DNA of 41,940 nucleotides, from IMG/VR virus record IMGVR_UViG_3300007538_007902, positions 1 to 41,940 of that record; one strand, written 5' to 3'. The stretch comes from a virus. The notes under the pieces are model-generated. The model saw only the letters and a list, made by a program, of their open reading frames with translations. It had not been told where the DNA came from and did not search any database. A program made the translations under genes and the position numbers. Numbering within the stretch: the stretch's first letter is position 1; every line of letters starts with the position of its first letter. Shown in pieces: positions 1 to 41,940 of this stretch.

Positions 1-195
1 ACAAACAAACAAGAAATGTACAACATGATAGGAAGAGTTTATCATTCCTCAAAGGGAGAAGTTGCTTGTTTAGTGAAAGATGAGTCATATCTAACAAACA
101 CCAAATTTTTTGGAAACGAAGAAACACAGAATGAAGTTTCGAACCTTACAAATGAAGAAGTTTTACAACTGTGGAAAAAAGTTTTAAAATTATAA
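1..195 (+). CDS. C-terminal end of an unknown protein (5' truncated)
   Basis: Frame 1 is open from the window edge to a TAA at 193-195, giving the last 64 residues of a protein whose start lies outside the window. The tail reads NEEVLQLWKKVLKL, which resembles the tail of the 353-residue protein at 3657-4718 (EQVYKLWENLLKNIK). It may therefore be the end of another sugar-transfer protein of the same kind. It ends one base before the next ATG, so it belongs to the same operon as the glycosyltransferases downstream. Function cannot be set from this fragment. Confidence 0.7.
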   Translation, partial: TNKQEMYNMIGRVYHSSKGEVACLVKDESYLTNTKFFGNEETQNEVSNLTNEEVLQLWKKVLKL

Positions 196-196
196 A

Positions 197-925
197 ATGA
201 ATATACACGCACACATAATAGCTTGGAACGAAGAAAAAATTCTACCATTTGTTTTGGATTATTACTCTACAATTTGTAGTAAGATATTTGTTTACGACAA
301 TATGTCGACGGATTCTTCTGATGAAATTTACTCGAAGTACGAAAAAGTAGAAGTCATCAAATGGGAAAGTGAAGATTCAATGAATGACGATATGAATCGA
401 AAAATAAAGTCATTCGAATATAGAAATAGAAGTCGTAATCAAGAGGTTGACTGGGTTATTACGTGTGACTGTGATGAAATATTATATCATCCAAATCTTG
501 TAGAGAAACTAACAGAATATAAAAAACAAGGAATCCAAGTTCCAAAAATAGATGGAAGGGATATGTTCAGTAAAAAATTTCCAGTATATGACGGTAGATT
601 GATTACTGAAATAGTTCAATACGGATCACACGAAACCTACGAACCAATGTCTAAAAACATCATATTCGACCCCAATGTGGATATGACTTTTGGATTCGGT
701 GCTCATCATTCTAACGCCCAAGAACATGTACAATCAGAACAAGCGGAACTTATGTTGTTACACTACAAATATTTAGCACCTGAATATGTAATTAAGAGAT
801 ATGAAACTTTAGCCTCAAGACAGTCCACCTTCAATCGTCAACATAATTTGAACACTCACTATAGATTAAAAAATGCCGTAGAATATACAGCATACCTCAA
901 CAAAAATGCAATTAAACTAATATGA
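197..925 (+). CDS. Family 2-like glycosyltransferase (GT-A fold)
   Basis: Probable nucleotide-sugar-dependent glycosyltransferase, 242 residues. The N-terminus (HIIAWNEEKILPFVLDYY) and the YDNMSTDSS block near residue 33 are typical of the Glyco_tranf_2_4 subgroup. CDCDE at residues 90-94 supplies the metal-binding DxD (D91, D93). No signal peptide or membrane segment is visible, so it should act in the cytoplasm. The stop codon overlaps the next ATG by 4 bases, which implies translational coupling. Donor and acceptor cannot be read from the sequence; the GDP-sugar and heptose genes downstream in the same operon are the obvious suppliers. Confidence 0.8.
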   Translation: MNIHAHIIAWNEEKILPFVLDYYSTICSKIFVYDNMSTDSSDEIYSKYEKVEVIKWESEDSMNDDMNRKIKSFEYRNRSRNQEVDWVITCDCDEILYHPNLVEKLTEYKKQGIQVPKIDGRDMFSKKFPVYDGRLITEIVQYGSHETYEPMSKNIIFDPNVDMTFGFGAHHSNAQEHVQSEQAELMLLHYKYLAPEYVIKRYETLASRQSTFNRQHNLNTHYRLKNAVEYTAYLNKNAIKLI

Positions 926-1662
926 ACTTAATATCTTCTTATATTTTCGTACATAACCAAGACGTAATTGTTGATTATCTTGAAATGGGTAAGTTCAATG
1001 AGTTACCAAATCTCCGTTATGTTTTTGTTGGTTCGGGACAAACAGACAAAATTGAAAACTTACCGAATATACTTATTGCAAAAAATCTACCAATCAATAT
1101 TGAACAATATCCAAAGTGGACATCTTTCACTGGTTGGTACGCCTTATGGAAAAATGGATTATTGGACTCAGAGTATTCAATCATGTTTGAGTACGATATG
1201 AACATCAAAAAAAATGTTGCAGATTTAATAACCCGTTTGTCGAAAACCAAAATGGACTTCATTGGTTTTTTTCCAATGTCTCTTCAAGAACCTTGTTATA
1301 TTAAAGATAGAATTTGGAGTGATTTGATGATTCAAAAAATCAAAGAAATTCATAATGTTGACATCGATGATATGCTTTCAAAATTACCAAAAAACACTCT
1401 TTGGAGTGCAACAAGTAACACAACATGGAGAACAGATTATCTAATAGAATATTTAAAATGGTTTGAACCTGTTTTTGAGTCCATGAAAGATTTCCAATAT
1501 GCAGGACACGCACATGAAAGAAGTCTAAGTTTTTTCTATTTTACCACGAAAGGTAAAGTATTTGTGACGAAAGAATTTGTAGAACATTTTCAATTAAACT
1601 CCCACGGAACCTCACCTTTAGAACCTAACCGATTTGAAAAATTTTACGAACAACTTAAATGA
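922..1662 (+). CDS. Probable glycosyltransferase
   Basis: 246 residues. The fold looks GT-A-like: a beta-strand start with SSYIFVHNQD, then a hydrophobic strand leading to an acidic MFEYDMNI motif near residue 90 that could bind the metal and sugar nucleotide. The later WSATSNTTWRTDYLIEYLKWFEP segment resembles acceptor-side regions of family 2 enzymes. I do not recognise the subfamily. It overlaps the genes on both sides by 4 bases, within a run of transferases, and that context supports the call as much as the motif does. Confidence 0.6.
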   Translation: MNLISSYIFVHNQDVIVDYLEMGKFNELPNLRYVFVGSGQTDKIENLPNILIAKNLPINIEQYPKWTSFTGWYALWKNGLLDSEYSIMFEYDMNIKKNVADLITRLSKTKMDFIGFFPMSLQEPCYIKDRIWSDLMIQKIKEIHNVDIDDMLSKLPKNTLWSATSNTTWRTDYLIEYLKWFEPVFESMKDFQYAGHAHERSLSFFYFTTKGKVFVTKEFVEHFQLNSHGTSPLEPNRFEKFYEQLK

Positions 1663-2327
1663 GAAATAAACGGTATATCAGTTTTAGTCTTTGGGGTAAA
1701 GATCCGATTTACAGTCTTGGTGCAATTAAAAATGCAGAACAATACAAATCTGTTTACGATGGTTGGGAAATGATTGTATATTATGATTACACAGCACCGC
1801 CAGGAATTATCAGAAAACTTGAATCCATGGGTGTACGTTGTATCGACGCATCTTCTTTGGGAATCTATGGAATGTTTTGGAGGTTTTTAGCAGCTGACTT
1901 GGAGGACTGTGAGTATGCAATTTTCAGAGACACTGACTCTCGTGTCAGTCTCAGAGAGAAGTTGGCAGTTGATGAATGGATAACCAATCAGAGTACTTTA
2001 CACGTGATGAGAGACCACCCCTATCACAGTGTTCCCGCAGGAAACTTCGAACTGGGAATGCTGGGAGGAATGTGGGGTATCAAAGGGGGTGTTGTTAATA
2101 TCACAGATTTAATTTTAAAATATCCGAATGTTTCGAGAAACAACTATGGTGACGATCAGAACTTTCTTCGAGTAATTTATCAAATGTTTCACGAAGACAG
2201 AACAACACATGACGATTTTTTTGAAAAAAAACCTTTCCCTATAAAAAGAGAAAATGGAAGATTTATTGGTGAACGCATGACTATAAATGATGAACCATTA
2301 ACCGATGATTATAAATTAGTGTTATGA
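1659..2327 (+). CDS. GT-A glycosyltransferase with DTD motif
   Basis: 222 residues. The CEYAIFRDTDSRVSLRE segment places a DxD (D91, D93) at the end of a hydrophobic strand, as in metal-dependent GT-A enzymes. The GNFELGMLGGMWGIKGG block and the RDHPYH segment before it look like nucleotide-sugar and acceptor loops. There is no membrane anchor. It is coupled to both neighbours by ATGA overlaps. Donor specificity is unknown. It differs clearly from the other transferases in the operon, so the cluster is not a simple tandem duplication. Confidence 0.72.
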   Translation: MRNKRYISFSLWGKDPIYSLGAIKNAEQYKSVYDGWEMIVYYDYTAPPGIIRKLESMGVRCIDASSLGIYGMFWRFLAADLEDCEYAIFRDTDSRVSLREKLAVDEWITNQSTLHVMRDHPYHSVPAGNFELGMLGGMWGIKGGVVNITDLILKYPNVSRNNYGDDQNFLRVIYQMFHEDRTTHDDFFEKKPFPIKRENGRFIGERMTINDEPLTDDYKLVL

Positions 2328-2953
2328 CATTAGGAATTGCAATACCTGTCGGTAGAAAAGATTTAGCCTATTTGACAAGAATCTTAGATTCTATTTCATT
2401 ATCCACATTGCCACCACAAAAAGTGGCTGTGAGTATTTCCGGTGTTTCAAACTACAAATTGCCCAAAAATTATACTTTCCCCATTCAAATATCTATTTTT
2501 CCTAACAATTTAGGAGCAGCCGCAAATCGAAACATAGCCGCGTCGATGTTGGATACCGATATAATTTCTTTTATTGATGCAGATGACATGAGTCATGTAC
2601 AAAGAAATGAGTTTCTGTTGAAAGCGTTTGAAAATTCAGATGTTGTTGTTCACGATTACAAAAGAACACAACAACCTGATATTGATTTTATTAATGAAAA
2701 ATATGAAAACCCGGTGATTCTAAAGAATTACTTAGATTTAGTTACTGACTTTCATATATATCCAACAAGCACCGAAGGACACTTGGATTTTACTTGTGGG
2801 CATGTATCACTAAAAAAAGAAATTTTTGAGAAGTTTCAGTTTGACGAAACAAAATACTTTACGGAGGATGCATTTTATTTGAGAATTTTAGTTGAAAATA
2901 ATATATTTCCTACCTTACTTACAAACAAATTGTCAAACTATATAAAATTATGA
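2324..2953 (+). CDS. Family 2 glycosyltransferase
   Basis: 209 residues with a classic family 2 start (GIAIPVGRKDLAYLTRILDSI), a NNLGAAANRNIAAS motif near residues 61-74 and the DADD metal-binding motif at 85-88 in IISFIDADDMS. A probable catalytic-base region follows at TEDAFYLRIL near residue 186. It is shorter than most family 2 enzymes but appears complete. It is coupled to both neighbours by overlapping start and stop codons. Substrates are unknown. Confidence 0.85.
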   Translation: MTLGIAIPVGRKDLAYLTRILDSISLSTLPPQKVAVSISGVSNYKLPKNYTFPIQISIFPNNLGAAANRNIAASMLDTDIISFIDADDMSHVQRNEFLLKAFENSDVVVHDYKRTQQPDIDFINEKYENPVILKNYLDLVTDFHIYPTSTEGHLDFTCGHVSLKKEIFEKFQFDETKYFTEDAFYLRILVENNIFPTLLTNKLSNYIKL

Positions 2954-3654
2954 GTACTTTCACCAATCGTATATTTTGTTTTTGGATGAATGATGGTGAC
3001 TTACCTGAAGTTAGACGAAGAAATTTAAATTTACTCATTTCTAACTGCGGTGTAGAAGTACAATTAATAACTAAATATAATTTGAGTGATTGGATTCTTG
3101 AAGAATCCCCTCTACATCCATCATTTGAATTTTTATCAGAGGTTCACCAAAGTGATTATCTGAGGTGTTATTTTATGCATCACTATGGTGGTGGTTACAG
3201 TGATATAAAAAATGTCCATGGTTCTTGGATTGGTTTTTTCAAATTTTTAAAAAACACAGATAAATTCGATGTTGTAGGATATCAAGAACAACATCCCGAT
3301 CATATCGCGAACACAATGTTGGATGATTTTGAACCAACGGACAATTCAACTTTAAAAATGAATTACAACTTATTAATCGGGTGCGGTGCATTTATTTGCA
3401 AACCAAAAACAAATTTTACATCGGAATGGTTAAGTAAAGTTACTGAGAAACTTTCACAATATTATGAGTTACTCAAAAAAAATCCCGCAACACATCCAAG
3501 AGATCATAGACACCCATCTACACCATCATCTGAGGTAAAATATCCTTTATATTGGAGTGGATTGTTAGGTAATATTTTTCATCCCCTATCGTTCAAATAT
3601 TCAGACAGAATAATACGTGAGTTACACTACCCCATAATGCATAACTACCAATAG
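2950..3654 (+). CDS. GT32 / capsular-polysaccharide-type glycosyltransferase
   Basis: 234 residues. The block HQSDYLRCYFMHHYGGGYSD at about residues 66-85 matches the signature of the 'Gly_transf_sug' (GT32) and capsular polysaccharide synthesis families, which usually read D-x-x-R-x-x-x-L-x-x-x-G-G-x-Y-x-D. The final Asp (D85) begins a reduced metal-binding motif (SDIK instead of the usual DxD). The N-terminal IFCFWMNDGDLPE also fits these families. This group commonly adds alpha-linked hexoses to surface glycans. Acceptor unknown. Confidence 0.75.
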   Translation: MSTFTNRIFCFWMNDGDLPEVRRRNLNLLISNCGVEVQLITKYNLSDWILEESPLHPSFEFLSEVHQSDYLRCYFMHHYGGGYSDIKNVHGSWIGFFKFLKNTDKFDVVGYQEQHPDHIANTMLDDFEPTDNSTLKMNYNLLIGCGAFICKPKTNFTSEWLSKVTEKLSQYYELLKKNPATHPRDHRHPSTPSSEVKYPLYWSGLLGNIFHPLSFKYSDRIIRELHYPIMHNYQ

Positions 3655-3656
3655 TC

Positions 3657-4718
3657 ATGAAGTTTTTCAACGTAGATTTACATATATCGGTTATCGCAGA
3701 TATGAAAAAGATATTCGGAGATTTAGGACATAAAGTCTTCGATATGTCTTTGTCCGATCACACATGGGTTTTTAATAGAAGAAAAGATTCGATACCGATG
3801 TTGGATAATGGAAGGTGGATGCATATTTCAGCACAAGACTATGAAGAAGAGTTTTTTTCTAACTTTGGCACAAAACTGAACGCCTTTGATGCTTTTATTG
3901 TGACGTACCCACCAACATTTGTAAATTTGTATAAACAATTCGACAAACCGATAATCGTTAATATTCCAATAAGGTATGAGTGGCCATTTTCATTTAAATC
4001 CGAATCTTGGGAAAAAACAAATGACTTTATACAAAGCGGATATAAGAGTGGACAAATCAAGTTAGTTGCAAACAATCTTTATGATAAATTCTATACAGAA
4101 CAATTCTTGGATGTAGAAGTCCAACATATACCCAGTTTATGTGATTATAATCAAGAGTATCACAGTAAAACAAAAAAAGAGTTCGTTTATTACAGTAAAT
4201 CCAAACTCGAAGAAATTGACTCCTCTAACTTTATCTTTAAATCTGACTTGGGAAATCACAAATACAAAGATTTGATATCACACTCAGGGATTGTACATTT
4301 TCCATATTGTCCATCCTACATGTCTGTTTTTGAACAATACACCTCTAATACACCACTATTATTTCCTACTCAGGAATTTCTGTTTGATATGTTCAAAAAG
4401 GGTTATCAAGTTATGGGTGAATCCTCTTGGTACTTTATGAATAACATGGGTAACAAATCGATGGTTAAACCTATCACTGGTATCGATCCGAATGATTACA
4501 TGGATGATTCTATTATAAAAAAATGGATTGAGTTGTCAGACTTTTATGATAATAATTGGATGCCACACATAACGTATTTCAATAATTTTGAAGAATTGAA
4601 TGATATAAAAAATAATTTTGATAGTGATTCTATTTCTAATGAAATGAAAAAGTTTAATATTGTAAGAAAAGAACAAGTCTATAAACTCTGGGAAAATTTA
4701 TTAAAAAACATAAAATGA
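3657..4718 (+). CDS. Putative GT-B-type glycosyltransferase
   Basis: 353 residues with no motif I can assign firmly. The N-terminus (MKFFNVDLHISVIADMKKIF) and a following segment on DLGHKVFD resemble the first Rossmann strand of GT-B enzymes. A proline-rich FPYCPSYMSVFEQY block near residue 220, followed by SNTPLLFPTQEF, sits where GT-B enzymes hold the donor-binding loop. The C-terminus ends in EQVYKLWENLLKNIK, resembling the fragment at 1-195. Placement between a glycosyltransferase and sugar-nucleotide genes supports the call. Confidence 0.5.
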   Translation: MKFFNVDLHISVIADMKKIFGDLGHKVFDMSLSDHTWVFNRRKDSIPMLDNGRWMHISAQDYEEEFFSNFGTKLNAFDAFIVTYPPTFVNLYKQFDKPIIVNIPIRYEWPFSFKSESWEKTNDFIQSGYKSGQIKLVANNLYDKFYTEQFLDVEVQHIPSLCDYNQEYHSKTKKEFVYYSKSKLEEIDSSNFIFKSDLGNHKYKDLISHSGIVHFPYCPSYMSVFEQYTSNTPLLFPTQEFLFDMFKKGYQVMGESSWYFMNNMGNKSMVKPITGIDPNDYMDDSIIKKWIELSDFYDNNWMPHITYFNNFEELNDIKNNFDSDSISNEMKKFNIVRKEQVYKLWENLLKNIK

Positions 4719-5641
4719 AAAAAATATTAGTTTTAGGTTCTGAAGGTTTGGTGGGTTCGGCACTCAGAAATCAACTTGGTGACACACATGTCTACCATAA
4801 AAGAAGTGAAATTGACTTAACAGATAGAGCAAAAACTTTGGATTACATTACACATCAAGTTAAAAGAAACGGTGTGGATACAATTATAAATTGTGCCGCT
4901 AAAGTTGGGGGTGTCCAAGCTAACATGAAAAACAACAAAGGATTTTTCTTGGATAATTTTATTTTGAATAATAACGTTATTGAATCTGCCTTTGTGAACG
5001 AAATACCTAATTTTGTTAACCTTTTATCTACTTGTATATTTCCTGACAAAGAAGTAACATATCCACTCACACCAGATCAAATAGATAACGGAGCACCTCA
5101 TTTTACAAATTATGGCTATTCCTACGCAAAAAGATTAGCAGGTTACGAAATGAAAATTGTAAAAAATGTTTTACAGTCCAATTGGGTTTCAGTTATTCCA
5201 ACTAATGTTTATGGTATGCATGATAATTTCCATTTGGAAGACGGGCACATGGTTCCCGCAATGATTCACAGAGCATATCTGGCGAAAAAAAATAAAGAAA
5301 AAATGTTGGTTTGGGGTGATGGATCGCCTCTACGTCAACTCATTTATTCCGAGGATTTAGCAAGATTGATTCTTTGGTCAATGGACAATTGGAAAAGTGA
5401 TGATGCATTTATGGCAATTAACCCTGAGGAAGTAACAATATTAGAAACGGCAAAAACAATTTGTAAATCGGTTGGTGTTAGTAGTAAAGAATTAATATTC
5501 GATGATACAAAACCTAGAGGACAATTCAGAAAACCCGCAATAACTAACGCACCCGAAGACTTCGAATTCACATCCTTAAAGGATGGTATAAATCAAACCG
5601 TAAGATGGTTTGAAGAAAATTACCCAAATATTAGAAAATGA
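4715..5641 (+). CDS. GDP-L-fucose synthase / GDP-L-colitose synthase-like epimerase-reductase
   Basis: 308-residue extended short-chain dehydrogenase. Residues 8-14 (GSEGLVG) form the NADP-binding GxxGxxG. Catalytic residues are in place: S105 and C107 in LLSTCIFP, Y135 and K139 in YGYSYAK, and H178 in EDGHMVPAMIHR. Fcl (WcaG) enzymes use this set to epimerise C3/C5 and reduce C4 of GDP-4-keto-6-deoxymannose. The homologous ColC epimerises C5 and reduces C4 of the 3-deoxy product made by ColD. Because a ColD-like gene follows immediately with a 4-base overlap and Gmd comes after it, either role is possible; sequence alone does not separate them. Confidence 0.85.
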   Translation: MKKILVLGSEGLVGSALRNQLGDTHVYHKRSEIDLTDRAKTLDYITHQVKRNGVDTIINCAAKVGGVQANMKNNKGFFLDNFILNNNVIESAFVNEIPNFVNLLSTCIFPDKEVTYPLTPDQIDNGAPHFTNYGYSYAKRLAGYEMKIVKNVLQSNWVSVIPTNVYGMHDNFHLEDGHMVPAMIHRAYLAKKNKEKMLVWGDGSPLRQLIYSEDLARLILWSMDNWKSDDAFMAINPEEVTILETAKTICKSVGVSSKELIFDDTKPRGQFRKPAITNAPEDFEFTSLKDGINQTVRWFEENYPNIRK

Positions 5642-6795
5642 TGGAAAAAATAGATTTAGTTAAAGACACCATTGACTCAAAAGACATTGAGAGTCTTATC
5701 TCTTGGTTGAGAACAAACCCTCGTCTAACAAAAGGTTCATTGAACGTTGAATTCGAGAAAAAGTGGTCCGAGTGGTTAGGTGTCAAGTATTCCGTGTTTG
5801 TAAATTCAGGTTCATCTGCAAACCTTGCTGCTGTCTATTCTTTACTACTTTCAGGTAAATTAAAAAACAACAAAATTGTCGTACCCGCAGTATCTTGGGT
5901 TACAACAGTCACACCTGCAATCCAATTAGGTATGGAACCAATAATGTGTGAATGTGATGAGGATAATTTAGGTTTGAACATCGACTACTTGAAAAAATTA
6001 ATTAAAGAAGAGAACCCCTCAGCAATCATTTTAGTACATGTTTTAGGATTTCCAAACCACATGAATGAAATTATGGATATTTGTAAAGAACATGACATAC
6101 TTCTAATCGAGGACACGTGTGAATCTACCGGTTCTATGTATGACGGAAAAAAACTCGGTACCTTCGGAGATCTATCCACTTTCTCTTTTTACTTCGGACA
6201 CCATATGTCAACTATAGAAGGTGGTATGATTTCAACAAACTCTGAGGAATTGTACCATATTCTTTTATCTATACGTTCTCATGGTTGGGACAGGGATTTA
6301 CCTTTAGAAAAACAAAAACAACTAAGAGAAAAATATAACATCGGTGATTTCAGAGCTCTCTATACCTTCTATTACCCAGGATTCAACTTAAGAGCAACTG
6401 ATTTACAAGCATTTATTGGTTTGAAACAATTGGAAAAATTAGATGAAATTGTTATGAACCGTAACTTGAACTACTTAAAGTATCACAAGGAAATCAAAAC
6501 TGATGGTTGGAAGGTAAAACCTCAAACACATTCATACATTTCTAATTTTTCATATCCGATTATAACTGAAAATATTAAAGAACTGTCACAAAAACTAATG
6601 GAAAACAACATTGAGTGTCGTCCATTAATTTGTGGTTCAATAAACGAACATCCTTTTTGGTACGAACGTTTTGAAAAAGTCGAGTTACCAATTGCTAAAC
6701 GAATTCACGAATATGGTATGTATATACCTAACAATCACTTGATGACACAAGAGGAGTTAAACAGAGTAATAGAAATCGTCAACAAATACATATGA
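5638..6795 (+). CDS. ColD-like PLP-dependent GDP-4-keto-6-deoxymannose 3-dehydratase
   Basis: 385-residue fold-type I PLP protein of the DegT/DnrJ/EryC1 family. PLP-site landmarks are NSGSSAN (residues 56-62), ED at 158-159 and GTFGDLSTFSFYFG (174-187). The lysine that normally binds PLP is replaced by His: the sequence reads FSFYFGHHMSTIEGG, so H188 occupies the Lys position. This replacement is the hallmark of the 3-dehydratase branch (ColD, RfbH), which removes the C3 hydroxyl instead of transferring an amino group. RfbH carries an extra Fe-S cysteine motif that I do not see here; length and context with Gmd favour ColD (about 388 residues). It is coupled to both neighbours. Confidence 0.8.
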   Translation: MMEKIDLVKDTIDSKDIESLISWLRTNPRLTKGSLNVEFEKKWSEWLGVKYSVFVNSGSSANLAAVYSLLLSGKLKNNKIVVPAVSWVTTVTPAIQLGMEPIMCECDEDNLGLNIDYLKKLIKEENPSAIILVHVLGFPNHMNEIMDICKEHDILLIEDTCESTGSMYDGKKLGTFGDLSTFSFYFGHHMSTIEGGMISTNSEELYHILLSIRSHGWDRDLPLEKQKQLREKYNIGDFRALYTFYYPGFNLRATDLQAFIGLKQLEKLDEIVMNRNLNYLKYHKEIKTDGWKVKPQTHSYISNFSYPIITENIKELSQKLMENNIECRPLICGSINEHPFWYERFEKVELPIAKRIHEYGMYIPNNHLMTQEELNRVIEIVNKYI

Positions 6796-7769
6796 AAAAA
6801 GCATTAATCACAGGAATCAATGGACAAGATGGTAGTTATCTTGCTGAATTTTTATTGGAAAGAGGATACGAGGTTTATGGTACATTGAAACGTAATTCTG
6901 TTTCTGAAAACCAAACTTTTAGACTTGATAGTGTCTATGACAAAATCAAATCCAATTTATTTTATGCTGACATGACAGATTTATCGTCATTAGTGAATAC
7001 AATACAAAAAGTTCAACCAGATGAGATTTATAATTTAGCCGCACAATCACACGTGAGGATTTCATTCGATCAACCCATATACACTGCCCAAGTTACTGGT
7101 GTTGGTACCTTGAATCTATTGGAAGCCGTTAGATTGATTAAACCTGACACAAAAATATACCAAGCGTCGTCCTCTGAAATGTTTGGTAATTCAATTGATT
7201 CCGATGGTTTTCAAAGAGAATCAACACCCATGAATCCTGTGTCCCCATATGGTTGTGCAAAAGTATATTCATACAACATATGTAGGAATTATAGAAATTC
7301 TTACAACATGTATGTTTCAAATGGAATCCTATTCAATCATGAATCTCCTCGTAGAGGAACTAACTTTGTTACTAATAAAGTCGCTAAAGAGGCTGTAAAA
7401 ATTAAATTAGGACTTTCTAATGAACTAAAACTCGGCAACTTAGAAGCAACAAGAGATTGGGGACATGCCAAAGATTACGTAGAAGCCATGTGGATGATTT
7501 TGCAACAAGAACAACCCAACGATTTTGTTTGTTCTACAGGTATTTCTCACTCTGTTCGTAATTTGTGTGAATATGTATTCACTAAGTTGGGATTGGACTA
7601 CACAGAATATGTGACGATGGATGAAAAGTTTTTACGTCCTGAAGAACTCAACGATTTGAAAGGTGACAATACAAAATTAAAAACTTTGACTGGATGGAAT
7701 CCAACATATACTTTTGAGACTATGCTCGATGAAATGATTGAGTATTGGATGAATTTATACACTAAATAA
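6792..7769 (+). CDS. gmd: GDP-mannose 4,6-dehydratase
   Basis: 325 residues. Converts GDP-mannose to GDP-4-keto-6-deoxymannose, the shared precursor of GDP-fucose, GDP-colitose and GDP-perosamine. The start TGINGQDGSYLAEFLL (residues 7-22) is the diagnostic NADP-binding loop of Gmd. NLAAQSHV (81-88), SSSEMFGN with E129, and SPYGCAK with Y153 and K157 complete the active site. NHESPRRG near residue 188 is the family's substrate and tetramer loop. Length is a little below the usual 345-370. No ManA/ManB/ManC set is present here, so GDP-mannose would come from the host. Confidence 0.93.
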   Translation: MKKALITGINGQDGSYLAEFLLERGYEVYGTLKRNSVSENQTFRLDSVYDKIKSNLFYADMTDLSSLVNTIQKVQPDEIYNLAAQSHVRISFDQPIYTAQVTGVGTLNLLEAVRLIKPDTKIYQASSSEMFGNSIDSDGFQRESTPMNPVSPYGCAKVYSYNICRNYRNSYNMYVSNGILFNHESPRRGTNFVTNKVAKEAVKIKLGLSNELKLGNLEATRDWGHAKDYVEAMWMILQQEQPNDFVCSTGISHSVRNLCEYVFTKLGLDYTEYVTMDEKFLRPEELNDLKGDNTKLKTLTGWNPTYTFETMLDEMIEYWMNLYTK

Positions 7770-7772
7770 AAA

Positions 7773-8162
7773 ATGGAAAAACCTAATGTAAAAAACGTAA
7801 GTGAGTGTGAAGGGTGTCATGTACCGAAAGGTTGGGGACATGAGATTATTTTTGAAAATAATGAATTATACTGTGGTAAATTGTTAGTATTCAAAAAAGG
7901 GGCAAGTTTTTCAATGCATTATCACATGATAAAAGACGAAACTTGGTATGTTCAAGAAGGTGAGTTCCTCTATAGATGGATAGACACTGAAACCGCAGAA
8001 ATACAACAAGAGGCGTTGGTTGTAGGTGATAGTGTCAGACAAAGACCCGGGCAACCACACCAACTTTTGGCACTGACAGACGGAATCATCTACGAAGTTT
8101 CTACCACACATTATGACTCTGATTCATATCGTGTTTGGAAAGGAGATAGTCAAAACAAATGA
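7773..8162 (+). CDS. Small cupin, mannose-6-phosphate isomerase type II-like
   Basis: 129-residue single-domain cupin. GWGHEIIFENN near residue 20 resembles the start of the cupin half of ManC/ManA type II proteins. The metal ligands are visible: H49, H51 and E56 in MHYHMIKDETWYV, and H96 in RPGQPHQL. It could isomerise fructose-6-phosphate to mannose-6-phosphate, or act as a sugar-binding or epimerase cupin. It follows Gmd by 3 bases and overlaps the next gene by 4, so it belongs to the sugar pathway. Exact activity uncertain. Confidence 0.7.
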   Translation: MEKPNVKNVSECEGCHVPKGWGHEIIFENNELYCGKLLVFKKGASFSMHYHMIKDETWYVQEGEFLYRWIDTETAEIQQEALVVGDSVRQRPGQPHQLLALTDGIIYEVSTTHYDSDSYRVWKGDSQNK

Positions 8163-8575
8163 TTCTTCCTTTGAAAAAAAAGATTTGGGTAAACGGTACC
8201 TTTGATATCCTTCATATAGGACACATCAAACTTTTTGAATACGCCTCAAAACTTGGGGAATTACATGTTGGAACCGATACTGACACTCGTGTAAAAAAAT
8301 TGAAGGGGGAAACTCGCCCTTTCAATAAAATGGAAGACAGGGTGGAGTTTTTACAATCTATAAAATATATCGATCACGTATATACCTTTGACACTGATGA
8401 AGATTTAGAAAACCTAATACAAAAGTTAAAAATAGATTATATTGTTATTGGAAGTGATTATAAGGGAAAAAAAATTATAGGTTCACAATATGTAAAAGAA
8501 GTTATATTTTTTGAAAGACTCGAAAACTATTCTACAACAAAAATTCTCAATAATGAAGATTCTAATAATAGGTGA
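8159..8575 (+). CDS. HldE C-domain-like nucleotidyltransferase (heptose-1-P adenylyltransferase)
   Basis: 138-residue cytidylyltransferase-like protein. It shows NGTFDILHIGHIKLFEYA with the HIGH motif at residues 19-22, KGETRPFN near residue 49, VIGSDYKGK near residue 96 and YSTTKIL near residue 124. In HldE this domain adenylylates D-glycero-beta-D-manno-heptose-1-phosphate. TagD and other cytidylyltransferases share the fold, but the next gene is a kinase of the HldE N-domain type, which supports the heptose reading. In most bacteria these domains are fused as kinase then transferase; here they are separate and reversed. Confidence 0.75.
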   Translation: MILPLKKKIWVNGTFDILHIGHIKLFEYASKLGELHVGTDTDTRVKKLKGETRPFNKMEDRVEFLQSIKYIDHVYTFDTDEDLENLIQKLKIDYIVIGSDYKGKKIIGSQYVKEVIFFERLENYSTTKILNNEDSNNR

Positions 8576-9302
8576 ACTTTGTGAAGACAAATTTATTTAT
8601 TGTAAAGTAGATAGAATTTCACCTGAAGCCCCAGTTCCGGTTTTAAATCCTTTGGAGACTGTAAGTAACTTAGGCATGGCAGGAAATGTTTACAAAAATA
8701 TCGAAGCCCTGTTACCCGAGTCATTTATCGATTTTTATCATCAGGACACTACAATAACAAAAACAAGGTTTGTAGAAAAAAAATCAAATCACATGTTTTT
8801 AAGATTTGATGAAGGAGAATCAATCGTAGATAAATTTAATTTTTCAATTATAAAAGATAAAATAAGTTCATACGATTTTGTAATTGTAAGTGATTATAAT
8901 AAAGGATTTTTGTCAGTTGAAGACTTACAAAAAATATCCCTTAATTCTAATATGTCTTTTTTAGACACGAAGAAAAAACTGAATTATGAATCAGTATCTG
9001 GTTTTACTTTTATAAAAATGAACAAGATAGAATCAGAACAAAACTCATCATTTATTAATAAATCAAATGTAATCGTTACTTTGGGTAAAGATGGTGTTCT
9101 TTATCAAGACAAACATTTTGAATCTCCGAACCCTCAAGAAACCATAGACGTAAGTGGTGCTGGCGATACGTTTATTTCTTCTTTTGCTTCTCACTTTTAT
9201 CTATACAAAAATATTGAAAAGGCAATTAACTTTGCAAATGAAACGTCGGCAGAAGTTGTATCAAAAAGGGGGGTTGCATTACCAAGTAAAAAATTAATTT
9301 AA
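8553..9302 (+). CDS. HldE N-domain-like PfkB-family sugar kinase
   Basis: 249 residues from the ATG at 8553, chosen because the homologous sequence (MKILIIGELCEDKF) begins there; an in-frame ATG exists at 8511. RISPEAPVPVL (residues 21-31) and NLGMAGNVY (39-47) are characteristic of the D-glycero-beta-D-manno-heptose-7-phosphate kinase domain of HldE. The PfkB signature DVSGAGDTF gives the catalytic base D205. It is shorter than the roughly 315-residue bacterial domain. It overlaps the adenylyltransferase gene by 23 bases in another frame. It needs heptose-7-phosphate (GmhA product), which the host must supply. Confidence 0.78.
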   Translation: MKILIIGELCEDKFIYCKVDRISPEAPVPVLNPLETVSNLGMAGNVYKNIEALLPESFIDFYHQDTTITKTRFVEKKSNHMFLRFDEGESIVDKFNFSIIKDKISSYDFVIVSDYNKGFLSVEDLQKISLNSNMSFLDTKKKLNYESVSGFTFIKMNKIESEQNSSFINKSNVIVTLGKDGVLYQDKHFESPNPQETIDVSGAGDTFISSFASHFYLYKNIEKAINFANETSAEVVSKRGVALPSKKLI

Positions 9303-9304
9303 TA

Positions 9305-9916
9305 ATGAAAATAGCAATAGATTTAAATGGAGTGATAAGAGATACTTTGGGTAAAGCTGAACAAGTCTACAAAAAATTTTTTATAGATGATTATGTAAGT
9401 GAAGAAGGTGAGGAGGAATTCGAATACTCCCTGAACTTACCGATTACATCAACCACATTGTCGAATCATTTTTCTTTCCCAAATCAAGAATCATTCTATG
9501 ACTTTTTTTATGTGGATTTTCCTATGGAAATTTTTGGACACGCACCTTCATTGAGTGCTAACACATTTAATATTTTAGACGACGTTTACAAAAAATTAAG
9601 GGAAGAACATGAAGTGTATATCATTTCTGAGGAAATGGAAAAAAGTAAACCCGCTACTTTATTTTTCTTAGCAAAATATGGTTGTGCAATAGAAAACATA
9701 AAATTCTACTCTAAAATCACACAAGAAAGTTTATGGGATATGTTCGATATGATTCTTACTGCAAATCCTGAACTAATTAAAAATGCAAAAAACAATACAC
9801 AAATTATAAAATTTAACAAACTTTATAATAGTGACATTTCCCATGAAGTATCTATTGATACTTTGGAGGAATTTTTACCAACAATACAAAAACAATTAGA
9901 AGATGCAAATGTTTAA
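9305..9916 (+). CDS. Degenerate HAD-like protein
   Basis: 203 residues beginning KIAIDLNGVIRDT, which has the shape of HAD motif I. The nucleophile Asp (D6) is kept but the second Asp, the acid/base, is Asn (N8). EVYIISEEMEKSKPATLFFL near residue 102 resembles motif II/III, and DMILTANPELI near residue 150 resembles motif IV with changed acidic residues. It follows the heptose kinase by 2 bases. A heptose-bisphosphate phosphatase (GmhB role) would fit the pathway, but the altered motif argues for a changed or lost phosphatase activity. Confidence 0.55.
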   Translation: MKIAIDLNGVIRDTLGKAEQVYKKFFIDDYVSEEGEEEFEYSLNLPITSTTLSNHFSFPNQESFYDFFYVDFPMEIFGHAPSLSANTFNILDDVYKKLREEHEVYIISEEMEKSKPATLFFLAKYGCAIENIKFYSKITQESLWDMFDMILTANPELIKNAKNNTQIIKFNKLYNSDISHEVSIDTLEEFLPTIQKQLEDANV

Positions 9917-10172
9917 AATTTTTGGCGAAACCTATTACTTGGATTTGCATGAAATGGAAAAAAAATCAGAATCACATACCCAATCAAGCGAAGAGTCTGA
10001 AAAAACAATAAGCCCTATGAAATTCGAAGTTTTGAAAACCATGGTAGATGTTATCATGTCAGAACAAGAACCAATGGATGAAATGCTATCTAGCAAGTCA
10101 AGGGAGGTAAGTATTCCCTTTAGGATTGCATTTAATACATTATTAGTTAATAATATTATTCAAAGTATTTAA
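9903..10172 (+). CDS. Small protein of unknown function
   Basis: 89 residues, overlapping the HAD-like gene by 14 bases. A second ATG two codons in (9909) is equally likely as start. The middle is rich in Ser, Glu and Lys (about residues 20-38). The C-terminal half looks helical, with a hydrophobic end (FRIAFNTLLVNNIIQSI). No motif recognised. Its position between the HAD-like gene and a glycosyltransferase, in phase with the operon, supports it as real. Confidence 0.55.
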   Translation: MQMFKIFGETYYLDLHEMEKKSESHTQSSEESEKTISPMKFEVLKTMVDVIMSEQEPMDEMLSSKSREVSIPFRIAFNTLLVNNIIQSI

Positions 10173-10177
10173 TCAAA

Positions 10178-11245
10178 ATGAGTCAAGAACTACAGGAAAA
10201 AATTTTTAAGTCTATCGACATTCTTAAGAATAATGAAAATAAAATTTTCTTTTTAACCCAAGACACAAAGGGTAACGCCAAAGCAGGTATCAAACATATA
10301 TACGATATGGCGATGTCATTAAAAAATAGCGGATTCAATCCAATTATTTTACACGAAAAAAAGGTGTACACCGGAGTTGCTGAGTGGTTGGGTGAAGAAT
10401 ATATGACAGAATTACCACACCAAAATATTGAAGAACAAAAACTTCAAGTATCTCCTGAAGATATTCTTGTAATTCCTGAACTTTTTGCACACGCACTTGA
10501 ACAAGTTTCCAACTTACCTTGTGCAAAAATTGTTTTGTGTCAGGCATATGATTTCGCATTAGAAACTTTAGCACCTGGATCTACTTGGATACAGTTCGGT
10601 ACGTACAAAGCTATCACTACATCGGAAAGACAAAAAAATTATTTATCGACAATTTTTAAAAGTGTTTCAATCGATGTTATTGAACCTGTTATCTACAAAG
10701 GATTCACAAAGAAACAAAAGCCACCTTTGCCCGTTGTAACAATACATACAAGAGATCAGAGAGACACTGCAAAAATAATTAAAACCTTCTATCTCAAGTA
10801 TCCACAATATCGATGGATTACATTCAGAGATATGAGAGGTTTAAATCTCGAAGAATTTGCCCAAAACTTGAAAGAAAGTTTTGTCTCAGTTTGGGTTGAT
10901 GACACTTCTTCGTTCGGTACATTCCCATTAGAATCTATGTTATCAGGAACTCCTGTTATCGGGAAAGTTCCTCATCTTCGTCCTGAGTGGATGAATGAAA
11001 CAAATGGAGTGTGGACTACAGAATACTTAGATATTGTAGATACACTCGCTGAATTCACACAGAATTGGTTGGAGGATAATATTGCTGAGGAACTTTATAC
11101 CTCAGGTTATGAAACCGCAACTAAGTTTATTGACTATGAAAGTTTCAACAAAAACGTTTTCACAAAATTCAATGAATATAACCAACTTAGATTACAAAAT
11201 TTCGAATCACAAGTAGAAAAAATTAAAAACGAATCAGAACAATGA
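10178..11245 (+). CDS. GT4-like GT-B glycosyltransferase
   Basis: 355 residues. The segment FGTFPLESMLSGTPVIGK near residues 246-263 is the GT4/GT-B donor-binding motif (E-x7-E region, here with E252). ITTSERQKNYL near residue 147 resembles the inter-domain region. No membrane segment. It is coupled to the next gene by a 4-base overlap. It would transfer a sugar from a nucleotide donor; donor and acceptor unknown. Confidence 0.75.
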   Translation: MSQELQEKIFKSIDILKNNENKIFFLTQDTKGNAKAGIKHIYDMAMSLKNSGFNPIILHEKKVYTGVAEWLGEEYMTELPHQNIEEQKLQVSPEDILVIPELFAHALEQVSNLPCAKIVLCQAYDFALETLAPGSTWIQFGTYKAITTSERQKNYLSTIFKSVSIDVIEPVIYKGFTKKQKPPLPVVTIHTRDQRDTAKIIKTFYLKYPQYRWITFRDMRGLNLEEFAQNLKESFVSVWVDDTSSFGTFPLESMLSGTPVIGKVPHLRPEWMNETNGVWTTEYLDIVDTLAEFTQNWLEDNIAEELYTSGYETATKFIDYESFNKNVFTKFNEYNQLRLQNFESQVEKIKNESEQ

Positions 11246-12045
11246 AAAAAGTAGACGTATCGGTAATTTTACCAATTAGTAGTTCCAAGTCTAAGGATTT
11301 TGAACAATATTTTAGTAAGGCAATATTGTCTTTGAAAAACCAATCTGTTGACATAAATGAATTAGTGATTGTACACTCTAATGAAGAATCGTTGAGGAAT
11401 TATTTGGATAATTTTGATTTCAGTGGAATGACAGTAAATGTTGTAAAAAACGAAGGTGACTTTTCATACTCTAACCAAATTAAACTTGGTGTTGAAAACT
11501 CGAAGTCTGAGTGGGTTTCATTTTACGAATTTGACGATGAATATTCTTCTATTTGGTTCAAGAATGTTTATGAATATATGGAATCATATCCCGAAGTTGA
11601 TGGATTTTTACCTCTTGTTGTTGATGTTGATGATAAAGGTTCATTTGCTGGATTTACGAACGAGGCAACATTTGCTGCAAGTATGACACAAGAAATTGGT
11701 TATTTAACTAACGAAATGCTTTTAGCATATCAAAATTTCCAATCAAGTGGAATGATTGTACGTAAAAGTGTAATCGAGGAATTTGGTTCATTTAAACCAT
11801 CATTCAAACTAACCTTCGTATATGAGTTTTTACTTCGTTTGACATATAATTCAGTGAAAATTATGACAATCCCAAAAATTGGTTACAAACATACCAATAT
11901 GAGAGAAGGTTCTATTTTTTGGAATTACAAAAATAACACAGCAAAGATGTCTGACGATGAAGTCAAATTTTGGATTGAATCGGCAAAAAAAGAATATTTT
12001 TTCATTGACGACAGGGGAATAAAGTATCAACCTGAAAATGATTAA
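11242..12045 (+). CDS. Family 2-like glycosyltransferase
   Basis: 267 residues. The start VDVSVILPISSSKSKDFEQY and the strand WVSFYEFDDEYS (residues 91-102) follow the family 2 plan, with EFDDE in place of the usual DxD. GMIVRKSVIEEFGSF near residue 171 matches the acceptor-side segment of these enzymes. It is the last transferase of the operon: its TAA shares one base with the ATG of the sigma-factor gene, so sugar and late-transcription genes may be on one message. Confidence 0.78.
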   Translation: MKKVDVSVILPISSSKSKDFEQYFSKAILSLKNQSVDINELVIVHSNEESLRNYLDNFDFSGMTVNVVKNEGDFSYSNQIKLGVENSKSEWVSFYEFDDEYSSIWFKNVYEYMESYPEVDGFLPLVVDVDDKGSFAGFTNEATFAASMTQEIGYLTNEMLLAYQNFQSSGMIVRKSVIEEFGSFKPSFKLTFVYEFLLRLTYNSVKIMTIPKIGYKHTNMREGSIFWNYKNNTAKMSDDEVKFWIESAKKEYFFIDDRGIKYQPEND

Positions 12046-12809
12046 TGACTTTAGATGTAATAAGTGGTTCTTCATTGAATCTTATGGAGACTTCCGAGAT
12101 TAAAAAAAGAGGAAGGAAACCCACAAACAACAACTATTTTGATGTAAGAGAAGAAGAGGCGGTTAGGTTATTCCTTTCTGCCCAAACTTCTTACGAAAAA
12201 AATCAAATCTACAATGAGTTCCTTAAAGCACCTTTGGACAAAATGATTGAATCAATCATCCGAAGATATAAATTATACAGAAAGGATATGGATTTTATCG
12301 AAATTCATAATGACACTCATTCGTTTCTGATCACTAAAGTAGACAAATTTAAACCCGACAAAAACAAAAAAGCCTATTCCTATTTTGGTACTATTTGTAA
12401 AAACTACTTGATGGGCCAAATTATCAAGGATCAAAAAGAGACAAATAGAAAAATTTCGTATGAGGACATCTCTTCGTCATTAGAAAACCGTCCCGATATG
12501 ATTTATTATTTGGAATTTGAAAAAGTAGAACCTGAACAAATCATTAATCAATTTGTCGTAGATTTAAAAGAGTTTATAAACGAGAATGACTTAAACATTA
12601 ACGAACGAAAATTAGGACAGGCACTAATAGACTTATTTGAAAATTACAATGAAATTTTCATAGGAAATGATAATAATAAATTCAACAAAAATATTATTCT
12701 ACTTTCTTTGAGAGAAATGACAAACATGTCCACAAAAGAAATACGTAGTGCATTGAAAAAGTATAAGACGTTGTACTTTGAGTTGATGAGGAAGTTCAAT
12801 GAACAATAA
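12045..12809 (+). CDS. T4 gp55-like late-transcription sigma factor
   Basis: 254 residues. After a basic KKRGRKP stretch, residues of roughly 70-130 resemble sigma-70 region 2: FLITKVDKFKPDKNKKAYSY followed by FGTICKNYLMGQIIKDQKE, the core-binding and -10-recognition helices. This is the pattern of T4 gp55 and marine T4-like relatives, which direct RNA polymerase to late promoters. The C-terminus (LREMTNMSTKEIRSALKKYK) looks like a helix-turn-helix. An in-frame ATG at codon 14 could be the real start. It precedes the baseplate genes. The recurring TATTTAT element in this window is a candidate target. Confidence 0.65.
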   Translation: MTLDVISGSSLNLMETSEIKKRGRKPTNNNYFDVREEEAVRLFLSAQTSYEKNQIYNEFLKAPLDKMIESIIRRYKLYRKDMDFIEIHNDTHSFLITKVDKFKPDKNKKAYSYFGTICKNYLMGQIIKDQKETNRKISYEDISSSLENRPDMIYYLEFEKVEPEQIINQFVVDLKEFINENDLNINERKLGQALIDLFENYNEIFIGNDNNKFNKNIILLSLREMTNMSTKEIRSALKKYKTLYFELMRKFNEQ

Positions 12810-12823
12810 AATTCTAATTCCAG

Positions 12824-12835
12824 TATTTATAGAAT
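12824..12835 (+). promoter_or_regulatory. TATTTAT element before 12836 gene
   Basis: TATTTATAGAAT lies directly before the ATG at 12836, with its first T 12 bases upstream. This is the shorter of two spacings seen for the motif in this window. If it is a -10 element, the transcript would be nearly leaderless. Confidence 0.35.
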
Positions 12836-13210
12836 ATGCCACGTCCCAAGAAAAAAGAAATTGTTTTAAGTAAAGATTCAGTTTTGAGTCTTATGCAGGA
12901 AATCTATAATGAGCTTGTAGAACAACGTGCAACTGCAATAAGGATTCAAAACAAATTAATTGGAATGATGAACAATTCCAAAGACATGCCGGCAATCTCA
13001 GGTATCCTCAAAGAACAACAGAAAATTATAAACGAAACAATCGAAAAAAAATTAACATTATCTAAACTGCAATCTTCTATTTGGGAAAAATCTCAAAACA
13101 ACAATGAAGAAGATTTTTCTTTATCTGACATGGATGAAGATATGTTACAAACGTTAATTAACAAAGATTTGGAAAATGAGGATAACGGGGGATATAAACT
13201 GAACAAATAA
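12836..13210 (+). CDS. Small helical phage protein, possible small terminase
   Basis: 124 residues, begins MPRPKKKEIV and is largely helical, with a probable coiled coil (about residues 55-85: ILKEQQKIINETIEKKLTLS). An acidic tail follows (LSDMDEDMLQTLINKDLENE). Size and coiled coil would suit a T4 gp16-like small terminase subunit, and no other candidate is visible in the window. That is a guess from shape; no diagnostic motif is present. Confidence 0.6.
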   Translation: MPRPKKKEIVLSKDSVLSLMQEIYNELVEQRATAIRIQNKLIGMMNNSKDMPAISGILKEQQKIINETIEKKLTLSKLQSSIWEKSQNNNEEDFSLSDMDEDMLQTLINKDLENEDNGGYKLNK

Positions 13211-13218
13211 GTTTACCC

Positions 13219-15159
13219 ATGCCTGTAGATAGAAAATCCAAATTAAAACAAATAAAGTCGAAAGTATCCGCTTACAAAAAGTTAAAAAAAACTAAAGAAG
13301 AGGAGATAGAATCGAGAGTTGCTGCCGCCAACAAAAACTTAGAACAACTAAACTCAAAAGTTCAGAAAAAACTTTCGGATTTTAATGACGCCGCTAAGAA
13401 ATTTTCTCAAAACCAAAAAAGTCAAGCTCCCAACAGCTTGGATGAACTTTTAGAATTATTCAAACTAACTGAAGGTTCTGGTACTTCTACAATGTCTTTT
13501 TTGACAAAAAGATTCATAAGAGCGGCTAACAGAACAATAGACAAACTCAAAATAATTTTAGCAGAAGAAACAATTAGTGCTTTAGGTTGTAGTCAGGAAC
13601 AATCGTATCCAACATCAACACCTTCAACACCAGCAGTCTATTATATACGAATACCTTCTGTCGATTTATTTTCTATACTCAAAGAAGATCCTGACACTAC
13701 TGTTGGTAAATTATTATATGAAAAAAATGATTTTTCATTAGGCATATACCCTTACTCCATGAATCGACAATTGTATCACAGAATTCAAGATACTTCCCAA
13801 TCGTTTTTAACCGAATACTCTAACTATTATGTTGGTAGTTCAGGACAGCCTTTATTTGATATAGAATATTCAGCAACTGATGATGTAGGTAATGTTGGAG
13901 ACTTTTTCAAGATTACTTTGAGAAATAGGTTTGGTAATTCAAATAGGATTGGTGATTTTGTTGTCGATTACTATTCAAGTATCAACCTTTTTGATGCTCA
14001 CGAACTTTATGGTAAGATTATGGAGTATTTGACAGGAGCAATTTCTATGAAAATAAAAACGGGTGCGGATACTGAAAGAGACCAAACAACTTTTGAAAGA
14101 ATTTTACAAAGAATTTTAGGATTATGTTTTGACACAACGAATGAAATTGATGTGAGTGGAATTTCCAAATTGTCTGTTGACTTAATTGACGAATCATTTT
14201 TCGAAATGGATGAAATCGATTTGAGGATTATTGACGAAAGAATTAATAATATTCAACAAGGCGTTACAGAATTTGAGGATTGTGACAATGTAAAACTCCC
14301 TGTTCAGGTAGACGATATGTTGAACTTGGTGACGAGAGTACTTAATTCCAATACTTTAAGTGAACAGGACACACAAGCAGAGAGAATGTTAACGGAAATG
14401 GTAAACGAATGGAAACTATTATTACCCAACGTTAATATCGAATTGAAAATCCAAGAAGACTTTCTAAAAATCCTACCAAAAGCTGTTATGACAACAATGT
14501 TGTCACCAAAAAACGTACTACCTTTAATTTTACTTTCTAAAGTTTTAGGTAACAATTTAGCAGACTTCGTTGATTCATTGGAAGATTTTGTGAAGAAATA
14601 CAAAAACTACATGATTCAAGTACAAAGTAGGGTGTATGCAATATTTTTGGAAGAATTATATCTTATAATAAAAAAAGATTTTTTGTTATTAGTCCGAAGT
14701 ATCATCCGTGATATTGGAACCGAAGCAACCCAAAAAAGGAATAGAATGATTCTTACAATTGTAGAATCTTTATTGATTGTAGTACAGGGAGTAATTGATT
14801 ACCGACGATGTAATAGTTTATTAGATGAATTGTTAGCATTATTAAATATTGCAACAAGAAATAATAATCTACCTTTAGGATTACTACTGAGTACAGATGC
14901 ACTTCCGGGGATGTCTGCAACAAGAATATTTGCAAATACAATTGAAGAATATGAAAAATCGGGGATTCCAACGGGGGATTATCCAGGGGGTGCTCCAAAT
15001 ACAGGATTGTTGGCTGACTTTGCAAAAAACAAAGCCCATATGAAAGAACAAGAAGCAAATTCTAAACTTGAGACCGGTATACCTTCTATGGTTGTTGTAC
15101 CATCCCCCGATGGTACTTTACGCACCGTACCCTCACGAGGAACAGGAAAACTTATTTAA
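13219..15159 (+). CDS. Large probable baseplate/virion structural protein
   Basis: 646 residues, family not recognised. The N-terminal 70 residues are basic coiled coil (KQIKSKVSAYKKLKKTKEEE). The central part alternates beta-rich and acidic stretches. Residues of about 450-560 are strongly hydrophobic and helical (VMTTMLSPKNVLPLILLSKV; YAIFLEELYLIIKKDFLLLV). The C-terminus is Gly/Pro-rich and disordered (GIPTGDYPGGAPNTG). Because it sits just before a 70-residue gene and a gp5-like spike protein, it is most likely a baseplate hub or wedge component. Confidence 0.6.
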   Translation: MPVDRKSKLKQIKSKVSAYKKLKKTKEEEIESRVAAANKNLEQLNSKVQKKLSDFNDAAKKFSQNQKSQAPNSLDELLELFKLTEGSGTSTMSFLTKRFIRAANRTIDKLKIILAEETISALGCSQEQSYPTSTPSTPAVYYIRIPSVDLFSILKEDPDTTVGKLLYEKNDFSLGIYPYSMNRQLYHRIQDTSQSFLTEYSNYYVGSSGQPLFDIEYSATDDVGNVGDFFKITLRNRFGNSNRIGDFVVDYYSSINLFDAHELYGKIMEYLTGAISMKIKTGADTERDQTTFERILQRILGLCFDTTNEIDVSGISKLSVDLIDESFFEMDEIDLRIIDERINNIQQGVTEFEDCDNVKLPVQVDDMLNLVTRVLNSNTLSEQDTQAERMLTEMVNEWKLLLPNVNIELKIQEDFLKILPKAVMTTMLSPKNVLPLILLSKVLGNNLADFVDSLEDFVKKYKNYMIQVQSRVYAIFLEELYLIIKKDFLLLVRSIIRDIGTEATQKRNRMILTIVESLLIVVQGVIDYRRCNSLLDELLALLNIATRNNNLPLGLLLSTDALPGMSATRIFANTIEEYEKSGIPTGDYPGGAPNTGLLADFAKNKAHMKEQEANSKLETGIPSMVVVPSPDGTLRTVPSRGTGKLI

Positions 15160-15161
15160 TT

Positions 15162-15374
15162 ATGGAAGACATTAATTTAGAAAAAATCAAAAAAATCGCA
15201 TCCGATTTTAAAAATCATTCCAATCAAGATTTGATTTATTGTTTGGATACTCTCCAACAGGATTTCGAAAAAACAAAAGAAATGTTAATAAAACTTTCTT
15301 GTCATTTAGATGCCACTGAATCTTTATATAATAATATTCTGAAAGAATTCCAAAAAAGAACCAAACAAAAATAA
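15162..15374 (+). CDS. Small coiled-coil protein
   Basis: 70 residues, two bases after the upstream stop, with its own stop overlapping the next ATG by one base. Entirely helical, with heptad-like leucines (IYCLDTLQQDFEKTKEMLIK), consistent with a small assembly or bridging protein. Its tight packing between two virion genes supports reality; function unknown. Confidence 0.6.
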   Translation: MEDINLEKIKKIASDFKNHSNQDLIYCLDTLQQDFEKTKEMLIKLSCHLDATESLYNNILKEFQKRTKQK

Positions 15375-16930
15375 TGGACGAAGTTAGTAAATTACCCAAA
15401 AACTTTAGACAGATAATTTATCCTGGTAAAGTTATTGACAACCAAGATCCTTGGATGTTGGGTAGGGTACGCGTTCAACCCGAGTCAGAATATTATAAAA
15501 ATATTATACAGTCGTTCCCTGACTTTGACGAAAAAAAAGACAAATGGACAAAAAAAGATCCATTTATTGTTTTACCTCTTTTACCTTACTTTGTTTTCCA
15601 AGTCCCTAAAGTTGATGAATACGTACATATTATTTATCAAGATTCTGCATATCAGTTAACGAAAAACAGATTTTATCTTCAAGGACCATTTTCGACACCG
15701 AACAATTCATCGGTAGAGGAATTTGAAAACTCTAAGACTTGGTTAGACGATGGTGCTCAAAATCTACCACCAAAACCACTGAAAAACTCTCAATATCAAA
15801 TTAATTTTGGAAACACTCAAGCACCTGAAAAAATACCATATTCTAATGAATCAAGTACAGGTGTTTATCCTGAACCTGGAGATAATGCGATTTTGGGAAG
15901 ATTTAACACCGACTTGGTATTAAAAGAAAACGAACTTTTGTTAAGAGCAGGTAAAATTGTCGGGACTTCCTTAAGCAGAAATACATCACCTATTGCTAAC
16001 CAAAACAGAGCCTTCATTCAATTATCAAATTTTGGGGAAACAACCGTTGTTGGGGAAGATAAAAAGAGATTGAAATTTGAACAAAAAAATACGTTCTGTA
16101 AAAAATTAATTGAGTATCAAATTGATAATCCCGAAAACACTCAAAACAATTTTGTTGGACGTATCTATTTGTATAATCTAAAACAAGTTGATGATGTTTC
16201 AACTGAAAGAATTATAGTAGATACTGATTTAAGTTCTTATCAGACATTACAATTGATGGTTCCTTTCAATAACTTAACAATTGACGAGGTAATAGATTTC
16301 ATAAATAACTTCTTAAAAGAAGTTAATAATGGTTTAATTGAATCCACTAATACCCCCATCACATTTCAATTCCCATTTTATTTCCGTCCCGCAGCCAACA
16401 CGTATCAATATATCAAAAATATTTCCATACAGAATGGTTTCACCGAAACTTTAAATGTTGGTAACATGATGTCGAAAATAAAATTGAATGAGACTGACAC
16501 TTCTGAGGGTTATGACTTAGTTTATCAAAAAGATACCATAGGTGTCCCAATACAAGCAGTATTGCAAACAGAAGAAAATATAACCAAGAAAAATGAAAAT
16601 CAGACTGTTGGATTTTTTGGTGCAGATACTCTCTACCTATTATCACACACCAGTAAAGATTTAACTAACAAACTTGGAAACACTGTTTATGGAATTCCCG
16701 AATCAAAACTAAACGAACTCAACTTAAATACTTCGTCATCTGTTAGAGGGGAAGAATTGATAGAATTATTGAACGATATTGTCAACTTTTTAGTTTTACA
16801 CGTACATCCATACCATGGACAACCCCCATTACCAACAGCCATTGACGGACAGTCAACAATATCAGATTTACTATCCAAAATACAGTTAGCCCAAAACACA
16901 GTTCTCAATAAGAAAATTCGAATCAGTTGA
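15374..16930 (+). CDS. gp5-like baseplate spike protein, OB-fold N-domain
   Basis: 518 residues. The start, with IIYPGKVIDNQDPWMLGRVR (about residues 14-33), matches the OB-fold of T4 gp5 and its phage relatives (VxDNxDPxxLGRVRV). GPFSTPN and YPEPGDNAILGRFNTDLVLK follow; the latter resembles the second conserved block. Near the C-terminus LHVHPYHGQPPLP provides a His-rich loop of the sort that binds metal in spike tips. I see no lysozyme motif, so peptidoglycan cleavage, if any, lies elsewhere. It would form the trimeric central spike or hub. Confidence 0.7.
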   Translation: MDEVSKLPKNFRQIIYPGKVIDNQDPWMLGRVRVQPESEYYKNIIQSFPDFDEKKDKWTKKDPFIVLPLLPYFVFQVPKVDEYVHIIYQDSAYQLTKNRFYLQGPFSTPNNSSVEEFENSKTWLDDGAQNLPPKPLKNSQYQINFGNTQAPEKIPYSNESSTGVYPEPGDNAILGRFNTDLVLKENELLLRAGKIVGTSLSRNTSPIANQNRAFIQLSNFGETTVVGEDKKRLKFEQKNTFCKKLIEYQIDNPENTQNNFVGRIYLYNLKQVDDVSTERIIVDTDLSSYQTLQLMVPFNNLTIDEVIDFINNFLKEVNNGLIESTNTPITFQFPFYFRPAANTYQYIKNISIQNGFTETLNVGNMMSKIKLNETDTSEGYDLVYQKDTIGVPIQAVLQTEENITKKNENQTVGFFGADTLYLLSHTSKDLTNKLGNTVYGIPESKLNELNLNTSSSVRGEELIELLNDIVNFLVLHVHPYHGQPPLPTAIDGQSTISDLLSKIQLAQNTVLNKKIRIS

Positions 16931-16931
16931 T

Positions 16932-17726
16932 ATGAAAATTCACATACCAACTATCGATGAGCATTCGGGTTGTTGTTCGAGAGAAATATTTAAAATATGG
17001 GAATCAAATGGTTGGGTGGAGTTAGTACCCATAGAAATAGAAGAATATGACGAATGGAATGTTGGTAAACATATAGAAAGTTATGTTTGGTTAGAAGATA
17101 TTGGAACGTATCTGTTATACGATAAACCCACATGGGATACTCGAATTCGTTTCGGTTGGGAAAAATGTTTATTTGCAAATGAATTTGTTCCATTCAATGG
17201 TGCGTATCCATGGACCTTTTGGGTTACTCATCCAATCAAGTACGAATCAATACGTAAACAAGGTATTAAGACTTATGATGAAAGACAATTTAATAGTATT
17301 TTTTACGGTTCGGGTGAAAAAAGAGGTAACAGAAATCATGAATGGGGTGAAGTTATCCAACACTTTAGTTTGAGTGATATCATACCCTTAGAATATGAAG
17401 ATTATATTAATTTCATTGGTAAGCACAAGTTCGGACTTTGTTTAACTGGCGTAGGTCCGAAATGTTTGAGGGATGTTGAGTATATGGGTATGGGTGTTGT
17501 ACCTTTGTTTACCCGAGAAGTAATGACTAATTATTTCAACAAATTAGAACAAGATGTACATTACCTGTTAGTTGATAATCCCGAACATGCAAAGTATGTA
17601 ATGGAAAACACAAGTAGAGAACAATGGGAATATATATCATCAAACGTAATAAAATGGTACGAAGAAAATTGCACCCCCGAATCTATTTTCAACATTACCA
17701 AAAAAATAATATATGAAATAGACTGA
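16932..17726 (+). CDS. Glycosyltransferase-like protein embedded among virion genes
   Basis: 264 residues, starting one base after the spike gene stop. KFGLCLTGVGPKCLRDVEYM near residue 170 followed by GMGVVPLF is the donor-loop pattern of exostosin/GT-B-like transferases. WNVGKHIESYVWLEDIGTYL near residue 39 is unassigned. No signal peptide. It sits apart from the main sugar operon, between spike and another virion gene, which suggests co-expression with the tail and possible modification of a tail protein. Family assignment is approximate. Confidence 0.55.
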   Translation: MKIHIPTIDEHSGCCSREIFKIWESNGWVELVPIEIEEYDEWNVGKHIESYVWLEDIGTYLLYDKPTWDTRIRFGWEKCLFANEFVPFNGAYPWTFWVTHPIKYESIRKQGIKTYDERQFNSIFYGSGEKRGNRNHEWGEVIQHFSLSDIIPLEYEDYINFIGKHKFGLCLTGVGPKCLRDVEYMGMGVVPLFTREVMTNYFNKLEQDVHYLLVDNPEHAKYVMENTSREQWEYISSNVIKWYEENCTPESIFNITKKIIYEID

Positions 17727-17748
17727 ATCCCTATTTCATAACTTTTGA

Positions 17749-17760
17749 TATTTATTATAA
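17749..17760 (+). promoter_or_regulatory. TATTTAT-type late promoter candidate
   Basis: TATTTATTATAA begins 21 bases before the ATG at 17770 and follows the end of the upstream gene. The same element at the same distance precedes the portal, prohead protease, bS21 and 242-residue genes. It fits a -10-like late promoter with a leader of only a few bases. Confidence 0.55.
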
Positions 17761-17769
17761 AAAGTTGTA

Positions 17770-19284
17770 ATGTCTATCTTCAGATCGTATTTTAGTAGAA
17801 ACAATACTATAATTTCTAATTCCTATACTAATACAGGTAGAAATCCTGTGACTGAACTCTTTTACGGAGGTGTCCAAGATTTGACTTCCCCTATTGGTTT
17901 TAGTCGTTTCATTTTCGATGTCGATCTTTCTCAATTAAGACAACTATATTCTGAAGGAATGATATCTACGGGTTGTACAAGAAATATTACACATACCCTT
18001 AAAATGACTAATACATCCGCATTTGATACGGAATTGTTGAATACCACCACTTCTGAGGGTAGAAGACGTGCCAGTTCTTTTGATTTGATATTATTTAGAA
18101 TACCCGTATCAGGTTGTACAGGATCTGGACAAACTTGGGATGAGGGTGTTGGTTATGATTACTATAACTCCGCAACAAATTTGAACTCAAGTAATGGTTC
18201 TACAATTTCTTTAGCATTAGAAACTGATAAGAGTTTTTCTACTCGTCCATCCAATTGGTATCAATCAACAACAGTCAGTGATTGGGGACAACCAGGTATA
18301 TACGACAACACAAATTCTTTAAGTGGTGATAGTTGTTTTAATTATTCAGGACTAACTATTGTCGCAACACAACATTTTGAATTTGGCAACGAGAATATCG
18401 AGTTCGACATGACTGAAGAAATTAATTCAGTCTTGACAGGTAACACTTCAGGATTTACGGGTTGGGGTATTGCCTTTGTACCTGAAGTAGAAAACATCAC
18501 GGGATTGACAGAAAATTATTCTGTAGGATTTTTCACAAGACATACCCAAACATTTTACGAGCCATTTTTAGAAACTAATTATGATGATTTGATTTTGGAT
18601 GACAGAAATTCATTTTATCAAAATAAAGTAAACAAATTGTTTTTGTATTCATACATCAATGGACAACCAACAAACTTTGATAACTTACCTATCGTTAATA
18701 TTCTAAATTCTAATGATGAATACTTAGGTTCTGAATATACTGGTTTAACCACTTGTTTAGTCACAGAAGGTGTTTATGAGGTTACTGTACCAATTATTAC
18801 AGGACAAACAACACCTTGTATGTTCTACGATCAGTGGAGTGGAATAACAATAAACGGTGTAGAGGTTGGTTTAATAACAAATGAGTTTGTGATACAACAA
18901 AGTTCAGGATATTACCAAATAGGTTCTACAACAAAAGAACCTTCTATCTACGGTTTTGACTTTTCAGGAATCAAACAAAACGAAAAGATTTTGAACACTG
19001 ACGTGAGAAAGGTTAATGTAACAATAAAAAAAGCGTATACACCTAACGAAGTTTTAACGGACGTGGAAGCGTACTACAGAGTTTATGTTCGTGAAGGTGC
19101 AAATACCGAAGTTCAAGTTCAAGATTGGACAAGAATTAACAGAACACCTGACTCCTATTACTTTATTTTCAATACTCAAGACAAAGTACCAAATCAATAT
19201 TTTGTTGATATTAAAGTACTTTCCGATTATGAAACAAATACTTATAAAAGAGAATTAACTTTCCAAATTGTTAATAAGATATGA
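17770..19284 (+). CDS. Probable virion protein, tail/fibre type
   Basis: 504 residues, rich in Ser, Thr, Asn, Tyr and Gly with almost no Lys in the first 350, typical of beta-structured virion proteins. Segments such as FYEPFLETNYDDLILDDRNS near residue 259, and the final 110 residues (INRTPDSYYFIFNTQDKVPN) suggest an Ig-like or fibre domain at the end. Family not recognised. It follows a late-promoter-like element and is coupled by 4 bases to the next gene. Confidence 0.6.
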   Translation: MSIFRSYFSRNNTIISNSYTNTGRNPVTELFYGGVQDLTSPIGFSRFIFDVDLSQLRQLYSEGMISTGCTRNITHTLKMTNTSAFDTELLNTTTSEGRRRASSFDLILFRIPVSGCTGSGQTWDEGVGYDYYNSATNLNSSNGSTISLALETDKSFSTRPSNWYQSTTVSDWGQPGIYDNTNSLSGDSCFNYSGLTIVATQHFEFGNENIEFDMTEEINSVLTGNTSGFTGWGIAFVPEVENITGLTENYSVGFFTRHTQTFYEPFLETNYDDLILDDRNSFYQNKVNKLFLYSYINGQPTNFDNLPIVNILNSNDEYLGSEYTGLTTCLVTEGVYEVTVPIITGQTTPCMFYDQWSGITINGVEVGLITNEFVIQQSSGYYQIGSTTKEPSIYGFDFSGIKQNEKILNTDVRKVNVTIKKAYTPNEVLTDVEAYYRVYVREGANTEVQVQDWTRINRTPDSYYFIFNTQDKVPNQYFVDIKVLSDYETNTYKRELTFQIVNKI

Positions 19285-19724
19285 AACCAACACTGAAACA
19301 AACCATACGTAAAGTTTTAAAAGAAAATTATACGGAAAACTACATGTTTTTCAGTAACCTCAAACAAATGAGAAGACAAATCAACATGATATTAGAAATG
19401 GATCCCAACGCCATCGAGGAGATTCTTCAGAATGGACATGATTGGGCAGATGATCATGTTTCGGAATCTAAAACTAATTTAGATCAAGTTTTTGATTTCT
19501 TCAAAAATGAAATGGAAAAAAACTCAGAATACGTTGATTTTGAAGAAGTATATGAAGGAAAGAAGAAAGATACTCAGTTGTGTGAAAGAGGAATTAACGC
19601 AGCTAAAGCTAAATACGAAGTTTATCCATCGGCATATGCTAATGGTTATGCGGTTCAGGTATGTAAAGGAGACATGCCAGATTTGAGTGGTGAAAAAAAA
19701 TGTTCTGCACCATATTGTAATTAA
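19281..19724 (+). CDS. Small protein with DUF5872-like Cys-containing C-terminus
   Basis: 147 residues. The N-terminus is basic and helical (LKQTIRKVLKEN). The C-terminus has LCERGINAAKAKYEVYPSAY followed by ANGYAVQVCKGDMPDLSG and two more cysteines (KKCSAPYCN). This resembles short domains common in large phages and is related in style to the N-terminal Cys domain of the protein at 19926-21581. Function unknown; coupled to the upstream virion gene. Confidence 0.6.
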   Translation: MKPTLKQTIRKVLKENYTENYMFFSNLKQMRRQINMILEMDPNAIEEILQNGHDWADDHVSESKTNLDQVFDFFKNEMEKNSEYVDFEEVYEGKKKDTQLCERGINAAKAKYEVYPSAYANGYAVQVCKGDMPDLSGEKKCSAPYCN

Positions 19725-19752
19725 AAAAAAATTAGTAACTTAGCAAAAAAAA

Positions 19753-19929
19753 ATGACTCAAGTAACTTACACCCTTTCTGAGAATAACACCATTATAATG
19801 GAAACCCAAGCATCCTCAGCTGAAAGTGCGGTAGATTACTTTGTGGAGTGCAAACCTGATTTTTACACTAATTTTCACAAATATTCGGTTGGTTTAAAAC
19901 CTAAACCAATCCCTACTCCACTTCCTTAA
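19753..19929 (+). CDS. Small protein of unknown function (58 aa)
   Basis: Open frame from ATG at 19753 to TAA at 19927-19929. It begins MTQVTYTLSENNTIIMETQA and ends in a Pro-rich tail (LKPKPIPTPLP). It fills an otherwise empty gap. Its stop overlaps that of the convergent minus-strand gene, sharing the bases TTAA. The A-rich leader (AAAAAAAA before ATG) resembles other starts here. Confidence 0.5.
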   Translation: MTQVTYTLSENNTIIMETQASSAESAVDYFVECKPDFYTNFHKYSVGLKPKPIPTPLP

Positions 19930-21581
19930 TTATTTTTTTTATCGGCAACTTCCATCTGTTTGACTACTTTACGTGCCCACGCATATCCTGCGTCCCCACC
20001 CCAAAGTAACCAAGCCACATACCCTTTGTCTTTCCAAGGGGTACCTTTATTTTCAGTACCAATAGATTTGTTTTTTTCGTGTCTATCAAAAAACGCTTTC
20101 ATTCTTTTAACAGTCGATGGAGACATCTGACTTCTATTTTTGAGGTTAACCGCTCTTTGTACACCTGAACCTAAATTTTTAGTTTCCCCACTCCTGTTAG
20201 ATGCCGCCGCTTGTGAAGGTGTCAAACCACCTTTTCCTCCTGCCTTTTTTCTATACTCCAACCCTTTTTTTGCTTGATTTGATACCGACACCGGTGGAAC
20301 AAAATTTATATGTGAATATTTTCCTTCAGTCGATTCAAATAATCTTTGTGGGGTTCTACAAAACTTTTCAGAAAGTTGAAAACTTTTTTCATTCTCTAAC
20401 AAACCAAAAAAGTGTAAATCACAATAGAAATTAGAATTTTCTTTTATGTTTTTTTGGATTGTATTTAAGTCATGATTTTCACTTTCACCTATTTTTTGTT
20501 GTAACTCTTCTCCTTCTATTTTTGGCAAGTCTTCATAGTCCTTCGTAGGAAAAGGTGGATTAATCATATACCTTTGATTCACCCACTTTTTCAATTCATT
20601 TTCAACAAAATATTCTGGTACAATTTCATTGTCAGGCATACTGTCAACAACTTTGGAAATATAATATGCAAACTTAAGTTTAGATTCTTCATTCATAAGA
20701 TTCATCAATCCGTCACTCATAAAGAATATTTTACTGAATGGATCTTCAGGATTAATTTCACCTTCTGAAAAATTAAAAATTTTCATTATTGTTTTAGCCC
20801 ACCATGATTTGTATGATGAAGTTTCTTTGAGTGCTGGTGTGAGAATTTTATTAGCCGCTCTCATAGCAGAACCAATAAATCCCGCAACTGCTATTTGAGG
20901 TATAAACCAAGGTAAAAGTCGTATAATCGCCTTAATACCTCCTTCTCCAACATGCAGTGCTAATCTCTTATCCATAGCAGTTTTGACAATAGCCTTTAAC
21001 TGTCCAAAAGTGATGTGTCCTTGTGAAGAACAAAATTTTTGACTGTCACAAATACTTTTCTGAACTTTACCCGACGGTTTTATGGATATTTGGTTTTCTT
21101 CTTTTAATTTTTCTACAATAATATTTGCAAAATTTCTTACGGATTCATTTTTTTTCTTGTGTGATGTCATTACAGGTTTTTGTCCTTTTCCTGTTTGAGT
21201 GTCTTTTTTTTCGGCTCTTCTTTTTTGTGCACATGCTGATTTTTTTTCAGCATCGGACATCTTACCCGCAACACCCGCGGCACGACACTTAGGATAACCT
21301 CCTTTGTCCGTGGAATTTCTACCACAAGGTGGGTGTTTTCCATCTTCATCTTTACGACAAATATTTACCCAAGGACCTTTTGGTTGTTTACTTCCCTTTG
21401 GTTTCTTTTTTTTTCCAAACCATACTGCTAAATCTTCTGTTAATTTTTCAGGGACTATTTCCTGTTCCACTTCGATATTAAACGGCTCCAATTCTTTTTT
21501 AAAATTTCTTTTACCTAAAACTAATTTTCCCAAATATAATCCATCACTTTGACTTACTGTCATTTCTTTTATATTTTTCAT
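19926..21581 (-). CDS. Three-part phage protein: Cys-rich domain, hydrophobic middle domain, DUF5824-like C-domain
   Basis: 551 residues. Residues 70-122 carry four cysteines (C75, C86, C99, C117) in a WVNICRKDEDGKHPPCGR...YPKCRAAGV...SACAQKRR frame, matching the short DUF5872-type domain of large phages. Residues 178-345 form a second unit with a hydrophobic helix (about 218-236, IIRLLPWFIPQIAVAGFIG) then KSWWAKTIMKIFNFSEGE. The last 125 residues (NQAKKGLEYRKKAGGKGG ... YVAWLLWGGDAGYAW) resemble a common phage C-terminal domain. Each unit is familiar from separate phage proteins; none has a known activity that I can name. Confidence 0.65.
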   Translation of the reverse strand: MKNIKEMTVSQSDGLYLGKLVLGKRNFKKELEPFNIEVEQEIVPEKLTEDLAVWFGKKKKPKGSKQPKGPWVNICRKDEDGKHPPCGRNSTDKGGYPKCRAAGVAGKMSDAEKKSACAQKRRAEKKDTQTGKGQKPVMTSHKKKNESVRNFANIIVEKLKEENQISIKPSGKVQKSICDSQKFCSSQGHITFGQLKAIVKTAMDKRLALHVGEGGIKAIIRLLPWFIPQIAVAGFIGSAMRAANKILTPALKETSSYKSWWAKTIMKIFNFSEGEINPEDPFSKIFFMSDGLMNLMNEESKLKFAYYISKVVDSMPDNEIVPEYFVENELKKWVNQRYMINPPFPTKDYEDLPKIEGEELQQKIGESENHDLNTIQKNIKENSNFYCDLHFFGLLENEKSFQLSEKFCRTPQRLFESTEGKYSHINFVPPVSVSNQAKKGLEYRKKAGGKGGLTPSQAAASNRSGETKNLGSGVQRAVNLKNRSQMSPSTVKRMKAFFDRHEKNKSIGTENKGTPWKDKGYVAWLLWGGDAGYAWARKVVKQMEVADKKNN

Positions 21582-21596
21582 AGAATAACTTTCTTA

Positions 21597-21608
21597 CATA
21601 TAAATATA
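21597..21608. promoter_or_regulatory. TATAAATA / TATTTATA element between divergent genes
   Basis: The sequence reads TATAAATA on the plus strand (21599-21606), 15 bases before the ATG at 21614. On the minus strand it reads TATTTATATG with its first T 25 bases before the start at 21581. It could serve either gene. The minus-strand reading matches the motif found elsewhere; the plus-strand reading equals the T4 late -10 sequence. Confidence 0.35.
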
Positions 21609-21613
21609 ACAAA

Positions 21614-21856
21614 ATGAATATGGAATCAGAGAATAATGAAAAAAACCCTATAGGATATCTGTTTGGTACAATATCCTATACATCTCCAAATGATATTGAA
21701 TTATTTGTGAAAAATATGACACCAGAACAATCTTTTTATTTAATAAATTTAGCACTGAAATATTCATACTCTAAAGGGGTTTTCACATTGGAAGAAAGTG
21801 AATTGATATCAAAGTCATTAAGATATTTTACAACCGACGAATCAAATAATGGATAA
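21614..21856 (+). CDS. Small protein of unknown function (80 aa)
   Basis: 80 residues, mixed helical, acidic N-terminus (MESENNEKNPIGYLFGTISY). Overlaps the next gene by 8 bases, forming a two-gene unit that ends at the terminator at 22034. No motif recognised. Confidence 0.55.
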   Translation: MNMESENNEKNPIGYLFGTISYTSPNDIELFVKNMTPEQSFYLINLALKYSYSKGVFTLEESELISKSLRYFTTDESNNG

Positions 21857-22031
21857 AAACCAATTGATGAAAAAAATAGTTGATGGGGAATACACTCTAT
21901 TTTTAGCTATTCGTAATGGACATAAAACATATATTGGGGACAAATATCAAGAAATTAGAACTGAAATAGAATTATGTCGATGTCTTTATTATGGTGAAGA
22001 TTCAAAGTTCTGTAAAAAAAATAGGAAATAA
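21849..22031 (+). CDS. Small protein of unknown function (60 aa)
   Basis: 60 residues, basic, with three cysteines near the end (ELCRCLYYGEDSKFCKKNRK). The spacing could suit a small metal site but is not diagnostic. Ends just before the terminator hairpin. Confidence 0.5.
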   Translation: MDKNQLMKKIVDGEYTLFLAIRNGHKTYIGDKYQEIRTEIELCRCLYYGEDSKFCKKNRK

Positions 22032-22033
22032 AA

Positions 22034-22057
22034 AAAGGGGACTTTTCAGTCCCCTTT
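22034..22057. terminator. Bidirectional hairpin terminator
   Basis: Nine-base perfect stem AAAGGGGAC / GTCCCCTTT around a TTTTCA loop, placed between the convergent ends of the 60-residue gene (+) and the major capsid gene (-). On the minus strand the stem is followed by a T-run (TTTTATT), so it should end the capsid transcript; on the plus strand by TGGTTTAT. Confidence 0.85.
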
Positions 22058-22079
22058 GGTTTATATACCCTTCAAAGAA

Positions 22080-23885
22080 TTATCTTAATTCTCTCAAGTC
22101 AAATGTTCTAACACCATCAACTGTGATTCTACCATAGAAACGGTTGTTAACCATCTTCTTAGCGTATCTAGTCATGATACCCTTGATAGGTGTGAAGTTG
22201 AATGGGTTATACATTGTTGGAGTTAATTGTAGAGGTACATATGGTGCGTAAACGTAACCAGTGTCAAGTAATGAAGTACCTTTGTGTCCCAACAATACTG
22301 TGTTAGGTGGGAAGTAAGGATCACGATATACTTGATATCTACCTGCTAATGTACCAACTCTTTCGATACCCATGTTGTATTGATCTTGCTCAGGAGCTGC
22401 GTTTGAAACGTGGAAGTACTCCAAGTCATCAAAAATAGCACTGATTTCAGAAGAAACAACGATCCAGTTAGCACCACCTCTCAATGTAGACTTGTGAATC
22501 TGAGCTGAGATTTGGTTGATAGCTGTGATAAGAGTTTGGTTCCAATCCTTTTGAGTGTATTGAGTTAAAGGATTTGCTGTAGTACCTCTCTTCCATCCGT
22601 TGTAGTCCCAACGTAATGTCCAAGCTGCACCTTTTCTTAAGTCTCTTAAGATTTCACGGTCGATTTCTGCTGCAACTTGCTCAGACAATAAAGCTGTTAA
22701 TTCAGCTTCAGCGTCGATGTTGTGGAAAGCAGAAACGTCTTGTGCTAATTCAGGAGACCATTGAGCTCTAAGTTTTCTTTCTGTAACAGATACTGTTACT
22801 GACTCAAGGTCGAAAGAAACTTCACCGATAGCATCTTCGAATTCTAATTCTTTGTAGATTCTGTAAGTTGCAGTGAACGCTGAGTTCGCGTTAGTAGCAC
22901 CTGAACCTGTAGTGTAACCTGAATATCCGTCGATAGAATCTGCAGTTACAGTACATGGAACTTGAGTGTCGATTTCCAAGTAGATAACACCATTTGCATC
23001 ACAAAGGTTGTCATAAGTACCACCGTTACCAGTAGTTGGGAATACAGTTGCAGTATTTGGATTACCGTACTGAACGATACCCTTACCATACTGTTGAGTA
23101 ACTACTCTGAACAACAAGTTACCGTTAGAAGCAACTGCTGAAGTTGAACTTAAACCAGAGAAGAAGTTGATTGCTGAGTTACCGTTGATAGCGATAGTCA
23201 ATCCCGCCAAGAACGCCTCGTTGTCCATTTCGTTTCCATCAGGACCTACAAGTTTACCAGCACCAGCGTTGTTGAAACCTGACATAGCAACAAGAACTTT
23301 TCTGAATTCAGTAGCCGCAGGATAGTTGTAAGCTAACATACTGTCACCTACCCATCTTTGAGTTACCAAGTTTACAGTTCTTGCTGAGTACTCACCCTTA
23401 GAGTAATCGAACAAACCTTCTGGATCTAATCCTGGTTCAGTACCTTCGTAGAATCTATCGTATAAGTTTTTACCAGATCCGTAACCTACGTTTGGATCAG
23501 TAGGTCCGTTTGGTGCTCCGATAGGTGCGAAGTGACTGTTATTTGCTCTGTTTTGAATTTTTGGTACGAAGTAGAACAATTTACCGATAGGTAAGTTCAT
23601 AGCTTGTACAGATACGATATCGTTAGCTAAAAGCTTAGAGAAAACTCTTCTAACGATTGGGAAAACTACAGTCTCGAATGAACCTGAATCTGTTGTAGAT
23701 GCAGCCTCATTGATTAAGTATGAAGCTTGGTTTTCGTATAACTGAGCTACGTTTTCCTTCAAGTGACCCTTAAGACCCTCAAGGAATCCTAATTTGTCCC
23801 ACTTGTTGATTGTGTCTTCTTTGATAACTTTCAAGTGCTTAAGACCGATGTTACCAACAAGACCTGATTCTAATAATGCTCCCAT
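22080..23885 (-). CDS. Major capsid protein, T4 gp23-like
   Basis: 601 residues. NQASYLINEAASTTDSGSFE near residues 52-71 followed by TVVFPIVRRVFSKLLANDIVSVQAM is the conserved gp23 region just after the cleaved N-terminal peptide. EAELTALLSEQVAAEIDREI near residue 390 and the C-terminal YAKKMVNNRFYGRITV are also typical. T4 gp23 is 521 residues, so this one carries roughly 80 extra, probably in surface loops (Gly/Asn/Thr-rich stretch at about 270-335). It is preceded by the scaffold gene by 21 bases and ends at a strong terminator. AGA is used for Arg (e.g. IVRRVF). Confidence 0.92.
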   Translation of the reverse strand: MGALLESGLVGNIGLKHLKVIKEDTINKWDKLGFLEGLKGHLKENVAQLYENQASYLINEAASTTDSGSFETVVFPIVRRVFSKLLANDIVSVQAMNLPIGKLFYFVPKIQNRANNSHFAPIGAPNGPTDPNVGYGSGKNLYDRFYEGTEPGLDPEGLFDYSKGEYSARTVNLVTQRWVGDSMLAYNYPAATEFRKVLVAMSGFNNAGAGKLVGPDGNEMDNEAFLAGLTIAINGNSAINFFSGLSSTSAVASNGNLLFRVVTQQYGKGIVQYGNPNTATVFPTTGNGGTYDNLCDANGVIYLEIDTQVPCTVTADSIDGYSGYTTGSGATNANSAFTATYRIYKELEFEDAIGEVSFDLESVTVSVTERKLRAQWSPELAQDVSAFHNIDAEAELTALLSEQVAAEIDREILRDLRKGAAWTLRWDYNGWKRGTTANPLTQYTQKDWNQTLITAINQISAQIHKSTLRGGANWIVVSSEISAIFDDLEYFHVSNAAPEQDQYNMGIERVGTLAGRYQVYRDPYFPPNTVLLGHKGTSLLDTGYVYAPYVPLQLTPTMYNPFNFTPIKGIMTRYAKKMVNNRFYGRITVDGVRTFDLRELR

Positions 23886-23906
23886 TTTAATTTTTTTTTA
23901 GGATGT

Positions 23907-25427
23907 TTATTTATTAATTTTACCCATTAAATCCTTCATTCTTAAGAACTGTGGATTTTCATAAGTTTTGCTCTCAATTAAAGTTGTAGAAGAACCAGCA
24001 GTTGGAGTTTGTTGTAGTTTTGTTTCAACAGACTCAGTTACAACTGATTGTGAACTTAATTCGTCTTTAACTGTCTTGTAAAGAGCTTTTGATTCCTTTA
24101 AAGTTTCAACATTGTCAAAACGTCTAAGGATGTTGATTTTTTCTTGTTTAGTCGTGGAGTTTTCAGTAAATAGTCTAACAGCATATGCAAGATTAGAATT
24201 GAATACTGCAACTTCGTTGAGCTTGTCTTTGAATATATTAAGAGCTTTTCTGTATTCGTCATTTTTAGCTCTTAATGATTCAACTTCTTCTGCGAGAGCA
24301 GAATTTGGAATTACTTTCATTTTAGGTAGTCCACCTTGTGGAGAATTTCTACGTCCGTTTCCTTTGGTTCTTGCAGCTTCAGTAGTTTCGTAATCTTTGT
24401 GTGACTTAGAGTCATCACCTTTCTTACCTCCCCACTCTTCGCTGGTTTCGTAATCTTTGTGTGACTTAGAGTCATCACCTTTCTTACCTCCCCACTCTTC
24501 AGTAGTTTCATAGTCTTTGTGAGATTTAGAATCATCACCTTTCTTACCTCCCCACTCTTCAGACATTTCTTCGATGTCTTCAGTCTCGGTTACACCACCC
24601 TTCAACTTAGAAGGATATTTGAAGTTTGGTTTACCCATACCTTCACCTTTTGGTTTTACTGTCATTTCACCTTCAGTCATTTCTTCAATGTCTTCGGTTT
24701 CTGTGACACCACCCTTCATCTTAGAAGGATATTTGAAGTTTGGTTTACCCATACCTTCACCTTTTGGAGTGACTGTCATTTTTTCTTCTGACATCATTTC
24801 CTCCTCATCATCGTCGTCTTCGTCATCCATTTCGATTTCGAATACGAATTCATCTTCCAAACCTTCTGCGTCTGAATCGTCGTCCATCATTTCGTCGATA
24901 GATTCCTCTTCTTCTGACTCACCAAGATCAATTTTATATTCAACATCAGAATTCTCATCTTTCAAATGAATTTCTTCTCCGTCTTTCTTTACAATGATTC
25001 CGTCTTCATCACCCATCGCTTTGAACACCTTAAGAATTTCTTCGTCAGATGCACCTGTCAAATCAAGTGGTAACATAACTTCCTCATCGTCCATGTCGAG
25101 TTCGAAGTCATCATCAGATTCTTCAGAGTCCATACTCATTGTGTCCAATTCGATTTCCTCCTCATCATCATTATCAGATTCCTCTTCTGTGTCGTCGATA
25201 TCGAGTTCCATTTCCTGTTCAGCCATTGTTGACTCTTCTTCTTTTTTTGAACTTTCCATCTCCATTCCTTCTCCAATCTCTTCTTCAAGAGATTCTTTTA
25301 CTAATTCTTTGATTTCTTCCTTCATAGTAGAAGCAAGTATTCCTTTTGCGTTTTCTGTAACGGCTTCTTCCAAATTTTTCATTTGTAGTAATGCCTCTTC
25401 AACTAAAGATTTTTCTTTATTACTCAT
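23907..25427 (-). CDS. Prohead core scaffold, gp22-like, with acidic region and internal repeats
   Basis: 506 residues. The first 60 are helical (LVEEALLQMKNLEEAVTENA). About residues 60-215 are extremely acidic. Residues 217-288 hold a 34-residue block twice (MTVxPKGEGMGKPNFKYPSK then xKGGVTETEDIEEM). Residues 290-349 hold three 20-residue copies of EEWGGKKGDDSKSHKDYETT. The last 120 residues (LRAKNDEYRKALNIFKDKLN) are the helical scaffold-like part. Position between protease and capsid genes matches T4 gene 22, whose product is only 269 residues; the extra length is the acidic and repeat region. Confidence 0.75.
   Translation of the reverse strand: MSNKEKSLVEEALLQMKNLEEAVTENAKGILASTMKEEIKELVKESLEEEIGEGMEMESSKKEEESTMAEQEMELDIDDTEEESDNDDEEEIELDTMSMDSEESDDDFELDMDDEEVMLPLDLTGASDEEILKVFKAMGDEDGIIVKKDGEEIHLKDENSDVEYKIDLGESEEEESIDEMMDDDSDAEGLEDEFVFEIEMDDEDDDDEEEMMSEEKMTVTPKGEGMGKPNFKYPSKMKGGVTETEDIEEMTEGEMTVKPKGEGMGKPNFKYPSKLKGGVTETEDIEEMSEEWGGKKGDDSKSHKDYETTEEWGGKKGDDSKSHKDYETSEEWGGKKGDDSKSHKDYETTEAARTKGNGRRNSPQGGLPKMKVIPNSALAEEVESLRAKNDEYRKALNIFKDKLNEVAVFNSNLAYAVRLFTENSTTKQEKINILRRFDNVETLKESKALYKTVKDELSSQSVVTESVETKLQQTPTAGSSTTLIESKTYENPQFLRMKDLMGKINK
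24381..24560 (-). repeat. Three tandem 60-base coding repeats
   Basis: Units at 24381-24440, 24441-24500 and 24501-24560, exactly 60 bases each and in frame within the scaffold gene, each coding one EEWGGKKGDDSKSHKDYETT/S. The first two units are identical except near one end; the third differs at several third positions. This points to recent slippage or unequal exchange. Confidence 0.95.
24564..24779 (-). repeat. Two 102-base coding repeats (34 aa), 114-base period
   Basis: Blocks at 24564-24665 and 24678-24779, separated by 12 bases coding TEGE, both encode MTVxPKGEGMGKPNFKYPSK and the GGVTETEDIEEM that follows. Only two residues differ (K/T and L/M), while silent differences are seen in the DNA. 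Confidence 0.9.
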
Positions 25428-25463
25428 CTTTATTTTTTTTGCAAACGTTATGGTTTATTTTAC

Positions 25464-25475
25464 TCTATAAATATA
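25464..25475 (-). promoter_or_regulatory. TATTTATA element upstream of scaffold gene
   Basis: The minus strand reads ATATTTATAGAG with its first motif T at 25473, 46 bases before the scaffold ATG and downstream of the terminator at 25512. It could start a separate scaffold-capsid transcript. Spacing is longer than at other copies. Confidence 0.35.
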
Positions 25476-25511
25476 TCCATTTTATAAAAAATTTAACATT
25501 GCAGTATAATG

Positions 25512-25542
25512 GGCAAAAAAAAATCAGGACTTAGTCCTGATT
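25512..25542 (-). terminator. Rho-independent terminator (minus strand)
   Basis: Perfect nine-base stem AATCAGGAC / GTCCTGATT (25522-25542) with a 3-base loop, followed on the minus strand by eight Ts and GCCC. It separates the protease/DUF4494 unit from the scaffold and capsid genes, so scaffold and capsid can be expressed separately. Confidence 0.85.
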
Positions 25543-25568
25543 AAAAAAATTTTGAAAAAAATTATTTA

Positions 25569-25775
25569 CTAAAAAACTTCATCAATTTTGCTTTCAGCTA
25601 CTGAAGTGATTCTCCACTCATGAGGAAAACCTTCAAATTTTTTTGTCACTTTCGCCTCAACTTCAGTGACGTTGTAACCTTGAACAAGTTTCTCTTCTCT
25701 GATTTTTTTGATTCTTCCTGAATTTTCATCGGGTAAATCATATTGTACTTTTGCTACAAAATATTTTTCGTCCAT
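25569..25775 (-). CDS. DUF4494-like small protein
   Basis: 68 residues: KYFVAKVQYDLPDENSGRIK then REEKLVQGYNVTEVEAKVTK, ending ITSVAESKIDEVF. This follows the pattern of DUF4494, a small family found mainly in Bacteroidota and their phages (WFxCKVxYxK ... EPYLVxAxxFTEAEA ... xIxxxKxxExF). No function is known. It lies 8 bases after the protease gene and is followed by a terminator. Confidence 0.6.
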   Translation of the reverse strand: MDEKYFVAKVQYDLPDENSGRIKKIREEKLVQGYNVTEVEAKVTKKFEGFPHEWRITSVAESKIDEVF

Positions 25776-25783
25776 AAAAAAAA

Positions 25784-26509
25784 TTAATTTCCTAAATAAT
25801 CAGATAATTTTCTCATTAAGTCAAGCGACTTATCCATTTTTGGTGAAGAGGTTACAACTCTTTCATCTTTTAATTTCTTTTCCTCCTCAAGATTTTCATC
25901 GTACTTGTATCTATCCTCTTTGTTTGAGAATAGGTAAGCCCCTGGTGTTGATGGGGATGATACCAAATCAAAACAGATTAATTCAAAATCATCTTGAACT
26001 TCATTTTGTTCACCCTTCTTAACTAAAGATCCAACGCCTCTTGATGATACACCCATAGTAACACCTTGTCTTAGGTAATTAGCTGCCATATCTCCCTTAC
26101 AAGAGATGACACCTCTTTCATGGAATCCAGGTGAAGTCAATAATTTTAATTTACCCATTAAAACATTACCTTCCCACCATATGTCGGTGATAATGTGAGA
26201 AACTCTATCTAAATCAATCAAAGAAGATTCAGGGTGATTTAACTCTGATAATGCAGTGCCCTTTTCGATTGCTTTCTTATAATTTTCAGCCTCTCTTCTT
26301 AAAACCTTTTCGGGGTAAATTCTACCGTTACGGTTTGGTGTATTGAATTTTTGTAAAACCGCATAAAACTCAAAAGGTTTTGAATAATCAAGTTGAGTTT
26401 TTTGCTCTTGTAAAACTTGCAAGTTTCTAGTGTCATATGGAGATACGTGTCCCGCATCATATTCAATTAGAATTCCTTTACCAATTTCCCCTGGAGTTAA
26501 AACTTTCAT
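25784..26509 (-). CDS. Prohead protease, T4 gp21-like
   Basis: 241 residues. Serine protease of the gp21/herpes assemblin fold that matures the prohead by cutting scaffold and capsid N-termini. NRNGRIYPEKVL (residues 59-70) is the conserved N-terminal motif; H92 in SELNHPESS is the likely catalytic His; S155/S156 in MGVSSRGVGS hold the nucleophile. PSTPGAYLF near 186 is also typical. The C-terminal 45 residues are charged and may be self-cleaved. T4 gp21 is 212 residues. Position before scaffold and capsid matches T4. Confidence 0.88.
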   Translation of the reverse strand: MKVLTPGEIGKGILIEYDAGHVSPYDTRNLQVLQEQKTQLDYSKPFEFYAVLQKFNTPNRNGRIYPEKVLRREAENYKKAIEKGTALSELNHPESSLIDLDRVSHIITDIWWEGNVLMGKLKLLTSPGFHERGVISCKGDMAANYLRQGVTMGVSSRGVGSLVKKGEQNEVQDDFELICFDLVSSPSTPGAYLFSNKEDRYKYDENLEEEKKLKDERVVTSSPKMDKSLDLMRKLSDYLGN

Positions 26510-26520
26510 AAATATTTTTT

Positions 26521-26530
26521 TATATAAATA
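26521..26530 (-). promoter_or_regulatory. TATTTAT-type late promoter candidate
   Basis: The minus strand reads TATTTATATA with its first T at 26530, 21 bases before the protease ATG and 4 bases after the upstream gene ends. Same element and spacing as before the portal and 17770 genes. Confidence 0.5.
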
Positions 26531-26533
26531 GTC

Positions 26534-26986
26534 TTAATTTTCAATATCGGTAACTTTGTCGTTTTTTGTTTTGTGTAAAGAAAAATATTCTGAGTCCAAC
26601 AAGTCAAATTTGTAGACATTCGAAATAATTGATTTTAATTTTTCTCGTAGGATGGGACTTTTAAAGTCCAAATCATTTTTAAGAAATAGTGTTATTTCTA
26701 AATTCATAAAACTTCTTTTATCCATCTGTATCCCACTACTTCTTAAGTCTAAATCGACAATAAAATTCTTGTCAAAATATACCCCATCTATAACTTCACA
26801 AACGGTGTGTTTAATTTTTCTGTGTAAATTTGATGTTGTTCTTTCCCACTGTTCCAATTCTTTTTTTGGTGATACCCAACTTTGTAAAACAATATAAACG
26901 GATTTAAAACTTTTAGAATCAACTGTTCCATAATGACACTTTGCCTTGTCGAACAGATTTATCTTGGATGTTTTTCCTTTTTTCAT
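26534..26986 (-). CDS. Protein of unknown function in head module
   Basis: 150 residues, basic N-terminus (MKKGKTSKINLFDKAKCHYG), alternating strands and helices in the remainder (NFIVDLDLRSSGIQMDKRSF). It lies where T4 has gp67/gp68 but does not resemble them in composition. No motif recognised. A CATTTAT element lies 14 bases upstream. Confidence 0.55.
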   Translation of the reverse strand: MKKGKTSKINLFDKAKCHYGTVDSKSFKSVYIVLQSWVSPKKELEQWERTTSNLHRKIKHTVCEVIDGVYFDKNFIVDLDLRSSGIQMDKRSFMNLEITLFLKNDLDFKSPILREKLKSIISNVYKFDLLDSEYFSLHKTKNDKVTDIEN

Positions 26987-26990
26987 TAAT

Positions 26991-27000
26991 CATATAAATG
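26991..27000 (-). promoter_or_regulatory. CATTTATATG element, weak variant
   Basis: The minus strand reads CATTTATATG with its first base 14 upstream of the ATG at 26986. One base off the TATTTAT motif and at the short spacing; weaker than the others. Confidence 0.25.
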
Positions 27001-27068
27001 TGAAATGTTTATTATATGGATAATAATAGAAACCAAAGAACCCTTTGTCAAAAATTGACAAAAATATC

Positions 27069-27081
27069 TATATTTATAAAA
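27069..27081 (+). promoter_or_regulatory. TATTTAT-type late promoter candidate for bS21
   Basis: TATATTTATAAAA, with the TATTTAT part starting at 27071, 20 bases before the bS21 ATG at 27091. The spacing matches five other genes and would place bS21 among late genes. Confidence 0.5.
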
Positions 27082-27090
27082 AAAAAATTA

Positions 27091-27285
27091 ATGATTCACA
27101 TTGAAATAAAAAAGGGGGAAAATATCGATAAAGTATTAAAAAAATACAAATATAAGGTTATTAAAACCAAACAGTTAGATAACCTTAGAAACAAACAAGA
27201 ATTTGTAAAAAAATCTGTTCAGAAACGTAAAAATAAATTGAAGGCGATTTACACCCACAAAATTAAATCCAAAGAACAAGATTAA
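27091..27285 (+). CDS. rpsU: Ribosomal protein bS21, Bacteroidota type
   Basis: 64 residues from the ATG at 27091, chosen because bS21 begins there (MIHIEIKKGENIDKVLKKYK) and a promoter-like element lies just upstream; an in-frame ATG at 27016 would add 25 unrelated residues. The sequence LDNLRNKQEFVKKSVQKRKN followed by KLKAIYTHK matches the Bacteroidota form of bS21, with a highly basic C-terminal helix. bS21 sits near the 3' end of 16S rRNA and in Bacteroidota helps cover the anti-Shine-Dalgarno. It is the only plus-strand gene inside the head module. Its stop shares two bases with the stop of the convergent gene. Confidence 0.88.
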   Translation: MIHIEIKKGENIDKVLKKYKYKVIKTKQLDNLRNKQEFVKKSVQKRKNKLKAIYTHKIKSKEQD

Positions 27286-28010
27286 AGATTTTCTTTGAGT
27301 TGTTTCAACTTATATAACGAAACCAACTCAATCTCAGATTCGTTAATTTTATCGATGGTTTGTTGAACCGTAGTTTTTAAATCTTCATCTCCACCTTGTA
27401 GTGATTCTTGTAATTTTTCAATAACTTCCTCTTTGGTGGTATTATATTCCTCAACAAGTTGTTTTTTATTTAGGGACAACAAATATTTTAATTCGTTTTT
27501 GTCACTTTCATTCAAAGAAGAATATTCACTATTGAATGTGTTAGCAGCTATCTTCAACATGGAAGACAAGGGTAGATTAAGTGATTCGTTAATTTTCTTC
27601 GTTTCTGAAGATTTTAAAACTTTTTTGATTTCTAATTTTGCCTCTACGACGTTCTGTAATTTTGTTACTGAATTCGTGTAAATAACAGTATCAATATTGG
27701 AGTATGAATTTTCTACGTCACTCTCGACTAACGTGTCAACCCAAGTCTGTAATGCCTCAATTTCTTTTTGAGATTTTTCTATCAGAGATTTTAACGTAGA
27801 AAAACTTTCGTTGATATATTCTGTGGCAACTTCTTCTGTCAAAGATTTTTTAGTCAACAAATCGTCGTACATGTAGAAAACTTTGGAAAGATTTTTACTT
27901 TCCAAAACAACAGTTTTAAAATTCTTCATGATTGATTTGAAGGATTCCTTGCCATAATTTTTAACGATGGCATTTTCAAAATTACTTTTAACTTGTCCGA
28001 ACGATTTCAT
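27282..28010 (-). CDS. Helical protein next to portal, possible prohead core component
   Basis: 242 residues, almost entirely helical and charged, with many Asn-Glu-Ser triplets (YINESF, INESLN, INESEI) and coiled-coil stretches (FSTLKSLIEKSQKEIEALQT). In T4 the genes between portal and protease are the minor prohead core proteins 67 and 68; position and composition suggest a similar role, but there is no clear sequence match. It starts 21 bases after a TATTTAT element. Confidence 0.55.
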   Translation of the reverse strand: MKSFGQVKSNFENAIVKNYGKESFKSIMKNFKTVVLESKNLSKVFYMYDDLLTKKSLTEEVATEYINESFSTLKSLIEKSQKEIEALQTWVDTLVESDVENSYSNIDTVIYTNSVTKLQNVVEAKLEIKKVLKSSETKKINESLNLPLSSMLKIAANTFNSEYSSLNESDKNELKYLLSLNKKQLVEEYNTTKEEVIEKLQESLQGGDEDLKTTVQQTIDKINESEIELVSLYKLKQLKENL

Positions 28011-28020
28011 ACTTATTTTT

Positions 28021-28031
28021 TTTTATAAATA
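28021..28031 (-). promoter_or_regulatory. TATTTAT-type late promoter candidate
   Basis: The minus strand reads TATTTATAAAA with its first T at 28031, 21 bases before the ATG at 28010 and immediately after the portal stop codon. Confidence 0.5.
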
Positions 28032-29876
28032 TCATTCATCTAGTAACTCACTCAATTTTTTTGACATCTCACTTAATGATGACTTTGCTTTAGATAAATC
28101 AATTTCTAAATCTTCACCTAAGAAGTTGTCATTTTCTAAGATTAAATTCAAATCTTTTTCTTTTGACTCAGGAACTGTTTCTGTTTCAGGTGTTTCTGGT
28201 GTTTCTGTTTCCGCACCAATATCAGTTATACCAGCACCTCCTAATTCGGCACCTAAATCACCACCTAAGTCAGCACCTAAGTCCTCACCTGCACCACCTT
28301 CTTCACCACCTTCAGTTGCTTCCTCACCAGGTTTTTTACCATAAAGTTTATCAATGTTGTCAAACAGACCTGTGTGTATAATAACTTCTGGTGTTTTTTC
28401 TAATTCAGATGCAACGGCTTTTTCGATACGTTGTTGTTGGATGTCTAATTTGATTTCTTCGTCCGAAAATCCGAGTATATGTTTTTTTGCCCATGAAGAA
28501 GAAACTGGTTGTATTCCGTTTCCTGGATCCGCCACAGCATCTTTGTATAGTTGTATTTTTTGTTGCCAATTTTCTACTTTTAACAAATCCGCCTGCGTTG
28601 ATGGGTTCGTCAAAGAAAGTGTAAAATTTGAAAGTTCATCTTCGAAACCTAATACATACAAGTGAATAATTGCAATTTTATTCAACTCTTGTATCATAGA
28701 TTTTTGTATCTTGTTGATAGTTCTAGCAAAACGAATGTCTTGTAGGGCTAAGTTTTTACCATCACCTACTGTCTCTTCAAACCCTAAAAACGCCTTAGGG
28801 ACTCTCAAAGCCGTTAATAATTTCTTTTGGATATATTCAATATCCGCAATTTCTGAAAGATTTTGTGCACCTGGTAAAGTATCAATTGGATTGGGTGCGT
28901 TTGGATCTCTTACAGGAATAAAGTAGTCTTGATCCACAGCCATTTGGTTGTATCTCAAATCCACGTTTCCTGTTTTATTGTCAACTACAGTATCTCGTTT
29001 GAATTTGTTTGCAACTCTTTGTACATATGGTTCCACATCTTTGTCATCCATATTTCCAACAAATACTTTAAAGACACGTCTTTCAGGTGCTCTTGAGACA
29101 CGATAAATCATCATCGCGTCTTCCGACAAAAGAAGTTGTTTCCAAATTCTTCTTGCTTTTTCCAACATCGAAGTACCATAAGGTAATTTTCTGTCATCAC
29201 CTAAAAGTCTAAAGTGAGCAATTTCCCATGTGTTAAATTCCAAATCTTTATTTTTCCAAGTGAACTTCAACCCTCTACTCTCACCTTGTTGATTCTGATC
29301 TAATGGTTTGTACTTCATACCACGCTCGATACGTTCCATCTCAATATTAGGAAGTTGTTGACATCCTACAACCCCCTTTTCAGGATCTAATTTCAAATAC
29401 ACGAAGTTATCACCGTACTTACATGTGTTTCTCGTCCACATCGGTAGGTTGGTGTTAACGTCCAACTTGTTATTAAATAAATCGGCTAAAACAGATTTGA
29501 TTCTTTTAGATTCAGAATATATTTGTAACATGAATCCATTCTCATTTGTTGTTGTGGATTCTTCTGCGTAAATGTCCAAAGCTGCTGAAATTTCAGGTGT
29601 ATACTCCATACTCTCATAATCGTAGAACGCTGAAAGTCTTGTGGGTTCGTAATATACTGACTGAGTATAAAGATTACTTTCAACCTTTGCCCACTGCTGT
29701 CCTAAGTATAGAGTCTGTTGTGCCTGTAATTTTTCTTTATCGTACTCTTGTTTTGAAGTGGTTCGTAACAACTCTTTTTTGTCGAATTGATAAACAGGAG
29801 TTTGTTGATCCAAAGTGGAATCTGGACCGAATACTTTACTTAACCTCTGCCAAACCGTTAGATTATTATCTGCCAT
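28032..29876 (-). CDS. Portal vertex protein, T4 gp20-like
   Basis: 614 residues. Forms the dodecameric ring through which DNA enters the head and to which the terminase docks. YRVSRAPERRVFKVFVGNMD near residue 260 and the following KTGNVDLRYNQMAVDQDYFI, then DTLPGAQNLSEIADIEYIQK and LRVPKAFLGFEE, are the conserved gp20 blocks. T4 gp20 is 524 residues; the excess is mainly a C-terminal low-complexity tail (about 509-575) of Gly, Glu, Asp, Ala, Thr and Pro, followed by an acidic helical end. It lies 48 bases after the terminase gene, as in T4 once the tail genes 18 and 19 are removed. Confidence 0.92.
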   Translation of the reverse strand: MADNNLTVWQRLSKVFGPDSTLDQQTPVYQFDKKELLRTTSKQEYDKEKLQAQQTLYLGQQWAKVESNLYTQSVYYEPTRLSAFYDYESMEYTPEISAALDIYAEESTTTNENGFMLQIYSESKRIKSVLADLFNNKLDVNTNLPMWTRNTCKYGDNFVYLKLDPEKGVVGCQQLPNIEMERIERGMKYKPLDQNQQGESRGLKFTWKNKDLEFNTWEIAHFRLLGDDRKLPYGTSMLEKARRIWKQLLLSEDAMMIYRVSRAPERRVFKVFVGNMDDKDVEPYVQRVANKFKRDTVVDNKTGNVDLRYNQMAVDQDYFIPVRDPNAPNPIDTLPGAQNLSEIADIEYIQKKLLTALRVPKAFLGFEETVGDGKNLALQDIRFARTINKIQKSMIQELNKIAIIHLYVLGFEDELSNFTLSLTNPSTQADLLKVENWQQKIQLYKDAVADPGNGIQPVSSSWAKKHILGFSDEEIKLDIQQQRIEKAVASELEKTPEVIIHTGLFDNIDKLYGKKPGEEATEGGEEGGAGEDLGADLGGDLGAELGGAGITDIGAETETPETPETETVPESKEKDLNLILENDNFLGEDLEIDLSKAKSSLSEMSKKLSELLDE

Positions 29877-29885
29877 GTACGAATT

Positions 29886-29897
29886 TTATAATAAATA
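29886..29897 (-). promoter_or_regulatory. TATTTAT-type late promoter candidate for portal
   Basis: The minus strand reads TATTTATTATAA with its first T at 29897, exactly 21 bases before the portal ATG. It is identical over 12 bases to the element before the 17770 gene on the opposite strand. Confidence 0.6.
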
Positions 29898-29924
29898 GTA
29901 ATATTTTGATAATTAAACTAAAGT

Positions 29925-31688
29925 TTATTTACCAAATAACCAAGAATACTTTAGGTATTCTTCTCTAGTTGGGTTATTGTTGAACTGTGACATCCTTTCA
30001 TTTGGGAATACAGGTACATTTGGATCAAAACTCGTTACATGAGTGTTTGGAGAATTATTCACCGTCCAACTCTCAACCATAGCCTTAGTAACATCCGTTA
30101 CTTTGTCCAATTGCGTAAATGAAGTTTCACCAACATAAATTGGCATCGCACAAGCCATAATCAAATCATCATGCTGTCCTTTCAAGTGATCTGGACGCCC
30201 ATTTACATAAACAAACGTGTTGAGTTCATTCAACAACCTAGCGGATCTTATTTTGAATCCATGTCTCAAAGCTTCTTCAAAAGCAGCAACAATTTGAACC
30301 CTCTTATTATTGAAGTTTATACCCGGTATTTTTTCATCTGCCTTTGGATTGTACTTCCATTTGTCAGCCAAATTTATTCCATCTATATATAAGTTTTTGT
30401 ATCCCAATTCCTGCATTTTACGTGAAGTAGAAACTCCCATGCCACCTGTTATATCAATAACTACAAATGCATTATACATGATTGCCCATTTCATAGCAAC
30501 GTCAGCAGCAACATCAGGTGGAATCTTACCTAAATACTCGAGTACTTGTTCTCTTTCGTCAAAATCAACAATACAAAAAGTAGTGAAGTCCTCAGAATCT
30601 CCTCTTGAAACGTCAATTCCCATAATGTATTTATGTCCCATTTCAGGTTCTTTCCATTGCCATAACGCACCTCCCATAAATTTATTTTCAGGAGGGGTAA
30701 TAAAATTTTCTTTGATTTTTTCAATCGTGTCAGGAGGTATAACACTATCACCAGAACCTAAAAAATTACATTCTAATTCTTGTGCAATTTTTCTCCTATC
30801 GAATTTCAATTTTTTAGCCATAGATTCAAACCAAGAAGAGTATGGTTTGTATCCATCGTTAAACTTTGATTTCAATTCTTCAAAGTCTCTTTCTCGTGGT
30901 GAAACTTCGCTGTAATCAATGGTGATTTCATCATCTTTATAGTCCTCACGATTTAACATGTAATGAACTATATCCTTGACTTTCAGTAGTTTTAAATCTT
31001 TAGAATATCTTGGATCGCGATACCAAAACATTTCCGTGATTTTGAAATCATTCATACCACGAAGTGCTTGTTCGTAAATACCATAATAAATCGGATCGAA
31101 TCCATTAGGTGTTGAAATAACAATTACTTTACCACCTGTTGAAAGTGATGCCATACAAGCTGACCAAAAATCATCATCAGCATCAATGTAAGCAGCTTCG
31201 TCAAAAATTAATATAGTAGGTGTATAACCTCTCAAGGCGTCTTTTGATGTTGCAACGGCTTTCACCTCACAACCATTACTTAATTTAAAATGTTTCTGAG
31301 CATTTTTCTCATTCGAAAATCCAACACCAACCCAAGAAGGCCATTGTTCAACAAAGGCACGGATTTTATTTGCCATTTCAATTGCCGTATCTTGTTTGTT
31401 TGCAATGATAAGAATTTTTTCTGGTTTTGTTTTTTTTGCAAAAACCAATCTTTTTGATGCCCATGCAGATGTTACCGTAGACACACCCGCTTGTCTATAC
31501 TTCAATGCAATGTTCTCTTCGTGTGTATCGTAATCTTCAATCAAACTTACTTGATCCGGAAACAATTCCAATGGGACATACTTCGATTGAGTGTTGTCGT
31601 ATGTCTGCAAATATGTTTTGAGAGCATACGGAGTATTCCTCAAACATTTTGCATATTCCAATAAGACTTGTTCTTTTGTCAAAGACAT
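29925..31688 (-). CDS. Large terminase subunit, T4 gp17-like
   Basis: 587 residues. Packages DNA into the prohead. ATPase domain: variant Walker A RQAGVST (65-71), Walker B with acidic pair in ILIFDEAAY (D163, E164), coupling motif VISTPNG (190-196). Nuclease domain: D359 in MGIDVSRGDSED, D412 in VVIDITGGMG, and the HDD pair (D507/D508) in HDDLIMACAMP. Length is near T4 gp17 (610). It is the first recognisable gene of the head module and follows the 421-residue gene by 20 bases, so it may be transcribed with the unknown genes upstream. Confidence 0.95.
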   Translation of the reverse strand: MSLTKEQVLLEYAKCLRNTPYALKTYLQTYDNTQSKYVPLELFPDQVSLIEDYDTHEENIALKYRQAGVSTVTSAWASKRLVFAKKTKPEKILIIANKQDTAIEMANKIRAFVEQWPSWVGVGFSNEKNAQKHFKLSNGCEVKAVATSKDALRGYTPTILIFDEAAYIDADDDFWSACMASLSTGGKVIVISTPNGFDPIYYGIYEQALRGMNDFKITEMFWYRDPRYSKDLKLLKVKDIVHYMLNREDYKDDEITIDYSEVSPRERDFEELKSKFNDGYKPYSSWFESMAKKLKFDRRKIAQELECNFLGSGDSVIPPDTIEKIKENFITPPENKFMGGALWQWKEPEMGHKYIMGIDVSRGDSEDFTTFCIVDFDEREQVLEYLGKIPPDVAADVAMKWAIMYNAFVVIDITGGMGVSTSRKMQELGYKNLYIDGINLADKWKYNPKADEKIPGINFNNKRVQIVAAFEEALRHGFKIRSARLLNELNTFVYVNGRPDHLKGQHDDLIMACAMPIYVGETSFTQLDKVTDVTKAMVESWTVNNSPNTHVTSFDPNVPVFPNERMSQFNNNPTREEYLKYSWLFGK

Positions 31689-31708
31689 TTTTTTTAGATT
31701 GGGTAGGT

Positions 31709-32974
31709 TTATTTAGCCGGTCCTATTCCCAATGTACCTAAGAAATCTGTAAAGTCATCATCATCGTCATCGTCTGATAAGAAATCCAAGGCAGATTTAT
31801 ATTCCTCATCACGTAATTCACTTATGATTTCATCTACCATTTTCTTAACAATCATTTTTCCGTCTTTAGAACCTGAAAGTATTTTCTTAGCAACATCAAA
31901 GAATTCTTCAGTTGTCAACATAGAGAATCTTGAAAATAGATAATTCTGAATTTCCTTCATATCATCTTCAAATAGTTCATCAGGATATGATTCAACGAAT
32001 TTTTCCCAAATTACAGGACCGAGTCTCAAATCCCAAATTTCATATGGTAAGGTATCTTGGGATGCCATAACCATTTCCGCCTGTCTTGGATCATCTGGTA
32101 ATCCCTGACTTCCCAAAACTTCGTAAACTCCTTTGATAAGTTCGTGCACGACAATTGGGAAAAATAATCCTTTAGCTTTGATTGTAGGTGGATCAGTCTC
32201 GGTTTCAAGTTCTACAGAACCTTCTGCTCCTGAACCTGAACCCGCCATCATAGACATCGCCTCGTCAGGCATAACCCAATATAGCAAATCATTTATTGAC
32301 ATAATGATACCATAAAGGTTCAAAAGTTTCTCATCAATATTATTCAACTCGTTTCTGACTAACTCGAACATGTAATGTCCTTTTTTTGAAGCACCTTGTA
32401 TGAGTGAATTTATGAACCTTCTCTTTGCTTTTTCCATGTCAAATTTTTCGAATGCATCGATAAAGTTCAATACATCTTCTTCAGCCTCATCTTGAGTTAC
32501 ATTGAACTCTTGTTGGATTTCTTCCGATGAAGGTTCTTCGGACTGTCTTCTCATTTTACTTGTATCCACCTGTCCCATACCTGTAGATAAATCTACATCA
32601 TATTGGAATGTTCCTTCAGGGATTGATAATTCTCTTTTAACCAACTCCACTGCTAAATTTTCAAGTTCAGTTTTGTGCTGATTTTCTATTTGTTTGATTT
32701 GTCTAACGGCATTCATCATCATCATTTGAAGTTGCATGAACGCATTTTGATTTGTAACTGATTGTACTCCGGTATATCTTTTTACTTTATCAATAACATC
32801 TTTGAATCTTTTGGATGCAATAATTTCTTCAAATGAGTCAGTTTCGGATTGAGGTAGCGCGGGATTATCTGAGAAAGGAGTCTCACCTTTTTCAATTTTA
32901 GATTGTAAAGAAGGATCCATCCTTTCAGGTGAATCATATGAAATAGGCGCCTCTTGTATTTTATTTTTTTTCAT
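31709..32974 (-). CDS. Conserved-looking protein of unknown function upstream of terminase
   Basis: 421 residues. N-terminal part disordered (APISYDSPERMDPSLQSKIE), then helices with many Met and Gln (FMQLQMMMMNAVRQIKQIEN), then a segment KRRFINSLIQGASKKGHYMF and NLYGIIMSINDLLYWVMPDE, and an acidic end with seven consecutive Asp. The central block looks familiar from other large phages but I cannot name a family. It overlaps the upstream gene by 14 bases, in the unit leading into terminase, so a packaging or virion role is possible. Confidence 0.6.
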   Translation of the reverse strand: MKKNKIQEAPISYDSPERMDPSLQSKIEKGETPFSDNPALPQSETDSFEEIIASKRFKDVIDKVKRYTGVQSVTNQNAFMQLQMMMMNAVRQIKQIENQHKTELENLAVELVKRELSIPEGTFQYDVDLSTGMGQVDTSKMRRQSEEPSSEEIQQEFNVTQDEAEEDVLNFIDAFEKFDMEKAKRRFINSLIQGASKKGHYMFELVRNELNNIDEKLLNLYGIIMSINDLLYWVMPDEAMSMMAGSGSGAEGSVELETETDPPTIKAKGLFFPIVVHELIKGVYEVLGSQGLPDDPRQAEMVMASQDTLPYEIWDLRLGPVIWEKFVESYPDELFEDDMKEIQNYLFSRFSMLTTEEFFDVAKKILSGSKDGKMIVKKMVDEIISELRDEEYKSALDFLSDDDDDDDFTDFLGTLGIGPAK

Positions 32975-33737
32975 CTTTAAACTGAATATTCAAACTTCCA
33001 AACTTCAACTCATCTGGAAGCTCAGCTTTTGGTGCTGGTTTATGTTTCGGTTGATAAGGAGTTTTTCTCTCGGGTTTACTTGGTGTTTTAGTTGGTGTCT
33101 TAGTTGGTGCCTCTTTTGTATCTGCTTCTACTAAATCCAAAAAATCTTTTTTACTCATTTGAGGTGGAAGGTGTTTGTGAATCAAATTTAATAAAGCTGA
33201 CTCTACTATGTCAACTTTTTTCTCAAAAGATTCATTATTTACCTTTTTAGGTAACCTATAAAAATCTGTTTTGTCCGAAAACTCTTTCGCCATTTTACAC
33301 CATTTAGAACGAGGTCCCTCTTCTTCGCATTTTGCAAAGAAATATCCCTGTTGTGCTTCTGATTTAAATTTTTCTTTTATTTCTCCATCGGACATCATTT
33401 CTCTATTATCACCAGAGTCATCACCCATACCATCGTCTGCCATATCGACTTCATCATGGGGTGGTTGTTGTCCGGTATAAGCACTCATAGCATCTTTACC
33501 CAACGCATTTTGAGAATCTAAATCATCCCCTTCGTCTTCATAAACCTCAAATGGTTTTTTTTCACTTTTGAGTCTGTTGATTGTATCGGTGTCACTCTTA
33601 CTCACCATAGTAACTTCTGACACCATTCTTTTGTATAGTGCGTTAATTTGTTTCTTATCCAAAGATTTGATAGTTTCATATTTGAAACCTTCCTTAATCA
33701 AACGAATTACTTTTGGGTTAATCTTATTCATTTTCAA
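32961..33737 (-). CDS. Unknown protein with Pro/Lys-rich C-terminus
   Basis: 258 residues. Basic helical N-terminus (INPKVIRLIKEGFKYETIKS), acidic linker (about 65-115, with DMADDGMGDDSGD), then a short region with two cysteines (FFAKCEEEGPRSKWCKMAKE), and a repeat-like Thr/Pro/Lys tail (KEAPTKTPTKTPSKPERKTP). It overlaps the genes on both sides by 14 bases. Family not recognised. Confidence 0.6.
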   Translation of the reverse strand: MKMNKINPKVIRLIKEGFKYETIKSLDKKQINALYKRMVSEVTMVSKSDTDTINRLKSEKKPFEVYEDEGDDLDSQNALGKDAMSAYTGQQPPHDEVDMADDGMGDDSGDNREMMSDGEIKEKFKSEAQQGYFFAKCEEEGPRSKWCKMAKEFSDKTDFYRLPKKVNNESFEKKVDIVESALLNLIHKHLPPQMSKKDFLDLVEADTKEAPTKTPTKTPSKPERKTPYQPKHKPAPKAELPDELKFGSLNIQFKDEKK

Positions 33738-34134
33738 CTAGATTTTTATCAAATTTTAAAACGATGTCACGTTCATATAGTTTATCTTTTACACTTTCAA
33801 TTTTTTCACCATAGTGAAAAACTAATCTTTTATATCCATTTTGGACATACTCTGAATCGGTGTTTTCCCAAGCCAAAGAAATTACATTTTCTACGGCATC
33901 ATAGACAGAAAAAAAGTCGGAGTTTTGTATCAAATTCAAATTTATTTCTGAATTTTTCAAAACTCCGACAGTCTCTATAAAATCTATATATGGTGGAGTT
34001 GGTTTACCACCTGCTGGTTCGTAATCCCAGTAATCACCCTCAACATTATCTACATTCTCACCAAAAATGAACTCATAGATATTGTCACCTTTATAATTAG
34101 GCCCAAGAGCATTTACGTAGATTAGAAAACTCAT
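33724..34134 (-). CDS. Unknown protein, possible neck/tail component
   Basis: 136 residues: SFLIYVNALGPNYKGDNIYE at the start, YIDFIETVGVLKNSEINLNL in the middle. Mixed alpha/beta, no motif I can name. It overlaps both neighbours (4 bases upstream, 14 downstream), so the four genes from 35351 down to 31709 form a coupled unit. Confidence 0.6.
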   Translation of the reverse strand: MSFLIYVNALGPNYKGDNIYEFIFGENVDNVEGDYWDYEPAGGKPTPPYIDFIETVGVLKNSEINLNLIQNSDFFSVYDAVENVISLAWENTDSEYVQNGYKRLVFHYGEKIESVKDKLYERDIVLKFDKNLVENE

Positions 34135-35351
34135 AGTAATTCACCTGTACGTGTAATTTTTACTTGTTTACCATCCGCCTCGAAAACCAAATTTTTCAAG
34201 TTAGTTTTACCGATGAACTTTAAATTATTACTTTCTTTAACCAAAAATTCTGAAGCTAACTCTTGCTCAACAGTCTCAGCAAATTCTTTGATAACTTTTT
34301 TTACCGAAACGTTTTTGATTTTATTTTCTATGAATTTTTTTACTTTTTTTTCTTGTTCTGCTTTAACTTCAGATTCATTAATTTGGTAGTACTTCGATAA
34401 AACTTTATCTATCTTAGACTCGGAATAAACAGATTCCTCTGTTTCCATTTCAGGTTCTAACTCAACTTCAGAGTCAATACCTAAATCTAAGTCATCTCCA
34501 CCTAATTCTACATCCAAATCAGTTTCATCATCAACACCATAGTCGATACTATCTTCATCCTCTTCAAAGTACGCTAAAATATCTTCTCTATCAGCCTCAT
34601 CCAAGTTGTTCAAATCAAGTGCAGATAATATAGAGTTGATAACGTATTTCATGTTGTCTGAGGTTAAACCCTCAGCTTGATCCATTTTTCTTAATTTTTG
34701 TCCCAACTTACCTGTTAACTTTTCGATGGTTTTGAAGTTCATTTCATCTTCTTCATCGTCAACAGAAATCTCTTCATCACCCATGTCGCCACCCAATTCA
34801 GCATCTATGTCAATATCACCTTCCGCTTCATCAGCAGCATCCATTTCAATATCCAAGTCATCACCCGATGGTGTGTCAACAGCATCTACTGATAAATCGG
34901 CATCTACAGATGGTGAGGGATCATCACTTGCTGGTGTGTCTTCAATCGCGGGAGTATCATCAACTTCAACTTCAGGAGTTTTCAGAACAAATTTCTTCTG
35001 TTCTCCAAACATGTTGATACCTTCTTGATTTTCGTGAATTCTGTTTAACTCACCAGCAACCAAATTGATTTTTTTCATTGCCTGTGAAAATGACTTATAA
35101 TACTTTCTATTTTTCATTGGTTCAATGTAATCTAATTCAGATTCATTGATTCCCTTTTTTACAATGTAACCTGATTTTTCTCTTACGATTGTATAGGTAT
35201 GTCCATCAGCCAAGACTCTTGAATACTCATTTGTTGATGATTCATTTATCTCGGACTTAGGTGTCTCACCATATCTTGCAATTTCCATAATTCTTGCAAG
35301 TTTGGACTGTCCTGTCAATTTTTCACTACCAATAGGTTTTAAATCTCCCAT
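34131..35351 (-). CDS. Acidic, probably virion-associated protein
   Basis: 406 residues. Residues 45-110 form an ordered domain (VLADGHTYTIVREKSGYIVK; YKSFSQAMKKINLVAGELNR). Residues of about 125-325 are extremely acidic and Ala/Ser/Gly/Thr-rich (VDADLSVDAVDTPSGDDLDI). The last 80 are basic and helical, ending in a small strand pair (VFEADGKQVKITRTGELL). The layout echoes the scaffold protein, with ordered ends around an acidic core. Function unknown. Confidence 0.6.
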   Translation of the reverse strand: MGDLKPIGSEKLTGQSKLARIMEIARYGETPKSEINESSTNEYSRVLADGHTYTIVREKSGYIVKKGINESELDYIEPMKNRKYYKSFSQAMKKINLVAGELNRIHENQEGINMFGEQKKFVLKTPEVEVDDTPAIEDTPASDDPSPSVDADLSVDAVDTPSGDDLDIEMDAADEAEGDIDIDAELGGDMGDEEISVDDEEDEMNFKTIEKLTGKLGQKLRKMDQAEGLTSDNMKYVINSILSALDLNNLDEADREDILAYFEEDEDSIDYGVDDETDLDVELGGDDLDLGIDSEVELEPEMETEESVYSESKIDKVLSKYYQINESEVKAEQEKKVKKFIENKIKNVSVKKVIKEFAETVEQELASEFLVKESNNLKFIGKTNLKNLVFEADGKQVKITRTGELL

Positions 35352-35364
35352 TTTTCTTTTTTTG

Positions 35365-35535
35365 TTAGTTGTTTAATCCATTGTAACCACCTAATGTGAT
35401 TGCATTACTTTGTGTGACAGTTTGAGTAGGATCTTCCCCTTCAGTCCAAGTTGGGTGTGGACTGTAAAATTCTGAAACAACACCTAAGGTGTCACCTGAA
35501 CCAGGTAAATAACCTACAACATTCTGATCTGCCAT
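35365..35535 (-). CDS. Small protein of unknown function (56 aa)
   Basis: Open frame from ATG (35533-35535) to TAA (35365-35367): begins MADQNVVGYLPGSGDTLGVV and ends ITLGGYNGLNN. It is 13 bases upstream of the 406-residue gene and 22 bases downstream of a TATTTAT element, so it appears to be the first gene of the long minus-strand unit. Composition (Gly, Thr, Asn) suits a small virion or assembly protein. Confidence 0.55.
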   Translation of the reverse strand: MADQNVVGYLPGSGDTLGVVSEFYSPHPTWTEGEDPTQTVTQSNAITLGGYNGLNN

Positions 35536-35545
35536 AACAATTTTT

Positions 35546-35557
35546 ATTAAATAAATA
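35546..35557 (-). promoter_or_regulatory. TATTTAT-type late promoter candidate
   Basis: The minus strand reads TATTTATTTAAT with its first T at 35557, 22 bases before the 56-residue gene. It would drive the unit leading through the unknown virion genes to terminase. Confidence 0.5.
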
Positions 35558-35600
35558 TACGGAAATATGTGTTTTGTATTTTTTTACACCCAAATGTATG

Positions 35601-36350
35601 TTATTCCACAAAATTTTGTTCCAAAGACAATCGTTTGTCTACTAACTCATTTGTAAAATCAAATAACTTTTGTATGTAACCGTTTCTTCTAAGAAATTTG
35701 AAGACTAAGTTTTCGTAAGAATATTCTCCTGTTGACTCCAAACCAATTGTTCTATATTTCTTTAATTTATCTTTGATTCCATCAATTATTTTTAACGCAT
35801 CATCCAATTCATCATCTTCAACTTCATCGATGGTTGCATCTATCAAATCCATCCAAGTGTTAACTTTGGATTTCAATTTTTCTTTATCAATTGTCACTTC
35901 ATCTTGAGATGGGGTTGCAATCCATTCATCAAATAAAACCGAATAAACTCCAGTCGAAAAATGAGACTCCGACGTATCTTGAACATACATCTCAACATCG
36001 AACCCTTTTACCTTGATATTGTGGGTGGAATTAAATAAAGTTTTTTTCAATTTGAAAAGTTCAATTAATAAATCTTTTTTTTCTCCTGATTCCTTAAAGT
36101 CATAAAGAATATGTAAATCGATGTCGGAAAACTCACTCCAATTATAATTTGCAAGAGAACCTGTCATGTGTACGTCTTGAACAAATATTTCTACACCCAA
36201 AAAATTTACAAATTCATTTGCAATTTCCAAAAGTTTTTCCCTTACCGAAGGTATCATTTTACTTTCGGATGAATCAGGATTTTCCCAAATCTGTGAGTTT
36301 AGTGAATCTTGAACAAAAAAGCTAGAAATTATTTTATCGAATTCTGTCAT
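35601..36350 (-). CDS. Pol beta-superfamily nucleotidyltransferase
   Basis: 249 residues. HMTGSLANYNWSEFSDIDLH (residues 61-80) contains the GS motif (G64, S65) and the two metal-binding aspartates (D76, D78) of the minimal nucleotidyltransferase fold; a third acidic residue may be D120 or E121 in the KGFDVEMYV region. The remainder is helical. These enzymes transfer a nucleoside monophosphate to protein, RNA or small molecules; the target here is unknown. I see no partner antitoxin-like gene beside it. Downstream of a TATTTAT element 13 bases before the start. Confidence 0.75.
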   Translation of the reverse strand: MTEFDKIISSFFVQDSLNSQIWENPDSSESKMIPSVREKLLEIANEFVNFLGVEIFVQDVHMTGSLANYNWSEFSDIDLHILYDFKESGEKKDLLIELFKLKKTLFNSTHNIKVKGFDVEMYVQDTSESHFSTGVYSVLFDEWIATPSQDEVTIDKEKLKSKVNTWMDLIDATIDEVEDDELDDALKIIDGIKDKLKKYRTIGLESTGEYSYENLVFKFLRRNGYIQKLFDFTNELVDKRLSLEQNFVE

Positions 36351-36351
36351 A

Positions 36352-36363
36352 CCATAATAAATA
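36352..36363 (-). promoter_or_regulatory. TATTTAT element at short spacing
   Basis: The minus strand reads TATTTATTATGG with its first T at 36363, 13 bases before the nucleotidyltransferase ATG. If it is a -10 element the message would have almost no leader. Confidence 0.4.
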
Positions 36364-36368
36364 GTATG

Positions 36369-36617
36369 TTACTTTTCTATTTTTTTATATTTGTATTTTT
36401 TTGATATTTCAACATTAAAAAATTTTCCTTGTGACTCTGCCATTCTAAATTTTGTATAAGTTTGGTGTGGAACATTTTCATATTCATATTCAGCACCATT
36501 GTTGAATGTGGCAATCAAAGACTTGTTTGAGGTATCATAAACGGTTTTTTTCAAATTCGAAGATTCAATTTCGTTTATAATCTTTGTTCCTTCTATTTTT
36601 TCATTAACTACTCCCAT
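36369..36617 (-). CDS. KTSC-domain protein
   Basis: 82 residues. LIATFNNGAEYEYENVPHQT and the following YTKFRMAESQGKFFN match the KTSC fold (xLxxxFxxGxxYxYxxVPxxxYxxFxxAxSxGxyFN), a small domain often found alone or fused to lysyl-tRNA synthetase-like and phage proteins. Biochemical role not known. It lies 5 bases after the next gene upstream. Confidence 0.8.
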   Translation of the reverse strand: MGVVNEKIEGTKIINEIESSNLKKTVYDTSNKSLIATFNNGAEYEYENVPHQTYTKFRMAESQGKFFNVEISKKYKYKKIEK

Positions 36618-36622
36618 GGTTT

Positions 36623-36934
36623 TTAATCTTGTAAAGGTGTTTCCAAATCTATATTACGAAAAAAAGAGACTAAGTAATCACTATATTCTTTTTCTTCTTT
36701 GGGGTTTTCGATTAATCCATACTTCCTTAACACACCATTAAGTTCAATCGTGCGGTTGATAATCCTATCTCTTGTAACATACATCTCACGAGTCAAACCT
36801 TCCCCTTTTTCTAATTGATAATTTTTTACATTATTTTCTTGGAACAAATTTCTTAGATGATAATATAAATTCAAAATCTCATCCAACTTTTTTTGTCCTA
36901 CTGTATTTAAAAATTTTTCCCAAGGTTTTTCCAT
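36623..36934 (-). CDS. Small helical protein of unknown function
   Basis: 103 residues from the ATG at 36934 (MEKPWEKFLNTVGQKKLDEI). An upstream in-frame ATG at 36952 would start inside the promoter-like element and the terminator, so I prefer 36934. All helical, with an RDRIINRTIELNGVLRKYGL segment. No motif recognised. Confidence 0.55.
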   Translation of the reverse strand: MEKPWEKFLNTVGQKKLDEILNLYYHLRNLFQENNVKNYQLEKGEGLTREMYVTRDRIINRTIELNGVLRKYGLIENPKEEKEYSDYLVSFFRNIDLETPLQD

Positions 36935-36946
36935 AATATATAAATA
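36935..36946 (-). promoter_or_regulatory. TATTTAT element abutting start codon
   Basis: The minus strand reads TATTTATATATT directly before the ATG at 36934, first T 12 bases upstream, and just downstream of the Hsp20 terminator. Predicts a leaderless transcript if it is a promoter. Confidence 0.4.
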
Positions 36947-36951
36947 CAACA

Positions 36952-36974
36952 AACCCCCACTTGTGGTGGGGGTT
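36952..36974 (-). terminator. Hairpin terminator after Hsp20
   Basis: Perfect nine-base GC-rich stem AACCCCCAC / GTGGGGGTT with a 5-base loop, starting 4 bases after the Hsp20 stop. No long T-run follows on the minus strand (TGTTGTATTT), so strength is uncertain. Confidence 0.7.
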
Positions 36975-36978
36975 ATTG

Positions 36979-37344
36979 TCAGAGGACTTCAATTATGTTT
37001 TTTTCTTTTTCTTTTTTCTTAAATGGGAGATTAATCTTAAGAATACCATCCTCGACAGTTGCTTTAATTTTTGACGCTTCAACACCTTCGGGTACTGAAA
37101 AACTTTTGTCGACATCGTATGAATGAAAATCAGATTCGTACTTGCATTTAATTTTTAGATTTTCACCTTCTACGGTTACTTTGACATTTTCTTTTGATGA
37201 ACCAGGAACCAACATTTCGAAATGGTAACCTGTTTCGTTTTTTATTGAGTGGTAATTTCCACCCGTTGTATATGTTACGGTTGGAACGTCCCATGAATTA
37301 AAGAAATGATCTAATAAAGAATTTCTACGTGTGGTTAAAAACAT
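36979..37344 (-). CDS. Small heat-shock protein, Hsp20 family
   Basis: 121 residues. After a short N-arm (SLLDHFFNSWD) comes an alpha-crystallin domain: NETGYHFEMLVPGSSKENVK, then KYESDFHSYDVDKSFSVPEG, and the signature ATVEDGILKINLPF near residue 97. It ends IIEVL, which carries the I-x-V/I-type tail that docks between dimers. An ATP-independent holdase that keeps unfolding proteins soluble. Hsp20 genes also occur in T4-like cyanophages. Divergent from the ClpC-like gene, with a shared 174-base control region. Confidence 0.88.
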   Translation of the reverse strand: MFLTTRRNSLLDHFFNSWDVPTVTYTTGGNYHSIKNETGYHFEMLVPGSSKENVKVTVEGENLKIKCKYESDFHSYDVDKSFSVPEGVEASKIKATVEDGILKINLPFKKKEKEKNIIEVL

Positions 37345-37420
37345 GATTTAATTTTTTTTTGTGTTTATTTTCCCATATATTTGTAAAAAATGTGCCAACA
37401 CAAAAACAAGAGTAATAACC

Positions 37421-37433
37421 TGACAATTTGTCA
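37421..37433. promoter_or_regulatory. Inverted repeat between hsp20 and clp genes
   Basis: TGACAATTTGTCA is a perfect inverted repeat (6-base arms around one T). Two further TGACA copies in the same orientation lie at 37452 and 37460. Position in the divergent promoter region makes a repressor or activator site plausible; the binding protein is unknown. Confidence 0.4.
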
Positions 37434-37469
37434 TATCAGAAAAAAATTGTATGACACAATGACAAAATG

Positions 37470-37499
37470 TTGTTTGTATCATAATTTTTGTTACTTTTG
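37470..37499 (+). promoter_or_regulatory. Bacteroidota-type promoter for clp gene
   Basis: TACTTTTG (37492-37499) fits the Bacteroidota -7 box TAnnTTTG. TTGTTTG at 37470-37476 gives a -33-like TTG 19 bases upstream. The start codon follows at 37519. This suggests transcription by the host's main sigma factor, unlike the TATTTAT genes. Confidence 0.5.
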
Positions 37500-37518
37500 T
37501 AAAACAAATTAGAACACT

Positions 37519-39540
37519 ATGATTGAATCTGCAGATAATAACGAAAAATCTCCACGTAAGAGTCGTCCTGAAACAATTAACTCTTCAACTCCTGTTTTAG
37601 ATAACTTTTCTCGTGACTTGATTAAGTTGGCGGAACAAGGAAAGTTGGATCCCGTAATCGGACGAGAACAAGAAATCAACCGAATCGCACAAATCCTTTC
37701 TCGTCGTAAAAAAAATAATCCTATTATCATAGGTGAACCTGGATCAGGTAAAACCGCAATTATCGAAGGATTGGCTATGAAAATTTTTCAGGGAGACTGT
37801 CCACAAAATCTTGCAGATAAACGCATTGTATCATTGGACATGACTTCTATTGTTGCAGGTACCAAGTATCGTGGACAATTTGAAGAACGACTCAAGGTGA
37901 TTTTGGATGAACTTCACGAAAATCGAGACATTATTGTTTTCATCGATGAGATTCACACTATCATCGGCGCAGGAAATTCCTCAGGAGCTCTTGACGCTTC
38001 CAATATTTTTAAACCCGCATTGGCTCGTGGTGAACTGCAATGTGTTGGCGCTACAACATTGGATGAGTATCGTGAACATATCGAAAAAGACGGAGCTCTC
38101 GAACGTCGATTCCAAAAAGTTTTTGTCGATCAAACTACTCCTGAGGAAACCCTTCTTATTTTGACACAAATCAAAGACAAATATGAATCTCACCACAAAG
38201 TGAAGTATTCAGATGAGTCTTTGAAGCTTTGTGTGACATTAGCGGACAGATACATCACCGATCGCGGATTCCCTGACAAAGCCATTGACATCTTGGATGA
38301 AGTAGGTGCTCGAAGTCAAGTTAATATAAAACTCCCTGAGATAATTGAGAAATTGAAACAAGATGCTCTGAGTATCAAAGAAGAGAAACTTTTGGTGGTT
38401 AAACGTCAAAAGTATGAAGAAGCGGCACAACTACGTGATAAGGAAAAGAAAATTCTAAAACGTCTTGAAGAAGAAAAAAAGAAGTTCGAGGAGGATAGTA
38501 ACATTAATCGAAGTGTTGTGACTGAAGAACAAGTATACGAAGTTGTTTCTTCTATGACTAAAATTCCTTTGACAAAACTTACCGTTGATGAGAGTGAGGC
38601 GTTGTTGAACTTGGAACAAAACCTAAACAAAAAAGTAATTGGGCAATCCGAGGCTGTTTCGAAAATTTCCAAGTCTATTCGACGTAACCGAGTTGGCATC
38701 AAAGACCCAAATCGTCCCATCGGTTCTTTTGTGTTCTTGGGTTCTACAGGTGTGGGTAAGACTCATTTGGCTAAACAACTTGCAAAAGAAATATTCGGAG
38801 ATGAAAATTCACTTATCCGTGTAGACATGTCTGAATACCAAGAAAAACATTCTATGAGTCGTTTGATTGGTTCTCCTCCAGGGTACATTGGACATGGTGA
38901 AGGAGGACAACTTACTGAAGCAGTAAAAAATAAACCTTATTCAGTTGTACTCTTTGATGAAATCGAGAAAGCCAACCGAGACATTTTCTCACTTCTACTT
39001 CAAGTATTGGATGATGGACACCTTACCGACAGTATGGGTAGAAAAATCAACTTCAAGAATACTTTGGTTATTATGACTTCAAACATTGGTGTTAAAAAAC
39101 TACAAGACTTTGGTACAGGAGTTGGTTTTGATACCGTCGCTAAAGAAAACGATAAGGATGAAACAAAGAATCGGATGCTCCAAAAAGAACTCAAAAATTA
39201 TTTCACTCCTGAATTCTTGAATCGTATCGATGATGTTGTTGTGTTCAACTCCCTGAAAGAAAACGAAATTCAACAGATTGTTGAAATCGAGGTATCTAAA
39301 TTGGTTGAACGATTGGATTCTATGAAATTCAAAATCACAGTTACCGATTCAGTGAAGAATATGATTGCTAAGGAAGGTTTTGATGATAAATTCGGTGCAC
39401 GTCCAATCAAAAGAGCTATTCAAGAAAAAATCGAAGATTACATTTCAGAAGAAGTTTTACGAAAAAATATACTACCTGAAACTGATTATGTTTTGGATTT
39501 AGTTGATGAAACTGTGAAATTAATCAAGGGGGATGAATAA
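37519..39540 (+). CDS. ClpC-like AAA+ unfoldase lacking the N-domain
   Basis: 673 residues with two AAA+ modules. D1: Walker A GEPGSGKT (72-79) and [11 protein letters not shown]2: Walker A GSTGVGKT (408-415) and [10 protein letters not shown]. Between them [18 protein letters not shown] is a UVR motif, a feature of ClpC. V535-G536-F537 in [10 protein letters not shown] is the ClpP-docking loop, so it should feed the host ClpP protease. The usual N-terminal adaptor domain (about 150 residues) is missing. Arginine is mainly CGT/CGA here (all of the first ten), while neighbours favour AGA, pointing to recent gain from a host. Confidence 0.92.
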
Positions 39541-39551
39541 TCCCCTTTTTT
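39526..39551 (+). terminator. Rho-independent terminator overlapping clp stop
   Basis: GGGGAT (39529-39534) pairs with ATCCCC (39540-39545) around a 5-base loop that includes the TAA stop, followed by TTTTTT. AAG before and TTT after extend the stem. Confidence 0.8.
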
Positions 39552-39559
39552 ATTTGAAT

Positions 39560-39588
39560 TATTTATTGTAACTTTGTTGTTCATTTAT
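39560..39588 (+). promoter_or_regulatory. Possible promoter region of M20 peptidase gene
   Basis: Contains TATTTAT (39560, 34 bases before the ATG), TAACTTTG (39569-39576, matches the Bacteroidota -7 box but lacks a -33 box at the right distance), and CATTTAT (39582, 12 bases before the ATG). Which of these works cannot be told from sequence. Confidence 0.3.
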
Positions 39589-39593
39589 AGATT

Positions 39594-40646
39594 ATGGAAA
39601 CCAATCAACTCAACCGACTCAAAAATCTTCTATCCGTACCTAGCAAGACATACGAAGAAGAAAAAATGGTTGAACATATTTGTGATGTTTTAGAAACTTT
39701 CGAAGACATTTCATATTATCGGGATTCTGTCAATAATATCTACGTCACCAAAGGAAAGGTTAACGAAGGTGAGTATTACCCATTATTTTTATCACACACA
39801 GACACCGTCCATCAAATGGTTGATGAAATTGTTGTTAAGGAGGAACACTTAAAGAAACCAATAACATTTGGAAAAACTTTTGATGATTTTTCTTACCGTT
39901 CTTTGAAAGGGTATACTGTCGATGGTAAGGAAACAGGTATTGGTGGAGACGACAAATCTGGTATTTTTATATGTTTAGAATTACTCAGAATTTTACCTAC
40001 AGTAAAGTTGGCATTTTTTGTTTCAGAAGAGACGGGATGTCACGGTTCTTCACGTTGTGATATGGATTTTTTGTCTGATGTAGGGTATGCGGTACAATTC
40101 GATGCGCCTGGTGATCACCTAATTACCGAGGTTTGCTCGGGTGTTCGTTTGTATGAACAAAATGGTGATTTTATTCAACAAGTAAGAGAGATTTATAAAT
40201 CGGTATATGGTTTTTCACCTATGGAACAATCTCACCCATATACTGACGTATCTCAGTTAAAAAAGAAAGGTGATTTCACATGTATTAACTTTTCCTGTGG
40301 TTACTATAATATGCACTCAACAAAAGAATTCGTTGTCTTACAAGATATTCTGTCCGCAATTAAACTAGGTGAAAAAGTATATACCGTTTTTGGTTTACAA
40401 AAAATTGGATACAATGAATCATCATCTAAAGATTATTCTCAATTTTTCAATTTACCACCTTGGGATCTCAGTGATGATGAACCTCAGACTAACTCTTATA
40501 AATTGTCGGATGATAGTGATGTCTCGATTATAGAAGACGAATTTGGTATCACGATTAAGGATGATTACACCGAAGAAAATGTGATATTGACGTATGATGA
40601 TGCGAGAAATCTTTATGAAATTCTAAAAACATATTATGAAGACTGA
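39594..40646 (+). CDS. M20-family metallopeptidase-like protein
   Basis: 350 residues. All metal and catalytic positions of the M20/PepT group are visible: H68 and D70 in SHTDTVH, D119/D120 in GIGGDDKSGI, E145-E146 in SEETGCHG, D170 in FDAPGD, and H241 in NMHSTKE. The space between the last two is too short for the usual dimerisation (lid) domain, so it is probably a compact single-domain enzyme with a C-terminal 80-residue acidic extension. It would hydrolyse small peptides or amide bonds in the cytoplasm. Its end overlaps the convergent gene by 13 bases. Confidence 0.85.
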   Translation: METNQLNRLKNLLSVPSKTYEEEKMVEHICDVLETFEDISYYRDSVNNIYVTKGKVNEGEYYPLFLSHTDTVHQMVDEIVVKEEHLKKPITFGKTFDDFSYRSLKGYTVDGKETGIGGDDKSGIFICLELLRILPTVKLAFFVSEETGCHGSSRCDMDFLSDVGYAVQFDAPGDHLITEVCSGVRLYEQNGDFIQQVREIYKSVYGFSPMEQSHPYTDVSQLKKKGDFTCINFSCGYYNMHSTKEFVVLQDILSAIKLGEKVYTVFGLQKIGYNESSSKDYSQFFNLPPWDLSDDEPQTNSYKLSDDSDVSIIEDEFGITIKDDYTEENVILTYDDARNLYEILKTYYED

Positions 40647-41746
40647 TCGAACAAATCATAATTAAATAATTCTTTATATAGAGCTTCCCAATTTTTTCGT
40701 AACGTCGCCCCACTCCACCATCTGGACCTGCTGTCTTCAGGTTTTCCTTTTATAAACCGATATGTTATTACTCCCGATTCGATATCATAATGTTCAAAGT
40801 AGTATGAACCAACAGGTGTATAAATTTGTTCTTTCCAACCTCCAAGTTTTTCAATTACACGTTTAACTTCTTCAAATCTTTCCAGATCTTTAGAATCAAC
40901 ATCTTCAAGTGTATCTTGTAATTTCCTGAAAAAAAATCTCATCAAATTTGAATACTCATGCTCAAACGCATCATTATTCCAGTAACTGTATATATCTTCA
41001 TGTGGGTATTCCGCCAAACCAGAATTTATTTTTTTCTTTTCTAAATATTTTTGTATCAGTGTGTCGTAATTTTCGTTTCCATCTCCAACAATTGAATACA
41101 TTATCAAAAGATTTTCAGCTGGCGTTTCCCATGTGTATATACCTCTAACTGGTTCAATACCTGCCTTAGATATTCTTTCCTTAATTTGGTTTTCGACATA
41201 GTCATCAAAACCCTCTGTGTGTCCTGCTTTCACCGCATAATCATAAGCCTCCAACCATTCCTCATGAATTCCCAATGTGTAAATAAAATTTTGTAACTCG
41301 ATTATATTGTCCTCACTAATATGGTTTTCCTGGTCGAACCATTGATAAACTTTTGGAATTTTTGAACCTAATATGTTTTTCATTTTTTCTCTATCTTTTC
41401 TCGATAGATTACTGGTATAGAAAGTTTCATTAGGAAATTCATCATCTCTACTATCTTCACCATAATAACTACCAGTGTCTTGGTAAGCCCAATCCCAAGC
41501 TGATAATTCATCCTCACTAAATTCTTCAGGGAAGAAAAAAGACAACACTTCTGACAGTCCGTCGAAATAAAAAACAAATTTTCCCTCAGAAAAATCCATA
41601 TAAGGTGAATCAATTAGTATTTCTTCTTCATGAATACCATTTATCACATCCCATAATATGTCTAAATTAGAAGGATTAGATTCGGAATCATCTTCCTTGA
41701 TTAATCTTCGTATTCTTTCTACATCTGAGATTTTTTTCATCATCAT
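40634..41746 (-). CDS. Protein of unknown function (370 aa)
   Basis: Acidic and aromatic-rich, with three possible ATGs at the start (41746, 41743, 41740). N-terminus KKISDVERIRRLIKEDDSES resembles the start of other proteins of large phages. The C-terminal region (GSYYFEHYDIESGVITYRFI; WWSGATLRKNWEALYKELFN) looks like an ordered domain. I do not recognise a family. TATTTATTACT lies directly before the first ATG. Confidence 0.6.
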   Translation of the reverse strand: MMMKKISDVERIRRLIKEDDSESNPSNLDILWDVINGIHEEEILIDSPYMDFSEGKFVFYFDGLSEVLSFFFPEEFSEDELSAWDWAYQDTGSYYGEDSRDDEFPNETFYTSNLSRKDREKMKNILGSKIPKVYQWFDQENHISEDNIIELQNFIYTLGIHEEWLEAYDYAVKAGHTEGFDDYVENQIKERISKAGIEPVRGIYTWETPAENLLIMYSIVGDGNENYDTLIQKYLEKKKINSGLAEYPHEDIYSYWNNDAFEHEYSNLMRFFFRKLQDTLEDVDSKDLERFEEVKRVIEKLGGWKEQIYTPVGSYYFEHYDIESGVITYRFIKGKPEDSRSRWWSGATLRKNWEALYKELFNYDLFDQSS

Positions 41747-41757
41747 AGTAATAAATA
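41747..41757 (-). promoter_or_regulatory. TATTTAT element abutting start codon
   Basis: The minus strand reads TATTTATTACT immediately before the ATG at 41746 (first T 11 bases upstream, or 17 bases from the third ATG at 41740). Confidence 0.4.
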
Positions 41758-41765
41758 CTTTATGG

Positions 41766-41797
41766 TTTGGATAATTATAAAATCTGCATTATATTTG
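41766..41797 (+). promoter_or_regulatory. Near-perfect Bacteroidota promoter for lipoprotein gene
   Basis: TTTG (41766-41769), 20-base spacer, TATATTTG (41790-41797) match the TTTG-N19/20-TAnnTTTG consensus fully. The ATG follows 24 bases later, leaving an ordinary short leader. Confidence 0.7.
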
Positions 41798-41821
41798 CAT
41801 AACAATAAAAACATAAACATC

Positions 41822-41940
41822 ATGAAAAAAGTATTATTCCTTCTTGTGACTCTTTCCCTAATGACATCTTGTGTGGGAGTTAAGAACACGATTAATCGCG
41901 CAAACGTAGCCGAAGGTGAATCATTTATCAAATATGGTGT
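41822..41940 (+). CDS. Lipoprotein, N-terminal part (3' truncated)
   Basis: First 39 residues only, running off the window. MKKVLFLLVTLSLMTSC is a type II signal peptide: Lys-rich start, hydrophobic core, and a lipobox (LMTSC) with the lipidated Cys at 17. Residues after the Cys are VGVKNTINRANVAEGESFIK. Such phage lipoproteins are exported to the host envelope and several block superinfection; a role here is inference. Confidence 0.7.
   Translation, partial: MKKVLFLLVTLSLMTSCVGVKNTINRANVAEGESFIKYG

Follow-up and report, generated by a model that had tools for sequence, protein, structure and literature searches.

Our comparative analysis of a 41,940-nucleotide virus record (hereafter the window) identified positions 27091–27285 on the plus strand as a genuine phage gene for ribosomal protein bS21, of the kind found in T4-like myoviruses of Bacteroidota. 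The identity and context of this gene, its retained Tyr54, the purifying selection on it and its relatives, the Shine-Dalgarno (SD) status of the leaders and the element preceding them are direct observations. As a reading of these sequences, we propose that a late, feedback-free supply of phage bS21 would maintain the ability of ribosomes to use SD-less mRNAs and should reduce translation of the host bS21 gene, rpsU, and we give this proposal as a whole an even chance of being right.

A bS21 gene within the phage head module

The open reading frame extends from an ATG at 27091 to a TAA at 27283–27285 and encodes 64 amino acids. It matches PF01165 (Ribosomal_S21) with 35.3 bits against a curated cut-off of 27, residues 3–55 of 64 covering profile positions 1–53 of 55, and scores 27.2 bits with TIGR00030, slightly below the cut-off of 28.95. 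The best PDB matches by phmmer were 9i5v (2e-10) and 7jil (1e-9), which cover residues 1–60/61; 7JIL is the Flavobacterium johnsoniae ribosome (PMC9723584). An earlier note on this DNA had called the product a Bacteroidota-type bS21, and the protein indeed aligns along the length of bS21 in both searches, the property on which that note had made its claim depend. The AF2 model contains two helices (residues 12–35 and 41–63; pLDDT 82, pTM 0.38). A second in-frame ATG further 5′, at 27016, would give an 89-residue reading frame, which we set aside in favour of the shorter one since homologues align at 27091. The record carries a single bS21 copy.

Within the head block (22080–37344) bS21 is the sole plus-strand gene, so that the module is interrupted exactly as the earlier note had described. 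The major capsid protein (MCP; Gp23 family, 22080–23885), a probable scaffold (23907–25427, assigned from its position between protease and MCP), the head maturation protease (25784–26509), the portal (T4 Gp20 family, 28032–29876) and the terminase large subunit (TerL; 29925–31688) are all encoded on the minus strand. This also applies to the two immediate neighbours of bS21, to which no function is assigned and which have homologues in relatives: the divergent gene X (26534–26986, 150 amino acids) and the convergent gene Y (27282–28010, 242 amino acids), whose stop codon overlaps that of bS21 tail-to-tail in a common TTAA. At the end of the block, an Hsp20 chaperone gene (36979–37344, minus strand) lies near a gene for a ClpA/B-like AAA protein (37519–39540, plus strand); Hsp20 and Clp genes are among the frequent neighbours of bS21 in phages (PMC9723584). 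Elsewhere in the window, a long plus-strand run of sugar-nucleotide and glycosyltransferase-like genes occupies 197–12045, with GDP-fucose synthase-like (4715–5641), DegT aminotransferase (5638–6795), GDP-mannose 4,6-dehydratase-like (6792–7769) and HldE-like (8159–8575) genes.

Scans of IMG/VR revealed many relatives of the bS21 locus. Searches with bS21 yielded 61 distinct pairs of protein and leader, 54 of them in the syntenic lineage, and a search with X added 49, giving 103 syntenic leaders that belong to one related lineage and are thus non-independent events. Seven loci were set aside as members of other lineages (L040, L056, L211, L213, L273 and L274) or as host-like (L222). In all other loci compared, bS21 lies between X and Y homologues on the opposite strand; as far as the contigs extend, one flank carries protease, scaffold and MCP, and the other carries portal and TerL. 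L222, an IMG/VR contig, carries a host-like bS21 and a host-like leader, is nearly identical to host locus L260 and is probably host sequence within the viral collection.

Of the 80 closest loci with X, 78 have a detectable bS21 next to it. The two others, L315 and L333, retain X and Y with no detected bS21, the X–Y spacing in L333 being 86 nt; bS21 can therefore be missing from a locus that has both X and Y, which weakens the candidacy of X as a dedicated bS21 partner comparable to the gene that Chen et al. named bS21_CN. In L315, different small open reading frames lie between X and Y. For an AF2 model of X (pLDDT 87.6), a fold search at E≤0.001 found nothing in the PDB and, in BFVD, a single uncharacterised myovirus protein; sequence comparison with PDB and Pfam gave nothing credible.

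Leaders of the phage and host genes

A candidate late-type element, TATTTATA, occupies 27071–27078 on the plus strand and begins 20 nt upstream of the bS21 ATG, at the distance claimed in the earlier note. Sense TATTTAT occurs within 45 nt of the start in 11 of 47 window genes versus 0.44 expected from the genome rate; 1000 shuffles gave a mean of 1.5 and a maximum of 6, and the antisense motif was found at two of the 47 starts. A chance origin is thereby ruled out. Among the relatives, the motif lies within 40 nt upstream of bS21 in 101 of 103 syntenic phage leaders, the exceptions (L157 and L337) each differing by one base. By comparison, it is absent from all 99 host rpsU leaders, an uneven sample made up of 32 loci near the query, mostly Saprospiraceae, and of class-level loci picked towards the upper bS21-score ranks.

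The same motif precedes other genes of the relatives, namely the protease (42/42), the scaffold (39/41), Y (43/46) and the portal (24/34), and is scarce or absent before TerL (7/32), MCP (0/31) and X (0/49). As regards a possible late co-transcription of bS21 with the capsid genes, what was observed here is an upstream TATTTAT shared with several head genes; phage bS21 has been found to be transcribed together with MCP (PMC9723584). If TATTTAT is a promoter, its absence from MCP leaders implies that MCP transcription would begin at another site, which could lie upstream of the scaffold. Among relatives, between 4 and 23 nt separate the end of the element from the bS21 start, a variation that would fit a promoter better than a ribosome-binding element. 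With the element only 4–6 nt before the ATG, the bS21 message would have little or no leader. TATTTAT also stands before several genes of a cultured phage, Flavobacterium phage immuto, and in the literature we searched no late motif described for Flavobacterium phages was found. A window gene at 12045–12809 (plus strand) shows a weak resemblance to the sigma-70 family (TIGR02937, E 0.002, below cut-off), and its product could be a late sigma factor reading TATTTAT. Moreover, L040 and L056, from another phage bS21 lineage lacking the YKVIKTKQ block described below, carry TATAAATA in their leaders, which we take to be the T4 late-promoter octamer.

SD sequences in the window are about as rare as chance. 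Pairing with the anti-SD at dG≤−6 was found for 2 of 47 curated starts versus 0.7 expected from shuffled leaders, and the 52 listed open reading frames include one AGGAG (8159) and one distal GAGG (15162). The leaders are A-rich, with about 0.5–0.6 A at positions −13 to −3 compared with 0.33 in the genome. The earlier note's picture of A-rich leaders in an SD-poor genome therefore holds, and SD-like motifs, whose common occurrence it had named as contrary evidence, are rare. Since Bacteroidota hosts are themselves SD-less (PMC9976891), SD-poor leaders are to be expected of their phage.

The leader of the window bS21 has a dG of +1.6 and thus lies outside the range of exceptionally strong SD sequences (dG below −13; McNutt 2023). 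A dG of −6 or lower was found in 7 of 103 syntenic phage bS21 leaders versus 49 of 99 host rpsU leaders, all values assuming the canonical 16S tail, which would give too low a count for hosts whose anti-SD is altered. The phage leaders are related by descent, and for this reason no significance test was applied to them. The seven cases also mean that an absence of SD from every phage bS21 copy has to be rejected. SD-like sequences are present in the phage leaders of L346, L284 and L285, the first with a full GGAGG, and autoregulation was possibly retained or regained in these three.

Conservation and divergence of the phage protein

The earlier note had pointed to the residues that contact the 16S 3′ end, and here the comparison revealed strong conservation: the window bS21 has Tyr54, the residue that in F. 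johnsoniae stacks on A1534 of the 16S 3′ tail (PMC9976891), and 57 of the 58 distinct phage proteins have it too. In length, profile match and Tyr54 the window protein resembles Bacteroidia host bS21 such as that of F. johnsoniae (7JIL), but it differs in having a phage-type block (YKYKVIKTKQ, residues 19–28, in the window), K41 for P41 and the upstream TATTTAT, and the phage copies mostly lack a strong SD. Residues 21–28 are nearly fixed as YKVIKTKQ in the phages versus K/R-K-F-E-K-T-G in hosts, the distinguishing positions being Y/F21, V23, I24, K27, Q28 and K41 in phages versus K/R21, F23, E24, G27, V/I28 and P41 in hosts. Among 15 equal-length phage pairs with measurable dS, dN/dS was 0.02–0.13 in 13 and 0.20 and 0.21 in the other two, indicating purifying selection on phage bS21; pairs of unequal length were dropped because an indel may misalign them. 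A phylogeny against host copies, which had been suggested as a check, recovered 53 phage proteins in one group with weak support (80/32), while their placement among the Bacteroidota copies is poorly resolved with 64 columns.

Proposed feedback escape and alternative roles

Many host rpsU genes are autoregulated via a strong SD, and ribosomes lacking bS21 or its C-terminus perform worse on SD-less mRNAs and better on the strong-SD rpsU message (PMC9976891). Against this background, phage bS21 would probably be made late with the head genes, from the TATTTAT promoter element, and would probably replace host bS21 in host 30S subunits. Its retained Tyr54 would hold the 16S 3′ tail in the pocket, giving bS21-replete ribosomes that initiate best on SD-less mRNAs, which are the phage's own messages. 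As the phage gene combines a late-type element with a leader without strong SD, replete ribosomes would not repress it, and the supply of bS21 would be feedback-free; ribosomes filled by the phage protein may in turn translate less host rpsU. The further step, in which the SD autoregulation of the host is exchanged for a phage late element and phage bS21 captures the feedback loop to turn down host rpsU, is put forward tentatively and is, judged from the leaders compared, somewhat doubtful. Our confidence in the proposal and in this step is limited because a strong SD is missing from half of the host rpsU leaders sampled, and the actual host may likewise have no SD autoregulation. The seven SD-like syntenic phage leaders, including that of L346, and the restriction to a single lineage also count against the proposal. 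Furthermore, the bS21 of pelagiphage HTVC008M, likewise a myovirus protein but of proteobacterial type and from another host and lineage, has been shown to enter E. coli ribosomes, which are then nearly inactive (PMC6375957); incorporation of bS21 thus need not help.

The mechanism offered in the earlier note, that hiding of the anti-SD biases ribosomes towards phage messages, is not sustained. Nearly all Bacteroidia host messages are SD-less as well (PMC9976891), and host bS21 already occludes the anti-SD, so occlusion alone gives no discrimination between phage and host; among host messages, it is the strong-SD rpsU itself that should be at a disadvantage. Real discrimination would need to come from the block at residues 21–28. 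Chen et al. proposed such a specialised ribosome, in which the block alters the mRNA path and phage messages are chosen over those of the host. The near fixation of the block in phages, unlike in hosts, and the location of the divergent residues in a helix near the mRNA (PMC9723584) would suit this proposal, but A-rich leaders mostly devoid of SD are common to phage and host and offer no evident feature to select, and we consider it rather unlikely from the sequences compared. It is quite unlikely that the phage gene merely makes up for bS21 lost when host synthesis stops, with no regulatory effect. Purifying selection and the exchangeability and late joining of bS21 (PMC6375957, PMC9976891) agree with a dosage role, which leaves unexplained both the nearly fixed phage block and the presence of bS21 without its pocket partners: 14 related phage records (partial) contained no bS18 and no bS6 above cut-off, one weak bS6 match (17.4 bits) in G214 being below it. 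A non-ribosomal role, for example packaging into the virion with head proteins or action on RNA, would accord with the location inside the head module, and encapsidation was mentioned as possible by Chen et al. (PMC9723584), but the rRNA-contacting Tyr54 and the two-helix form are kept and bS21 lies on the strand opposite the head genes, making such a role very improbable. A host DNA fragment or assembly artefact, for which L222 provides a precedent in a viral collection, has negligible probability and is refuted by the dozens of contigs in which bS21 has the same head-gene neighbours; the phage-type leader and block of the window gene also speak against it.

The gene, its context, the conservation of Tyr54 and the idea of a late takeover are already published (PMC9723584), and the window is a further member of this group. 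The bS21 gene of the Bacteroidetes myoviruses described by Chen et al. in 2022 is likewise opposite in strand to its surroundings and flanked by two hypothetical genes, with TerL, portal, prohead protease and MCP nearby, and its product has an aromatic residue 54 and divergence around residues 21–28; the likeness to the window, a 42-kb fragment, was drawn from gene order and bS21 residues. The main text of that study was not found to cover the leader element or the SD status of phage bS21. Phage immuto (NC_055915) resembles the window in the order of a T4-like TerL (28% identity), portal, protease and MCP, and no homologues of bS21, X or Y were detected within the 31.5-kb stretch of it examined. 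McNutt et al. discuss phage bS21 and propose autoregulation as a counter-defence; their discussion, as drawn on here, leaves the leader of phage bS21 aside (PMC9976891). Our literature search, of incomplete coverage, found no comparison of phage and host bS21 leaders, and we claim no priority for ours.

No ribosomal protein is more common in phages than bS21, and what they gain from it is unproven. The contrast between phage and host leaders allows feedback escape to be told apart from message selection, a distinction that is absent from the published hypothesis, and it provides a specific, testable prediction for rpsU reporters in F. johnsoniae, an established model.
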